DNA from: Schizochytrium sp. TIO01
Lineage: Eukaryota; Sar; Bigyra; Thraustochytrida; Thraustochytriidae
Length of the DNA: 64,000 nucleotides
Reading direction: 5' to 3'
Assembly: GCA_004764695.1 (NCBI GenBank)
Contig: SMSO01000025.1
Location: 2,687,102 to 2,751,101, forward strand
Under the pieces are notes generated by a model. The model was not told the DNA's origin. It worked only from the letters and a program-made list of their open reading frames with translations, and made no database searches. Position 1 is the first letter of the stretch; each line of letters begins with the position of its first letter. Shown here in pieces: positions 1 to 64,000 of this stretch. A program made the position numbers and the translations under genes.

Positions 1-788
1 TAGTATATTAGAAACTTTATATTGCGTGCACGAATGTATAGTTTGCTTTGGCAATGGAATAGCTTTACCAAATGTACATTGAGAACATGATTCTAAGCTA
101 GCCGTAAATTTATCTAAATGATTTGTGAAATTCATAAATTAAAGGTCGATAGTCAAATTTTCAAATCATTGAAATCTATGATCCTTGACTTTCCTTGGTC
201 TTACATTTTGTAGCATGGTCAAGTATGAAATGCAAACAGCCTTTGGTCTTGTTAATTTTAAGGGGGTGGATTTCGCTTAAAGGTGTATAAGTTCATAATA
301 AGAGATCAGTCATCATTTTCATTTCGGCTTTTGATCATGAAGCATAAATTTATCAATATATTTCTTCGTAAATCATCTCATGATTACTGGAAGAATGACT
401 TGCCCATAACCTACCTTAAATAGGTACCACTACTTTTCCCAGTTGTTTTTTGTTTTTGGTAATTAAGAACCTATTTGTCATTATTTTTTATCATCCTTCT
501 TTAAAATCATACTATTTCTTCTGACGAGATTCTTATACTTATTAGTACTAGCACTAAGTAGTAGAGATATCAGCCTCATCATGCTGCTAAAAAGTATTCT
601 TTCCCGTTTTCATTTTCATAACGTTTTTATGGATTCGAGGCCTTCGATTCATTCAACAGCTCGAGGATCGAATCTAAGAACGCCCCACCTGCTCAGGTAC
701 TAGGACATATTTTGTTTCCTCATCAGCTCTTTTTCGATGAAAATCAACGGTCCCGAAATTGAGCGTCACTGGGGTACGCTGTGACTAA

Positions 789-1003
789 AAGGAGCCTAGA
801 AGTGCAACGACGGCACTGCCCTCTGAAGTTGTGGTTGATCGCATCATCGCTTTTGGAAGCCAAAGAAGATCCGCGAAATGTGTACACCGTGTCTGGTGCC
901 ACTCACTGCTTTTGTGAGAGGGGTGGCGGTTAGGATCGCTCTACAGGACCCGCGTACAGCCGAGGATTGCTTCCTTCAAGTTGATTGAGCGAGTGAATGA
1001 TTA
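789..1003 (+). pseudogene. possible F-box protein relic
   Basis: A short open stretch from 789 to the TGA at 915-917 reads like an F-box: LPSEVVVDRIIAF, then a Cys/Val/Trp-containing second helix (CVHRVW). In the same frame after the stop, EGWRLGSLYRTRV looks like the usual continuation, and the frame closes again near 1003. There is no start codon, and stops interrupt the frame. This could be a decayed gene fragment, an exon with undetected introns, or chance. The call rests only on motif resemblance. Confidence 0.25.
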
Positions 1004-1222
1004 GAAGATGGTGGCCACGTCCATCACGTTTCAAGTTGTTCGTCTCCTGCAAAGAATCACCTCTCGCGTGAAAGCCCATCGCTAATTTGCACACGCGACG
1101 CAGAAGGAGATCAAGCTAGGTAGCCAGTATGACCTACAAACTCAACTCGCAAACGGATGGCTGCGGCACTCAAACTCGTGTAGTTCTATGAAAATAAAGC
1201 TCTGGCATTGTCATCGACTCGT

Positions 1223-1235
1223 GAAGAAGAAGAAG

Positions 1236-1265
<30 letters not shown>
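1223..1265 (+). repeat. (GAA)n microsatellite
   Basis: An uninterrupted run of about 14 GAA triplets in intergenic DNA. It is not inside any supported gene. Confidence 0.95.
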
Positions 1266-1266
<1 letters not shown>

Positions 1267-2294
1267 CAGTCGGAGCCCTTATGATCCAAGAACCCGGCGT
1301 CGTGAGGTGATTCGTAGCTCATGCCGAGAACGGATGAATCGAATCTCATCGGTTTTAGTCGTGCTTCAGCTTCGGTAGGATGGCCATCATGAATTACAGT
1401 TAATTTTACAATTCTCTGGCAGTACAAATTGCAAGCGTGGCCGACCGATGAGTCGTGGATTGATTGTGTCAAGTCGGAAGCGCTAAGGCAGTCTGTGGAA
1501 GGCTTTGCTTTCAAGGTCACTCACGCAGTAGGTTTGTCATGGGCTCCTGTAGAATCGACCAAAGCCAGCGCAATGAAGAGCGAAACGTCTCAAGCTGGTG
1601 TCGTTCGGTGTCAGCGTCGCAGATTAAACGCACGCAGGACCAACCGAACTAAAACAAGGGTAATGCAAAGGATTCTTTCTGAAGAATCCTATCCTCATGA
1701 ATGGTTTGATAATGATATTTTGACAGTGCAGCGGAGCTTGCACAAACAAGCCTCTGTGGTAAATTAATTAATAGGTGGTATGTAAGTAGATGGAGTTTGT
1801 CTGTAAGGACAACGAACATGATTCTCAAGAGCGAGAAGGGAAGTACCGAACTAGGTATATCATATACCACCTACCTACCTACCTAAAAATCATTCAATCA
1901 ACTAAAAAGCGCATTGCACTTGCAATGCAGACAATTCCTCTTGGCTGTGAGAAGACTTTCAGGAGAGCTGGCTGATTTTACATTTAACCCTCACGTTTAC
2001 TGACTGACACCTCAGCACTCGGAGTTCTCAAGAGCCAGGACACTTCTTCAGCATTCTTCGGTCACCATCGCAGTAGTCCAACTAATGCAGCCAGCCACCA
2101 TGAATTCTAGGCGTGAAACTAAACAAACAGAAAGCTTGGCATAGATTATCTTGTGTTTCCAGCACTGCCTATTACGCTGCTCAGCCTTTTCTGAAAGCCA
2201 TCTTGTCCACCCTGTAATCGCCTCACTTAACCTCAGCCACTCCTCATGGCTAGCATTCCAGCTAGCAAATAGATTAGCAGAGGCTACCCTAGGT

Positions 2295-2336
2295 ACATAC
2301 ATACATACATACATACATACATACATACATACATAC
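2295..2336 (+). repeat. (ACAT)n microsatellite
   Basis: About ten tandem ACAT tetranucleotides roughly 240 bases upstream of the ATG of the next gene. Open frames across it encode only YVCM/HTYI periodic peptides and are artefacts of the repeat. Confidence 0.95.
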
Positions 2337-2576
2337 ACAGTGCGGTCAGTACGGAAATCCGAAGTAGATCCAGGAAAGCCGGGAAATTAAAATGAGCGGA
2401 AGTCCGGTGATGTGTTTCGGAATTCCGGGACACTGGGGACCAGCCTGCTTTGTTGGTTGAGAGCGCGAGGAAGGTCTTTCTCCTTGTTGGTTTGGGGTCT
2501 CTTATGTACGAAGAGCTCAAACGCAAGGGCCGGAGCAGCTTCAGCGAGGCAGCTTCAGGTCTGCGGAGTGGACAAA

Positions 2577-3551
2577 ATGGCTGGCAACAAAGCACGCAGG
2601 CAGAAGCGTGCCTCTCGCGTGGCGCGTCAGAATCTGAATGCTAAGACACCGGTGCGCAACGCCCGCGCTGAGAGAGTCGCTCGTGCGGTGGCCTCGGACA
2701 TTGTGCATCACAGTGACGCCGCTGCCGCCAAAGCGCTCCTCGCCTCCTCCTCGGGGTCTAATGCAGCGGCTTCCGGCTCTCTACTCGGATCGGCTGCCGC
2801 CAAACGTGCTGCTGCCGCTCGGAACTCTGCCGGCCGCGACACCATGGATGCGGAGTTGAGTGATGGAGGCCATCGGAACTCAAGCTCGAATTCAAACTCT
2901 GCCAACGCAAGGGGCCTCCAGACACTGAGCTCTCAGAAGAAAAAGAGATCCCGGGTAGAGGTGGACGACGACGTCCTGGATGAGAGCTCATGGAAGAGGC
3001 GTCAGAAGGAGGTCACACTCACAGGCTTTTCAGCGCCGACCTTTGTTATGCAGGACCAGGGTCAACAGGGTCCTGGAAGCGCTATGCAACAGCCTGCGCA
3101 GATTGGAAAACTTAGCAAGGATCTGCTTGAGTCGCTAGAAGAGGCGCACGTCATCAGGGAGGCAGAAATAGCGCAGGCAAGACGCCAGCGTGAGATTAAG
3201 CGTCTTGGGACGGGACAGAGACGTAAGACAGCTGGGAATGCGTTTGCTGCGCTCATGGATTCTGATGATGAAGAAGATGAAGTCAATAAACCCTCGGGAT
3301 TGTTTTTCGCACCGTCAACTCTTGTGCTGGACTCTGATCATAACGTTGAGCCGATCTTTGGAAAGAAGAGGTCCGGCTCGCAGAAAAAGCCCGTGACCCA
3401 AAAGCTCACACCCATGGCTCAGTCGTCCTTTTCTTCTCAGACGTGGACTAAAAACGTATCTGCGAATCAAACGAAACATGACAATATCTCCAACAAGAAA
3501 AAATCGTCTGTTGTACCAAATGTTGAGGACGAGATCGATGACCTTTTGTAA
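2577..3551 (+). CDS. low-complexity basic/acidic protein, unknown function
   Basis: A 324-residue protein. The start is the ATG in ACAAAATGG; the frame is open further upstream but has no earlier ATG. The N-terminus is strongly basic (MAGNKARRQKRASRVARQN), followed by an Ala/Ser-rich segment (residues ~45-95), a Lys/Arg patch KKKRSRVEVDD near 123, a helical Glu/Arg-rich segment (residues ~185-225, LESLEEAHVIREAEIAQARR), an acidic patch DSDDEEDE near 235, and an acidic C-terminus ending EDEIDDLL. The basic tracts suggest a nuclear or nucleolar protein, perhaps in ribosome biogenesis or RNA handling, but I recognise no family. The gene is convergent with the zinc-finger gene at 4397-5962. Confidence 0.75.
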   Translation: MAGNKARRQKRASRVARQNLNAKTPVRNARAERVARAVASDIVHHSDAAAAKALLASSSGSNAAASGSLLGSAAAKRAAAARNSAGRDTMDAELSDGGHRNSSSNSNSANARGLQTLSSQKKKRSRVEVDDDVLDESSWKRRQKEVTLTGFSAPTFVMQDQGQQGPGSAMQQPAQIGKLSKDLLESLEEAHVIREAEIAQARRQREIKRLGTGQRRKTAGNAFAALMDSDDEEDEVNKPSGLFFAPSTLVLDSDHNVEPIFGKKRSGSQKKPVTQKLTPMAQSSFSSQTWTKNVSANQTKHDNISNKKKSSVVPNVEDEIDDLL

Positions 3552-4396
3552 ACGTAGTAAATAATTTCACATTTCTTTTATTTGAAAGAGAAGTACTATT
3601 ACACTTCACTATATTTAGCAGCAGTACATCTCCGGAAATAATATCATTGCTGCTGCTTCGCGACAATATTTTCGAAAGTCTGGTGCAAGTCTTTGACACA
3701 ACTTTCTCTTTAGCCTAAGTAAATTCAGTTGCAGACGGAAGCTTGCTGGCTAGACCCTGGTCACAACATAATAACAGATCCAAAAGCTAAGATTGAAATA
3801 GTTCATCACATCAGAACATCTTGAAAGTTTTGAAATTTTCATTTATGTGTAGATTCTATGTGAAAAGGTTAAAAATGAAAGCTTATGCTTGTATGTGTGT
3901 GTTGTTTGCGTGTTTGCCAGCTCATGTGAGCAGGGCGTCTGTTCATGCTATAATACGCCCGAGCCATTGCCCATGACTCGAGCCATTCTCCCCCTTCTTT
4001 TGGCCAAGGGCCAAAACGAAACGAATGAGTGAGTGATAAGTGAGTAAGTGAATAGATGAGCAAGGGTATGAAAATTGTGTTTTGCAATGATGGCGAAGGT
4101 ATTATAACAACACCATAATCATTAGCAACATGTGAAAACAGGATCAATACATACCATGCCACTAGACCACCACTAAGAAGGGTGTCAAATGATAGCCGAA
4201 TGTCTGTCTGTTGGGTATCAACTCCTACTGATCAATCCAAGGCTATTACACGAAGGAGAAAAAGAAGAAAAAGGTGAGCATAGGATACCATCGATAATAG
4301 AAAAAGAAAAAAAGCAGTGTGCAAAAAACCTCTGATCCCTAGCCACTCTCCAAAGCGTGCGCCTGTTTCAGACATCGGTATCCTTCTATTATATCT
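3552..4396. other. 3'-3' intergenic region
   Basis: AT-rich spacer between two convergent genes. It contains degenerate GTGA/GAAT short repeats around 4024-4060 and A-rich stretches near 4255-4325. The 97-codon open frame on the minus strand (3869-4162) has no recognisable feature. No gene is supported. Confidence 0.6.
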
Positions 4397-5962
4397 CTAG
4401 TGCTTTGCTGCCTCCTCCTGTTGTCGCTCCAGAGCCACAATCCGTGCGGCGTCAAGCAAAGAGGTCTTAGGCTCCATAGCAAGCAACTTTTCGTCCCCTG
4501 CTTGGGACACAGATTCTTCACCAGCAGTACTTGCTGATGTTTCTGTTTTGGTGGTCTTGCGCTTCTTTGAATCCTGACCGCGATCCTCTTCCTTTGCGGA
4601 TGCTGACAAGGGTTTGAGGCCCATCTTCTCAAATGGATCTTGATCCTCACTAAGGCCCTCGCGACGCCGAGCCAGAGCAACTGCTGCATCAACGAGTCGA
4701 GCTGCCTCACTCACCCATGCAGTTTCGTCAAGGTCGGCTCTGCTTGGCGGCTGTGGAGGATCCTCTGGCTCTGGCAGCAACCTACGTGGCGCAAGACGCT
4801 CCAGCTTCTCGTCTGTAAACGAGAACAAACAGTCCCGCCTTGGTCCTGCCCTTATCAGTTGATTCCTGCCAGCCATGCTGAGCTTACAGCAGAAAGCCTG
4901 GCGCGGAGGTGGTCGCAAAAGTCGAATGTCTTCCAGTCCTGTAGTGAAGGCATCTCCAGGCTCGTCGTCGGTATCAGGGGCCTCGTCTGCCTGGCCACCA
5001 TCCGTATCATCATTGCCCTGGTGCTTAGAGCGTTTGCGGCGAGATTGGCCACGCTTCGCTCGCTGCCGCCTACCCATTCCAAGCTGCGGAGCATGCTGTG
5101 CACAAAGCTCTGCGTTAGTCACGCCAAAAACCGTTTCTTCATCGTCATCAAGGACTGCATTCCACTTGCGCGAGAGCTTTCCCTCAGATATTGCCAGGCG
5201 AAAGATACGATGAGGGCCCGTTTCGAAGCTCCTGGAGCCTTGTGGTGGTTGCAAGGGCATCAAACCGAGCCGTGTTCGCGAAGAGTCGTTCCAACGAACA
5301 AGGTTATCCAAAGTATAGCCAAGGTGGTGTTCGTGGCTTTGCATAGGAACCTTTGCGTCGTATGAGTTCTTACGGAAGCCCTGTAGTTTATCATCCTTAT
5401 TCTTCTCACGCTTGGGTTGTGCTGCAGTGCGAGTTTCATTATTTGACGCTCCCCGACGCTTGCGGCCGCGTGTGCTATCCGAGTCGGAGGCTCCGCGTTG
5501 CATTTTGTTTGCATGTGCCATGAGCTCGTTGACAAGCAGGTCCCGATGCACGCGCATGACGTGAGTCCCCAGTTTACCCCGCAAGATAAAGACACGTTTA
5601 CATGATGGAAATGGACATTGTAGTTTCTCCACCTGGTCCACTGTCCCAGGTCCATCAACCTTGACTGTCGGTGCTGCAGACTCTACCCGTTCCAACGCTA
5701 GCTTTCGAAGATCTTCCTCGCCAAGCTCCTCGCCACGCATTACAATCTCCATGGCGGCTTTGGCTGCAGGACCAAGCTTTGGCGCAGTAGCTTTCTCGGA
5801 GTTTTCCTCTTCCAGTTTAGCCAAGTAGTCTTTGTGCTCTTGTACAGTCCAACCCTTGCGGGCACAGAATCGGCATGCGGCGCCCCAGCGCTGCATGCTG
5901 CTTACCTGGTTACGGGCAATCTGGTACCCGCATCCTGAACACGGCTGCGACATACGAGACAT
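4397..5962 (-). CDS. C2H2 zinc-finger protein with N-terminal CxxC-CxxC motif
   Basis: A 521-residue protein starting MSRMSQPCSGCG. Two candidate metal sites are visible. The first is C8/C11 with C30/C33, a CxxC-X18-CxxC zinc ribbon-like motif. The second is a classical C2H2 finger at about residues 116-139 (C116-X4-C121-X12-H134-X4-H139). Between and after them are long charged, low-complexity stretches rich in Arg/Lys (for example GRKRRGASN near 165 and GRRQRAKRGQSRRKRSKHQ near 295) and Glu/Asp, typical of nuclear proteins. The C-terminal third carries short helical segments (DETAWVSEAARLVDAAVALARRREG). A single C2H2 finger with basic tracts fits nucleic-acid binding, but no specific family is recognised. 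It is transcribed towards the gene at 2577-3551. Confidence 0.82.
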   Translation of the reverse strand: MSRMSQPCSGCGYQIARNQVSSMQRWGAACRFCARKGWTVQEHKDYLAKLEEENSEKATAPKLGPAAKAAMEIVMRGEELGEEDLRKLALERVESAAPTVKVDGPGTVDQVEKLQCPFPSCKRVFILRGKLGTHVMRVHRDLLVNELMAHANKMQRGASDSDSTRGRKRRGASNNETRTAAQPKREKNKDDKLQGFRKNSYDAKVPMQSHEHHLGYTLDNLVRWNDSSRTRLGLMPLQPPQGSRSFETGPHRIFRLAISEGKLSRKWNAVLDDDEETVFGVTNAELCAQHAPQLGMGRRQRAKRGQSRRKRSKHQGNDDTDGGQADEAPDTDDEPGDAFTTGLEDIRLLRPPPRQAFCCKLSMAGRNQLIRAGPRRDCLFSFTDEKLERLAPRRLLPEPEDPPQPPSRADLDETAWVSEAARLVDAAVALARRREGLSEDQDPFEKMGLKPLSASAKEEDRGQDSKKRKTTKTETSASTAGEESVSQAGDEKLLAMEPKTSLLDAARIVALERQQEEAAKH

Positions 5963-7828
5963 GGTCCCACGTTTGTGTTTTTTCTTGGACTACGTACAAC
6001 AGCAAGTCTAAGCACACACACACCTGTCTCGCCCCAAAACGAGACAACGGTTCAACGCAGGATCGTAAGCTAAATACCAGGCCAGATACCTTTATTATTG
6101 GGCCTCTTGATTCCGAGAGTCTCACTTAGACAAGACAGAGTCGTTCGTATAAGTTGTGAGCTGTAGCTAGATTGCTCGTTAAAACTCGGTTTTTCCACTT
6201 TGAGAGCTGGGTAATTGAATCCTCAATCCTAATTTAAGTCCACGCAGAGAATATATCAGCTTGACTAGCTGTCCGTAGCCCTTCTTTTGCCAAACTGCAG
6301 ATTTCCTGCGTTTATTCCAGCAGCGCTGGCCGCTTTCACGAGTTTCTCAGAGCCCAAAGATACGCGCGTAGCTGACCACCTAATAGTGTCTAAGAGTGTC
6401 CGCGAGGGAAAATAAACCCAGGCCGTCAGCGTACGATCTTCGCAAGAGGTCTTTTTCCGCCGCCACCAGCACACAAGACGCACGCCGCAGGTGCAACTAG
6501 TTCACGCAGATCAACGCGCCCGCCAGAGCCTTTGATCCCGCGCAGCTGCCGAGACCACCAAAGAGAGAGCGCCACGCCGGCGCTGTCGATACCTCTTTGG
6601 CTTGGCTGTTTACGCTCCTTCTCTTTTGCCCATATTATTCCACATAACACATATAACACATACAACACATACAAAACATACAACACATATAACACATATA
6701 ACACATATAATACATACATACAATCATACATACAATCAGTGCCAAGCGGGCTAGGCACTCCTAGTCATTCTGCTAAGTAGGTCCCTACGCGCATAGCGTG
6801 AAGGAATGAACTACCGTACTATGGAAACGATCGATGAATCAATGAATGAATCAATGCGTACGAAGAAGTCAGCAATCCTGAAGAGGATGATCTTGCCTGG
6901 CTCATGAAGATCACGGTTTGCAGCTTGGGCCAGCATCGAAGTCCGTCTGGAGCCAGGTTGTGCCTGGATGGATCGATGGAGAACAGTCGAAACAACGCTA
7001 CGTTACTCACCTCTTCTTATTGTTACCCATCTCGTTTATCATCATTGCTTTGGCCGAGAGCCGCTAGAGCGTATAGGGAAAACCTTAGGAGTAGGTCCTG
7101 CCTGCTTTGGGGAGTGAGAAAGAAGCTACTCAGGACCTTGCGATTGCAGAAGTACAGGCTCAGAGAGGGACGATAAAACTGGCCAAGCATGGAGGGGTCC
7201 TCCCAAAGACACGTGACGGATGTGAGAGCACCATTTGACGGCGCCTTCGCTGAGTCCACGGCGGCTTTGCGACGGTCTTCGCATTGGCGATTCTCTTGTT
7301 GCTTTAGTGATCTAAGGGAGTGGTAGCAGGTGCCTACTGACCTAGCCAGCAGCTAGGGACTGCTAGGGCGGTGTAGTAAGCTCAAGATGAGAGTGTATGC
7401 CCAAATGGCCAAACGGCGCGCAGATGTAAGTAGGTTATAGAGAAGGAGCACAGTAGAGATTGTGGTTGGATACAGTAGAGTATCGCGAGGTCAATAGAGC
7501 AAATGAGATACTGTATAGTACGGGATAAGGAAGTGAAGTAAAGGATGCCGAAGTGGATAATGGAGGGTATAACTCACTTTGAAGAAAGGATTCTGTATAA
7601 TAAGCGGTGCTCATTCCTCATTTAGGGCAGAGAGCCTCGGAAGCACAGCGGAATGTTGGCTGCTTTGGAAATAGCTCTCCTTGCAGAAGCGAGGTGAAAA
7701 CGTCGCGACAGAACCCCAAAGCGCTGACGATTAGAGACCTTGCGAGGTTTTGCATTGAAGCGGAGTTGAGGGACTTATTATTTAGGCTAGGACCCACCTG
7801 AGATTGTTTGGGATATTTGAGGTCAGCC
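5963..7828. other. intergenic region, divergent promoters
   Basis: 1.87 kb between the divergent genes at 4397-5962 (-) and 7829-9685 (+), so both promoters must lie here. It contains a degenerate ACACATATA tract at 6641-6737 and AATGAATC-type short repeats near 6835-6855. Open frames are under about 110 codons and without domains. No gene is supported. Confidence 0.6.
6641..6737 (+). repeat. degenerate (ACACATATA)n / (ACAT)n tract
   Basis: About 97 bases of imperfect 9-10-base units of the type CACATATAA or CACATACAA grading into ATACATAC units. It is intergenic. Minus-strand open frames across it encode only an LYV-periodic peptide. Confidence 0.9.
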
Positions 7829-9685
7829 ATGTCGGAGGCCTCGGATCCAGTCCAGACCGAATGGGCGCAACTCAAGCGGCGCTATGGGCCTCAGTTTGAG
7901 GAAATTGATGAGAACAAGGCTTGTGAGCTGAAAGGTGTGAGCACCACGGACCCGGATTTCGATACTAACTGGCTCCCGGAAGATCATCTTTCTGAAGAAC
8001 ACGAGAACAAGGCGATTAGAGGCGTGAGACTCCGAATCAACCTCCCAGAAGACTACCCTACGAAGCCACCTAAAGTCACGGTTCTCTCGAAACACCCAAT
8101 CCAAACGTACTTGCAGGACGAAATCGACGCCTACCTTGTGTCCCAGACTGGACACTACGTTCTCAGAGCGCTGGCAAAGTGGGTTGACCGCAAGATCGGC
8201 GTGTGGCGACCTCCCCAAGATTCAGATGACGAGAAAAATAAGGCTAAGAATAAGGCAGCCGAGATTGACCCTGAGAACGCATGGACTCTTGCACAACAAC
8301 TCATGCTTGAAGATGCACTCATGGAATTTCCAAAGTCTATGGAGAAGCATGCTCGTTGGAGGGCAATTGCATCTCGTGTCGAGGGCAAATCGAAGCGTCA
8401 AGTCATTGAACGTTTTGCGTCACTCCGAAAGGCTCTACGCGAAGCCCAGAGTGCTGCCCGCGCAGAGTTTGAAAAGCAAGAAGCAGAACTTGTAGCACAG
8501 CGCGAATCTGAGGTTGAGGCTATTGAATGGTCGGATGAACAGCAGGCTGCATTGGATGCTGCTCTCGCAGAGTTCCCGGCTACCATGGACAAGAATGAGC
8601 GTTGGAAGAGCATCGCAAAGGCAGTGCCCGGTAAATCGAAACGAGAATGTGTAGAGAGGTTTAAGGAACTTCGCCAGAAGCTTCTCGACCAAAAGGCTCA
8701 GCAGCCTGCGACTCAAACCGAGGAGCACGCAAAACCTGCAGATATGCCTGCTGAATCGGAGGGCCCTGAAGCGTTGCCTGACTTGCACCCAGATGAAGTT
8801 GGCACAAAGCTTACTGTGACGTCTTTACATATGTCCAATGTTGATGTTCTTTTTCTCACGTCCCTTAAATGTGTGATCTCGTGCAGCGCATGCGGAAAAG
8901 ATTCAATCACGCGAATTGGCGATAAACAAGCTGTAAAGATTTGGTGCGAGGGGTGCTCTGCCCGTCTAGTTGTGCGGCTTAACCCAGCGCTTGTTCATGG
9001 TGGAGATTCTCCGAAATGTGCATTTTTTGATACTGAACATGCAATTGTGCAAGATGTAGCATCATGCGACTTGCGCGCAAGTTGTTCTAATTGTAGTAAG
9101 TTAGCAACATTCACGGACCTCCAGCGCGTGCGCCCCCAGGAACAAGCTTGTCGAGCATGCCACACAAAGCTTCGTCTTGAATATCAGAATTGGGAGCTTG
9201 AAATCATTGAGAAACAAGGCGCAGGTGCCTCTGCGAGTGGATCAAAGCGTGCAAAGAACATTATCAAGATTTCTCAAGCAGCCCAAGAACAAGCGCGCCA
9301 AATTACACCTGGAAAGCCACTGCCTAATTTGGGCATTTGCCGACACTACAGCAAGAGCTTTCGCTGGTTGCGCTTCCCCTGCTGTGGTCTTGCTTATCCG
9401 TGTGACATTTGCCATGAGGTTGAGGGTCAATGTGCCGAGACAAAGTGGGCAACACGTCACATTTGTGGCTTCTGTGGCACAGAGCAGCCCATTACAAAAG
9501 ACAAGCCATGCACAAATTGTGGAAAGTACATCAATATTACCAAGGCATCATCCCATTGGGAAGGTGGCAAGGGACAGCGTAACCAGAAGCTCATGTCCGG
9601 AAAGGACAGTCGGAAGTATAAGAACTCAAAGCTCAAGACAAAGAGCAACAAATCGAACCGCGTTGGGCCCAAGCCAAAGCCGTAA
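7829..9685 (+). CDS. RWD - SANT - SANT - CHY zinc-finger protein
   Basis: A 618-residue protein; the ATG at 7829 is the first in frame (the frame opens with TTG at 7808). Residues ~5-125 form an RWD-like domain with the YPTKPP signature. Residues ~150-205 and ~235-290 are two SANT/Myb domains of the DNAJC2/ZRF1 type (RWRAIASRVEGKSKRQVIER and RWKSIAKAVPGKSKREC). Residues ~325-460 carry scattered CxxC pairs. Residues ~490-570 form a CHY zinc finger (ICRHYSKSFRWLRFPCCG, then CDICHE, CGFCG, CTNCGK). The tail SHWEGGKGQRN and a basic KDSRKYK segment match fungal RWD/CHY proteins as I remember them. The likely location is the nucleus or ribosome-associated; RWD and CHY domains often belong to ubiquitin-pathway or zinc-handling proteins. 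Biochemical function is unknown. Confidence 0.88.
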   Translation: MSEASDPVQTEWAQLKRRYGPQFEEIDENKACELKGVSTTDPDFDTNWLPEDHLSEEHENKAIRGVRLRINLPEDYPTKPPKVTVLSKHPIQTYLQDEIDAYLVSQTGHYVLRALAKWVDRKIGVWRPPQDSDDEKNKAKNKAAEIDPENAWTLAQQLMLEDALMEFPKSMEKHARWRAIASRVEGKSKRQVIERFASLRKALREAQSAARAEFEKQEAELVAQRESEVEAIEWSDEQQAALDAALAEFPATMDKNERWKSIAKAVPGKSKRECVERFKELRQKLLDQKAQQPATQTEEHAKPADMPAESEGPEALPDLHPDEVGTKLTVTSLHMSNVDVLFLTSLKCVISCSACGKDSITRIGDKQAVKIWCEGCSARLVVRLNPALVHGGDSPKCAFFDTEHAIVQDVASCDLRASCSNCSKLATFTDLQRVRPQEQACRACHTKLRLEYQNWELEIIEKQGAGASASGSKRAKNIIKISQAAQEQARQITPGKPLPNLGICRHYSKSFRWLRFPCCGLAYPCDICHEVEGQCAETKWATRHICGFCGTEQPITKDKPCTNCGKYINITKASSHWEGGKGQRNQKLMSGKDSRKYKNSKLKTKSNKSNRVGPKPKP

Positions 9686-10081
9686 ATGCTAGATGGCCGA
9701 CGGTCCTTATTTGTTTTTTTAGTAGCGCAATAATGCATGCAAATTTGCGGGTAGCAAATGCCTCGTTTGGAGAGAGTAGTGGTGTTGAGATTTGTATTGC
9801 GAATGTATGGGATTCACTCCTTCTCTTTAGCTCCTGAAGGAAGCCAAACCTGCCCCATTAGCAAAAGTACATCCCAACACCACTGCACCTGCTCCGGCAC
9901 TTTCGTTGCGTTTTGAGATACTATATTGTAGAAGTGGACACCTACCTATTAACTCTTCTAGAGCCTATTATAATGAAAAGTCTGAAGATAAGATACTAAA
10001 AAAGATATTAAAAATCATTACAAGGTTCCTTCACGTTCAGAAAATTTGAATAATGGCAATTGCATGATACCAACCTTTTCT
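9686..10081. other. 3'-3' intergenic spacer
   Basis: An AT-rich spacer of about 400 bases between the convergent CHY-finger and DNA-glycosylase genes. It presumably holds both polyadenylation regions. No open frame or RNA gene is seen. Confidence 0.6.
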
Positions 10082-11323
10082 TTAGCTACTACTTTGCGCT
10101 TGCTTTTTAGCCCACGCGCAATAAGCACGAAGGTTCTTGTCTTGCGGGATCATGTCTGCAGCCATGCCTCGCGTAAACATTAAGTAACTATCAAAAGCGA
10201 AAGCTCCGAATCCATAAACCTTGTTTTCACCAAGGTCGAGCTGAAACTCAGGGGCAAGCAAGAACTGACTGGACAGCTCAAGAACACTCCGAAAACGATT
10301 GTGAAAAAGGCCAAGAGGCGCAAGAACTGCATTTACGTCTTCAGCATTTGCATCCAGGGCAGCGCTGGGATGAGGACACAGATGGAAAAAACCCTCAATG
10401 GCAGTCTCTTTGACTTTGACAGATGACACACGACTCATAAGACAACACGCAATCAGCAACTTCCACGTATCATCTGCATACCGCTCCTGCATCAATGCTA
10501 AGGGTGATTCAATTGGGTATGGCGCTTTTACGGGTTTGCGACTCAGAAGATAACGCTTCCAGTCAACTTTGTTGTCTTTCTCGGCATGGAGAACTTTCTC
10601 TCCCCAAAGACGAACAGCCTCGTCGCGAGCTTCATCCCCAGTAGTTGCACCGTCTTTTGCGTTCAAAGACTCTGCAAAAACCGCATTAAGACGTGCTTGC
10701 ATCTCATTGGGATCTGGGCGACTTGGCGCCGCACGCTCAATCACGACGGCTTCTTCGTACTCCTTCTCATCCACCCGGAGGTCTCCTTCAATTCCAGAGC
10801 TTTCCGGTTTAGTTCCACGCACGCGAGAAGACCTGCGCAAAAGTGTCTCATCGAGAGGCTCTCCACGCTTTCGGCGTTTTCGCGGTGTTTTGCTGTCTTG
10901 TTTCGATGATTCATCTTCGTTTGCTCCAGATACCTTGATCCAATCTTCCCGAGCTTGCTTTGCGGCTTTCAGATTGGCTGCTTTCTCGGCAGCCGCCTCT
11001 TTGAACTTGCGGGTTTCCTGGCGGGTTTCTTTAAAAAGTTCATCCAACTGGGCCTCGTTTTGGCGAATGTTCTGAAGACGTTTCCATTCGTACTCGCTCA
11101 TATTCGCTGGTTTCTCGTCAAGATCCTCATCTTTGGGCTCCTGCACAGGTTCTTCTACAGCCTTCTGCTTTTCCAATTGATCAGTGGTATCAGAGTTTGT
11201 CGAAGCCTCTTCCTCATACTTGACTACCTTGTCCTCAGTACTCTTCTTTGCAACGCCTTTCGACTTTGTCTTCACTCGCGCGACACTAGTCCTTGCCGAC
11301 TTCCTCTTGACTGTTGCCACCAT
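10082..11323 (-). CDS. MBD4-like HhH DNA glycosylase (base-excision repair)
   Basis: A 413-residue protein starting MVATVKRKSARTS. The C-terminal ~150 residues match the MBD4 thymine/uracil glycosylase domain: DTWKLLIACCLMSRVSSV corresponds to the WKLLIA..LNRT helix, LAPLGLFHNRFRSVLELS to the PLGL-R-K segment, and YGFGAFAFDSYLMFTRG to the segment holding the catalytic aspartate (the D of FDSY, about residue 378). PQDKNLRAYCAW matches the P-D-L-Y-W tail. The family removes T or U from G mismatches, mainly at deaminated CpG. No methyl-CpG-binding domain is visible; instead there is a Lys/Glu-rich N-terminus with SEYEWKRLQNIRQNEAQL and RRSSRVRG motifs, the latter resembling N-terminal motifs of WDR76/CMR1-type proteins. 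Expected in the nucleus. Plant MBD4-like enzymes also lack the MBD. Confidence 0.85.
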   Translation of the reverse strand: MVATVKRKSARTSVARVKTKSKGVAKKSTEDKVVKYEEEASTNSDTTDQLEKQKAVEEPVQEPKDEDLDEKPANMSEYEWKRLQNIRQNEAQLDELFKETRQETRKFKEAAAEKAANLKAAKQAREDWIKVSGANEDESSKQDSKTPRKRRKRGEPLDETLLRRSSRVRGTKPESSGIEGDLRVDEKEYEEAVVIERAAPSRPDPNEMQARLNAVFAESLNAKDGATTGDEARDEAVRLWGEKVLHAEKDNKVDWKRYLLSRKPVKAPYPIESPLALMQERYADDTWKLLIACCLMSRVSSVKVKETAIEGFFHLCPHPSAALDANAEDVNAVLAPLGLFHNRFRSVLELSSQFLLAPEFQLDLGENKVYGFGAFAFDSYLMFTRGMAADMIPQDKNLRAYCAWAKKQAQSSS

Positions 11324-11932
11324 GACCGATGTGTCTTCACGAATCTGAGGAACCTCCGACTTGTCCCTTATCTCGGCCTTGGTCTTGATTCCTTTTCACT
11401 ATTCTTTAGCAGCCCACTGTCGTTGTGTACGTACTTCGAAGTGCGAGCAACGCGCGTCAGCACCTTGGTTTGAATTCTGCTGAGATGGGTTGATAGACTC
11501 GCAGTGATTTTGATTATTTATCAATCGTTTAGGCAAGAGGGACTAACTACCACACAAATGCACACCGGATACAAAATGGTTTATCCGGTCAAGTGTTACC
11601 ACAGCTCGAATTTGAAGAGACGATTGGATGAGAACAGCCATTTCGAGGACAGCTTTTGCAGCGAGAGAAAGCTTCTTGTCGTTGCCTTCTGTCAGCATGA
11701 GTTGAAGGTGATGAGGCTACAAATTAGCCTTAAACTGACCAGGATCTGGGTGGCTATCAACAAATTGCCCTATTCTATCAAATTTCTTGAACCTAAGCAA
11801 ATCCACTATTGCCGCTGGTATTTGTGGCCGAAATAGTGTCGGAACCATTATGAATAGAGTGATTGGTAAGCAAGGGACAAAAACAGTAACCTGTATAAAA
11901 TCGTATGAAAGGCCAATATACATTTTATCACT
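11324..11932. other. promoter/spacer region
   Basis: About 600 bases lying between the start of the MBD4-like gene (-) and the 3' end of the giant gene at 11933-19699 (-). It should contain the glycosylase promoter and the giant gene's polyadenylation region. Open frames on both strands are short and domain-free. Confidence 0.55.
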
Positions 11933-14900
11933 TTATTCAATACCATCATAGCATGATAGTCCAAGCCGATTCTCGATAGAATCATCTGCACCATGACCAA
12001 TAAGAAGCTCGCCCAATCCTGATTCTTGAGATACATCGTAGCTGAATGCAAAATGCATTGCAGTGTTTCCTTGGCTGTTTTGATGATTGACATTTGCGCC
12101 ACGCCGTAAGAGGAGTTCTGCAATCCTCTTATTCAAGTTCTGACAGGCTATAATGAGAGAGGTATTTCCATGCGAATCTGTCTCATTTGGATCAAAACCC
12201 ATGTCTAACGCCTTCTCCACACGGTTATAACGTCCGTTACGAATTTGTGAGAACACGGTGTCGACCTCAGGTACGTCTTCACTAGATGCCTCCATGGCGC
12301 CGCCTCCGCCCTGCCGACTTTCTGCGACTTTGTTTTCCCATTCAACAGACCGTTTTTGTCTTTCCTCTCGCTCATTGAGAGGCCTGAGTTTATTCCTAGC
12401 AAAGTCCAACTTTTGCACATGGAGTGCATGGCGCATGCCTAGAATGTCACGCATATCTTCCACACGAAGCTCCATGAGGAATTCACCGTCAATACAAGCC
12501 TCTGCAAATGCATTTTTGTAGTACCCCAGGGACAGCGTGTCAAGCCAACGTCCAACATCTTGAACTGTCCAAAGCCTGACGTCGTCTGGAAAGGGCTCCT
12601 TAAGAAGCTTTGCTGCATCCTCGACCTCCTTTTGTCTACGGATTTGAGCCTGCTTCTCCTTGAGCTTTGCTTGGGCTGCCCCTGAAGAACCCAACTGAAT
12701 ATTACCAACACTATCAATATTTGCTGCTTGTGCAGCTGCAGCTGCAGCCGCAGCAGTGTCTGCTGAAGAAGATATTGCTTGTTGCGTAGTATCTGAATTA
12801 ATATCACGAAGGTTCTTGAGCATATTGATAGAGCTAAAGTACGATAGGGACATACTCATGAACTGGAATTTCAATAGCTCTTCAGTGCTTGCAAACATTT
12901 GCTTGCTACGCTCCTCATTTTCTTTGGCTGCTGCAGCAGTTGCAGCTGCTGCAGCTGCAGAGGTTGCTGTCGCAGACTCCAACTCGATACCCTTCTCCCG
13001 CAAACTATCGAGTTCAGCCTTTTGTTCCTCCAAAAGCTCCATGAGATTACGCTGCAATCTTTGAAACTCTCTTTCTTTGCGTTTTCTTGTGCTTTCCATG
13101 TCTTCGATACCATGCTCTAGTGCCCGTAGTTCAGATTTCTTTGCCTCGACTTCTTGAAAAACTGCTGCAAACTCCGCTTCGAGTTCCTTCTTTTTGCGTT
13201 CACGTTCTGCGCGCTTAATGTGAATCTGCATTTCTAGAGCATATGACTCTGCTGCCCGTTTGCGAGCATCCTCGTCCAGCCCAGGGTCATACGAACTACC
13301 TTTTCGTGCTCTTGCTTCACGCTCTGCAATCTCAGCTCGTGCATCAAAAAGAGCCTTTTCATGCGTCAGTTGATGCAAAGTTTCGTCGAGGTGGTCAACA
13401 TCTCGAAGCTCTTGCTCTAGGACAGCCAACTCTCTCTCAGATTCTTGTAAGCCAGCATGAACCTGACTTACGCGAGTCTCGGCGCGCTCCTGGGCTCGAT
13501 GCAGTGCATCAATTTCTTCTTGCTGTGCGGAAAACGCAGCCTTGGAGTCTTCAATTAAAGTCAAGCCCAACTCAAGACGTTCAGGACCGGGCTCCGCATT
13601 CTCCCAAGTTCGCTTGCGCTGAGCGCGACGACGGCCACGGACTCCACGGTACACGCGTTGAATCTGGAGTGCAGCAAGATTGAGAATGCGGTGATGCAAG
13701 AACTCCTCTCGACCTCTCCACATTCTCCATACGCTCTGAATTTTGGTTGCAGAATGGCCTTCGCGAATAATTCGAGCGCGCTCTGCACGCACATGAGCCA
13801 AGATGCGTTTGGCCAGATACATTCGGCACATGCTCTGGATTTTTGTAGCGGCGCGCTCCTGCTTCAGCACACGTACACGACCCCGACCGAGCATGCCTCT
13901 ACCCACGCGCTGGATTTCAACTACAGCACGGGCCTCTTCACGATCTCGCATGGCTACAGCTCGTAATTCCTCTGCTCTTTCCCGGCCCATGCGGCCGCGT
14001 TGTAAGGCCTGAATACGTATAGCGGCTTGATATTTATCGTCATTTGCCATGCGCTCCTGCTTCATACGAATTACCTCCATACGCGCAGTGCGACCACGGA
14101 AAAGACGTTGAATCTCCAAAGCGCCGATTTCTCGCAATTCTTTCTCTCGGATCTTACGCAAAGCTTCTTCCTTTTCAGCACGTGCATCTTCTTCTGCCTC
14201 CATCTCACGTTGAATTTGGTCATATGCTTCTTGATCCAAGAGGTCAACACGCTCAACCTTTGGCAAAGCGGCCTCGGCATCTGCAATAGCGGCATCAATT
14301 TTGGCAGCTGCAGTCTGTTCTTCAAGAACAGGTTGTTGCATCGAGCTATCAGTAGTGCTTTCGTCCAAGACCTTGGTCTCTGCTTGAAGAGCATCATTTA
14401 CTTTATTTTCTTCTGTTGCTTTTACTGATGCAGGTTTTACGTGCATAATATCTTTCTTTGGTGACCCAAGATTGTCTCCTGTTGATTGTCTTTTCGACGA
14501 ATCCTTTTGAATTTCCGGTGCTTCCCTTGAGGCTCCTCTATCTGTTTTTTCTTCCATCTTACTTCGTGGCTGCATTGAGTATGTATCAGCACCACTTGCC
14601 ACTCGTACCTGTTCTGCACTCTTTTCTCGAGATAACTGTCGTCCAAGAAGTTGCCGCTCAAGCTCCTCAATTTTACGACGATCTTCCTCTTCCCATTTTC
14701 GTCGACGCTCCTCCTGCTCGCGTTTGAGATGTTCGATTTGCCTTTGCACTTGCAATTCTAAATCAGATTGCATTATTGCTATCGGCGAGCAAAGGTCTGG
14801 ATCACGTGGTTCTTGAACTTTCTGTATCACCACCTCCATGTCCATCCCACCATGCACGAGCTTGTTACGAATAGCCTGCTCTTTGGCCAACTGCTTTTCA

Positions 14901-17900
14901 AGGTTATCTGAAAGTTCTCGTGCGCGTGCACGCTCTGCTTCGACCTCAGCAAGCATTTCACGTTCTTTATCTTCTAGAAGCTGGCGCATGTTTTCTTCAT
15001 GTTGACGCCGGCGCTCATCAAGTTCCATTTCAAGATCATTTCGCGCTTCTTCGTCTCTGCGAGCAATCTCAAATTCTGCTAATTCTCGTTCTTGTCGCAA
15101 TCTCTCTTCTTCTTGGCGTGAAAGCTCCTCAAGCTCTGCTAGACGCACCCGGCGCGCCTCTTCAGCAAGGCGTTTGGTCTCGCGATGCCTACGCATGGCT
15201 TCCTCAAATTCAAGCTGAGCAACATCTGCGTCCTTTGACTGTTGCCTTGCTTGAGGACTTGTAACATTGTTGCTGACATGCTGAGGAATATCTTTGTCCA
15301 CTGACGTTGTTAGATCCTTTCGATGCCGTTTCTTTTTGCCTCTTTCAGTAAGATGAGATTCTATTTTGGATTCTTCATCTTCGTCACGACAAGTGCCATC
15401 TTCCATAGGTCTACCACGGCGATGATGACTTTGCTGGTTCTGCTCTTGACGATACTTCTTAGACTGAGCCTGGCGTTTCAAAGAAGTTGTCTTGCTTATC
15501 TCCTCGGCGCGCTTTGAAGCATGCAGCCCAGCTGCAAAGTTTTGCCCACCACTTTCCGCTGACAATGTAGCACTTGAAGACAATAGATTGTCCAAGAGGT
15601 CCAAGATATGTGCTTTCGATTCCTGACGTACCTCATGACCTGACTTTAGCCAAACAACAAATGCGCCATCGGGACGTTTCAAAGCTGTCTTCATTTGGTC
15701 GACTGCCTTGGGTCCTACCTTTCCAGAGTCCAGGAATTGGTGCGACCACAAATGAAATACTGTGCGACCATCGATGAAGGGATCAACATTCGTAGGGTTC
15801 ACTAAAGCATTCTCTGTACTTTGTACTACAAGCAAGGGAATTTCAAGCTTTCGAAGATGCTGTCGAATGTCCTTGTGACGTAAAATTCCTTGACATAGAT
15901 GCGAGCGACCTTGTAGAGTAATGGGGTTGCCTACTGCGGTGTATATATTGAGAACCAATGCAGGATCTACACGCTGCAAATAATCATCCGAAAACAGAAA
16001 CCTAGAAAAATAAGAAATAGGCAAATCAGGCCGCATTGGTGGAAAGCTGTCGAAAATATTCACAGAGCTATGCAAAATTGCGGCTAACTGTTCATCGATA
16101 TGAGCAAAGCCATTAACACTAACTAAGCCTCGAAGACACTTGCCATATTCAGGAAGACCGCCAAATTCGCTTGCAAAGTAGGCTGCAATATTCGCACCAT
16201 TGCCCAAACCAAGTAAGTAAAATGGGCGAAACGAGCAGCAAAAGTCACCCTTGTGCTCCAAGTCTGATAATAACTCATGCAAAGTAGCAGCGATGAACTC
16301 ATTATTCAGAACGCCAGCTGTCTCTGCTGGAAACCGTGTGTATGCTTGCCCAGGATAGTTGAACACGAGGGCCTGAGATCCATAATATTTTCTCATGAGA
16401 GGCTCTAAGAAAATTTGCAGTGACTCACAGGTATCAAACATATCTTGAACCACGACAAGGTTTGGTGTTGAGCTTTCCAGTCCTCCAGTGCCTACAATAT
16501 CATAAGATAGAGTTGTCTTGCCATCTGAACATACAAAGGTTTTGGAAGACACTGTTTTTGCGCTTGATTCGAGGTCGAGATCTGATTGAGCATTAAACAG
16601 CTCTTGTCCTTGCCCGCCAGCATGCAGACGCTGCATTTGCTTCTCTTGTACTTTGCGGCGTGCACGAAGTTCCATTTTGCTCATTTTAGAGGATGCATTA
16701 GCGTCAGGTATTTGATCAAGTTTTTTTCGAAGGGCGTCTAAAGTCTCTTTATCGAATACTGTCTCCACATATGGAATTTGAGGAGTAGATTGAGCGAGTT
16801 TATTTCTCAGCATACTGTCATCTGATGTATGACGGTTGAAGCCAATGGCAGTTCCTGACATTGACTTATGTTGTACATAGCTCAAACCAGTAGGGGACAT
16901 GATTGGATCAGATGTCGAACCTTGCACAGATGAATGATTAAGGCGTGACAGCGAGAGAGCCAACGTTGGCCGTGTACTGTTCTCCTCGGCTGCTGCAACA
17001 GCTGGGTCCTCACGTGTTGATTTTGAGTAGCTTGTGCGAGGACGGGTTCCTTTTCGCTGGCGTTTCCGTTGCTGTTCTAGCTTGTCATGCAAAGGCGCAA
17101 CATCTGCATCAGCACGTGCAATAGATTTTAAGTCTTCTTGAAGTTGCATAGTATTACGTAAGTAAGCTGGCAACTCAACAATGCATGACTCCTGGCCCTC
17201 TTTGGCAACCTTTTCAGGAGTTTGAGAATTACCTGCATTGGTGCCCGTATCATTTTGTCGTTGTTGCTCAGCTTCAATACGTTGCTTTTCCACATTTTCA
17301 GCAAGTGATCGGGTATGAGCATCAGCGGGGAGAAAAAGCAATGGATCACCCCTAGGATGCGCAGTGCCTGCTTTATACTTATGTGCCATGATTGCACCCA
17401 AGACAAATTCACAGAGAATTGCAGCTGCTTTGTTAATGTTCAAGAGACTTGATGGGCGAAAGAAGGGATCTTTAAGAAAACTTTCTAAGTCTGCGATGCG
17501 TTGCGGAGGTATACAATCCATGTCAAAGTCTCGCATCATAGAAGTAATCCGCTCTCCGTTAGCCATAATTGATTTTGTAGCATCCCAGGAAGTAGATTTT
17601 CCTGTAAGAAGTAACATCAGGGCATGAGCAACCTGGATCACTCCAAGAGGAGGCTTCTGAAAAGATCTTAATTCTGCCAAGCTAGCCTTTGTTAGAGCTT
17701 GTATTGCCTGTTCTGCTCGCTGTAATGCAAGCTGGCGCAGTTCTGAGAACGAGCTATCCATAAGCTTTTTACCTTCTGGAGTGAACGGGTTCACACGACG
17801 ATCGATGTAAATAGGTCCCACTTCGTGCCGATTTTTCTCTGCCGCTTTCGCTTCTTCTTTCAGGACTTGTTTTTCAAGTTGGCGTTCTGCTAACCTGGCT

Positions 17901-19699
17901 TGAACTTCCGCATGTTTGGGATCTAGTTTGTCAATAGCACGGTTCCGAGCGTGTTCAACAGTAGAATAAATTTTAAAACAGTTTGGGCACACCCGTACTT
18001 CTTTGTAATAGTGATTAGGGAAAGTGTATCCAAGACGACTCGACTCCAAGTCGGCGACTGACTGCACATAGTCTCCCTTTTCACCCTTTTCAAGCCTTCG
18101 GATCAGTAACTCAACTAGTTTCCGTTCATTTCGTGTTTGAACGATACTTCGGAACGTAACCGGATGTACCCTAGCTCCCCTTACGGTAGTGTTCGTACCT
18201 GGGGCTTCTTCCCCATCAACAAGAATTCCAGCGGAAGGGTCCTCAAGTAACATGCGACGTTGCAACATAGACTGTTCATTTGCATCCAGCTCGCCAAAAC
18301 CAATTTTAAATTCTACATCGCAAAAGTCGCCTGGGCATAATAGCGTTTGGCTTGAGTCAAGAGCTTTTCCATGGCTTGCCTCAAGCGTATTTCCTATGGT
18401 TTTGGCAAAATCTTGGCGATCAAAGCCCGCCATGCCTCTAAAGTATGAAGACTTTTCCCTTTTTAGATCCTCTCGATTAGCTTGTTCATTTTGCATCGCA
18501 CTTTCGATCTCCTGATCTTCCTCTATACCTGGCGATGCTTGAGATGCAAATTGCTGGGTAGCCTTTTGTGTGAATTTGTCTTTCACGGCTTCGCTGCGAC
18601 GAACCTCACGGCTGGTCATGTAAACTTTACGTTTTCCTGTTCGCAAAAGTGCCATATCTGCAATGTCAGTGAGTCCTGCAGACCCATCCAGACCAAGATC
18701 CCTTAGAACTACTTTTTCTTCATTGGCGGATGCTTCCGTGTTTTTCAGTTCCGCTTCCTGTGCAAGGAGCTTTCTTTGCTCAAAATTAGAGGGGGGCTTA
18801 AAGTCAGTCGGAGTAGGTTCAAACACACCCCCAGCGCCACTGCCAGGTCTACTGCCTCCAGTTTCTTCTGTCACAGACATGTTTCGAATGCCAATAAGCC
18901 ATAATCGATCATTTACATCCAGGAGAAACTCCGAGGAAACTGAGATTACGCGATACCTCGAGGTAGACTCTAGTGCACGAACAACTGCCCGAGATGCTGC
19001 ATCCATTTGTCCATTGATGGCTCCGTTTCGGGAGCGAATCGCTTCACGTTGTGGTTTCCCATTGGCACCTAACGCAATCGGTGCGCCTAATCTGAAGGAG
19101 TGCATACAAGGTCTACCGTCGGGTTGAAGTAGAAAATCATGTCGAAAGTTAACAACCTCTAGATCTCCCCCCCCCTTGGTTGCCTCATGGTCATCTTGCA
19201 ACAATCCTTCAAAATGAGTGTTTGTTTCTAAGACAGATGCTTTGGGTGTAATATATAGTTGTAAGCTGACAATTCTATCCGTCGTACGAGGTGTCTGAAG
19301 GTCTTCCACACTTAACACCCGGCGACTGCCATCTCGATAAAGCGCGACTGCAACATGCTGTGGTGCATTGTGACCTGCCCCAGAGCGGAACCGCTTGCGA
19401 ATAACATCCATGACACATAAGTTACTTGGCCTGAGTGCAAGTGTGCCATCTAGAGTCTCAAAAGCCCACGATGTAGGTACATCATTCTCGAAAAGCACAG
19501 TTTCTGGTAAAGGTATACCTGACAATACACGTCCATTTTCTATCGCAGAGGTCCCATGTCGACGTAAAGTTCTGCAAAGGGTTTCAAGAAACCATCGCCA
19601 GTCTTTATCCTCTCGTGCTCCTTGTAAAGTTGCTACAGGTTCGACGTCTCGGACAATGTGTCTGGTGATGCCTGCGGAATCAATAGCTCCAATGTCCAT
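11933..19699 (-). CDS. giant NDR-like hydrolase / IQ / SAM / ankyrin protein
   Basis: A 2,588-residue, apparently single-exon protein. Residues ~1-280 are an unrecognised N-terminal domain (FLLDVNDRLWLIGIRN). A CPNCFKIY motif lies at ~565. Residues ~1050-1370 are an alpha/beta-hydrolase fold like the NDRG family: LVVVQDMFDTCESLQ, VFNYPGQAYTRFP, and an elbow GLGNGAN in which the nucleophile serine is missing, so catalysis is unlikely. Long Glu/Arg coiled coils follow (~1480-1850), then about six IQ motifs (~1858-2030: LEIQRLFRGR, IRIQALQRGRMGR, TKIQSMCRMYLAKR, TKIQSVWRMWRGR, LQIQRVYRGVRGR), more coiled coil, two poly-Ala stretches, a SAM domain (~2375-2440, WTVQDVGRWLDTLSL) and C-terminal ankyrin repeats (~2477-2588, NTSLIIACQNLNKRIAELLL). 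The architecture suggests a calmodulin-binding cytoskeletal or flagellar scaffold. This is inference. Confidence 0.9.
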   Translation of the reverse strand: MDIGAIDSAGITRHIVRDVEPVATLQGAREDKDWRWFLETLCRTLRRHGTSAIENGRVLSGIPLPETVLFENDVPTSWAFETLDGTLALRPSNLCVMDVIRKRFRSGAGHNAPQHVAVALYRDGSRRVLSVEDLQTPRTTDRIVSLQLYITPKASVLETNTHFEGLLQDDHEATKGGGDLEVVNFRHDFLLQPDGRPCMHSFRLGAPIALGANGKPQREAIRSRNGAINGQMDAASRAVVRALESTSRYRVISVSSEFLLDVNDRLWLIGIRNMSVTEETGGSRPGSGAGGVFEPTPTDFKPPSNFEQRKLLAQEAELKNTEASANEEKVVLRDLGLDGSAGLTDIADMALLRTGKRKVYMTSREVRRSEAVKDKFTQKATQQFASQASPGIEEDQEIESAMQNEQANREDLKREKSSYFRGMAGFDRQDFAKTIGNTLEASHGKALDSSQTLLCPGDFCDVEFKIGFGELDANEQSMLQRRMLLEDPSAGILVDGEEAPGTNTTVRGARVHPVTFRSIVQTRNERKLVELLIRRLEKGEKGDYVQSVADLESSRLGYTFPNHYYKEVRVCPNCFKIYSTVEHARNRAIDKLDPKHAEVQARLAERQLEKQVLKEEAKAAEKNRHEVGPIYIDRRVNPFTPEGKKLMDSSFSELRQLALQRAEQAIQALTKASLAELRSFQKPPLGVIQVAHALMLLLTGKSTSWDATKSIMANGERITSMMRDFDMDCIPPQRIADLESFLKDPFFRPSSLLNINKAAAILCEFVLGAIMAHKYKAGTAHPRGDPLLFLPADAHTRSLAENVEKQRIEAEQQRQNDTGTNAGNSQTPEKVAKEGQESCIVELPAYLRNTMQLQEDLKSIARADADVAPLHDKLEQQRKRQRKGTRPRTSYSKSTREDPAVAAAEENSTRPTLALSLSRLNHSSVQGSTSDPIMSPTGLSYVQHKSMSGTAIGFNRHTSDDSMLRNKLAQSTPQIPYVETVFDKETLDALRKKLDQIPDANASSKMSKMELRARRKVQEKQMQRLHAGGQGQELFNAQSDLDLESSAKTVSSKTFVCSDGKTTLSYDIVGTGGLESSTPNLVVVQDMFDTCESLQIFLEPLMRKYYGSQALVFNYPGQAYTRFPAETAGVLNNEFIAATLHELLSDLEHKGDFCCSFRPFYLLGLGNGANIAAYFASEFGGLPEYGKCLRGLVSVNGFAHIDEQLAAILHSSVNIFDSFPPMRPDLPISYFSRFLFSDDYLQRVDPALVLNIYTAVGNPITLQGRSHLCQGILRHKDIRQHLRKLEIPLLVVQSTENALVNPTNVDPFIDGRTVFHLWSHQFLDSGKVGPKAVDQMKTALKRPDGAFVVWLKSGHEVRQESKAHILDLLDNLLSSSATLSAESGGQNFAAGLHASKRAEEISKTTSLKRQAQSKKYRQEQNQQSHHRRGRPMEDGTCRDEDEESKIESHLTERGKKKRHRKDLTTSVDKDIPQHVSNNVTSPQARQQSKDADVAQLEFEEAMRRHRETKRLAEEARRVRLAELEELSRQEEERLRQERELAEFEIARRDEEARNDLEMELDERRRQHEENMRQLLEDKEREMLAEVEAERARARELSDNLEKQLAKEQAIRNKLVHGGMDMEVVIQKVQEPRDPDLCSPIAIMQSDLELQVQRQIEHLKREQEERRRKWEEEDRRKIEELERQLLGRQLSREKSAEQVRVASGADTYSMQPRSKMEEKTDRGASREAPEIQKDSSKRQSTGDNLGSPKKDIMHVKPASVKATEENKVNDALQAETKVLDESTTDSSMQQPVLEEQTAAAKIDAAIADAEAALPKVERVDLLDQEAYDQIQREMEAEEDARAEKEEALRKIREKELREIGALEIQRLFRGRTARMEVIRMKQERMANDDKYQAAIRIQALQRGRMGRERAEELRAVAMRDREEARAVVEIQRVGRGMLGRGRVRVLKQERAATKIQSMCRMYLAKRILAHVRAERARIIREGHSATKIQSVWRMWRGREEFLHHRILNLAALQIQRVYRGVRGRRRAQRKRTWENAEPGPERLELGLTLIEDSKAAFSAQQEEIDALHRAQERAETRVSQVHAGLQESERELAVLEQELRDVDHLDETLHQLTHEKALFDARAEIAEREARARKGSSYDPGLDEDARKRAAESYALEMQIHIKRAERERKKKELEAEFAAVFQEVEAKKSELRALEHGIEDMESTRKRKEREFQRLQRNLMELLEEQKAELDSLREKGIELESATATSAAAAAATAAAAKENEERSKQMFASTEELLKFQFMSMSLSYFSSINMLKNLRDINSDTTQQAISSSADTAAAAAAAAQAANIDSVGNIQLGSSGAAQAKLKEKQAQIRRQKEVEDAAKLLKEPFPDDVRLWTVQDVGRWLDTLSLGYYKNAFAEACIDGEFLMELRVEDMRDILGMRHALHVQKLDFARNKLRPLNEREERQKRSVEWENKVAESRQGGGGAMEASSEDVPEVDTVFSQIRNGRYNRVEKALDMGFDPNETDSHGNTSLIIACQNLNKRIAELLLRRGANVNHQNSQGNTAMHFAFSYDVSQESGLGELLIGHGADDSIENRLGLSCYDGIE
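12720..12970 (-). repeat. in-frame GCA/GCT alanine runs
   Basis: Within the giant gene, two poly-alanine segments are encoded by imperfect GCTGCA/GCAGCT repeats (about 12725-12765 and 12930-12965 on the plus strand). Mixed codons argue for somewhat older repeats rather than a fresh microsatellite. Confidence 0.75.
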
Positions 19700-21349
19700 G
19701 GTGCTCTTTAATCAAATTTGCGCCGCACTGAAGCGGCAGCTGATGTCCTTCGGCCCAGAAAAAGAAAGAACTTAGAATCTTGCTCAGGGTATAATCTAAA
19801 ATGTATTGGGCAAAAAGGTTTTTGCAAATCTACCGCTGATGCTTGTTGAGAAAGCGGAAGCACGTTGCTTGCTCAAGAAAAGGCTGCAGAACACAACAAG
19901 CACAAACTAAATATGATTCGAATTATTTGTGATGGTCTTCCTCCACATGATCAGCTCAAAACCTTGCTGAATGACCTCGCGCGCCCTAGCTCGTCAACGG
20001 CGAGCTACAGGGCCGCAGGCTTTGTTACCAGACCCTGCGACCGCTATTTGTACAAAAATGAGTTAATCGTTCAATACTTCCTCTTCCTCTTCTTCTTCTT
20101 CTTTCTTGATCAGGCAAGCAAAGAGCCACAATTAAAAAATACAAAGGATGAGCTTAGAGATAAATTATTATGCTAACCCAACATGCACTTTGCTCATTAC
20201 TAATCCTACATGAATGCGCTTTATTGAGTAAAAATTGAGAACATCAATGTGGCCTCGTGTCTCCCTTGTACGTTCCTTGCACACCGTTACCAACATCTTC
20301 TGAATATAATGTTATTAAAACAATCAAAAATTTACTCTATGCATTTGCGTGCCCTCTATATTTAAACCTTTCGCATACAAGAGCGGAACAGCATTTCATC
20401 TTGCCTTCGAACGCTTGGTTCGTAACGGATACTTTATCAGTCGCTCGCGCGCGAGAGGCCTTTCACCCCAATAGATAATGGCTAGTAGTGCGTATCATAT
20501 AAGACTTGTCCTATCAGTAATATCACAGAACAACTAATATTGTGTTGTTTGGTTTTATGAAATATGGTTTCGTCCATCAACAGCGTGCTGGCGTAAAAGA
20601 AATACACTCTTTTCACCGTGATCGTGAAAGCGAAGCGGCTCTTGTGATCGATGATAGCTAGAGAATCCATTGGTAAACTATAAACCACTATGCAAAGTAC
20701 CTGGAGTCAACTTTATGCTACCGGTGCTACCCACTAGCTTGTTTTCTCAAGTGGTGGCTTGCAATTAGGCTAATTATTTATTATTTGTTTGTCAGGCATA
20801 TGTATGTCTTTTTATGTTGTGGAACGTCTTGGGAACTAGTATTAGCTACCTAGCCACCTAAACATATCCTGCGGGAGTTAAAAAAATGTGATTCTCGAGT
20901 TAAGTTCAAGTTAGGATCATCAAACCAAAGCAAAACTGGCGACCTTTGTGTCGAGAGTGAGGGTTTCACAGCTTGAACTGGGTACTACATATGAGTATTT
21001 CTTACATCATCGCAAGATGGCACTACTACATATACTTATTCATTTTTCGAGGCTTATGAAAGCTCAGAGTGGTTGGTATGAGTAGAATTCCTCGTTTGCC
21101 ATCCTACGTACTACCTGTCATGTCAGATGATGATCGCACAGCCCTTTCACTGTAGTCAGTCAGCTGTAGAATACCTTCACTCGGGTTCTTGGCGTTTCAG
21201 ATGTTATATGAAGTTCTGCGAAGGAGTTTTTCTTGTCCGTCGTGAGTCCTATTGCACGGTCCTCCTTCCATTTCATTATCCTCTTCCTCATAAGTACAAA
21301 GCGTTTTTGATGATCGTCGCATTCATATTTCTAGGCCTACTAAAACTTA

Positions 21350-21397
21350 TTTATTTTGATGATTTATTTTGATGATTTATTTTGATGATTTATTTTG
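21350..21397 (+). repeat. 13-base tandem repeat
   Basis: More than three tandem units of GATGATTTATTTT in intergenic DNA. Confidence 0.85.
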
Positions 21398-21710
21398 TAG
21401 GAGGTACCTTATCATCTATAGTTCGATGTGTGAAGAATTGTTTCCGTAGACATCATCATCGTCATCATTGCGCACATGCTCGCAATCAGTTTGGCATCAC
21501 ACGACAAGTGGCGCGGTCTGCCTCGGCGCCTAGCTCTCTTCAAGTTGTCACAGCTCCAAATTCGTTCAAGGTTGGATGGAGCACTCGACTGCAGTAGTCC
21601 AAGATGTCGAATACACATCCAACTTACATGCACAAGTGCTTGCCAATGATAAGGCACTCAACTGAGTGGAAGCATCCTGCGTGCTTACATGAAAGGGAGG
21701 TGTGTCTTAT

Positions 21711-21711
21711 G

Positions 21712-21803
<92 letters not shown>
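21711..21803 (+). repeat. (TGAT)n microsatellite
   Basis: About 22 perfect tandem TGAT units over about 90 bases. The minus-strand open frame across it encodes a repetitive SINQ peptide and is an artefact. Confidence 0.97.
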
Positions 21804-22737
21804 GCAGGTAAGTTTATGTTGGCCAGTCATCGATCAAAATGGCGGCTTCCTCACAACAACTAAACTTGGAACGAGGTCAATTCGAGTACACAATAAGAAA
21901 CTTTATGTATGTATACATCCAATATAGGCCTATATATGTATTACCCTTTTTTTTTTTTTACTTTTTTTTTTAAATAAAAAATGATCAAGTTAAGTTAAGT
22001 TGCAAAATAAAATAATATTAAATAAAATAAAGCAGCAAATAATATATTGAATATTAAGAAGGCAAAGCAAAACTTTGCCTTTGTAACTTGTAAATGGGGC
22101 AGCAAATGACGCTATTGTCGCCAATGAAGGATTGGTTCTCTATCGGCAAACTTTGATGGGTGCTATGCTAGATACAATATTGGTGAACTTGAAGGTCGGC
22201 TTGCCTGTCAAAAAGAAGAGCTTTTCTTGTCGTGGCTCATCTTAGTTAACAATCATGGGGATATATCGTCGTCTGGATCCCAGGAACTAGGCATTTGAGA
22301 TCTGACTCGTGCCGTGATTGCTGACTTTCGTTCTCTTGAGAGAGCTTGCTCATGACCAGGCCGTGCGTGCTCTGTAGCAATTTGTGCGCGGGAATTCGAG
22401 TTTGTACTCAAGCTCAAGTGCAGACGAAATATAAAGCTAATCATCTCTTCGCTTTTGTTGCTGGCTTGCCTGCCTTCTTGTCCTTGTCAATGAAACTACG
22501 CAAGCGACTTTAATTAGTTAATCAAAATCACAAATTGCAAGACCTACTCCACGATTCAGGACTCATGGTTCGCATTTATTGATTTGTGCGAATCGTTAAG
22601 TTCAACTTGAGCGCAATTGGAGACCCGAAGTTATTCATCCATGGGTTCGAGTTAGTTATTTTCGAGATACTCACGATGAAGGCTCTTGCATAATCATTAT
22701 TTCACAGACAGAATTATGATTGATTATTAAATTAAAT

Positions 22738-22741
<4 letters not shown>

Positions 22742-22787
<46 letters not shown>
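22742..22787 (+). repeat. 46-base poly(A) tract
   Basis: An uninterrupted run of 46 adenines following an ATTAAATT-rich stretch. It could be the tail of a retroposed copy, an expanded homopolymer, or of inaccurate length because of sequencing. No reverse-transcriptase reading frame or target-site duplication is evident nearby. Confidence 0.9.
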
Positions 22788-22791
<4 letters not shown>

Positions 22792-24639
22792 CTTGAGTTT
22801 GCCATAGGTACTCTGCTTCTTGAGCCATCTCTTGCTCAGAATGAATGATGCATACAACGTTGCAGCTGGCCGAACAGCAGGCAAAGGACCCGGGCAAAAC
22901 ATGATGGGTCGGGCCAGGTGGTTTGGGACTACTTCAGGCTTCGGGTTTGCCATCTATCCATCCCTCTTTGATTCATTCCTTGATTCCACTTTGCCACCGT
23001 GACGGCCTTCCCCAGAGGCGATGAACATTTCTTTCCTGCTGCTGCTAAAAGTAGGTAACTAACTCATTAACTCATTGCCATTTTCAATCAACCCAACTTC
23101 AGTGCGTCCGCCTTCAAGGCCTCCACCACTGCGAACACAGTCAGTCTCCAATCTCTCTCTTATCCTGGACATCCACGTTCTTCAGAATGAATGCACTGCG
23201 CTGCTGTGGTCCGTGCTCAGGTTGGATGTTGGCGTTAGTGCTTTTATAGGCGAGGTCAGGAGGTCTTTCTTAACAAGTTATGGACTTGAACAAATTATCA
23301 TGAACTTTATAGCTCAGCAAGAAGCTATGGACCTGTGTTGGTCGAATTAGAGGCCAAAGGAAACCTCAAAGGAGACCGAGGCTTCATTCCTCGCTAGCTT
23401 TAACTTCGTCCACCCAGTATCAGATCAGCTGTTCGCTACATTATTATTAATTGTATTCCTTTGTAAAATGTAAAATGCAGAATGTAAATTATGATGATCC
23501 CTGGAAGAAACACGCGCGCAAAGAATCCAAAAGGTTTCGAAGCTTCCTCTCGTCATCTTATAGGATCATCATCTCAAGCAAGCTCGAGTAAGAGCTTAGG
23601 TACCTGGGCATAAACCAGCTTCACTCCCATTTAGGAATTCACCGATTGTGAAGCACAACTCGATTCACCACTATCATAAGGTGCGATGCGTAAGATCGAT
23701 CAACGTGGCACAGCCAAATGACATTCAATAATTCGATCAAATGGCAGCCCTAATCCCTCGAGTGAGCTCTCGAGCGATCCTGAAACAAGGAGCTCCAGCC
23801 ACTTAAACCTGAACCAAACGAAACCAGACAAACAAGAAAACAACCAAGAAAACAAACATACAAACAAGCTTTGCATTTTGCAACGAGTGAAGGCGTGAAC
23901 ATGCAATCAAGCTGTACCTAGCTAGGCACCGCTGATGGGTTCAATTCGCTTGCGAACTGGCTGAAAAGAAGACAACTCAGAGTTCGTTTCGAGGCCTTTG
24001 ATTCTCCTTTCTTAATAGAAATTGAAGTAAAGAAGAAATAGTTCTGCTATTGGGTTACTTTTATTTTACTCTTTGCAAGCTTCTCTTTAGGTGGAGGATG
24101 ATGATGTCAAAGAGAGAAAGTGTCAGAAAACTGACTAAATAAACCAACCCACGCGCTTTCAAAGTTCTTTTGCACAGCATAACAACTAATCGAGTGTTCA
24201 CACTCTTATGCTTCTTCTGTATCTCTCTCTCACACAAAGTAGTTTCTTTTTCCTGCACGACGCAATGTGTATTTAGTTTGTACCTACTACTACAAGTTGT
24301 CGCTTGCTTTGCGCTGGGATAGATGAGATTGATTATCATCGCATGAGTAGGTTTATACCAAGGTAGGCAGGGACCCGTTTTACGATGTGATAATAAACCT
24401 GAGGAGTGCGCGAAGCTGCGCATTTCGCATTGTTGTTCAAGCAAACAAAGAAGGCGTCTGGAAAGTGAAAACTAAAAGGTTTTCTTTTCTATTGTTGAAA
24501 AAAAAATTGCAAAAAAAAATATTTATGATGATCGTGGAAAATAGAAATAAAAAAATGGGAATGAAAAAAAAAAGATGGGAAGAAGAAGAAAGAGGAAACA
24601 ACCAATGACAATCAATAATCATCGAGCGATCGATTGACG

Positions 24640-24832
24640 GCGCTCAAGGACGCACGGGCGATCGATCCTGCGGCGCGCGGCAGCGGGCGAACGAGCGCTT
24701 GCGTCTGTTCGCTCTGCGCAAAGGTTCCCTGCTTGCGTGTTGTGTGCGCTTCTTTCGTGTGCGTGGTTTAGGCTATATCGAACTAGCTAGGACTCCTCCC
24801 GGCGCGATATTCATCGCGATCTCCTTCTACCC
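24640..24832 (+). promoter_or_regulatory. probable promoter/5' UTR with CGATCGAT motifs
   Basis: The GC content rises sharply here compared with the AT-rich DNA upstream, and GCGATCGAT-type motifs occur twice within about 40 bases (near 24625-24670), immediately before the ATG at 24833. Position and composition suggest the promoter and leader of the Q/N-rich gene. No TATA box is obvious. Confidence 0.35.
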
Positions 24833-25918
24833 ATGACAGGTCTCGAAGCCGCTGCGGCGTCGAAATCGACATGGTTCACACGGCTTCAGGCGTCTCAGAA
24901 CGCACAGAAGGAGCCCAAGAGCCTGGACTGCGATGTGCGGTCGCGGCTCCTGCGCGGAGCCAATGTGAAGTCTCTATGGCGTGAGCTGCGGCAGGCGCTG
25001 GGTGAGGACGAACTCGAGCGTGTAGCCAGGCAGGGCTGGGATCTGCAAAGACAAGCCGTCAACCTTCCAGCATCCTCTGAGGGCGAGGATGCTGTCACCA
25101 CAGCGACTACAGGCTCCTCAGAGTCTGGAGAAGGTCGAAGTTCTTATCAGAACCAGGATCAACACGGAATTAATCACTATCAACACCAGTATCACATCGA
25201 CAACCAGGAGCAAAACTCCAAGCAAAACTACGATCAGCGACAACAACATCACGGTCAACAAAACAACTTTGGCCAGAGCTATAGCCAAAACCAGCTACAG
25301 CACCAACCAAACTACAGCTATGGGTCGACTCAGTTTGATGGGCAACAGGTGCAGTCACAACAAACTAAGGTTGAGAATGATGTGAACACCTTTGGTGCCG
25401 GAAACACGTCCCAAAGTATCTCGTTCACATTCAACCCTTCAAACTTCGACCTGGAAATGGAAGATTCTGAAGACGATGACGCGTATGGGGCTAACCAACG
25501 TGATGACGGCAGTTTTGTGTTTAGAAACAGCTACGAATATAACAATCTAGCCAACGACGCGAATGACCACTCTGCACACAATGGATACGCAAACTCACCA
25601 TACAGCCAAAATACCTGGAGTTCGCCACAACCTCCAGCCAATATGTACATGAATCCGGACCAAGCTCCCAACGAGCAATACAACCACTACACGGCAAACC
25701 CTACGAGCAGCGCCAACCCTGACAACTTTCCCGCCGTCGTTGCTGCCCGCGTTAAACGGGGCATCAGCAACGTACATGATATGGCAGCGCCAGACTATTA
25801 TAGCCATGGAGGATCTGCCTCTTCTTCGAGCACAACTAGTTGGGGTGCTACTGCAAGCAACACTCCATCTAACAACACTTACACCTCCCCCCAATATAAG
25901 CGCCGTTTCTTGTCATAA
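24833..25918 (+). CDS. Q/N-rich prion-like protein, unknown function
   Basis: A 361-residue protein. Residues ~10-70 form a folded-looking helical N-terminal domain (STWFTRLQASQNAQKEPKSL and VKSLWRELRQALGEDELERV). From about residue 100 to 320 the sequence is dominated by Gln, Asn, Tyr, Ser and His, with a Phe-containing insert (ISFTFNPSNFDLEMEDSEDD) and few hydrophobics, as in prion-like disordered regions that drive condensate formation. The C-terminus is basic (YKRRFLS). The start is the first ATG after a GC-rich leader. No family is recognised. Composition suggests an RNA-binding-associated or transcriptional low-complexity protein, but no RNA-binding domain is seen. Confidence 0.82.
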   Translation: MTGLEAAAASKSTWFTRLQASQNAQKEPKSLDCDVRSRLLRGANVKSLWRELRQALGEDELERVARQGWDLQRQAVNLPASSEGEDAVTTATTGSSESGEGRSSYQNQDQHGINHYQHQYHIDNQEQNSKQNYDQRQQHHGQQNNFGQSYSQNQLQHQPNYSYGSTQFDGQQVQSQQTKVENDVNTFGAGNTSQSISFTFNPSNFDLEMEDSEDDDAYGANQRDDGSFVFRNSYEYNNLANDANDHSAHNGYANSPYSQNTWSSPQPPANMYMNPDQAPNEQYNHYTANPTSSANPDNFPAVVAARVKRGISNVHDMAAPDYYSHGGSASSSSTTSWGATASNTPSNNTYTSPQYKRRFLS

Positions 25919-26444
25919 ACAGCGCACGCCTCTATTCACCTCACATTTCTTTCCCTTCATGTTGCCTCACCTGTCAGTGCAGTCTTGGCTGCTCATAAAA
26001 GTTCTACAATAGAGGCACTCTTTGGTACATTTTCCATATTTTTTTGGTTCACATTATCAAAATTTAATAGAAGTCTCTTCTTAAAAAATAATGCACGAAA
26101 ATGAAATGCAACAAACGCAGTCACGCGCACACAAACACAAATATATCGCAAATCACCTATAAATATATAACGCATGAACCTTTATTACTATTGTTAGTTT
26201 GTACGAAAGCAATCCTAATTTTATTAGGTGATTTGTCTCTTGTTTTGAAGCTTTAGATGCTTCATTACACTACCTACACTTAGCCTAGTTATACTTGTTT
26301 CCGTTTTTGTTTTTTCAAGGGGGGGGTTATCTGCAACCCTATCCAACGAAGAGTCTGTAATTCAATCAAACAGGTTAAGAGAAATCAAGATTAAAGTCAA
26401 TTTTATACTTACAAATTTTAATATATCGCATCTTCAATATTCTG
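25919..26444. other. 3'-3' intergenic spacer
   Basis: An AT-rich spacer between convergent genes, with a G-run (about seven G) near 26320. It presumably contains both polyadenylation regions; no gene is seen. Confidence 0.6.
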
Positions 26445-28613
26445 TCATATATTCGTTCGCTGTTTAGTTGGCCAGCCAATTTGGATGCTTTGGTGCAACA
26501 TCCCATTCGTTTTCACCTGGGCCTGAAGACGCCCCATTAACTCTTTTACTTGATACCTGATTTGAAGAATTTTATTAGTTTTGTAAGGATAACATGGATC
26601 TCCAAACAGCTCAGTTAGACTTTCGGATGCCTCAATACACAAAATTCGACCAGCACGTTGCCTAATGCGCTCTTCCAGGATTGGCTGTACATTGAACTGT
26701 TTCTTTGGATCTGTGGGATGACCATATATCGCGGCAAGAATCAAGATCGACGGTGTCACTGGTCGCGCATCTACATGTACATCTTCTCGAATGGAGTACT
26801 CAGAGTTTGTGAATACGTGCACCTCTCGCAAAACATTGTTTGCGCGTAGCTCTAGGTGAAGCATCAAATCCTGCTTACGGAATTTCTCACGCCACATGTG
26901 TTCATCCTTGATCTGGGAAAGTGCATGAAAAATATCACTACCCGCGTGAAGGGTTAGAGTGTCACCTCCTTGCGAAGCAATAAGGCCGCGCACCTGGTCT
27001 GCTACATCAATGGACAAAGTTTCTGTAATAGTGTTCATTGATGCTTGGCGATGAGATCCCCTGGTTCTTCTTTTGTGTTTGCTAAACGCAGCATAGTTGA
27101 TAAGCTGGGCACGCCGATCAACGAATCCTCCATTTGACCGACCAAGACTTGATTTGGTTGTAAGTGTTGCGGAGTTGACAATAATATGAGGCCCAACCAC
27201 AGGAGCGGCAACGTAGACACGGTTTACAAGCTTATCATGTGCTTCAGGTGCAAGGATCTCACCCTCGCGAGCGTCAACCTTGTACGTGACCTTGAACACT
27301 TTTTCAATCGCTTTAGTTGGGTCGCCAAATATGTCATTCAACTGATCTTCGTTTGTCAAGCGCAAGTACTGGCCTCGGCCACGCATGTCCACCAAGCCTT
27401 GCACCTTTTCTGTTACATTAAAGGCACACGAGAAATCATGTAGATGGCCGTACAGAGCCTTTATCACAGTCAAACGAGAACCAACATCTAGAGAACGCCC
27501 CGCCACTGTGGTTCGCTGCTTTGATGCAACTGGTGGAACTTCTACTAAAATCGGCTCGGTCAGAGAGTAGCCTTCATCATCCAGGAGTCGAGCGGATACC
27601 TCACCAACAACACCCTGCAAACAATATCGAATACGCAAAAACTTTGTTTCCCCAGGACACGGGTCCTGAGGTCTGCCAAATTCTGGTTCGAGTAACTCCA
27701 AAATATTTACATCTGATGGTATGTAAAATCGCTGGCCGCCATATTTACTGAGAATTTGATTGATGGAATTGATAACATCTCGGGCTTTTCCTGGCTCGCT
27801 ACGGTGACCAATCATCGCAACTAAAATTGATAAGGGCGCTTGAGAGAGCGACATAATTGCTTGGAATGAATTCTTTAACCACCTTTTACGCCCCGGTCCC
27901 TGCTTTGCGATATCCAGCCCAAACGTAGGTTCAATGATATTTGTGATAATTTCTGTACTTAAAGGGTCCTTTTTCAATGTGCCTTTTTGTTCTCTGCGAA
28001 GCCAAACTTGTCGGGCGCGTTCAAGAATGATGGTATCTGCAGTCCCGATAGAAGACTCTTTCTCAAGCTTTTTCGCAGCTTCGACTTTCTCGTCATGAGT
28101 TAATTCGCGTTGCTCTTCGATCTCATCCTCATTATCCTCAGGATCCCGAAGCTGAATCTCGTGGATCTCACAATATGGCTCATCGTATTTGCCGTATGTG
28201 AGTTTTCCAAATCTCGCAACAATCCGATTGTGACCTTTGCAAAGGTCTGTGTGGCCGACACGGCGTCTTTCACATCGTCTTGCCTCCCCGTTAATGTTGA
28301 TACGAGCCGCACAAAGCGAATATGGGAGTTTATCTGGCATTGAGGGATGCGGAGTCGGTATAGAGAGAGCTGAAGGCTCTGGAATTTGGTAATCGCACAA
28401 TGGGCATTGTAAATACATATATCGTGAGGACATCGAAGGGAAGGTGATGAGTTTGCCACAATTCCTGCATCTTTCTAATGTTTTCAACTGGCTGACCTGC
28501 TTGCGCAAAACGCCTTCTGCTGCGGCACGTCTTCTCTGATGCCTTTTATTTTGCTCTACATCCCCATTGATATGTACACTTGGTCTGCGTAACGCGAGAT
28601 TACCATTGTCCAT
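26445..28613 (-). CDS. zinc-cluster protein with four DUF3395-like repeats
   Basis: A 722-residue protein. Near residues 48-75 a CxxC pair (CRNCGK) and CPLCDYQ form a zinc ribbon. Residues ~100-150 hold a second cluster (CAARIN, RCERRRVGHTDLCKGH, YCEIHE) resembling the C-x-RC-R-C-x-H motifs of small zinc modules. Four copies of one beta-rich module follow, at about 249-325, 378-440, 474-592 (with an insert) and 620-682. They share an IxxAxYGH start, a hydrophobic-V-centred middle, an FGDP or RPQDPCPG turn and a final K-x-L-x-I-x-Y strand. This pattern resembles the C-terminal DUF3395 region of DnaJC11, but no J domain is present. Function is unknown. The promoter must lie in 28614-29147. Confidence 0.85.
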   Translation of the reverse strand: MDNGNLALRRPSVHINGDVEQNKRHQRRRAAAEGVLRKQVSQLKTLERCRNCGKLITFPSMSSRYMYLQCPLCDYQIPEPSALSIPTPHPSMPDKLPYSLCAARININGEARRCERRRVGHTDLCKGHNRIVARFGKLTYGKYDEPYCEIHEIQLRDPEDNEDEIEEQRELTHDEKVEAAKKLEKESSIGTADTIILERARQVWLRREQKGTLKKDPLSTEIITNIIEPTFGLDIAKQGPGRKRWLKNSFQAIMSLSQAPLSILVAMIGHRSEPGKARDVINSINQILSKYGGQRFYIPSDVNILELLEPEFGRPQDPCPGETKFLRIRYCLQGVVGEVSARLLDDEGYSLTEPILVEVPPVASKQRTTVAGRSLDVGSRLTVIKALYGHLHDFSCAFNVTEKVQGLVDMRGRGQYLRLTNEDQLNDIFGDPTKAIEKVFKVTYKVDAREGEILAPEAHDKLVNRVYVAAPVVGPHIIVNSATLTTKSSLGRSNGGFVDRRAQLINYAAFSKHKRRTRGSHRQASMNTITETLSIDVADQVRGLIASQGGDTLTLHAGSDIFHALSQIKDEHMWREKFRKQDLMLHLELRANNVLREVHVFTNSEYSIREDVHVDARPVTPSILILAAIYGHPTDPKKQFNVQPILEERIRQRAGRILCIEASESLTELFGDPCYPYKTNKILQIRYQVKELMGRLQAQVKTNGMLHQSIQIGWPTKQRTNI

Positions 28614-29147
28614 TTCACTTTCGTGTAAAGGCCTTTGCTGCCCGCGTTGACACGCCAGGGGTCGGATTTATATAGCTACACAGATATTACAGCCCGCTGG
28701 ATTTCTGTACTGAGCACGTCAGTCGAAATTAGAAGTAAAGGTTGCTTTTATTTTATTTTATTCTTTCTTCAGGTAGAAGTCGCAACAGACCTCACATTAA
28801 TGTTAAACGGATACTTCATTTAAAAATAAAATTATATATATAGATGAAAAAAAAGTTCGAAACAAAAATGAAAATTAGTGGAAAAGGATAGTGGCAGCAT
28901 CTGTGATTCCATTTTGCACATCGACAATATAAGCTGAAACTAATTATAAGGGAAATGAAAGATGTAGAAAAATTAAAGGGAAAAGAAATGCAAGCAACAA
29001 TTCTAAGAAATGGTTGGATAATGTCAAAAGTTGTATGGTGCTCTGCAAACTATAAGAGTTATAAAATTATCTATCACGGATTGTTATGATGTAATATAAT
29101 TAATAACCAAACACAAGCTTCTTTTTCATAATAAATATCAAAATGCT
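28614..29147. other. promoter/terminator spacer
   Basis: An AT-rich interval between the 3' end of the FOP-like gene and the start of the downstream zinc-cluster gene, both on the minus strand. No open frame of note. Confidence 0.55.
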
Positions 29148-32100
29148 TTAGAAGATGTCGTCACATTGGTCCTGCAAAGCGGTTTCTGAGACACCAAACT
29201 CGATAGACTCGACGATTTGCTCATCAAGATCAATTTTAATGTGTGCCACAGGTGTATCCTCGCTTCTGTCTTCTGCATCCTTGGCGTCTTCTGTTGAAAT
29301 CTTGCTTCCACCATCGTTGGACAACTCGCAACTTCCGGATTCAAGCGAGGCAACACTCTCAACTTCAGAAGGTACACTAATCTCTTCATTGTGTAGTACT
29401 GAACCCTCAGCGCCTTCTTCATCCTCTTCTTCCTCGAAATCGTCCTCGAAATCTTCGCCGTATTCATCATCAGACTCGTCACCCTCTCCCTTATCTTCAT
29501 CGCTATCTTCATCCAACATACTATTTTTGCTGAAGTTCGAGTGATCGTTTCTCGTTTCCAAGCTTTTCCTGTCCTCAGCTTCATTTACACCGACTTTGTT
29601 CGAGTAATCACTTAGTGAAACATCGTCTTTGTTTCCGATAACATTAGCAATATTAACACCAAATTCCTCATCAGAGTCAAACGAAGCATCAAAAGATCCC
29701 ATTGAGCTGTACGGTTCCTCCTGTGTCGAACTAGCTTCTACCAATGAATTCCTATCGGCGATGGCTGCATGTGGGGCCTTGTCATATTCAACAACTTTGC
29801 CTTTGTCAGAGTGACTGGATTCGGATAGCGAGCCTGCATCTTCTTCATGCTCCTCTTCTTGCAAAGAACTATGTACGGAGCCACGGAAGCTTCCTTCATT
29901 GGTTTCAGAAGAGAGGAGGCCTACTCTTCCGGAGCTTGCCAACCTTTCATGTGCTTTACCATAACCCTTGTTTTGATCTCTGGTAACAGATTCATGTACA
30001 TCAGACTGGTTACCTTCCTCACTCTTCGAGGCATTAACTTTCTCTGCATATGGATGTGACCCACCAACCGTGTTGTCCATGTGAAAATGTTTGTGGACCC
30101 CAGAGCTTGGAGCAAAAGAAAAGTCCTCCTCATCTTCACTTTCATCGTTTGTATGCTCTGCTTCTTCAACATTGTGAGAATCGATGGAGCCTTCATGATT
30201 TGTCGAGTGTGAGTACTGATCCCTTGAGGACGTTCTCAAAGGTCCGACACCAGCTTGGTCTTCGTCACTAAATTGACTAAAGTTGCTTTGTCTCTCATGA
30301 TCTTCCTTTGGTGAGACGGAGAACTCTCCTCCATCAGAATCTTCATGAAGGGAGTGCTGTACAGAATCTATAGTCGGGGTGCCTTCGGTAGCTTTCGAAA
30401 TGATGTCTTGGGTAAGGAAGGAGTTATTTTGGTAATCATAACTTAGAGAAGGTTTTTGAGCAGCTTCTTCTCTGCCAGCAGCCTCCCTAGAATGAGGACT
30501 GACACTTTCTGTCTCAGACCGATTTTCATCCTCCATGCCGTCTCCATCTTTCGCGATGGCTTGTGCAGGAGATTTAGAGCCAAAATGAACACCAAAACCT
30601 TCTACTTCCATCTCTGACCCGAACGAAGAAGGACTTGAACTCATGGGAGAACCCTTGTGGGTTGACTTAGTTTGGAATGCAAAACGCTCAGCTTCTTCCT
30701 CTATATCGTCATTGTCATCATCCTGTTCTTCCTCATTCGCCAGCTCGTGATTATAACTTTCTTCATCATCTTCTTCATCCGAATGCCCTGCGTTGGAGAT
30801 CGATTTAGAGACCTCCGAAGAACGAGACTTGCCTGAGAGAGGCTCTTGTACTTGGGTATTGTTTCCAGTGGCTGGCGACTTGCTACCATGGCTGTGAAAC
30901 TCGCTGGCATCTTCTGAAGTGCGATTGTTCGCACTGAAGTCCCCGTCTTCATCATCACCTTCGCTGTCTGTGCTATCTTTTGCAATAAACTGTGGTAGAG
31001 GCTTTGAGCCAAACTGCACACCAAATCCTTCCATGTCTGACTCCAACGAATTTGGACTTGAGCTTGTGGGAGAGGCCTTAAGGATCGACCTCGATTGTGA
31101 AGAAATGCTTTCTACCTCTCCGTTTTCATTATTGACGTTATCGCTGTCTTCTGCCTTATCATGGTTATAGTCTTCTTCTTCGTCCTCTAAATGACTTGCT
31201 CTGGAGGCTGATTTAGAAAGCTTCGAAGAATGCGACTTGGCTGAGAGGGGTTCTTGCAACTGCATATTGTCTCCAATGGCTGGTGACTCGCTATGCCGGC
31301 TGTTCGATTCACAAAGATCTTTTGCAGTGTGATTTTCTACATCGAAGTCCCCGTCTTCACCCTCGCTATCGCTGTCGCTGTCATCTTTAGTATTAGCCTG
31401 TGCGAGAGGCTTTGAGCCAAGTTGTACACCAAATCCCTCCGTGTCAGACTCAAACGAATACGGACTGGGGCTCAATCTGGAAGACTCGTGGTTCGACGTA
31501 GCAACCTTCTCTACTTCTTCATCTTCTTCGTTACTCACATCCTCTGTCAGCTCACGGCCATAGTTTTCTTCTTCGTCCTCTGAGTGGCTTTCGTTAGAAA
31601 GCTTCGATGAATGAGACTTGCCTGAGAGAGGTTCTTGCAGCTGTATATTATCTGCTATGTCTGAGGACTCGCTCCGATGACTGACAGAGTCTTCAGCGTC
31701 TTCGTCCACGTGACTACTCTCAACCTCATTGTTACCGCCATCTTCTGTCATATCATAGTCATAGCTCTCTTCTTCATCCTCTGAATGGATCCCATTGGAG
31801 GTTGGTTTATAAATCTTCGATGAATGAGACTTGCCTGAGAGAGGTTCTTGGATTTCTAAATGGTCTTCAAATGACGGTGACTCGCTATGATGACTTGCGA
31901 ACTTTTCATTATCCTCATCTTCGCTGTCATCCTTCTCGTCATTACTATCTTCTTCGGTAGTAGCCTGTGTGAGAGGCTTTGAGCCAAGCTGGACACCGAA
32001 TCCTTCCATGTCCGACTCAAACGAATACGGACTTGAGCTCATAGGAGAAGCCTTGTGAATCGGTTGAGATTGTGAAGCAAGACTCTCTACCTCTTCTTCT

Positions 32101-35100
32101 TCACTGTCATCGTTATCGCCATCTTCCTTAAGTTCATGGTCTTCTTCAGAGCTCTCTTCTTCATCTTCTGAATGGCTCACGTTGGAGGCTGATTTAGAAA
32201 GCTTCGATGAACGAGACTTGCCTGAGAGAGGTTCTTGGATTTCTACATGGTCTTCAAATGACGGCGACTCGCTATGATGACTTGTAGACTCTTCAATATC
32301 CTCACCCCCGCTGTCTTCCTTCTCGTCATTACTATCATCTTCGGTAGTAGCCTGTGTGAGAGGCTTTGAGCCAAGCTGGACACCGAATCCTTCCATGTCC
32401 GACTCAAACGAATACGGACTTGAGCTCATAGGAGAAGCCTTGTGAATCGGTTGAGATTGTGAAGCAAGACTCTCTACCTCTTCTTCTTCACTGTCATCGT
32501 TATCGCCATCTTCCTTAAGTTCATGGTCTTCTTCAGAGCTCTCTTCTTCATCTTCTGAATGGCTCACGTTGGAGGCTGATTTAGAAAGCTTCGATGAACG
32601 AGACTTGCCTGAGAGAGGTTCTTGGATTTCTACATGGTCTTCAAATGACGGCGACTCGCTATGATGACTTGTAGACTCTTCAATATCCTCACCCCCGCTG
32701 TCTTCCTTCTCGTCATTACTATCATCTTCGGTAGTAGCCTGTGTGAGAGGCTTTGAGCCAAGCTGGACACCGAATCCTTCCATGTCCGACTCAAACGAAT
32801 ACGGACTTGAGCTCATAGGAGAAGCCTTGTGAATCGGTTGAGATTGTGAAGCAAGACTCTCTACCTCTTCTTCTTCACTGTCATCGTTATCGCCATCTTC
32901 CTCAAGTTCATGGTCTTCTTCATAGCTCTCTTCTTCATCCTCTGAATGGCTCACGTTGGAGGTTGATTTAGAAAGCTTCGATGAACGAGACTTGCCTGAG
33001 AGAGGTTCTTGGATTTCTGCATGGTCTTCAAATGACGGCGATTCGCTATGATGACTAGTAGACTCTTCATTATCCTCTGCATCGTGTCTGCTCACGCTTT
33101 GATCTTCATCCTCGCTGTCATCCTTCCCATCATTGTTATCATCTTCGGTAGTAGCCTGTGTGAGAGGTTTTGAACCAAGCTGGACACCAAACCCTTCCAT
33201 GTCTGACTCAAACGAATACGGACTTGAGCTCATAGGAGATGCTTTCTGGATCAACTTACGTTGCGAAAGAAGGCTCTCCACGTCTTCCTCCTCCTCGTCG
33301 TTGTGAGCGTCATACTGCTCTTCCTCCTTCATCCGCCCATTGTCATCGATCTCTTCTTCATGTTCTGAAAGATTCAGTGGGGAAGCAATTTTAGAATGAT
33401 CCGACGAGTGGGACTTGCCTGAAAGGGGCTCGTGTAACTGCATATTATCTCTAATGACTGGCGACTCCCTATGATAATTGACAGACTCTTCAGTGTTTTC
33501 ATCCTCGTGACTAATTTCATCCTCATCTTTGCCATCACCGCTTGCAGCAATTGCTGAAACAGGAGGCTTTGAGCCAAGCTGTACACCAAATCCTTCCATG
33601 TCTGACTCAAACGAAAACTGACTTGAGTTCATGGGAGAGGCCTCATGGATCGATTGAGATTGTGAAGCAAGGCTCTCTACCTCGTCGCCATCGTTACCTC
33701 CATCTTCTGCCATATCATGGTCACAGCTCTCTTCTTCATCTTCTGAGTGGCTCACATTGGAGGCTGATTTAGAAAGCTTCGATGAACGAGACTTGCCTGA
33801 GAGAGGTTCTTGGATTTCTACATGGTCTTCAAATGGCAGCGACTCGCTATGATAACTTTCAGACTCTTCATTATCCTCTGCTTCGTGTCTGCTCACGCTT
33901 TGATCTTCATCCTCGCTGTCATCCTTCTCATCATTGTTATCATCTTCGGTAGTAGCCTGTGTGAGAGGCTTTGAACCAAGCTGGACGCCAAACCCTTCCA
34001 CGTCTGACTCAAACGAATACGGACTTGAGCTCATTGGGTTGGCTTTCGAGTGTGACTTTGACTGCGAAGCAAGGTTTTCTAGCTCTAGCTCTTCCTCTTC
34101 ATCCTCCGAATGGTTCACACTGAAGGTTGATTTAGAAAGCTTCGATGAACCAGACTTGCCTGAGAGAGGCTCTTGCGACTGCATCTTATCTCCAATGACT
34201 GGCGAATCACTACGATGACTGATAGAATCTTCACTGTTTTCATCGCCATGACTACTCTCAACCTCATCCTTGCCATCGCCACTTCCAGAGATGGCTGGGA
34301 CAGGAGGCTTTGAACCGAGTTGTACACCAAATCCTTCCGTGTCTGACTCAAACGAATACGGACTTGAGCTCATAGGAGAAGCCTTGTGTGATGACTGAGA
34401 TTGTGAAGCAAGGCTCTCTACCTCTTCTTCTTCGCCGTCATCGTTATCGCCATCTTCCTCAAGTTCATGGTCTTCTTCATAGCTTTCTTCTTCATCCTCT
34501 GAATGGTTCACATTGGAGGCTGATTTAGAAAGCTTCGATGAACGAGACTTGCCTGAGAGAGGTTCTTGGATTTCTACATGGTCTTCAAATGACAGCGACT
34601 CGCTATGATGACTTGCAGACTCTTCATTATCCTCTGCATCGTGTCTGCTCACGCTTTGATCTTCATCCTCGCTGTCATCCTTCTCATCATTGTTATCATC
34701 TTCGGTAGTAGCCTGTGTGAGAGGTTTTGAACCAAGCTGGACGCCAAACCCTTCCACGTCTGACTCAAACGAATACGGACTTGAGCTCATTGGGTTGGCT
34801 TTCGAGTGTGACTTTGACTGCGAAGCAAGGTTTTCTAGCTCTAGCTCTTCCTCTTCATCCTCCGAATGGTTCACACTGAAGGTTGATTTAGAAAGCTTCG
34901 ATGAACCAGACTTGCCTGAGAGAGGCTCTTGCGACTGCATCTTATCTCCAATGACTGGCGAATCACTACGATGACTGATAGAATCTTCACTGTTTTCATC
35001 GCCATGACTACTCTCAACCTCATCCTTGCCATCGCCACTTCCAGAGATGGCTGGGACAGGAGGCTTTGAACCGAGTTGTACACCAAATCCTTCCGTGTCT

Positions 35101-36848
35101 GACTCAAACGAATACGGACTTGAGCTCATAGGAGAAGCCTTGTGTGATGACTGAGATTGTGAAGCAAGGCTCTCTACCTCTTCTTCTTCAAATTCATTGC
35201 TATCGCCATCTTCTGCCATATCACGGCCATAACTCTCTTCTTCATCTTCTAAATGACTCCCATTGGACGCTGATTTAGAAAGTTTCGATGAACGAGACTT
35301 GCTTGAGAGAGGCTCTTGCAACTGCATGTTATCTCCAATATTTGGTGACTCACTCTGATGGCTTGCAGACTCTTCGATAGCTTGATCACTGTGACTGCCC
35401 ATGTCAGAGTCCTCGTTTTCGCTATCTTCTTCATTGTCATTATCATATTCAGCAATAGGTTGCGTGTTAGACTTCAAGTCAAGTTGTACACCAAATTCAC
35501 CCATATCAGACCCAAACGAATACGGACTTGAGCTAATCGGGGAAGCTTTCAATTGGGACTTTGATTGTGAAGCTAGCCCCCTTATTGCTTCCGCATCGTC
35601 ATCATCCTGCTCTCCAACAATCGATAGTCCCTGGTGAAAGTTCTCTGATTCGTCCTCTGAGTGGCTCGTCGATTTAGAAAAGTTAGAAGCATGTGACTTT
35701 CCTGACAGAGGTTCTTGCAGTTGCGCATGTTCTTCAAACGACGGCGACTGACTACAGTAGCTATTCGATTGGTTATCAGACTCCGCAATATCCTCGACAA
35801 CTGAAGGTGATGACATAGACCCGCTCCATGTGTCCTTGATAGTCAACTTAGACTCTTCCTCTTCTTGTGCAATGCTAGAACGGTCGGCCGGAGAGAACAT
35901 TTCGTCCTTGCGTGCACGCAGTTCAGCTTCTCGAGATGATGGACTTGACATGTAGAACTCAGGGTCAAACTGTGTTTTTGACTGTGCAATTTCTTGCTCC
36001 ATAGTCCCCGAAAGCATTGGAGCCGCTACATTAGCCATTATGACAGGCTTGGTATCAAGTGCACCGTCAGAAAAACCTGAAGAGCTCTTCAAGCGAGTTG
36101 ATGGCAACCGAGCATCAGCTGCTGAAGGCGATGTTGCTGTCAAAGAGGAAGAAAGGGGTTTCCTTTCTGAAGATCGCGAATCCGTATTCCCGGAGCGCGG
36201 GGATCTACTCGCCACCGAGGACTGACGGGACGAGCGCGCCGAGGGAGGCGAGCCAATCTCTGACGTGTTTGCTGATACAGGACTTCGTTCGACACCACGG
36301 CTCTCAGATTTTGATAAAGGTGAAGTTGTACAGCTAGATATGGATGATGCCACAGATTTTCTCTCTGGTTTTGTCGCAGACCTACTGCCCATAGTAAGTC
36401 TATCGCGCAAAATCTGAAGCAAGAGCGGACTTGGGGCATCTGGCTCAAGACCAAGTTTTGCTGAGAGCTGCTGACGGCCGGAGTAGTCTTCAAGTGCCCA
36501 TGTGGTTTCGGGCATGAAGACCGATAGCGTACGATCGAGCTCATAGAACTCAAAACATTCGTGAAGAAGTCCCGCAAGTAGACGACCCTCGTCGCTTTCC
36601 TTGATTTTTTGGACTCGGTTGTTTTCAAGATACACGCCGCTCGCCCTTTCCTGCTCATCTAGGGCTGTAAAAACCGCTGCTCTTAGTTGGGCTCGGATCG
36701 TGCCTAACACACCCTTCGCTTCCAGTGTGCGAGACACAATATGCTTCAGTTGATCCAGTTGTTTATCAGTTTCGGCATTGCCTTGAGCTTGAGCCATCGC
36801 CTGGGATCCCATACCGTTCTCAGCGTATCCTTTCTCAGCTGCCGGCAT
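29148..36848 (-). CDS. giant FOP/CEP43-like centrosomal protein with acidic-serine repeats
   Basis: A 2,566-residue protein. Residues ~30-150 match the N-terminal LisH-containing dimerisation domain of FOP (FGFR1OP/CEP43) and plant TONNEAU1: KHIVSRTLEAKGVLGTIRAQ, RAAVFTALDEQERA, GRLLAGLLHECFEFYELDRT and SVFMPETTWALEDYSGR all align with the human family as I know it. FOP is a centriolar-satellite/basal-body protein of roughly 400 residues; this one is about six times longer. The rest is disordered, rich in Ser, Glu and Asp, and made largely of ~125-130-residue repeats with the cores PYSFESDMEGFGVQLGSKP and EPLSGKSRSSKLSKS, about 14 copies, degenerating towards the C-terminus. The last ~150 residues are very acidic (EYGEDFEDDFEEEEDEE). 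It probably acts at the basal body or centrosome. Confidence 0.9.
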   Translation of the reverse strand: MPAAEKGYAENGMGSQAMAQAQGNAETDKQLDQLKHIVSRTLEAKGVLGTIRAQLRAAVFTALDEQERASGVYLENNRVQKIKESDEGRLLAGLLHECFEFYELDRTLSVFMPETTWALEDYSGRQQLSAKLGLEPDAPSPLLLQILRDRLTMGSRSATKPERKSVASSISSCTTSPLSKSESRGVERSPVSANTSEIGSPPSARSSRQSSVASRSPRSGNTDSRSSERKPLSSSLTATSPSAADARLPSTRLKSSSGFSDGALDTKPVIMANVAAPMLSGTMEQEIAQSKTQFDPEFYMSSPSSREAELRARKDEMFSPADRSSIAQEEEESKLTIKDTWSGSMSSPSVVEDIAESDNQSNSYCSQSPSFEEHAQLQEPLSGKSHASNFSKSTSHSEDESENFHQGLSIVGEQDDDDAEAIRGLASQSKSQLKASPISSSPYSFGSDMGEFGVQLDLKSNTQPIAEYDNDNEEDSENEDSDMGSHSDQAIEESASHQSESPNIGDNMQLQEPLSSKSRSSKLSKSASNGSHLEDEEESYGRDMAEDGDSNEFEEEEVESLASQSQSSHKASPMSSSPYSFESDTEGFGVQLGSKPPVPAISGSGDGKDEVESSHGDENSEDSISHRSDSPVIGDKMQSQEPLSGKSGSSKLSKSTFSVNHSEDEEEELELENLASQSKSHSKANPMSSSPYSFESDVEGFGVQLGSKPLTQATTEDDNNDEKDDSEDEDQSVSRHDAEDNEESASHHSESLSFEDHVEIQEPLSGKSRSSKLSKSASNVNHSEDEEESYEEDHELEEDGDNDDGEEEEVESLASQSQSSHKASPMSSSPYSFESDTEGFGVQLGSKPPVPAISGSGDGKDEVESSHGDENSEDSISHRSDSPVIGDKMQSQEPLSGKSGSSKLSKSTFSVNHSEDEEEELELENLASQSKSHSKANPMSSSPYSFESDVEGFGVQLGSKPLTQATTEDDNNDEKDDSEDEDQSVSRHEAEDNEESESYHSESLPFEDHVEIQEPLSGKSRSSKLSKSASNVSHSEDEEESCDHDMAEDGGNDGDEVESLASQSQSIHEASPMNSSQFSFESDMEGFGVQLGSKPPVSAIAASGDGKDEDEISHEDENTEESVNYHRESPVIRDNMQLHEPLSGKSHSSDHSKIASPLNLSEHEEEIDDNGRMKEEEQYDAHNDEEEEDVESLLSQRKLIQKASPMSSSPYSFESDMEGFGVQLGSKPLTQATTEDDNNDGKDDSEDEDQSVSRHDAEDNEESTSHHSESPSFEDHAEIQEPLSGKSRSSKLSKSTSNVSHSEDEEESYEEDHELEEDGDNDDSEEEEVESLASQSQPIHKASPMSSSPYSFESDMEGFGVQLGSKPLTQATTEDDSNDEKEDSGGEDIEESTSHHSESPSFEDHVEIQEPLSGKSRSSKLSKSASNVSHSEDEEESSEEDHELKEDGDNDDSEEEEVESLASQSQPIHKASPMSSSPYSFESDMEGFGVQLGSKPLTQATTEDDSNDEKEDSGGEDIEESTSHHSESPSFEDHVEIQEPLSGKSRSSKLSKSASNVSHSEDEEESSEEDHELKEDGDNDDSEEEEVESLASQSQPIHKASPMSSSPYSFESDMEGFGVQLGSKPLTQATTEEDSNDEKDDSEDEDNEKFASHHSESPSFEDHLEIQEPLSGKSHSSKIYKPTSNGIHSEDEEESYDYDMTEDGGNNEVESSHVDEDAEDSVSHRSESSDIADNIQLQEPLSGKSHSSKLSNESHSEDEEENYGRELTEDVSNEEDEEVEKVATSNHESSRLSPSPYSFESDTEGFGVQLGSKPLAQANTKDDSDSDSEGEDGDFDVENHTAKDLCESNSRHSESPAIGDNMQLQEPLSAKSHSSKLSKSASRASHLEDEEEDYNHDKAEDSDNVNNENGEVESISSQSRSILKASPTSSSPNSLESDMEGFGVQFGSKPLPQFIAKDSTDSEGDDEDGDFSANNRTSEDASEFHSHGSKSPATGNNTQVQEPLSGKSRSSEVSKSISNAGHSDEEDDEESYNHELANEEEQDDDNDDIEEEAERFAFQTKSTHKGSPMSSSPSSFGSEMEVEGFGVHFGSKSPAQAIAKDGDGMEDENRSETESVSPHSREAAGREEAAQKPSLSYDYQNNSFLTQDIISKATEGTPTIDSVQHSLHEDSDGGEFSVSPKEDHERQSNFSQFSDEDQAGVGPLRTSSRDQYSHSTNHEGSIDSHNVEEAEHTNDESEDEEDFSFAPSSGVHKHFHMDNTVGGSHPYAEKVNASKSEEGNQSDVHESVTRDQNKGYGKAHERLASSGRVGLLSSETNEGSFRGSVHSSLQEEEHEEDAGSLSESSHSDKGKVVEYDKAPHAAIADRNSLVEASSTQEEPYSSMGSFDASFDSDEEFGVNIANVIGNKDDVSLSDYSNKVGVNEAEDRKSLETRNDHSNFSKNSMLDEDSDEDKGEGDESDDEYGEDFEDDFEEEEDEEGAEGSVLHNEEISVPSEVESVASLESGSCELSNDGGSKISTEDAKDAEDRSEDTPVAHIKIDLDEQIVESIEFGVSETALQDQCDDIF
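31960..33120 (-). repeat. three near-identical 387-base units
   Basis: The same landmark (CGGTTGAGATTGTGAAGC on the plus strand) occurs at 32061, 32448 and 32835, giving an exact 387-base (129-codon) period with almost no differences between neighbours. This indicates very recent tandem duplication or conversion. Confidence 0.85.
33885..34432 (-). repeat. copy 1 of a 756-base-period duplication
   Basis: Essentially identical to 34641-35188 at a constant offset of 756 bases (252 codons, two repeat units). The overlapping alternative-frame open stretches are also identical between the two copies. Confidence 0.85.
34641..35188 (-). repeat. copy 2 of a 756-base-period duplication
   Basis: Partner of 33885-34432. 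The copies diverge abruptly after TCTTCTTCTT, where copy 2 reads CAAATTCAT. Confidence 0.85.
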
Positions 36849-38286
36849 GATAGATTTCCCTTATCTTCAAGTACCTAAGAAGCTGTAAATAGTAACCAAA
36901 TATGACGAGATGGTTGCAGACCCAAACCTTTCGATTGGCCAATCTTGTAGACACTGAAGTGAGTCCAGGTAACCCTGAAAGTCAAGGGTTCCCAAGTCCT
37001 CTTGTCTTGGTTGAAAAGGTGCTTTGGCAGGATTAAATTCCTGTTAATAACTATAATAATACTGAGAGCCCAAACGGTCGAGTTCCTGGCAGATTGCAGC
37101 CGTGAAATTCAATCCTTTTCAAGTGATGAACTTTCCTCCCTGCAGGCCTCACTCAAGAAGGCCTCAATGAGCCACACCAATGTCGCACCGCGGAAAGCAA
37201 CAGCCCTTGTTGCAAGCTAAGGGAGTGGATGTGGTGGAAGTGAATGACGCAACACGTAAACGAGTGAACAAGTTTAAGGATGAACGGAGGGATGAATAGT
37301 GGCACTCAAGAGCTAGAAACCCGGCTAAATCTATAAAAGCAGTTTAAGCTCCCAGTTGAACACAGGATTCTCACCTCCGCAAAACTATGGCCCTTCAGGC
37401 CTTTTAGTCCTGGGCTCGACGACCCTTTTCCCGCTCCAAACTGGTCTAGTCGCAGTCGCAAGGAGTTATGGAGATCAATTGTTTTTAAAATTAAAAAATA
37501 TTAACTTACTTACTCGCGTCTTTCATGAGCTGCCATTCTTACTGATCTGCATATGACATCGCTAATTCTACCGCATAGTTTTATAACCCCATTTCTACAG
37601 TATAACAAGAAGAAGAGTTAGAAAAAGAGTTTTTATTCTGTCTTCTATTGTAAAGAAAACAAGGCATCCGCTTCTACCGAAAATTTTCAACACATACATA
37701 TACATACCTACCGTAATAGAAGGCACCTCAACAAAAGTGGAAACGAAAGGAACTTGAAATACAACAGTAACACGCACTAGCAGGTACCTACCCGCTTCGT
37801 TAAGACTACTATGAGTAGTACCCAGTGTTAGCTACGTTTCGTCAAGAAACAGCCAACTATCTATCTATCTATCTAACTAAACAACTGACCAACTGGGTCT
37901 CTGTTTGGGTCTCTTTGTCGGTTTGCTTCAAAGACGTTCCCCGCTCTCCATGTCTTGGTGCCTCTCAGCCAGCGGGATTCGTACCCCTGTGACCCGGCAC
38001 AACGCTCGACGAGACAGGCGCTATATGCCGGGCAACAGCAATGGTCATAGTAACATCTCACTAATTCTTTTGACCGTTTCGCTCATTTTTGTTAACTTCA
38101 AAAATAAATAAATGAAATGAATCGTCCACAGGGCACAAGACAGAAGAAGCCTCGAAAGCAGGCCAAGCGAGGCCTTCTTTGGGCCCCTTTTAAAGGCCTC
38201 TTTGAGGTCAATGTCGATGATCCTCGGCCTCTTCGAAGTAAGCTTGGCTAGCTGGTCGGTCGGTCGTTCATGCTCCAGGCATCCGT
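36849..38286. other. intergenic region
   Basis: 1.4 kb upstream of the FOP-like gene start. It includes a short TATC tract near 37857-37874, the tRNA-like element at 37974-38032 and an 8-base-arm inverted repeat (GAGGCCTT / AAGGCCTC, 38169-38200). Open frames are under 75 codons and unconvincing. Confidence 0.5.
37974..38032 (-). other. tRNA-like pol III box A/B element (possible SINE or tRNA relic)
   Basis: On the minus strand a box A-like TAGCGCCTGTC (38023-38013) is followed by a box B-like GGGGTACGAATCCC (37987-37974). Between and around them a perfect 7-base inverted repeat CCCGGCA / TGCCGGG occurs (37993-37999 and 38026-38032). The T-arm has a mismatch, and no full cloverleaf with a 7-base anticodon loop can be drawn, so it is not a standard tRNA gene. 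A tRNA-derived SINE or tRNA pseudogene is possible. Confidence 0.3.
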
Positions 38287-38940
38287 TTATTCGATCACGA
38301 GTCTGCGGTTTGAGCGAAGGCGCTGCGGCGCGGCCTTGGAGCCGGGCTCGGAGTAGAGGCGAAGGCGGCCTCTACGGGGGTCCTCCTCGCGACACTCGGA
38401 AGACGGAGTCGCCGGCACTGGATTAGATGGACTTGAGGAGTTTGCTAAGTTTGACGTTGCAAGTCCTGAGTGTGCGGCGTGCTTTGAATTACGTGTTTGG
38501 GGTTTGGAGTTTGAACTTCGAAGATTTGAATTTTGAGGATTTGAATTTCGAGGATTTGAATTTCGAGGGTTTAAAGTTTGAGGATTTGAATTTGAAGTTT
38601 TTAAATTTGACTGCGCCAAATTTGAAAGTGAGTCTCGCTCCGAAGACGTCGCAGGTGGCCCCGGACGCGGCCTGCGGCTCGGCACCGCCCCAGTTGCCTT
38701 TCCTTTGCGTCGCTCCTCGTGTTTGTTGTCCTCCTCCTTTTCAGGGCCGTCCTCGTCGCTCTGTCTGCTGCTGCTGCCGCTGGGTTCCAGTCTCAGCGAT
38801 GCCATGAGCGAGGCGAATCGTGCGTCCAGTTCGGCGCTGAGCGCGGTGGCTTGGGCATTCCCCATCGGCGCTGCCGCTGTCTCAAGCGCAAGAGCCTGCC
38901 ACGCAGCCAGGCGCAAGTCTGTGCGGCGGTTCGAGCTCAT
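38287..38940 (-). CDS. small Asn/Ser/Pro-rich hypothetical protein
   Basis: About 217 residues from the ATG at 38940; an in-frame ATG at 38976 gives 229. The N-terminal ~50 residues look helical (LAAWQALALETAAAPMG, ALSAELDARFASLMASLRLE). A 5-residue repeat of the NSNPR/NSNPQ type (~residues 115-145) is encoded by a 15-base tandem repeat, and the C-terminus is Arg-rich (RLRSNRRLVIE). No family is recognised. The opposite strand is also open over part of it, so coding status is uncertain; the helical N-terminus is the main support. Confidence 0.45.
   Translation of the reverse strand: MSSNRRTDLRLAAWQALALETAAAPMGNAQATALSAELDARFASLMASLRLEPSGSSSRQSDEDGPEKEEDNKHEERRKGKATGAVPSRRPRPGPPATSSERDSLSNLAQSNLKTSNSNPQTLNPRNSNPRNSNPQNSNLRSSNSKPQTRNSKHAAHSGLATSNLANSSSPSNPVPATPSSECREEDPRRGRLRLYSEPGSKAAPQRLRSNRRLVIE
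38517..38620. repeat. 15-base tandem repeat
   Basis: Imperfect units of GGATTTGAATTTCGA repeated about six times, coding the Asn-Ser-Pro repeats of the minus-strand hypothetical protein. Confidence 0.85.
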
Positions 38941-38976
38941 GATGATAGGCGGCTCAAGGAGTTTACAGCTCTGCAT

Positions 38977-40149
38977 TCATTCATTCGTTCTCAAAAGCCG
39001 CGTTCTTGTTCTTCTCTTTCTGCTTCTTAATCTTGTATTGGGGCCCCAAAGCATCGTAGTACACACCATTAGAAGTTCCTATGGGGGGACTAGGCCCCAT
39101 AATGTGGAGGAGGAATTACATACATAACAACAGAACAGCATCGCAGGAGGTGTAATAACGAAGAAGCAAATGCACATGTAGAGGGGCTTACGAGGAAGCT
39201 AGGCAGCAGAAGAGGGCGCAGTGGAGCAAGCGCGAATGAGCTGCGATTTGTGTCGAGAACGAACAATGGGCAGCTTGGAGTAGATTGTATTTATTCTATT
39301 TTTTTTTTTTGGATATAATGGAGAACAAAACAATCAGTGGGGCCCGGAAAACGTCATGCTTGGGCAACTTCTGTGATGCTGAAAACTCAGAGGGCCTATA
39401 TAAAAGATACTGAAGAAAAGAAACACTCCACGAAAGATGCATCGGACGTCAACTTGTGCATCATGGTGGTTCTCGAAGCGATGGATTGCGCACATGTTAA
39501 TTTATTTTCCAAAACAGGTACTAAATAAACTATGGAGTGCTGTGATGCGGGAGGAGGGGGAATTGTTGCGGCTTTTATGGCCGCGTTTTAGTTTGAGTCA
39601 ACCCTTTTGTACCGCGGTGCCTTGAACTTCATCGACAGAGAGTAATATCGCGTCAATTTGTGAAGCAAAGCACGACAAGCCAGAATAAATTCTTCAGACT
39701 GACTTATTAGTCAGCGAAGAAACTTTGCATTGTTCTCCGCTGAAAAACTTTGGACTCCAGCCAGCCTTGATCCAGTTTTTCCGCCCTCCAACGCCGACTT
39801 GAACTCTTTGTTATCGTTTTGTTGCCAGTAAGCCTTTGCAGCCCAGCGCATCGTAAGAAAAACACAGCAGTACGTAGCGAGATCTGTGTGCTCTTCTTTG
39901 TTTGAGTGGACAGACTAATTTTAATTTTTAAAAGCCATTCGGCACTTCCTCATGCTATTCTCGTATATAGCAAACAATCGCAAGTAATTGATCACTTTTC
40001 TTCCTTGATTGTAGATTGTCAATAGAAACAATTCCAGTTTCTGCTTCGTGTTGCGGCTCGCGCGAGTCCTTGGCAGCGCGAGTCCTCCTGGGCAGCGCGA
40101 GGAACAGCGACGGCTCTGGCTTCTTGCTGAGTTAAAGGGGATTTCTAGA
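38977..40149. other. intergenic region, divergent promoters
   Basis: 1.2 kb between the hypothetical gene (-) and the RhoGEF gene (+). It holds a T/A-rich stretch near 39285-39310. The frame from 40048 is open without an ATG and is taken as 5' UTR. No other gene is seen. Confidence 0.5.
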
Positions 40150-43100
40150 ATGATGTTGGCGTCCGCCAACGACTCTCCGGTGAAGCCATCAACATCTCCA
40201 GCATCTGAGATGTCCCCCGCGCCATCTTGGACAAATGAAGAAGATCTGCGACAGAACTCTGCATCAATTTCAGGAGGTGAGGATATGGAAACTTCGCCGA
40301 CAGCAACGGCCTACACCAACCTTGATCAAGAACTTCATGAGGCCATTCATGAGGTGGTTGAGGACAACTCCGACCAGAATCCGCACAAACAAGAACATGA
40401 TGGTGTCATGAACTCAGAGCAACTCCAAAATGCAGAGGAGAACAACATGGCGTTTACTGAACCTGGAGAAATCTCCAGTGATGTGTCAGAACCTCGTAAA
40501 ACTGAAGAACTTGTGGTAGGCCAAGAGGAGAAAGAAAACCCGCTAACTAGTGCAGAAGATGATGATTGGCTCCAGGCAGCGTGGGAAGCCATGGGGTACG
40601 ATGGTGATCCTTCAAAGACTGTGGCAGGTGAAATGGAAGGAAATGGCTTAAACACTTCAGCTCTGGAGGATGACCAAGATCTTTATGGCGATGCAAAGTA
40701 CTCGTTGCCTGATGAGGACATGATTGACGAATTCCCCTTTGATGATGTGGCAGACACCTTCATTGAGCATCGTGATATCCCATCAGTGAACAAAGATCAA
40801 TTAGGCAAGCTTATTCACGAGCTAGCATCTTCTGAGGAAAGATATGTTGACTTTCTTGATACATTGCTTCGAGTATATGTAACCCCCCTTGAGGAACTCG
40901 ACCAGGTATGGAAACGAAAGGTTCTTCAGAGACGTGAAATTGCAGCAACTTTATGTTACATCAGGCAAATTAGAATTCTCAGTGTCGAATTGTCTTCCTA
41001 TATGGCGCGGCGCATGGGACGCATCGACTCAGACTCTATGGATCAGGAGATGGCCAATATTGCACTTGCCAGAGAAGCTTGCTTGGCTGTCATCCGTTTC
41101 GCTTCACTATTCAAGCTGTATGGTCGCTATGCCGCAACTTTTTATCGTTCCACGCAAGCCTTAATTGAACTGGAGGCTCAAGATCTAGAGTTCGCTTCCT
41201 TTCTACGCTCAAGCCAAGCTGAAGCTCGAAACCAGAAATTGGATGCTCTCCTTATCATGCCAGTGCAGCGGCTGCCGCGTTTTCAGCTCTTCCTAAAACA
41301 AGTCATTGGTGCTCTTGAAGCAGAAGATGGTTTCGAAACTAATGCTCACCTTATGGAAGAAACCTCTGGAATTGCAAGTCGCGCTCTTACCTGTGTCGAG
41401 GATGCGATCCGCTACGTTGACGAATCTGTCCAGGACGAAAAGGACTATGCTGCGGTAGTCGACTTACAGGGTCGACTTGCATCTGATCAAATTGATGTCG
41501 TGTCAGGCTTTTCTGAAGGGCGCCGCCTAGTACGACAGGGAAAATTGATGAAGGCAAGTCAAGACGGCCATAAGATGGAAGCTCTTTATTTTGTCCTACT
41601 TACTGACGTTCTGTTCTATGCGGAACTTCGTCATCGTGATCACAAGCTGCGTGTTCGTCGGGAGCTCCCCAAGGGCAGTTTTACAGTAAGCGCTGCAGAG
41701 ACTGAACGCGAAGAGGATTACGGTTATGAAAGCAAGCGATTTTATATAGATTTCAATTCTAAGCGCCTCGATCTCTTTGCATCAAGCAAAGAGGACCGCG
41801 ACGCCTGGGTCGCAGCTTTGCAAACTTCTCTTGAAGCCCCAAAGACCTATGATGAGCTTTTAGAGCAGCAATCGAAGGAAAAAGAAGATGAAGAAAAGAA
41901 GTATCGCTACGATGACCACGAAAAACGTCAGGCGCGAAAGGATTCTGTTGAGCGTATTGGAGAACTAGACAAACATAATGACTTTGATATTACAGCTACA
42001 GCTGCAAAAAAGTATGAGCGAGATCTTGAGCTAGAAAGTATGATTCCGCAGAGCGAGCCTGTGCAAATGACAGCAGAGGCATATAATAATGAAGAACTTC
42101 GCAGCCATGGATCGGGTATGGAAAACCACTCGCAATATCTTGCAAATGTTGATGTAGAAATTATCGACGATGCATCGATGGTGACAGCAGCAATGGAAAT
42201 GGCAGCGAGGAACAAAGCTGCTCCACCAAATCTTTGGGATACCTCCAACGATGATATTGAACGAGCTCAAGCAACAGGGGCACGAGCGTCTATTCGGAAA
42301 GGCCCTGTTATTCTTACAGAAACCTTGATTGAGGGAGAACAAAAATATGCAGATCAGCTTGCTATCCTTTTGAAGGTTTTCGTTCAACCATTGCTTGATA
42401 TATCAGTTGGTGGCCATCTCAAGTATGACTATGATCGTGATGCAATGCGTAAAGCTCGGTCACTTCTTACCGAAACAAATGTGCAAGTTAGCCTGCATTC
42501 CCTGGTGCAACTTCAAATATTGCAAGAAGGTATCATTAATATTTTTGAAACAGAGTGGCATAATTTTGAAGAGCATATGAAGGAAGCTATACCTGGTGCC
42601 TTAGAATGGAAGCAAATTCCGACCTTTGTTCCTGAAGTGTTCGAAACCATCATCGCGTTGCTAGCACTTTACTCATCATACACGGAACGTTATGAAGCAT
42701 TCATAAAAACACTGCAACAAGAAACGATGGAAGATCTTCGCCGCTCTCTCGAAAGAAATGAAGATTGCCGAGGAAAGCCAATGCATGTGTTTCTGAGAGA
42801 CCCAACATCTCGACCGGCTTATTACGCTAAGCTCTTGAAGGATTTCGTAGCCTCTTCTGAAGAGTATGGAAGTGCAGATCTTCAAGACCGCCTGAAAGAG
42901 TGTCAGGCCGCCCTGCAAACGCTTACCACACAGGTGACCGATGCTTCTACACGTCACCATGAAACTGAAGAACTGTTGCGCGTAGAAAAATCATTAGCCC
43001 CGGCGCACAAGTCATGGTGGAGCAGGCTATTTGGAGCGTCAACTTCAACGGCCTCTAAACAGCAAACTTCAACCCAGCTTTCTACAAGCCCTGCATTTGG

Positions 43101-43863
43101 TGCTCACTTCGGCCGAAACTTGCCGCAAATCGTGAAGCCTTCACGCCGACTTTTACTTGAGGCTGACCTTATCAAAGTTTGTGCGCGTGGACCTAAACGT
43201 CGGCATTTCTGGCTCTTCAATGACCTCATTATGTACGCTGAGCAAGCAAAAGGTGGCACTTTTAAATATCGGTACTCTATTCCAACTGCAGACTGCTTTG
43301 CCGTAGCAGCAAGAGACAAATTATATATTGATGAAGCGCCGGAAGCGCATATTAATCGTGTTGGTTCGAAAGACTTATCAAATTACACGAGCTTGTTGGA
43401 TGACGAAGATGCCTCGCTCGAACAACTTGCGACTGCTCGAAGCAACAGTACTCCAAACCCATACTTTGATTTGGACGTCAGAGCACTACTTATACGCTCT
43501 ACCACCAAGTCCTTTGTTGTGATTTGCCCTTCAGTGATGGAGAAGCACCGCTGGGTTGATGCAATCAACAAGGCAGCTTCAGAGCAACTTCGTCGGCCAG
43601 TTCCAGATAAGTTTAAGTTTTATCTCCCAATTCTTTACCCCGTTACAATGTGCGAGGGTAAATGTGGTTGCTGCAAAATGAGCGTCTTATCTCTTGCAAT
43701 GGCGAAACGCGTGCCTCTGTCTGCGGATTTGCACTGCCATGTTTGTGGCTTAGCAATTTGCGGAAATTGTGCAATTCCTTATCCTGTGTTTCTGCGGAAT
43801 TCAGTAGGCCAAGTTTGTAAATCTTGCAGAGAAGAGGTGTGCCGACGAGATTTGCAGTATTAA
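40150..43863 (+). CDS. double DH-PH RhoGEF with FYVE-like zinc finger
   Basis: A 1,237-residue protein; the first ATG is at 40150 (a GTG frame extends to 40048). After an acidic disordered N-terminus, residues ~219-430 are a DH domain (IHELASSEERYVDFLDTLLR and the conserved-region-3 motif MPVQRLPRFQLFLKQVI). A PH domain follows at ~455-567 (RQGKLMKAS to DRDAWVAALQTSL). Residues ~713-937 are a second DH-like domain (LTETLIEGEQKYADQLAILL), whose CR3 is degraded to RDPTSRPAYYAKLLKDF. A second PH lies at ~995-1147 (FWLFNDLIMYAE to KHRWVDAIN). A C-terminal FYVE-like finger at ~1165-1233 has four CxxC pairs but DLHCHVCG in place of R(R/K)HHCR, so classic PI3P binding is doubtful. DH-PH proteins activate Rho-family GTPases for actin control. 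Convergent with the PhoD-like gene. Confidence 0.92.
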   Translation: MMLASANDSPVKPSTSPASEMSPAPSWTNEEDLRQNSASISGGEDMETSPTATAYTNLDQELHEAIHEVVEDNSDQNPHKQEHDGVMNSEQLQNAEENNMAFTEPGEISSDVSEPRKTEELVVGQEEKENPLTSAEDDDWLQAAWEAMGYDGDPSKTVAGEMEGNGLNTSALEDDQDLYGDAKYSLPDEDMIDEFPFDDVADTFIEHRDIPSVNKDQLGKLIHELASSEERYVDFLDTLLRVYVTPLEELDQVWKRKVLQRREIAATLCYIRQIRILSVELSSYMARRMGRIDSDSMDQEMANIALAREACLAVIRFASLFKLYGRYAATFYRSTQALIELEAQDLEFASFLRSSQAEARNQKLDALLIMPVQRLPRFQLFLKQVIGALEAEDGFETNAHLMEETSGIASRALTCVEDAIRYVDESVQDEKDYAAVVDLQGRLASDQIDVVSGFSEGRRLVRQGKLMKASQDGHKMEALYFVLLTDVLFYAELRHRDHKLRVRRELPKGSFTVSAAETEREEDYGYESKRFYIDFNSKRLDLFASSKEDRDAWVAALQTSLEAPKTYDELLEQQSKEKEDEEKKYRYDDHEKRQARKDSVERIGELDKHNDFDITATAAKKYERDLELESMIPQSEPVQMTAEAYNNEELRSHGSGMENHSQYLANVDVEIIDDASMVTAAMEMAARNKAAPPNLWDTSNDDIERAQATGARASIRKGPVILTETLIEGEQKYADQLAILLKVFVQPLLDISVGGHLKYDYDRDAMRKARSLLTETNVQVSLHSLVQLQILQEGIINIFETEWHNFEEHMKEAIPGALEWKQIPTFVPEVFETIIALLALYSSYTERYEAFIKTLQQETMEDLRRSLERNEDCRGKPMHVFLRDPTSRPAYYAKLLKDFVASSEEYGSADLQDRLKECQAALQTLTTQVTDASTRHHETEELLRVEKSLAPAHKSWWSRLFGASTSTASKQQTSTQLSTSPAFGAHFGRNLPQIVKPSRRLLLEADLIKVCARGPKRRHFWLFNDLIMYAEQAKGGTFKYRYSIPTADCFAVAARDKLYIDEAPEAHINRVGSKDLSNYTSLLDDEDASLEQLATARSNSTPNPYFDLDVRALLIRSTTKSFVVICPSVMEKHRWVDAINKAASEQLRRPVPDKFKFYLPILYPVTMCEGKCGCCKMSVLSLAMAKRVPLSADLHCHVCGLAICGNCAIPYPVFLRNSVGQVCKSCREEVCRRDLQY

Positions 43864-44041
43864 ATACTTTAAAATAACAATATTCATTATAAATTGTCTT
43901 CGTACTACCAGTATCTATTTGAGTGATCTGTACTTCTGTCCTTCGAGTGTTCAAGACGGAGAGTCTGCTTTAGGCAAGTTACCTGAGTATGTTTAAATTA
44001 CATTTCGAGGCTTCATTTTAAGTTTTTATCTCTAGTTACTT

Positions 44042-47000
44042 TTACAGACTTCCTTTATCAAAAAGAGCTTTAGACATGATCAGTACCGCCCCTGTGCTGG
44101 CTACAAAGGGTACGATCAATCCATACGGAAATGCCTTGAACGATTTCTCTTCTACATCGTAGAGACGTCGCAATACTGTGAATACCGCTGCATCGACTAG
44201 ATTTCCTCGCGCTGTACCCATGATAACCTCACTGAAACACAATTCTTGTACATCTTCAGGTGATGTTTTAAGAAAGAAATCTCGACAAAGCTTGCAAAGC
44301 TTCCTTCGAGCTACACCCACATTTTCTCGAGTATACTTTGTGAAGCTGGCTTCTAAGCTCTCTCCGGTCGCAGAGGAATCTATATCTTCGATTATCCGAT
44401 ACCATTGCATGAGCTCCTGCTCACCAAGTGGGCCATAAAACTGAACATCAAAATCAAGCCAACGGAATGGGTTCTTTTCAAAGACCCCAGTTTGTTCTGT
44501 GCTTCCATCAACTTCTTTGACTTCTTGATCGATACTTTCCCTTGGCGTTTCCCATGGCGCCTCAGGAAACCCGAGATCTGGATAGTCGCGTTTAATAGCC
44601 GCCTCTGTTGAATGAAGCCTATCCTGCTCGTCGCGGTGCTTCTTGAGTAACTTTGCCTCCTCGATGCGGTTACTTTTGGCCTTTTCTCCCCCTACGATAA
44701 CTCCCATCATCCATGATGAAATAGGGTCTTGCTGTAACAAAGGTGGAAGACGAGAAAGAAGGTTGGCTTTATCATCTGCTCCTTCATCGTCGCTATCGAC
44801 CTCATCTGCAAAGTCAACATCTTCATCACTATCATCACCATGATCATCATCGAGACCTTCACTTTGTTGTGTATCTCGTCGTGAAATACGTCTTGACTTC
44901 GGTGAATTTCGAGGAGCATTGATGGTATCCATCAGCGAGGGACTCAAATCGGTAAGAATCCCTGCGTCCAAAAGCCTAGCCTGAAAGACCGATTTTGTTC
45001 GCTTCCCTTGATAGCCAACCAGACCAACCAAGAATGCGTTGGGTTGGTTTCCAATGACTTTGTGACGATAAGCATATCGTGCTCGATCAATAGACGTAGC
45101 ATCATGGGAAAGTAGTGCAGGATCAGCAAACCCACTTGTTAGAAACGGCAACTTTCCTGCAAATGGATGTCGGGGTTGACCTGCCAGAGGACTAATGCAG
45201 TACTGTGGGACTGCAATACGCGGCTGTACCAGCTCGTGACATATAGACGTGCGAAAGCTACAACCAACTTCGGATCCACAAAGAAAACCAGCCGCGCGAC
45301 CAGATTTCTCCACCTGCCAGGCAAAAATTAAATCCAATAGACGGGTGCATTCATCGGTATGATACGCCCATGAGTACTTTACATTTGGATCGAGGCTTGA
45401 TCTTGAGTGTGCATCCAGGGGTCCATTATCGATGATCGGTTCATCTGTAACAGCCAGCAGTACTTTCACTGATACTGCATCCCGCATTACAGCAAGATCA
45501 AGCGCATCCCACACTTTAGCTGGTAGTTTGGGGCAGTCTGGCGTTTGCTCGTAAACGGGTCTGGATAATAGAGTCACTGGAGACAACAGAAGCACACCTA
45601 GACTTGCACCAAAGCAGCAAAACACTTCATCATCATGCGTAGAAAGACGTAGACCAACCTGAAAGTCTCGAGCCACATCGAGGGCAATATGGCGAACAGT
45701 TTCATACCAAGGAATAAGATCAGGATCGCATGCGAAGCTCGAGGGCGGAGCAATGTCAAGCGAAGAAATGCACATAACGTTCGAAACAGAAGAAAGCACC
45801 GTCGTAAGATCAGCAAGTGTCCATAAAAATCGATAGACGCCCCTGACAGCTTCTTCCATAGCCTCTTTTGTCTGTACTGCAATATCCGAAGGTAGTTCAT
45901 GTGGAGCTTGCGACTTTGCAATACCGCGCACTGCCCACTCAAGCTCATGTTTTGTAAACTCTAAGCTTACTTGACCTCCAAGATGGACTGCCACTACAGC
46001 CGTTGTCTGTACACTTATAATTTGACGTAAGTTACATACGTCAAGCCAAGCTGACTTTACTTGGTCTGTTAGAGAATTGCGGTAAAAGCTGAACACAGCA
46101 ATCTGATTTTCCGCACCGATCTCTATATTTTCAGGAGCTGGCATAGTATGTACATTCGCCCGGATCTCACGATCAAGTCCCTCAATTCGAATGATATAAT
46201 GCCTGTCAGGAACAAGAAGATTTTGAAATAATATTCGACAAGCCTTGCGTGCTCGTACAACGGGTACTCGAACTTCATGAATCTCCCCTGTGAGCTGATC
46301 CTGAGCTCTTGCAATGATAGAGCACGCTCCACTAGCCTCTAATAACAGAACAGCGCTGTTGTGTGTCACCTGGCCAACTACAGGCCCTAGCAACAAGCTT
46401 GGTCGCTCTTGGCTATCTGCTTCCGCACGGACAATTATTGCGGTGAGCTTTTCTGAGTGGATTCCCACCAGTCCAAAGGCAGGATCATGGACAAGATCTT
46501 GCCTTACTTCTCCATGCCGATAATCAACGCTAGTTAGGGCCTCTAACTCAAAGGCATCTCCCGGTTCATCTCTTAACACCTTCTTAAGAGTGAGTTTTCC
46601 ACTCTCTGGAGTGACAGCACCTGATGGTCTTTGGATATATGAATAACATTGGCCTGCAACAGCTGATACTGTTAACTGCATAATAGCTGATCTTGAACTT
46701 GTTTCACAAGAAATAATTGTGCGTGCTGTCTGTGCAAAGGGTCCTGGTCCACACACGAGAACTATGTCGGCTTCTGACCTCCATGAAAGTAAGATGTTCA
46801 AGAGGATTGACTGTTCCTTGACGTTTATGCACCATTCATCATAGCCATCATCCGGGTTTTCATATGTCAAACCATATGGAACAATGGGTCGATCAGTAGC
46901 CACAATAAGGTTTTTAAGATTCATATTAAATCGCAATAATGAGGTGATTTGTTGCCATTGATTTTGAGTGATAAGTGGTCCTACTGGCCAAGGTGTTGGG

Positions 47001-48295
47001 GCACCATCTGGATTAAATTGCGACGATCTTGAATCGATAAAGAGAACTGCACTATCTTCTGTAAGTTTAGCGAAAAATGTTTCTTCGTTGGAAAAACTCT
47101 CTGCATTAAGCCTGACTACATCGCATGCGTCGGATGCATCCCAAAGACTTCGTTGATATTCACGAAAAACTTGTTGTGCTAAAACAAGTAGCTTCGCGGG
47201 GTATACTTTGTCGTTCCAAGAATGTACTTTCGTGTTTCGTCTCGCAGAAGGCGGGATCTCTAGGTCTGACCAAATCATTAAGTTTGAAGCTGAAGCAAGT
47301 ACACGTCGAACGCAAGCTTGATTCCATGTGTCACGATAAACCTGACGTAACTCCTCGCATACGCAATATTCAATTCTTGCAACCTCAGTTTCGGTCAGAG
47401 GAATTTTATCGAGCCCCTTGCGGTCATTCAAGTGTTCTAGCATAAGGGCACATCGAGAAAATTTATCACGCAAGTCAACTTGTCCACCAACATGTAAAAT
47501 AAGATCAAGTGTACCCTGGTCAATGCGTTTCCAGATGGCTCCCCATAATACTTCCGCTTCTTTTGGTGTAGCTGATGTAAAAGCATTGCCAGACACTGTT
47601 GCAATTTCAAGAGGTCGATGAGTGTACATAGTACGAAAGCTACCTGTACGATGCAAAGCATCAGATCTTGTGATTCCAGAAAAAACAACATGATGTCGGA
47701 TACCAGGATCTAGGCTAGCAATATGGAAAACACTTGGTTTGCGTGCATTGAACCATTGACGAACTCGTTTCACTTCCCTACCACCAGGATTCGTCTCATC
47801 CATTATACAAACATGACACTCAAGTTCTACATCGCGATCAACCTCCAACATGACTCTAGCTGATGTTTCTGTAACCATACCAATGACGGGCCCCACAAGA
47901 ACGTTTGCAGGTCCAAATCTTGCGCAGGCACCCATCAAACGATAGTTACCTTCCTGAACTGCCTCCCCATGAGATCCTGAGCCTACGCCAGATCTTGAAA
48001 CATTAGCTGTTGCCTGAACTCTAGCAAGCTGTGCAGTGACAGCTTCTAATTCATTTCTTTGAGCTGAGTGCGCTGAGGCCACTCGTTGCTCCAGTTCTCT
48101 GAGTTCCTCAAGCACGCTGTGCACATGCTGGCCGGTATGTGCGTTGCCCATGGTCTTTCCTCTTCGCCTTCCTCCTTGCCCGCGGACTCCCTTGCCCGCT
48201 ATATTGCTCAGCAAGCGCTCTCGATATGGATTTGCAAAGTAGTCCCACGATATCAAATCAGTGAGACGCTCAGATTTGCCTTTACTCCCCGGCAT
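44042..48295 (-). CDS. tandem PhoD-like protein, probable pseudoenzyme
   Basis: 1,417 residues with two related halves. Each starts with a beta-sandwich segment (NVLVGPVIGMVTETSARVML at ~131; LLLGPVVGQVTHNSAVLLLE at ~633), followed by a PhoD-type phosphodiesterase core (~240-560 and ~740-1060). PhoD enzymes carry metal ligands in GDQ-x-Y-x-D and W-DDHE motifs; here they read HVGGQVDLRD and MIWSDLEIPP in half 1, and VHLGGQVSLEF and CISSLDIAPP in half 2, so key Asp/His residues are lost. An acidic linker (~1140-1170) and a C-terminal hydrophobic segment (YGLIVPFVASTGAVLIM) suggest membrane attachment. An internal Met49 opens with MGNAHTGQ, a good N-myristoylation motif, so the real start may be 48151. 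Function is unknown. Confidence 0.85.
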   Translation of the reverse strand: MPGSKGKSERLTDLISWDYFANPYRERLLSNIAGKGVRGQGGRRRGKTMGNAHTGQHVHSVLEELRELEQRVASAHSAQRNELEAVTAQLARVQATANVSRSGVGSGSHGEAVQEGNYRLMGACARFGPANVLVGPVIGMVTETSARVMLEVDRDVELECHVCIMDETNPGGREVKRVRQWFNARKPSVFHIASLDPGIRHHVVFSGITRSDALHRTGSFRTMYTHRPLEIATVSGNAFTSATPKEAEVLWGAIWKRIDQGTLDLILHVGGQVDLRDKFSRCALMLEHLNDRKGLDKIPLTETEVARIEYCVCEELRQVYRDTWNQACVRRVLASASNLMIWSDLEIPPSARRNTKVHSWNDKVYPAKLLVLAQQVFREYQRSLWDASDACDVVRLNAESFSNEETFFAKLTEDSAVLFIDSRSSQFNPDGAPTPWPVGPLITQNQWQQITSLLRFNMNLKNLIVATDRPIVPYGLTYENPDDGYDEWCINVKEQSILLNILLSWRSEADIVLVCGPGPFAQTARTIISCETSSRSAIMQLTVSAVAGQCYSYIQRPSGAVTPESGKLTLKKVLRDEPGDAFELEALTSVDYRHGEVRQDLVHDPAFGLVGIHSEKLTAIIVRAEADSQERPSLLLGPVVGQVTHNSAVLLLEASGACSIIARAQDQLTGEIHEVRVPVVRARKACRILFQNLLVPDRHYIIRIEGLDREIRANVHTMPAPENIEIGAENQIAVFSFYRNSLTDQVKSAWLDVCNLRQIISVQTTAVVAVHLGGQVSLEFTKHELEWAVRGIAKSQAPHELPSDIAVQTKEAMEEAVRGVYRFLWTLADLTTVLSSVSNVMCISSLDIAPPSSFACDPDLIPWYETVRHIALDVARDFQVGLRLSTHDDEVFCCFGASLGVLLLSPVTLLSRPVYEQTPDCPKLPAKVWDALDLAVMRDAVSVKVLLAVTDEPIIDNGPLDAHSRSSLDPNVKYSWAYHTDECTRLLDLIFAWQVEKSGRAAGFLCGSEVGCSFRTSICHELVQPRIAVPQYCISPLAGQPRHPFAGKLPFLTSGFADPALLSHDATSIDRARYAYRHKVIGNQPNAFLVGLVGYQGKRTKSVFQARLLDAGILTDLSPSLMDTINAPRNSPKSRRISRRDTQQSEGLDDDHGDDSDEDVDFADEVDSDDEGADDKANLLSRLPPLLQQDPISSWMMGVIVGGEKAKSNRIEEAKLLKKHRDEQDRLHSTEAAIKRDYPDLGFPEAPWETPRESIDQEVKEVDGSTEQTGVFEKNPFRWLDFDVQFYGPLGEQELMQWYRIIEDIDSSATGESLEASFTKYTRENVGVARRKLCKLCRDFFLKTSPEDVQELCFSEVIMGTARGNLVDAAVFTVLRRLYDVEEKSFKAFPYGLIVPFVASTGAVLIMSKALFDKGSL

Positions 48296-48605
48296 TAACG
48301 CCCCTCAACGGTCGAGTGAAAGAAAATGTTCAATTATTAGGAGCTAAGCAGAGAACCTGCCTCAACAATAAATAATAATAATAACTCAAACTTCTTTCTG
48401 TGATATATATATTTTAAAATTAAGAAAATAAGAGTACTTTGGAGTACTTCGGAGCAAGCGATACGAATCAACTTGCGGTGACAACAGAGCTGATTGCCAC
48501 CATCAAGTAGAGCTGGAGAGACCTTGTGCACAGACCTAAAAGATCAGTGGAGGGCTCTGCAAGAAAGTTGCTAACCCAGCGAGAGGTCTCGCTTGATTGT
48601 AGGCC
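48296..48605. promoter_or_regulatory. divergent promoter region
   Basis: The 310 bases between the start of the PhoD-like gene (-) and the proposed first ATG of the kinase gene (+). Both promoters must fit here. It is AT-rich near 48360-48425; no specific element is recognisable. Confidence 0.5.
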
Positions 48606-49899
48606 ATGAATGAACTTTTTGCGAGCCTCGAGCCCGTGGAGGTCGTGGGAAAGGGCGCAACGTCAATGTAGGTGAATGTCGAAGATAGGTGGAGGCGGGA
48701 CGAACAATTTGGATATACCAACTGTGAGCTTTGCATGGGTTCAGATGAGCCGGAGAAAAAGAAAGTAGAAGAGAGAACCCCTCAACTAATGGGATGCAGC
48801 GATGACATTCTATGAACAAAGCGTGAAGTTATGCAAAAAAAAGGTCACAGGCAAGAGTGGAAACATTTGCAAAAGCGATGTGAAATCAGACAATAAGGGT
48901 GACACCCTGGATGAGCCCAAGTTCTATGGTACGTGAGGATCGATTACTGGACTGAGTGTGTTTTTGACAAGTGCGCTTGCTTCTTTATGATGATGACAAG
49001 TGAAGAAGAACTAATTGGTGAATTTGTTTTTTACAGCAATGAAGTGCATTAATATACACTCTGCACGAGAAAACGCAAATGTAGTGAGAGAGGTACTGCG
49101 CGAAAAGGATTTATTGGAGAGGCTTGTAGACAAACCTTATCCAGGAATTGTGAAATTTTACGGGTGCTGCAAAGATGAGCGGAATCTATTTTTTATCATG
49201 GACTACATTCGGGGCGGAGACTTGAGCTTGCATCTAAAGCAAGGTCTGACAATTCAACATGTCACCGCCTATATGCAGCAAATATCCAGCGCTGTTGCTC
49301 ATCTTCACAACCACGGCTGGATTCACCGCGATTTAAAGGCGAACAATATCGCTATCTCAGGAATCAGCGGTCAATGCATCCTTTTTGACTTTGGTCGGTG
49401 TAAATATTTAGAGTCGGCCAACGCGCGGGCCACCACTATTCTCGGTTTTGGGCATCACAGTGCACCGGAGATTGTCCGTGGCGAGCCACATGGATTCGCT
49501 GTAGACTCTTGGAGCCTTGGTGTGCTTTTGTATGAAATGGTGACCGGGAAACCTCCATTTCCGTACATGTTTGCTCATACTCCAGCTAACCTCCAAGAGG
49601 CTGCGCGCCAGGCAATTTGTCGCGAGGGTAAGCATGAGCTTCCTGATAGGTCGACTTCTTTGCATGAGGCCGGACAAAGCCTCGTCAATAGCTTGCTTCA
49701 GCAGCGCTGCGAAGATAGACCACCAGTGCAGTCTTTGCTGAATCACCCATTTCTGGCAAATCTCGCAGTTGATCAAAATGGACTGGCCACATCACCAGAA
49801 CCTGTATACGCTCCGGATGAAATTATCATAGCAGAAACCCAGGCCAAGACCCCAGCACACACCGAAACAAAATCAGAAAACCCATTTGCGAATTGGTGA
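48606..49899 (+). CDS. Ser/Thr protein kinase, three exons
   Basis: The long frame from 49015 contains a kinase lacking its glycine loop. I place two short upstream exons: 48606-48667 (starts MNELFASLEPVEVVGKGATS) and 48822-48928 (VKLCKKKVTGK ... DEPKFY), joined to 49037-49899. The phases fit exactly, the junctions are GT-AG (GTAGGT...AAAG, 154 bases; GTACGT...ACAG, 108 bases), and an in-frame stop precedes the ATG. The joined protein (~343 residues) has a G-loop GKGATSIV, the ATP lysine in YAMKCI, the catalytic loop HRDLKANN, the metal-binding DFG and SAPEI for APE. All core residues are present. A linker of ~20 residues between loop and lysine is unusual. The C-terminus ends NPFANW. The subfamily is uncertain; AGC- or CAMK-like. 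Confidence 0.8.
48668..48821 (+). other. proposed intron 1 of kinase gene
   Basis: Donor GTAGGTGAA; acceptor ...GAACAAAG. The splice completes an Ile codon and restores the kinase G-loop. The acceptor is weak, and a neighbouring AG could be used instead. Confidence 0.55.
48929..49036 (+). other. proposed intron 2 of kinase gene
   Basis: Donor GTACGTGAG and acceptor TTTTTTACAG are both strong. The splice gives FY-AMK across the junction, the ATP-lysine motif. Confidence 0.75.
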
Positions 49900-50479
49900 T
49901 GCCCTATTTTGCAGAGCGAATTCCTTGCTAGGCTTTAGATTTATGCGAAGAGAAACATTCAATTGCGAAAAAAAGCAACAAAAAAGCAAACATAATTTTT
50001 TTAAATAAAAATTATAGTAAAATTTTTAAAAACAAATTAAAAATTAAAGGAAAACATCAGTTTTACATGGAGTACTTGCTAAACAAGTCTTTGTATACCA
50101 AATCGTGCAGTAAATTCTTGTTTCACTTCAGCACTAGGAGCATGGATGCGAAAATCAGCGGCGACGACAGGGCCGGCGCAAAATTATTTGCAAAGTGCAA
50201 AAGTAACACGTTGTACTGAATACTAACTAATAGTACCCAGTGATCAAAATGAAAAACAATTAAAATCCTTATATATTGTTTTTTTTAAAAGCTTCAAGTT
50301 AAAGCCATGAATACATTTTATCACCGATTAAGAGAGGAGAAAATACATGAACATATTGAAGCGACAGCCCTAGCCAGCATTTGTTTCTTCAATTGTTTAT
50401 GTCGGTTGCCAATTTTTCAATGCTTCTCAACTGCCGCAACTCTTCGTTTTAAAGTTCTCATACTGAATTTAGCTCTTGA
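49900..50479. other. 3'-3' intergenic spacer
   Basis: About 580 bases of A/T-rich DNA between the kinase and the membrane-protein gene. No gene is seen; polyadenylation regions of both are expected. Confidence 0.6.
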
Positions 50480-51622
50480 TTAGGCTGTGACAGGATCGTA
50501 TTTTCCATGCAATCCAAGCTCAATGCGAGAGATAAGCCACATAAGTACCACCAAGACATTCACAAAAACAACGATAGCCAGGATGAATAGAATCTCAGAT
50601 TTCCAAGATGCGAGCACGACCTTGAGAAAGGGGTAAGGGTATTCGCTTGAGAGACGGTAGTTGGCATGAGTCATGGAGATGTAGTAGATTCCATACAACG
50701 CAACGAAAACAACGGAGACCTCAAAAGCCAACATGTGCTCTTCAAGAAAACCACGATGCTTGATAACTAGCATATCGAGCAAAGCAATAGGCGTTTGATT
50801 CAAATGCGTAAAGAGAATACGCGGACCAAAGTCTGTGTAGCCACGGCTCGTGTAGGTTTCGAGAATTTCTTCCCGCCATTTTTTCTCGTACCAATTAAAT
50901 TTAAGAAACAATATAGCAAGTGTGACTCCAAGTGCGGCAATGACTCCTGAACAGCTGTACGTAAACTTGAGGAGTTTGCGAGCCCACGCAATGTTTTCAT
51001 GTTTATTCAGGCCATAAAGCCAGGTCACCTCGGCAATGAAGCATGTATTCCAATACACAAAGGTGGCAAAGATAATGTGGAAGGTAAGGTAAGTAAAGTG
51101 ACCATTTAGGTTCTTCTCCAAGAGGCGCTTCTTTACATCGTTAACCTCAGGCGGCACGGCTACCCAGACGTCTTGGTATAAGGTAATCCACGCCATCAGA
51201 GTACAAGCTGTTGTTAAAACAACCCGCCAGGATTCCGAAGGATGAAAAGGGGGGACGTCGGGGTCGTCAAGGCTATGCACAACGAAATACACGCCGATCG
51301 AATAGAAAAGGCACCAGGCGACGGTCTTTTGGCTAACTTTTCGAAACCACTTCAGTTGCCACTCGTTGAAGCCCATGATATCTTTGACTACGGCTTCTGC
51401 ATTCTCCAAAATAGTCTCTGCATTATCCTCAAGTGTCTCCATCACAGTCTTTTCACCCTTGGCCCCACGGCGCTCGCTGGCTTCGTCGTCAGCTTCGACA
51501 TTCTCGTTGTCACCTCTGGCCGTTGACGACACGGATCCTGAAGCACTAACATCAAAGTTGTCGTCGTCGTCGTCGTCGTCGTCTTCCTTGACACGGCGTC
51601 GACGCACTGCCTTTTCCACCAT
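50480..51622 (-). CDS. multispan membrane protein, AIG1/FAR-17a-like
   Basis: 380 residues from the ATG at 51622 (an upstream TTG frame adds three codons). The N-terminus is charged and disordered with a run of eight Asp (residues ~14-21). About six hydrophobic spans follow: AWCLFYSIGVYFVV, LTTACTLMAWITLY, TFHIIFATFVYWNT, CSGVIAALGVTLAILFL, FEVSVVFVALYGIYYI and LFILAIVVFVNVLVVLMWL. HLNQTPIALLDMLVIKHR and YPYPFL recall the conserved Thr/His and W-YPFL motifs of AIG1/ADTRP (FAHFA hydrolases). It probably sits in the endoplasmic reticulum or plasma membrane; activity is unproven. Other six-span families remain possible. Confidence 0.8.
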   Translation of the reverse strand: MVEKAVRRRRVKEDDDDDDDDNFDVSASGSVSSTARGDNENVEADDEASERRGAKGEKTVMETLEDNAETILENAEAVVKDIMGFNEWQLKWFRKVSQKTVAWCLFYSIGVYFVVHSLDDPDVPPFHPSESWRVVLTTACTLMAWITLYQDVWVAVPPEVNDVKKRLLEKNLNGHFTYLTFHIIFATFVYWNTCFIAEVTWLYGLNKHENIAWARKLLKFTYSCSGVIAALGVTLAILFLKFNWYEKKWREEILETYTSRGYTDFGPRILFTHLNQTPIALLDMLVIKHRGFLEEHMLAFEVSVVFVALYGIYYISMTHANYRLSSEYPYPFLKVVLASWKSEILFILAIVVFVNVLVVLMWLISRIELGLHGKYDPVTA

Positions 51623-53148
51623 CTTGCGCAATTCCCTTGAGCTGTCGTCTGTTGCCGTTCAACGATCTCAAAAGCGAACAGACTCTGCGAGAGCTGCAAT
51701 TAATTACTTTGGACCATATGGTGACGATGCTGCTCTTGTACAGAGATACTTCGGTAGGTACCTATAACTAAGAGTTTAACTAACATTTGAGAGGGGTAGG
51801 CTAATTTCTTGCTCCTGCTACCAAATACTTCTACCTCTGCAATGAACGAGTAGGTAGGTACACATTGAATCAAATACATACATCAAATGCTCCCTCCATC
51901 TTGGTAGCAGCATCTTCGGCCGCGCAGTAGATAGATAGATACTCGTTCAATTGCTCACATCTTCATTTACGCATTTAGAGATTTCGTTCACTCGTCTAAA
52001 GTAGTGCCTTGGGAGCGTCTACTTATTCGCACATCTTTCTCTGGAGACTGCATGAATTCCAGATCAAGCTTCGCCCTTTGATTCGAAAATGCGTGTACCC
52101 AGGTACCTTACGTACCTGCATACCCGCTGCTTCAACGCGAGCTTTGCCATTGCCAGGTTTTGGTTATTCGCATGCCTGTTGAAGCCTGAAATTCGATCAT
52201 TTGCCTCAATTTGCATCCATCCTCATGAATAAACTCACTCCGTCATCATCATCTTCAGCACGAGAGCTAAGAAAGAAAGCAAAGCCGGCAAATGCGTCAT
52301 AACAACTATTTACAGAAACCAAAACCAAAGTACCCCGTTCTGCAGACAGACGATTGGCGGTGCATTGGATCATCGTCGATCGCTGACGATTCATCAAATC
52401 TCAATCTGTTCCCTATTTTCTATTTTCTATTCTCGATTTTCGACACATCACACTCTGTTTCCCAACCAATGGCTCATGCTAGGCACCCTCTATATACTGC
52501 TACTCCCATGCCCATCATCAATGCAATGATGCAAGAGTAGCTCCCCGCTACCGGTATCTCTTAAGGGGTGCTAGTAAGGTAGCAAATAGAATCTATTTCA
52601 ACACTTTCTCTCACTTTCCGAAAGAAAGAAAGTACTCACCTCGAGGAGGCTGATGTTGCGCACATGACATCAACTCCAGGAGAAAGAGGACAGCTAGCCC
52701 TTGGTTACGGTAAAGAGTAGGGGTGCCCTCTGGGAAGCGCTGCGAGAATCTACTAGTAGTTAGGTAGAATTGTTTGTTTTAAGGTAATTCATTTAGTTAC
52801 CTCACCTAATACAGCGTATATCATGTTTCTTTAATTTCTTAAATTTTCTTTAACACCTCTTTTAAGAAAACATTTTAGTTGACACCATTAGCACAAACAG
52901 TAGAATAGCTCAAAATTGCACACTTTAAAATAGTGTTATCAGTAGTAGTGGTAGTAGGAGGAGGTAGGCATGGCTAGTAGAGTAAAGTAAGTAAGTGAAA
53001 AAAGAGTGAAATGAAAGTCTCATTGCAAAAGGAGACTATGATGACGAAGAAGATACAGAACTCTCGAATGCAATCAATTCCAGGCGAGTTCTCTTGCGAG
53101 GTGGTTCGTGCGTCATGCTCTCCAAGGCTCACGCCGCTCCGAAGAGGA

Positions 53149-53179
<31 letters not shown>

Positions 53180-53180
53180 C
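53149..53180 (+). repeat. (AGGC)n microsatellite
   Basis: About eight tandem AGGC units, giving AGRQ-type artefactual peptides in overlapping frames. Confidence 0.9.
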
Positions 53181-54706
53181 CCTTGCTTCCCAGCGGTCGC
53201 TTCGCTCGCTTGGCGCTCAAGCAAGCAAGTTCGGCAGCCACCAAGGCACTGGAAGCCCATGAGCAAGCAGTCAGCGAGGAGACTTGACTTGGTGGCTACG
53301 GCCAAAGGCTCAGCAGGCTTGCGACTCTGCTCAGCAAGCTGCCGACCGAGCCAAAGGAAGCGGCCCCTGAAACCGGCGATGCGATTCGACCTGGAGGAAG
53401 CGACCTTTGCCCAAGCTCTGAGCGGACCGCTCAGGATCGCTCCATCGTTTGTTCATTTCCTGTGCTTATTCGTGTCGCGAGTTCGCCATAGTGAGGAACC
53501 ATCGATCAAGTCCATGGTCGAAGTTCTTCTTTCGTTCAGATTGGGTTCTTCCTTTGTTTTGTTTTGCTTTTTGATTAATCAATTAATTAATCAAAATAGA
53601 AGCTACTGCTATAATATACATTAATGGACCTTAGTCGTGGTTGGTAGTTTTGAACGTTCTCACTCGTACTAGTGAATGTAGTGAGGAACGAGAACGACAG
53701 ATCCGGGAAAATGATACTTGCAGAAAGACCCCTAAAGGAACCCAAACTTCCTTATTAAAAGGTTGTAGAAGAACTGCCGACGACGTGCCGCGCCGAAGCA
53801 CCCAGGGATCTGATAACGTTAACAATAGAACTATGTCTCAATATATGCGCACAGTACCCCCTCGGAGAAATTATGTGCGCGTGCCGTGTGTTGCAGGAAA
53901 AGGAAAGAGGGAAGTGCGCGCCTAAGAAAAGAACGACTATCATTCATATGGAGGATGGCGGGAAGAACGGGACAAGTAGAACGCTGGATGGAGGTTGAAA
54001 GGGCGCTGAAAGGAGTCTAAAAGGAAGGTAAACATAAATTAACTACGCTTAAGCAAGGTTTTAAAAGGGGGTTGAAAAGCCCATAAAAGAGCACTCAAAG
54101 AAGCTTGATTCCTAATACCCAGGTAGTGTAGTTCTAGTCAGTACCAATTTAAGTGAACGCCCAACCATCGTTTGCGCATGTTGCTAGGCAAAGGTTATCC
54201 TAAACTGTAGGCCAACTATGTATTCATTGCTCTGAAAAAGGAACAGCTTCAGCGGGGGACTCCTATAAAAGTAGTAAGAATTGTAATTTAAAAACAAAAC
54301 GCTTTGTTAGAGGTTAGTACGCTATGAGCTTTCTATTATAAACTCTACTATTCAAGGGCTTTTAAAGCCAAAAAGTGACAAAAACGAGAAAAGAACTAAA
54401 GACTTGGTTTATAGCGAGCGAGTCATTACAGTTATTCATACGATTGCAGATTAAAGTTGATGTACGCATCTAAGTGGTACGTACCGTGATGGGTAGTGAG
54501 TGAGTGAGTGAGTGCACTCCTCTTTTCAATGAGATGTGCTTTTCAATTGATGTTATTCGAGTTAAAAGCAAAAGCAGAAAGCATAGCGACTCTTACTCAC
54601 TATTTCCTGTTGCGATTCCAAAGGGGAGAAAGAGTGTTTGTTTGCTTTTCAATTATGAAAAAATAAAAATAAGAATGAATAAAAGTGTATATATATTTGT
54701 TTTTCT

Positions 54707-54748
54707 TTTCAAATGTTTTTCATTCAAATGTTTTTCATTCAAATGTTT
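54707..54748 (+). repeat. 15-base tandem repeat
   Basis: Nearly three units of TTCAAATGTTTTTCA upstream of the LRR/SPRY gene. Confidence 0.85.
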
Positions 54749-54807
54749 TCGAGTAGTTAAAGGAACAAACGAAGTAAAAATACTTAGAATGGGCATTGAT
54801 TGAGTGA

Positions 54808-55456
54808 ATGAAAAGAAGAGTGAATAAAGCAGAGAAAGGGCTTGAGCGAACGAAAGCCTTCGTAGAGAGAAATCAAGCAAGCACTCCACGATTGCGGCGA
54901 CCGCCGGGGCATTCGTCTCCGCGGTGACCGCACTCCTCGACAGCTCCCTCTCTCGGCTAAGACCGGCTGGCCGCGGCGCTCCGCCTCCCGCGGTGAGCAG
55001 CAAGTTGGCGTCCATCACGGGCCGAGGGATTTTGATTGAGACCGCGGAATACAGAGAAAAAGGAGATCGATCGCTGTTCATTTGAACAGGCGAAAGCAGC
55101 AAAGAGCTCGTCGTCCGTAGTGCGTGGCGAGGGGCCGCAGTGGACGAATCAGAGTGCTGGCTGGGGAGAGGTGGACATCTGGGCTGGGCCTCCGCAGGGT
55201 CAGGAGGCTCCAGCGCTATTTAGAAGCTCCAGGTCGCGCTGAGAACCGCCGCAGAGCCCATTTAGGTCGGGCGTGCGCCTCTTTGCTACTTATTATTATT
55301 ATTATTATTATTATTGCAAGTACTCGCTTGCTTATCTATCTAAGCACTTGATCTACTACTAGAAAGGGAAGCGCGTCGAGCATTCCTGCAAAATCTGCAA
55401 TTCTGGCATATCAAGAATTTCTTTCTTTGGCGCGATTAGATTGGGATTTAGGAGGA
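54808..55456 (+). CDS. candidate 5' exons of the LRR/ARM/SPRY gene
   Basis: Three short exons can be placed so that phases run into the exon at 55634: 54808-54923 (ATG; MKRRVNKAEKGLERTKAF), 55041-55232 (EGPQWTNQSAGWGEVDIW) and 55363-55456 (AILAYQEFLSLARLDWDLG). Donors are GTGACC, GTCGCG and GTACGA; acceptors are TTGAG, ACTACTAG and TTTTCAG. An in-frame stop directly precedes the ATG. The last two exons read like genuine protein, but splice sites were chosen by eye and individual boundaries may be wrong. An alternative start is the ATG at 55853. Confidence 0.35.
55288..55315 (+). repeat. (TTA)n microsatellite
   Basis: About nine TTA/ATT triplets, lying inside the intron proposed at 55233-55362. 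Confidence 0.9.
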
Positions 55457-55633
55457 GTACGAGTTGCATTTCGACTGGACCTGTGGCAAGAATTTCCCTT
55501 TACTCAAGGTCAATAAATATCAGGAAAGGTCGGGCTTTAGTTGGCTGCGACCGTGGAATTTGTTGGGGCGGTTTCTGCGGCGTGGACGCCCAGAAATCAA
55601 TATAAATAATTCTCCAAAATTTTTACTTTTCAG

Positions 55634-58600
55634 GGAAAGACTGCGCAGAACAACAACCACACACAACAGAGAAATCAACATCAACAGCAGCTTCAGGATC
55701 AGTCCAATAACACGAGCCCACAAGAAGATCGCCGTCAAGAGCCACAGCCACAACCACAGCAACAGTTGCAGCAAACTAGGTCACCCCCCCAAAACTTGCA
55801 GAGCACCGGGGCTCAGCAAGTTTTGGCGTCTTCTGTTTCACTAATCAGTAACATGGTGCGGTCAAATCAGCTTGTCTGCTCTCCAAAGAAACTCCAGCAC
55901 AGAACATCATTTGCCTCAAAACTGAAGTTGCGAAAGTCTAGCTCCCAGGAGCCAAGCTCTTCACAAGACTCGCGGCGAAAACTATCAAGTTGGCGCAATA
56001 AATCTGGCACGGCTAGTACGACAGAATCTACAGATTGCGAAGATGATGAAGTTGATTCCACCCCGCTCGAGCCTGTGAAATCTAAAAAGAAATCATTCAG
56101 CCAGAAGATCAAGCGTACAATGAGTAAAAAGTGGAACTCTAGTCGTGATCGCACAAACGACCGAGACTCGAAACATGGTTCCCATGAAAACACAGATGGC
56201 GTACAAGCCCTTACCCAAGCATCAGAGTCTATCGAAGATGCAGAAAAAAGAGGAGAGGACTCGTGGGCAGAGAAACGACGTAGTGCTGAGAGCGCTGCGA
56301 AACGCCGATCTCTACGTGATGCTATGGAGGATCTGCTTGAAAACGATAAACTTCCGAGTGAATTAGCTTTTGAGGAATCAAATGAGAGCCCCGAAGATGA
56401 TGAGGAGGAAGATGATGCGTATGATGAAGATGTACTATATGACCAGTTAAAACGCCTGTCTTGTAAAAGCCCTCGCAGCAGCAGAACTAACCAGCGTGTT
56501 GCGACCTTTAATGTTCTCGAGGCTGTAGTTTCCCACGAGGATGTTTCAATTCTCAATAATGTTCTACAATATGTCTCTGTACGGGAACATGTGAGTCTTG
56601 CACAAGTTTCCCATACCTTTTTGGAAGCTGTAACTTTAGTGCCACTGCGACTCGACTATTCAAAGCGTGTCATTGAGTACCGCCTATTAGAGCGAGTCTT
56701 TTCTACAGAACAACACTCAACACGATTATCTTCGTGGCGCGTCGCTGGTTTGTACACTGCAATCTCTGAGCTACAGACTTTGTTTCAAGTTATCGATCCC
56801 GCTGATCTTAAGTTTATTGGTCTCGTGAATCCTCGTGTGCGTTCCTTGAAACAAATGAGTGCGTGCGTTAATCTTTTGCGCTTTGAATTACACGGTTGTG
56901 AGACAGAAATTGATCTTTCACCACTTCTTTCATTGTCAAATACACTAACAGGTCTCTCGTTTTTGGCCTGCAATCACATTGAAGATCTTAAGCTCGTAGA
57001 GAATCTCCCGCATCTCCGTATGCTCTCGGTTTTCCGTAGTGCGCGCATAGATAAACTCCCAGACCTCAGCCTTTGTCCAAACATTGAATTTCTCAGTGCT
57101 GGCGAGTGTGTAGATATAGCTCATCTCAAACCCATTCGCTTCTTAAACCACCTTCAAGTACTTGACCTCTCATTCGTTCGCGCGGTCAAATCTCTTGATT
57201 TTCTCGCGAATGCAACACAACTAAAAACACTAATTCTCGACAGCTGCAAGAATCTTACAAGCCTGCAGGGGCTCGGGCATTGTGGCCGCTCGCTTGAAGT
57301 ACTCCGTCTCAACAACATTATGGGGCTTGAGTCTCTTCGGGGCATTGAATCATGTCACCAGCTTACTTCACTGGAAATCTCGTCTTTGATTCTTCTTAAA
57401 GATCTATCCCCACTCGAATCATGTGAGAAACTTGAGGATCTTCTTTTATTGAAATGTGTCCACGTCCGCTCACTGACACCATTGTGGAAATCTGCAACCT
57501 CTATGCGCCGCCTCATCATTTCCGAGTGCAGATCTCTTCGGAGCGAAGACGATGTCGAAGTCGTGGAGGCTTGTTCAAAGCTTGTAGTCTTCGAATGCGC
57601 TGGTTGCCATCCTACCTTGCTGGTTGGCCTTATGAACAGTAAGCGTCTCAATGTTTTGGCTGCTGCAGAAAACGAACTCCCGCTATTGAGCGTTTCCGAT
57701 TTTGAGCAAGTTGCTTTGCCTGAAATTATGCGCCGCTTGGCGCTCTTTGGTGACGATAAGGATGAAGTAGTTATGGCAGCTCTTCGCGTTGTGCAAGCTT
57801 GTAGCGCTAATAGTGTTATGTTGTCATTGATGATTCACGAAGGTGTTGCAGAGTGGCTTATGTCATCTCTAGTATCTGCTGAAGATGCTACACACTCCCC
57901 GTCGTATGCCATCACCTTGGAGATTTTGAGAACGCTCAGTGCACTGTTGAAGTTCCCTGACGCGGCTTCACATGTTCTTGGCATTAACGATTCTGTCGAG
58001 CAACTTGCTAAGCGCATCGTTGTTTCGTCTCGCGGCTCTCGTGACGATCTATTAGAGATGGATGCAATGCCTGGAACTACCTTCGAAGAGGAACGTTGCA
58101 CTGCTGAAGCTGCTCGCGTACTAGCGCGTGTTCTTCAGCACACATCTGGTTCTGAGCGTACAACTTTAACTGTCCGCATCATAAACGCTGGTGCACCTAT
58201 GGCAGCCGTCCAGGTCCTCTCCTGTGCGACTTCAATGGACCGGACGCGGCGCCCACTGATCCTTCTTTTGAACACTCTTCTAGATCATGGCGCTGTTGAG
58301 GACTTTGTTTGCGAGGACTTGGCTTTGAATTTGATAAACCACAATCTTGTTCCGGCTCTCCTTAGTGCTAGTGAATGCTGCTCAATTGAAACTCAGATGC
58401 TCGCTGTTGCGTTACTATCATCTGTAAGCAAGGCCGGTCGCGCAGGCTCAACCCTAGTGGAAGTACTCTGTGCACAGGAAGGTGCTTTAGGTGTCCTTGT
58501 TGCTCTTTTCAATAGTACTGAAGACAGAGAAGTATTACGTTCCATTGTGGATGTTCTTTTGGAAACTCCGCCTCACCTTTGCAAAGCAGTAGCGGGTACA

Positions 58601-61600
58601 CCAAAACTTCTTTCTGGAATGATTGCTTGTATTGATCGCGAGCTTCGTTTCCAAGAGCGTTTGCATTACAGCCCCCAAAGCGACTCTTCTCTTATGTTAT
58701 TGGTAATTAACGTACTAGGTGTGATCACTCGCGAATCTGCCGGAGCGCTTGCGTTGATTGCTGAGGAGCAGGGAATAAGAGTAAGTATTCGACATTACCC
58801 GGCTGGAGAAATAAGGAACCTCGAGATTATGACTAGCAGTCAGCTTGTGAAAGACTTGCATGTGGTAGTCCTTAACGGTCCATCCGTGACTCGGGTTGCT
58901 TGCGCGCGGGTAATTGTGAACCTTGCTCAGCACTCGGAATATTTCAAGTCTGCCTTGATCGACCTCTTCCGTCATTCCAAAGCTGTCAAAGACATCTTTA
59001 TGCTTGCTGCTCGCGGAGCTTCATCCACTACTGATACTACAGCTGGTCTAGATCTTCTTTTGCTACTACTGGAAGAACCTGGCGTTGCCGACATTGGCGC
59101 TCGGTTTAGTAATGCATTAGCACATGAGTTCTGTAAAGGTATGGTTAAACTTGCAATTGAGTCAGACGCGCACCTCGAGACGGTTGTTCACGTCATTGCT
59201 CTTTTGTTAGCCTCTACTTCTCAGCGAATGGTCTATACTGGTGTAATTGTGCCTCTAGTGACCAAGGTTCAAAAGCACAAGGTTCAGGTTCAGTCACGTA
59301 TCTCTCGCATGCTTTTTCGCAACAGACGACGATCTTCACCGAGTCGTATAAGCATGTCTTCTCAGGACTCAAGAAGCGAGCGCACCGCAGCTTTGCGGTT
59401 CTTGGTAACTCTTGTTAAACAAGAGGATAATCGCGATGTACTCTTTGCAATAGGCGATGTTCATGTCTTGGAAAATCTTGTGGCAAGCCTTGCGGATGAC
59501 GATAGAAGCTGCAGAGATCTTGCGGTGTGCTTACTTGAAGCCGCTATGCAGGTTTGCGTAAACCCCCCACCCTCCCAGCAAAAGCGATTCTCGGGCATGG
59601 AAAAAATCTTACTCCAGAGTTTTACCCGGAACCCGCATCTGCCACGATTTTCACATATTACAATTCAAGCTCTCACAGACCTGCTTGACTCCGGTAGCCC
59701 ACGTGCGCGTGTTGCTTCAGCTAGACTCCTAGCTATGGTCCTTTCTCGAAATGAGGAGCTTCGTGCTTCCGTTATGGGAAATGATTTTGAGTTAACCCAG
59801 TCAAACATCGAAGGCCCCCATGATTCTGCAAGTGATAAGGAGAGTGACGATGGTATTTCCTCTTCGAACGCGAGCACTGTAGAAGATGATGAAGATGGCG
59901 ATACGGATGGCGAGGGTTTCGGAGGTCATGATTATCATCATCATCCCCACCATCATCAACGCATCCCGAGTCGTCAACATAACGGCAGTATTGGTTCAAT
60001 CCATGATGTTGACCTACCTGCTCCACCCCCTCCTGTGGCCACTGCAGAGACATCACGCTGGAGCCAAGATTTCTCGTTGGACACAAGCTTCCTTAAAACA
60101 TTGCATTATGGACTAGAGCAAGGGATTGCTGCTGGTGGGGCCATTATTCGCCGCGAACGCAAGCTAAGCGCCTCCTCAGAAGCTGGTCCTTCCAAGGTTT
60201 CTCAGGACGATGCCGAAAATCTTCTGATTACACTGCGCAACTTTCTTCTTGATCTTTCTCTGTCAGCTGTTTCTACCCAGATGTATGCCCTTGAAAATGA
60301 CTTGGAATCAGAAGTATCGGCTGGGTGTGAGTTGTTAGCTGCATTGCTTGAAGTTGATGCTTCGCGAGTGCAGGAGTTTGTTCTGCAACCGATTGTTGCA
60401 TTGCTTAGCGGAAAAACCTCTACCTCAGAGCAAAACTCATCGGAAGAAGATCTCGGCGACAACATCACAGAAAATGTAGACATGGAAGAAGTTGTCTTCA
60501 CGGATGTAGCTGAGCAGGAGCGAGTGGTTGAAGTGATGTGGGGATTAAGTAACTTGAACACCAACGAGATCTTCGACTCTTTGGAAAGCCTTGATGCATT
60601 TTCTCATTTGGCAGAGTACATATCTTCTGATGACTCATCTAGCAGAATTCGACGCATCGGTCTTCGTGCTATTGCTAAGTATATCCGTGGTGACGTCAAG
60701 AAAATCTTGCGTCTAGACCAAGAATCTGCATTATTAAAGCGCCTTCTTGGAGAAGTTATTGCTGAGAATGTTGAGATGTACCCTGCTATTGTGGAAACAT
60801 TCAATGGTCTTCAAGTTAGGGATTTTGAGTCAAGCGAATTGGCGTCTCGCTTGCTTGACTCGGGACTTCTTGAGGCAATGCAGAAGTGGCGTGCGCAGCT
60901 TGCGGAAGGCGGATCAGAACGGGAGAGAAACAAACCAGAAATCGAGCTTGGTTGTTTTCTCTTTGTGCCTGGTATGCGTGCTGTCAGCGAAGCAAAGTAT
61001 AAAATATCTGCAGCCATGTCTAACGAGTCTTTATCTGACCTCGTTGCAGGATTGTTTAACTCTGAGGATTGTTTCGAGATCCGTGCATCATTGGGTAGAC
61101 TTCTTGCAACAATCGACAGCCAGTTCTTAGATGACACTTCGGAGCTCTTCAGGTCAACTGTGGCTCAGAGTAAGAGTTTCGATCAATTGTCCTCACGTGA
61201 AATGGCATATGAGCTTGAACAGTTGAAATATTATCCTGTTGCTTTCAACCGTGTTCGTGGATATCCAGTACCTTTTCAACAAGAGGACATTTTTCGAATT
61301 TCGGTTGAGCGATGGACCACCATGGCAATCAAATCGCATTACCCCCATACACATGTACACTTGAATCACCGGCGTGTTTACTTCGAAGTTGAATTGATTG
61401 ATACATTTGAAGCAGACACAGTGGTTGGTTGGGTTTCTGATTCCTTTAAGAGTGGTGTTATTCGAGGTTTCACTTCTGGTGGTGTTAATGAAGATGAAGA
61501 CAGTTGGGGTATCAAGCTCGGTAGCCAATTCCAGCCTAAGGATGTGGTTGGCCTTGCAGCTGATCTTGACACGGGAACTTTGACATTCACAAGGAACGGC

Positions 61601-61765
61601 AGATCTTTAGATTCTGTTATTTCTCTGCCGGCATCGGTTCAGGCCGTTTTCCCGGCGGTTACAACAAGCGGCCTTACCGCGTTTTTTAATTTTGGCTCAC
61701 GCTCTTTTCGATTTTCTGCACCTTCTCGTAATTACCACTCTGTGTTTCGTTCAGTGCATGTCTAA
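55634..61765 (+). CDS. F-box-like / LRR / armadillo / SPRY protein (main exon)
   Basis: The frame is open from a strong acceptor (TTTTTACTTTTCAG, ending 55633) to the stop; the first ATG is at 55853, giving 1,970 residues from there. The segment before that ATG encodes a Gln/Asn-rich stretch (HQQQLQDQSNN, QPQPQQQLQQ) and is probably translated. Counting from 55853: basic Ser-rich region (~1-150); acidic segment; F-box-like helix set (~233-270, LNNVLQYVSVREHVSLAQVS); leucine-rich repeats (~332-570, LKTLILDSCKNLTSLQGLG); armadillo/HEAT-type helices (~615-1315); His-rich patch YHHHPHHH (~1360); more helices; C-terminal SPRY domain (~1805-1962, YFEVELIDTF, SWGIKLGSQFQP, GTLTFTRNGRSLDSVI). An SCF-type substrate receptor or large scaffold is the best guess. 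Confidence 0.88.
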   Translation, partial: GKTAQNNNHTQQRNQHQQQLQDQSNNTSPQEDRRQEPQPQPQQQLQQTRSPPQNLQSTGAQQVLASSVSLISNMVRSNQLVCSPKKLQHRTSFASKLKLRKSSSQEPSSSQDSRRKLSSWRNKSGTASTTESTDCEDDEVDSTPLEPVKSKKKSFSQKIKRTMSKKWNSSRDRTNDRDSKHGSHENTDGVQALTQASESIEDAEKRGEDSWAEKRRSAESAAKRRSLRDAMEDLLENDKLPSELAFEESNESPEDDEEEDDAYDEDVLYDQLKRLSCKSPRSSRTNQRVATFNVLEAVVSHEDVSILNNVLQYVSVREHVSLAQVSHTFLEAVTLVPLRLDYSKRVIEYRLLERVFSTEQHSTRLSSWRVAGLYTAISELQTLFQVIDPADLKFIGLVNPRVRSLKQMSACVNLLRFELHGCETEIDLSPLLSLSNTLTGLSFLACNHIEDLKLVENLPHLRMLSVFRSARIDKLPDLSLCPNIEFLSAGECVDIAHLKPIRFLNHLQVLDLSFVRAVKSLDFLANATQLKTLILDSCKNLTSLQGLGHCGRSLEVLRLNNIMGLESLRGIESCHQLTSLEISSLILLKDLSPLESCEKLEDLLLLKCVHVRSLTPLWKSATSMRRLIISECRSLRSEDDVEVVEACSKLVVFECAGCHPTLLVGLMNSKRLNVLAAAENELPLLSVSDFEQVALPEIMRRLALFGDDKDEVVMAALRVVQACSANSVMLSLMIHEGVAEWLMSSLVSAEDATHSPSYAITLEILRTLSALLKFPDAASHVLGINDSVEQLAKRIVVSSRGSRDDLLEMDAMPGTTFEEERCTAEAARVLARVLQHTSGSERTTLTVRIINAGAPMAAVQVLSCATSMDRTRRPLILLLNTLLDHGAVEDFVCEDLALNLINHNLVPALLSASECCSIETQMLAVALLSSVSKAGRAGSTLVEVLCAQEGALGVLVALFNSTEDREVLRSIVDVLLETPPHLCKAVAGTPKLLSGMIACIDRELRFQERLHYSPQSDSSLMLLVINVLGVITRESAGALALIAEEQGIRVSIRHYPAGEIRNLEIMTSSQLVKDLHVVVLNGPSVTRVACARVIVNLAQHSEYFKSALIDLFRHSKAVKDIFMLAARGASSTTDTTAGLDLLLLLLEEPGVADIGARFSNALAHEFCKGMVKLAIESDAHLETVVHVIALLLASTSQRMVYTGVIVPLVTKVQKHKVQVQSRISRMLFRNRRRSSPSRISMSSQDSRSERTAALRFLVTLVKQEDNRDVLFAIGDVHVLENLVASLADDDRSCRDLAVCLLEAAMQVCVNPPPSQQKRFSGMEKILLQSFTRNPHLPRFSHITIQALTDLLDSGSPRARVASARLLAMVLSRNEELRASVMGNDFELTQSNIEGPHDSASDKESDDGISSSNASTVEDDEDGDTDGEGFGGHDYHHHPHHHQRIPSRQHNGSIGSIHDVDLPAPPPPVATAETSRWSQDFSLDTSFLKTLHYGLEQGIAAGGAIIRRERKLSASSEAGPSKVSQDDAENLLITLRNFLLDLSLSAVSTQMYALENDLESEVSAGCELLAALLEVDASRVQEFVLQPIVALLSGKTSTSEQNSSEEDLGDNITENVDMEEVVFTDVAEQERVVEVMWGLSNLNTNEIFDSLESLDAFSHLAEYISSDDSSSRIRRIGLRAIAKYIRGDVKKILRLDQESALLKRLLGEVIAENVEMYPAIVETFNGLQVRDFESSELASRLLDSGLLEAMQKWRAQLAEGGSERERNKPEIELGCFLFVPGMRAVSEAKYKISAAMSNESLSDLVAGLFNSEDCFEIRASLGRLLATIDSQFLDDTSELFRSTVAQSKSFDQLSSREMAYELEQLKYYPVAFNRVRGYPVPFQQEDIFRISVERWTTMAIKSHYPHTHVHLNHRRVYFEVELIDTFEADTVVGWVSDSFKSGVIRGFTSGGVNEDEDSWGIKLGSQFQPKDVVGLAADLDTGTLTFTRNGRSLDSVISLPASVQAVFPAVTTSGLTAFFNFGSRSFRFSAPSRNYHSVFRSVHV

Positions 61766-62049
61766 ATGAATCGTGACTACTTTTGATCATTGAGTTGTAT
61801 TATCAATTATGGTTTTACTTTACTGTTATCCAATACAATATTATTTTTCCTCTTGGCATTCGTGTAACTTTCTTGTAAAAATGTATACTTGCTTGACTTT
61901 GCTTTCAAGAAAATGTAAATGAACCCCTTAGCTTGGATAGTAGCACCTGGCTTATGGCTTTGCACAAAGTATTTAATAAGCATTTTTACTTTTTTAACTG
62001 CTCTCAACAACTGGCAAACATACAAGAGGTAAGTTATAAGCGTTTTCGA
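61766..62049. other. 3'-3' intergenic spacer
   Basis: 284 AT-rich bases between the SPRY protein gene (+) and the asparaginase fusion gene (-). No gene is seen. Confidence 0.6.
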
Positions 62050-63438
62050 TCATCTAGGGGTTCTGATAAATAAAGCGGAATCCGGATCCCGCTGAACTTG
62101 CGTCTCAACATCAGCAATTGGCATGACTTGGCCATTCATAGCAATATATACACCTGGTTCTTGTGCAGTTGACAATGCCCCGAGCGCAGTCCCAACATTG
62201 AAAAGAGCGTCTGAATTGCGAAATTTATAAGGACGTAAGGCACCAGTGACTACAATAATTGTTTCGTCCAGGTCTGGGAAGAGGTGATCATGCAGAAACT
62301 CTGCTGTTTCAATGAGAGTATCTGTGCCATGCGTAACAATTACTCGTTTAGCATCTACACGTTGAATCTCGTTTACAATGGCCAGACGGTCTCCCTCTGA
62401 AATATCTTGGCTATCTTTCCGGCACACGCTCGCAATAGAATAAGAAAAAGACCCAACAGCGTTAATATCCCTGAGGTCTCTCATGATGCTCAATACAGCT
62501 GGCTCGCCAATTTCAAAGGCATAGCCACCTGACAGCCGAGGATAATCCTTATCAATGGTCCCTCCAGTAGTGACAAATAACACATCTATGGAACTTATTC
62601 CAGCACTCGCAAACGAGGACGCATGGCTTGTGAAAGCACTTCGTGCGCTTGAAATTGTCGTGCGCGGGGTATTCCATGCACTTTCTATTGAAGTCATTCC
62701 CATAAACGAGTTACTGCGGTTTTGGGATATGACGCTAACATCCCCACCCCCAGCTGAGGTCTTAGAACCTGCAGCATTCGATATTGATGAGCTTGCTCGA
62801 CGAGCAACAACATTCGCAAGATCAGGAGAAACTAATTGCATAAGTTCTTCAATCCCAGGAAGTCGAATTGCACGTCTACTTCTGGCAAACTCGCGCACTT
62901 CGCGAACTGCATCGCTAAGAGCAACGAAATAGTGATGATGTACCCATAGAGCGGACACCGTACCCGTGCGGACCTGTCCTGATGCACAGAATATAACAAT
63001 CTTCTCGTTTGCCTTTTCCGCAGCATTTAAAGCCTGCAAAATTTTCGCTGTTGCAAGTTTGTCTTGCAAATTTGGCACGTGTTCAATGTGCGTTTTGTGC
63101 TCCGTACTTTGCGACCGCAACAGGTCTAGTAGTGGTTCTTCGTACATTGCGAGCTCACCTTCACTCAGCAACACCAGAAATCTTTGCGCGCATACTCTAT
63201 TCAGCCATGCCTGCACCTCCTCTGTGGCGATTTTTTTCCCGCGCGAGGAAATTCCTTCAGTACCTTCTCGAGTAGAGAGAACCGTTTGAGGTCGTTTCGG
63301 GGTCCCTGGAGCTGCAGCTGCCCAAACGATCTCATCTCTTCGACTCACCGGGGCCAGGTTGAACGAGTTTGCAGGTCTTTCCTGTTTCAGCGAACCCTTC
63401 ATTGTGTTGGACTTGTCATCATCCTCCCAGGCCTCCAT
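62050..63438 (-). CDS. dual-specificity-phosphatase-like domain fused to short asparaginase domain
   Basis: 462 residues from the ATG at 63438; a TTG frame extends to 63486. Residues ~70-215 resemble a dual-specificity phosphatase: the P-loop FCASGQVRTGTV keeps the C-X5-R-T signature, with HIEHVPNLQDK before it. A Ser-rich linker follows (~215-280). Residues ~282-462 match the short (~165-residue) bacterial asparaginase-like family: VLFVTTGGTIDKDY with the nucleophile Thr, RKDSQDIS, VIVTHGTDTLIETAEFL with the Thr-Asp pair, VVTGALRPYKFRNSDALFN and GVYIAMNGQVMP. The C-terminal subdomain of full-length asparaginases is absent, as in that short family. The activity and partner of the two domains are unknown. 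The asparaginase part may be of bacterial origin (inference). Confidence 0.88.
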   Translation of the reverse strand: MEAWEDDDKSNTMKGSLKQERPANSFNLAPVSRRDEIVWAAAAPGTPKRPQTVLSTREGTEGISSRGKKIATEEVQAWLNRVCAQRFLVLLSEGELAMYEEPLLDLLRSQSTEHKTHIEHVPNLQDKLATAKILQALNAAEKANEKIVIFCASGQVRTGTVSALWVHHHYFVALSDAVREVREFARSRRAIRLPGIEELMQLVSPDLANVVARRASSSISNAAGSKTSAGGGDVSVISQNRSNSFMGMTSIESAWNTPRTTISSARSAFTSHASSFASAGISSIDVLFVTTGGTIDKDYPRLSGGYAFEIGEPAVLSIMRDLRDINAVGSFSYSIASVCRKDSQDISEGDRLAIVNEIQRVDAKRVIVTHGTDTLIETAEFLHDHLFPDLDETIIVVTGALRPYKFRNSDALFNVGTALGALSTAQEPGVYIAMNGQVMPIADVETQVQRDPDSALFIRTPR

Positions 63439-63903
63439 AGTGCTGTTTGCCGCGGGGTCTTTGTCCGTCTCATGCACGATTTGCAATGTCTGTTATTTTT
63501 ATAATTTATAAAAATAAATAATAAAATCAAAAAATCAAGCCCTCAAAATCTTCCTTGAAAGCTCACGACTAAACAACCATACTCAGCTACTTCCACCGCT
63601 ATAACCTATTGTACAGATAGCTTTAGTCTACTTTATGTAGACCTATTTTTCACTTGTGTTGCTCATAGAATGGGAACAACAGCAGTTGAACATAATAAAC
63701 AGATGTAATGCACGCCATAGAAATACACCATACAAAAATACCCTACTTGTAGATCTTATACTCTACTTTAAAAGATTAAAATAGACAGGCAGTATGAGTC
63801 TATGAGACAGGTTTCAAGCGACGGATTCTCAACAAACCTCCATCCACCGTCTATAAAGCGACGCGTGGTGGAGCGGATCTGAGTACTTCACTTCTGCGCG
63901 AGG
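63439..63903. promoter_or_regulatory. divergent promoter region
   Basis: 465 bases between the asparaginase fusion gene (-) and the SPX gene (+). A TATA-like CTATAAAG at about 63850-63857 lies ~50 bases before the SPX ATG. On the minus strand, AATAACAG ends at 63488, just before the fusion-gene frame, and could be a 5' UTR intron acceptor. Confidence 0.45.
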
Positions 63904-64000
63904 ATGAAGTTTGGAAAACACTTTGAACGCGAACTGGTACGTTGGGACTGCAAAGAGGCTTCTCATCTTGCTCACAAAGAGTTTTCGTTCGTTCACAGGC
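63904..64000 (+). CDS. first exon of an SPX-domain gene, cut by window end
   Basis: ATG at 63904 encodes MKFGKHFEREL, the hallmark N-terminus of SPX domains (MKFGK...L-P-W), which sense inositol polyphosphates in phosphate homeostasis (XPR1, VTC, PHO-type proteins). The exon ends at 63936 with donor GTACGTTGG; a 62-base intron runs to the acceptor TTCACAG at 63998, after which only two bases remain. The frame also reads through the intron, but the peptide then loses the SPX pattern, which supports splicing. The remaining domains are outside the window. Confidence 0.65.
   Translation, partial: MKFGKHFERELVRWDCKEASHLAHKEFSFVHR

Follow-up and report, generated by a model that had tools for sequence, protein, structure and literature searches.

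Short-chain asparaginases (scASNases) were described as a family in 2024, with only bacterial members in the sections of that report drawn on here, and are defined by the lack of the C-terminal asparaginase subdomain (PMC10949315). According to the same sections, Thr16, Tyr21, Thr87, Asp88, and Lys158 are critical in the prototype, RrA of Rhodospirillum rubrum, Lys19 is also important, and Asn26, supplied by a neighbouring protomer, completes the active site. The K158M variant has 0.0% activity, Arg not being among the variants listed there; Lys158 is only moderately conserved within the family and so does not define membership in it, and the affinity of RrA for L-Asn is millimolar (PMC10949315). 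Thraustochytrids are described, in the part of the source used here, as having a type I L-asparaginase of 371-382 aa that is active when purified, with one unigene per strain in four strains (PMC7641610). Among the CX5R protein tyrosine phosphatases, ShufPTP has Asp63 and Cys93 according to the sections consulted, and the D63N mutant is ~70-fold slower, working through a back-up acid (PMC12848742). Many novel gene fusions have been reported from oomycetes, in a paper whose main text does not contain the word 'asparaginase' (PMC2705460).

The 64,000-nucleotide stretch of Schizochytrium sp. TIO01 DNA analysed here (the window) contains a gene that joins an scASNase domain to a divergent phosphatase-like domain. 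A sequence-only reading had described one uninterrupted frame at 62050-63438 with a C-X5-R phosphatase-like signature and two asparaginase motifs, all of which are present, and the fusion is real as sequence. The frame begins with an ATG at 63438 and closes with a stop that ends at 62050, giving 462 codons on the minus strand, arranged as follows:

62050..63438, minus strand: complete coding frame of 462 aa with no need for an intron (ORF reading and codon scoring)
62821..63351, minus strand: divergent CX5R PTP/DSP-like domain, residues ~30-206, borders inferred, all Pfam scores below the cut-offs
63151..63165, minus strand: SEGEL, residues 92-96, an E-loop-like segment aligned with SDDEL of frame L114
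63061..63078, minus strand: VPNLQD, residues 121-126, the place of the general-acid loop in alignments
62962..62991, minus strand: P-loop FCASGQVRTG, residues 150-159, with Cys151 and Arg157 (sequence)
62590..62820, minus strand: Ser/Ala-rich linker, residues 207-283, with 21 Ser and 12 Ala among 77 residues (sequence)
62053..62589, minus strand: scASNase domain, residues 284-462 (Pfam, sequence relatives, and fold)
62542..62565, minus strand: GGTIDKDY, residues 292-299, with Thr294, Lys297, and Tyr299 (alignment to relatives)
62317..62331, minus strand: HGTDT, residues 370-374, with Thr372 and Asp373 (alignment to relatives)
62083..62100, minus strand: QVQRDP, residues 447-452, with Arg450 at the place of RrA Lys158 (profile match to RrA)

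Open runs of this length are expected ~3e-8 times in the window from its base composition, and the fusion protein has a single match in the 64-Mb genome. Codon use was scored against a reference of nine other window genes and the frame was compared with the other five: the N-terminus, the phosphatase half, and the asparaginase half score 0.17 to 0.21 bits/codon in their own frame, and the other five are negative. In the Ser-rich linker codon use is neutral (-0.10), with one antisense frame at +0.32, and no GTRAG..YAG intron candidate of 30-400 bases (strong donor type GTRAG only) starts there.

The adjoining gene, which lies on the plus strand at 55853-61762, codes for an LRR/SPRY protein of 1970 aa, and further away there is a gene for a RhoGEF-PH protein; these neighbours indicate that the window is eukaryotic nuclear DNA. 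Bacterial contamination was considered and rejected, as the neighbouring genes are of eukaryotic type and the codon use of the fusion agrees with theirs. Rfam finds no RNA families in the window. Other genes of the window encode a single polypeptide in which RhoGEF and PH stretches each occur twice (40150-43863), a 2566-aa Ser- and acid-rich protein (29148-36848) containing a tandem repeat at 31759-33077 (a 387-base, 129-aa unit in 3.4 copies with 96% matches), and a 1417-aa protein (44042-48295) with only a marginal DUF7800 match, which we take to resemble two diverged copies of one PhoD-like unit. Contig C4 of the same genome carries, within 608161-617209 and 591651-594563, a PfaA-type omega-3 PUFA synthase that occupies two open frames, together with synthase-like frames nearby on the opposite strand; the synthase reaches 1157 bits to TIGR02813 in one frame (cut-off 1010), and another large frame lies just upstream. 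Such a synthase is a mark of labyrinthulomycetes (thraustochytrids), and a 372-aa asparaginase in the genome, similar to the published thraustochytrid enzymes, agrees with such a host.

The asparaginase half can be placed securely with the scASNases on the basis of sequence matches and its predicted fold. Residues 286-444 match PF00710 (E 3.4e-24), the best solved relatives by sequence are eight RrA entries (E 6.8e-26 to 1e-24, with the next at 2.6e-11), and the ranking is unchanged when a 15-sequence profile is used (RrA 6.5e-40 versus 5.2e-21 for the next). The NCBIfam models of class 1 asparaginases are far under their cut-offs (best 50.3 bits, cut-off 314.3), and the asparaginase C-terminal domain is absent, the chain stopping with the 284-462 domain. 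The sequence-only reading of a compact bacterial-type asparaginase without a C-terminal subdomain is thus borne out, and since this trait defines the scASNase family the missing subdomain is not odd in itself. For structure prediction 33 rows at 40-51% identity were chosen, and pLDDT averaged by block is 83-97 between residue 331 and the C-terminus, with the active-site loop (291-310) at only 62. The 25 best matches of the model in a fold search are all RrA chains, the first being 8uoo_B (E 3.7e-12, TM 0.84 on the target), and in this half the predicted structure agrees with the RrA crystal structures.

Stand-alone relatives were collected by scanning prokaryotic genome contigs, from which 80 of 149 relatives were kept and 77 of the 80 gave a clean frame. 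These frames are 159-203 aa long from the first start codon, except that L044 has 282 and L005 runs off its contig, and they share up to ~50% identity with the fusion (55% for the partial L005). Two of the genomes, G001 and G002, encode in addition to the close relative a more distant short frame of asparaginase type (164-167 aa, 34-36% identity). Viral contigs gave no match to the asparaginase half; 30 plasmid records match the fusion protein, and among the matches listed (10) all cover the asparaginase half only. In a quick tree of 78 rows, drawn with no class 1 or eukaryotic rows, the fusion lies beside L005 among diverse prokaryotic rows at the end of a long branch (1.43). The proposed phylogeny against short homologues thus gives a placement, which is weakly supported. 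Judged against prokaryotic relatives, horizontal transfer from prokaryotes is the likely origin of the asparaginase domain.

The equivalents of the RrA residues in the fusion are Thr294 (Thr16), Lys297 (Lys19), Tyr299 (Tyr21), Thr372 (Thr87), Asp373 (Asp88), and Arg450 (Lys158), the last set by a profile match to RrA in which the second basic residue of TRKN corresponds to the Arg of QVQRD. Thr294, Lys297, Tyr299, Asp342, Ser343, and Asp373 are the identical residue in all 77 relatives, and at Thr372 there is Thr in 65 and Ser in 12. The column of Lys158 holds Arg in 63 relatives, Lys in 13, and a gap in one, with two changes between Lys and Arg needed on the tree; Arg450 does not point to decay of the fusion, since Arg is the commoner state in stand-alone relatives. 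RrA Asn26 aligns with Gly304, in a column that is Asn in 11/77 and Gly in 10/77, and two residues present in 74/77 relatives each, corresponding to Lys393 and Glu404, are replaced by Thr and Tyr in the fusion. That the catalytic columns are still constrained in a copy that has diverged so far speaks for a functional site, and the asparaginase half is probably active.

The N-terminal half appears to be a divergent CX5R PTP/DSP-like domain that is filed in no family. Pfam DSPc (PF00782) scores 22.4 bits for the whole protein and 25.2 bits for the domain, under its gathering cut-off of 33.5, and CDKN3 (up to 18.2 bits, cut-off 20.7) and PTP-SAK (up to 17.4, cut-off 27) likewise fall short. A profile of DSPs from the same genome, made from 16 of 19 DSPc hits with the query's own hit among the 19, scores 22.4 bits against this half, compared with 6.9 for the best of 500 shuffles, and hhalign gives 88%. 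ShufPTP is the best solved chain by sequence (E 6.6e-4), spanning the P-loop and the next helix. An alignment with L114, a frame from one of 392 Planctomycetota genomes, covers residues 79-197 and takes in the E-loop-, P-loop-, and Q-loop-like parts at 20.3 bits and E 9.2e-5, a modest value for a search of that many genomes. Profile support for the two domains is thus uneven, the asparaginase being clearly recognized and the phosphatase scoring above chance yet under all Pfam cut-offs. The AlphaFold model of residues 61-200 has an order of strands and helices compatible with a PTP, but with block pLDDT of 24-66, and folding this half alone brought no improvement (mean pLDDT 42.6), so that structure prediction does not confirm the phosphatase as it does the asparaginase.

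Relatives of the phosphatase half were sought in several collections. In 392 Planctomycetota genomes, 26 have a match at E <= 0.01 where ~4 are expected by chance; the five of these that were read look like ordinary PTP-type stretches, and no match stands out as a close relative. No match was found at E <= 0.001 for residues 60-225 in 296 Bacteroidetes genomes, by a search whose empty answer carries no weight, nor in viral contigs, by exact 8-residue patterns of one protein, which is insensitive. The single plasmid match has E 0.7, no PHROGs match falls below E 0.04, phages and four further genomes gave empty or weak results, and the fusion's own genome has no close copy elsewhere. The phosphatase half was not found in the 80 prokaryotic scASNase loci either, among frames of at least 40 aa and with an insensitive single-sequence search that also missed the DSPs of the fusion's own genome.

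Cys151, Arg157, and Thr158 are retained in the phosphatase half, as anticipated from the C-X5-R signature, and the C-X5-R-S/T loop lies between a predicted strand and a predicted helix in the low-confidence model. The residue before the catalytic Cys, commonly His, is Phe150. The position of the general acid depends on the alignment: the Asp of LPD in 25xa falls on Asn123 (alignment E 0.015), and the Asp of LPILD in L114 falls on Gln125, adjoining Asp126. With these features, and Arg450 at the place of RrA Lys158, the description of both active sites as intact is not borne out. Absence of the Asp would not necessarily end activity, since ShufPTP D63N still turns over; by this analogy weak phosphatase activity of the N-terminal half is possible, and phosphate binding is plausible. 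A DSP encoded elsewhere in the genome (L087, 110 bits) also has Phe instead of His before its catalytic Cys.

Prokaryotic scASNase genes have recurrent neighbours. A PALP gene like the seed is present at 15/77 loci, always downstream, on the same strand and no more than 373 bases away, with an additional upstream copy in two, and a RidA gene is present at 9/77, directly downstream on the same strand in eight. The two genes occur together at three loci (L041, L057, and L076), arranged as scASNase-RidA-PALP; L039:3004-4431 and L057:2464-4265 are example neighbourhoods. The Pfam identity of the PALP and RidA neighbours comes from one example each. Either gene starts within 150 bases downstream at 19 of the 76 loci with room for it and at none of the other 57, and the trait, scored at 20 loci with L018 added, requires 10 changes on the tree. 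The one PALP compared with NCBIfam is nearest to the beta-hydroxyaspartate dehydratase BhcB (414.5 bits, cut-off 550) and to threo-3-hydroxyaspartate ammonia-lyase (371.3, cut-off 452), reaching neither cut-off. At 13 loci (e.g. L007, L015, L024, L040, L042, and L055, at about 3500-5500) the scASNase is followed by a different gene family, whose one tested member is a subtilase (Peptidase_S8). Five plasmid neighbourhoods include one from Streptomyces with a PLP enzyme, RidA, and the asparaginase together, and one from Parasedimentitalea with an adjacent aspartate ammonia-lyase, consistent with the use of Asn itself; the remaining three have neither, and one of these has a longer protein.

From these neighbours we hypothesize that beta-hydroxyasparagine could be an scASNase substrate. 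In its full form the scheme is a long shot: scASNases would act mainly on beta-hydroxyasparagine to give beta-hydroxyaspartate, which a BhcB-type dehydratase would convert to iminosuccinate and on, with the help of RidA, to oxaloacetate, and the protist fusion would put this amidase under a phosphate-sensing PTP-fold domain, uniting metabolism and signalling in a single polypeptide. No link between hydroxyaspartate and an asparaginase operon was found in a search of the open-licence literature. A frame resembling BhcB and serine racemase (L110) is present in the genome of the fusion, at 323 bits and below the cut-off, but says little because 14/14 control genomes match the BhcB/serine-racemase family too. 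The conserved bacterial neighbours offer a testable idea of the family's real substrate, one that would explain the millimolar affinity of RrA for L-Asn.

The explanation that we favour, held tentatively and with slightly less than even confidence, is that a thraustochytrid nuclear gene encodes a tetrameric amidohydrolase with a weakened phosphatase or phosphate-binding module. The C-terminal half would keep the family tetramer and hydrolyse a small amide (L-Asn, perhaps beta-hydroxy-Asn), and the N-terminal half would act as a weak phosphatase or bind phosphate; four phosphatase-like domains on each asparaginase tetramer, attached via flexible 77-residue linkers, may then target or tune the amidase. 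Amidase activity is putative, as RrA K158M is dead and the fusion, like 63/77 relatives, has Arg at that place. Gly304 for Asn26, Thr and Tyr in place of Lys393 and Glu404, the low pLDDT of the active-site loop and of the phosphatase half, and the long, weakly placed branch also count against this explanation. A fully bifunctional enzyme, the main proposal of the sequence-only reading, in which one chain dephosphorylates one substrate and deamidates another, would account for the retention of Cys151, Arg157, and Thr158 together with the asparaginase nucleophile loop and Thr-Asp pair, and the ~70-fold slower but working D63N form of ShufPTP with its back-up acid, in the part of that report cited (PMC12848742), lends it some plausibility. 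It is unlikely, however, given Phe for the P-loop His, Asn123 or Gln125 aligned at the general-acid place, a phosphatase half under all Pfam cut-offs, and Arg at the RrA Lys158 position, where Met is dead.

That same Arg, along with Gly for Asn26 and the presence of a separate complete asparaginase in the genome, could instead suggest that the asparaginase half has lost catalysis and serves as a ligand sensor regulating the phosphatase-like half. We consider this distinctly unlikely, as the nucleophile loop and Thr-Asp pair are conserved and Arg predominates in the stand-alone relatives. Of the two halves, moreover, it is the asparaginase that is better conserved, and for this reason we prefer an amidase to which a targeting or tuning module has been added to a phosphatase equipped with a sensor for amino acids. 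Decay of both halves, leaving a degenerating or structural relic, would fit the changes at key places in each and the long branch, but is quite improbable for a gene whose frame is open, whose codon bias is in frame in both domains, and whose core residues are conserved. The least credible explanation is that two separate genes, or an error of assembly or annotation, have been joined, with a border or intron in the linker. Its neutral codon score and the higher-scoring antisense frame are the points in favour, and the 462 uninterrupted codons in one frame, so rarely expected by chance, and the lack of a GTRAG..YAG intron candidate starting in the linker make it very improbable. The preferred reading remains an amidohydrolase with a weakened phosphatase or phosphate-binding module.

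The suggestion that no described family has this pairing holds within the open-licence listings searched, in which no description of a phosphatase-asparaginase pairing was found, including work on thraustochytrid asparaginases and labyrinthulomycete fusions, and the pairing of a phosphatase-like domain with an scASNase may be new. The only other PF00710 match in the genome is a 372-aa protein (L082), and the fusion is therefore an addition to a separate asparaginase. Both the thraustochytrid type I L-asparaginase and the fusion belong to the asparaginase superfamily and come from the same host group, but L082 fits the published description, as far as the sections cited give it, and the fusion does not (PMC7641610). 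The main asparaginase of the host is a different protein from the fusion.

The archaeal-type and DUSP23-type PTPs (ShufPTP 9e9l, 5z5a, and DUSP23) and DSPc align with the N-terminal half in the CX5R-Ser/Thr loop and the following helix, and the PTP-type stretch of L114 does so in its E-loop-like, P-loop, and Q-loop-like parts. The fusion differs from the archaeal-type and DUSP23-type PTPs and DSPc in its Pfam scores under the cut-offs, in having Phe for His, in a general-acid loop closer to the Cys, and in the attached asparaginase. RrA is the closest system to the asparaginase half by sequence and by fold; both have a single N-terminal-type domain, and the equivalents of Thr16, Lys19, Tyr21, Thr87, and Asp88 are kept. 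Unlike RrA, the fusion has a eukaryotic host, lies behind a phosphatase-like domain, has Arg at Lys158 and Gly at Asn26, contains short insertions, and reaches 462 aa owing to the added N-terminal half, compared with 160-180 aa for an RrA-type domain. The crtIBY gene of thraustochytrids is, in the sections of its description used here, also a fusion, from the same protist group, for which a bacterial origin is inferred, but it serves carotenoid synthesis and its fused parts are steps of one pathway (PMC10016063). The scASNase family and fused genes of bacterial origin in thraustochytrids were thus already known, and what may be new here is a fused eukaryotic scASNase, which would show the scASNase fold moving between domains of life and being built into a larger regulatory protein.
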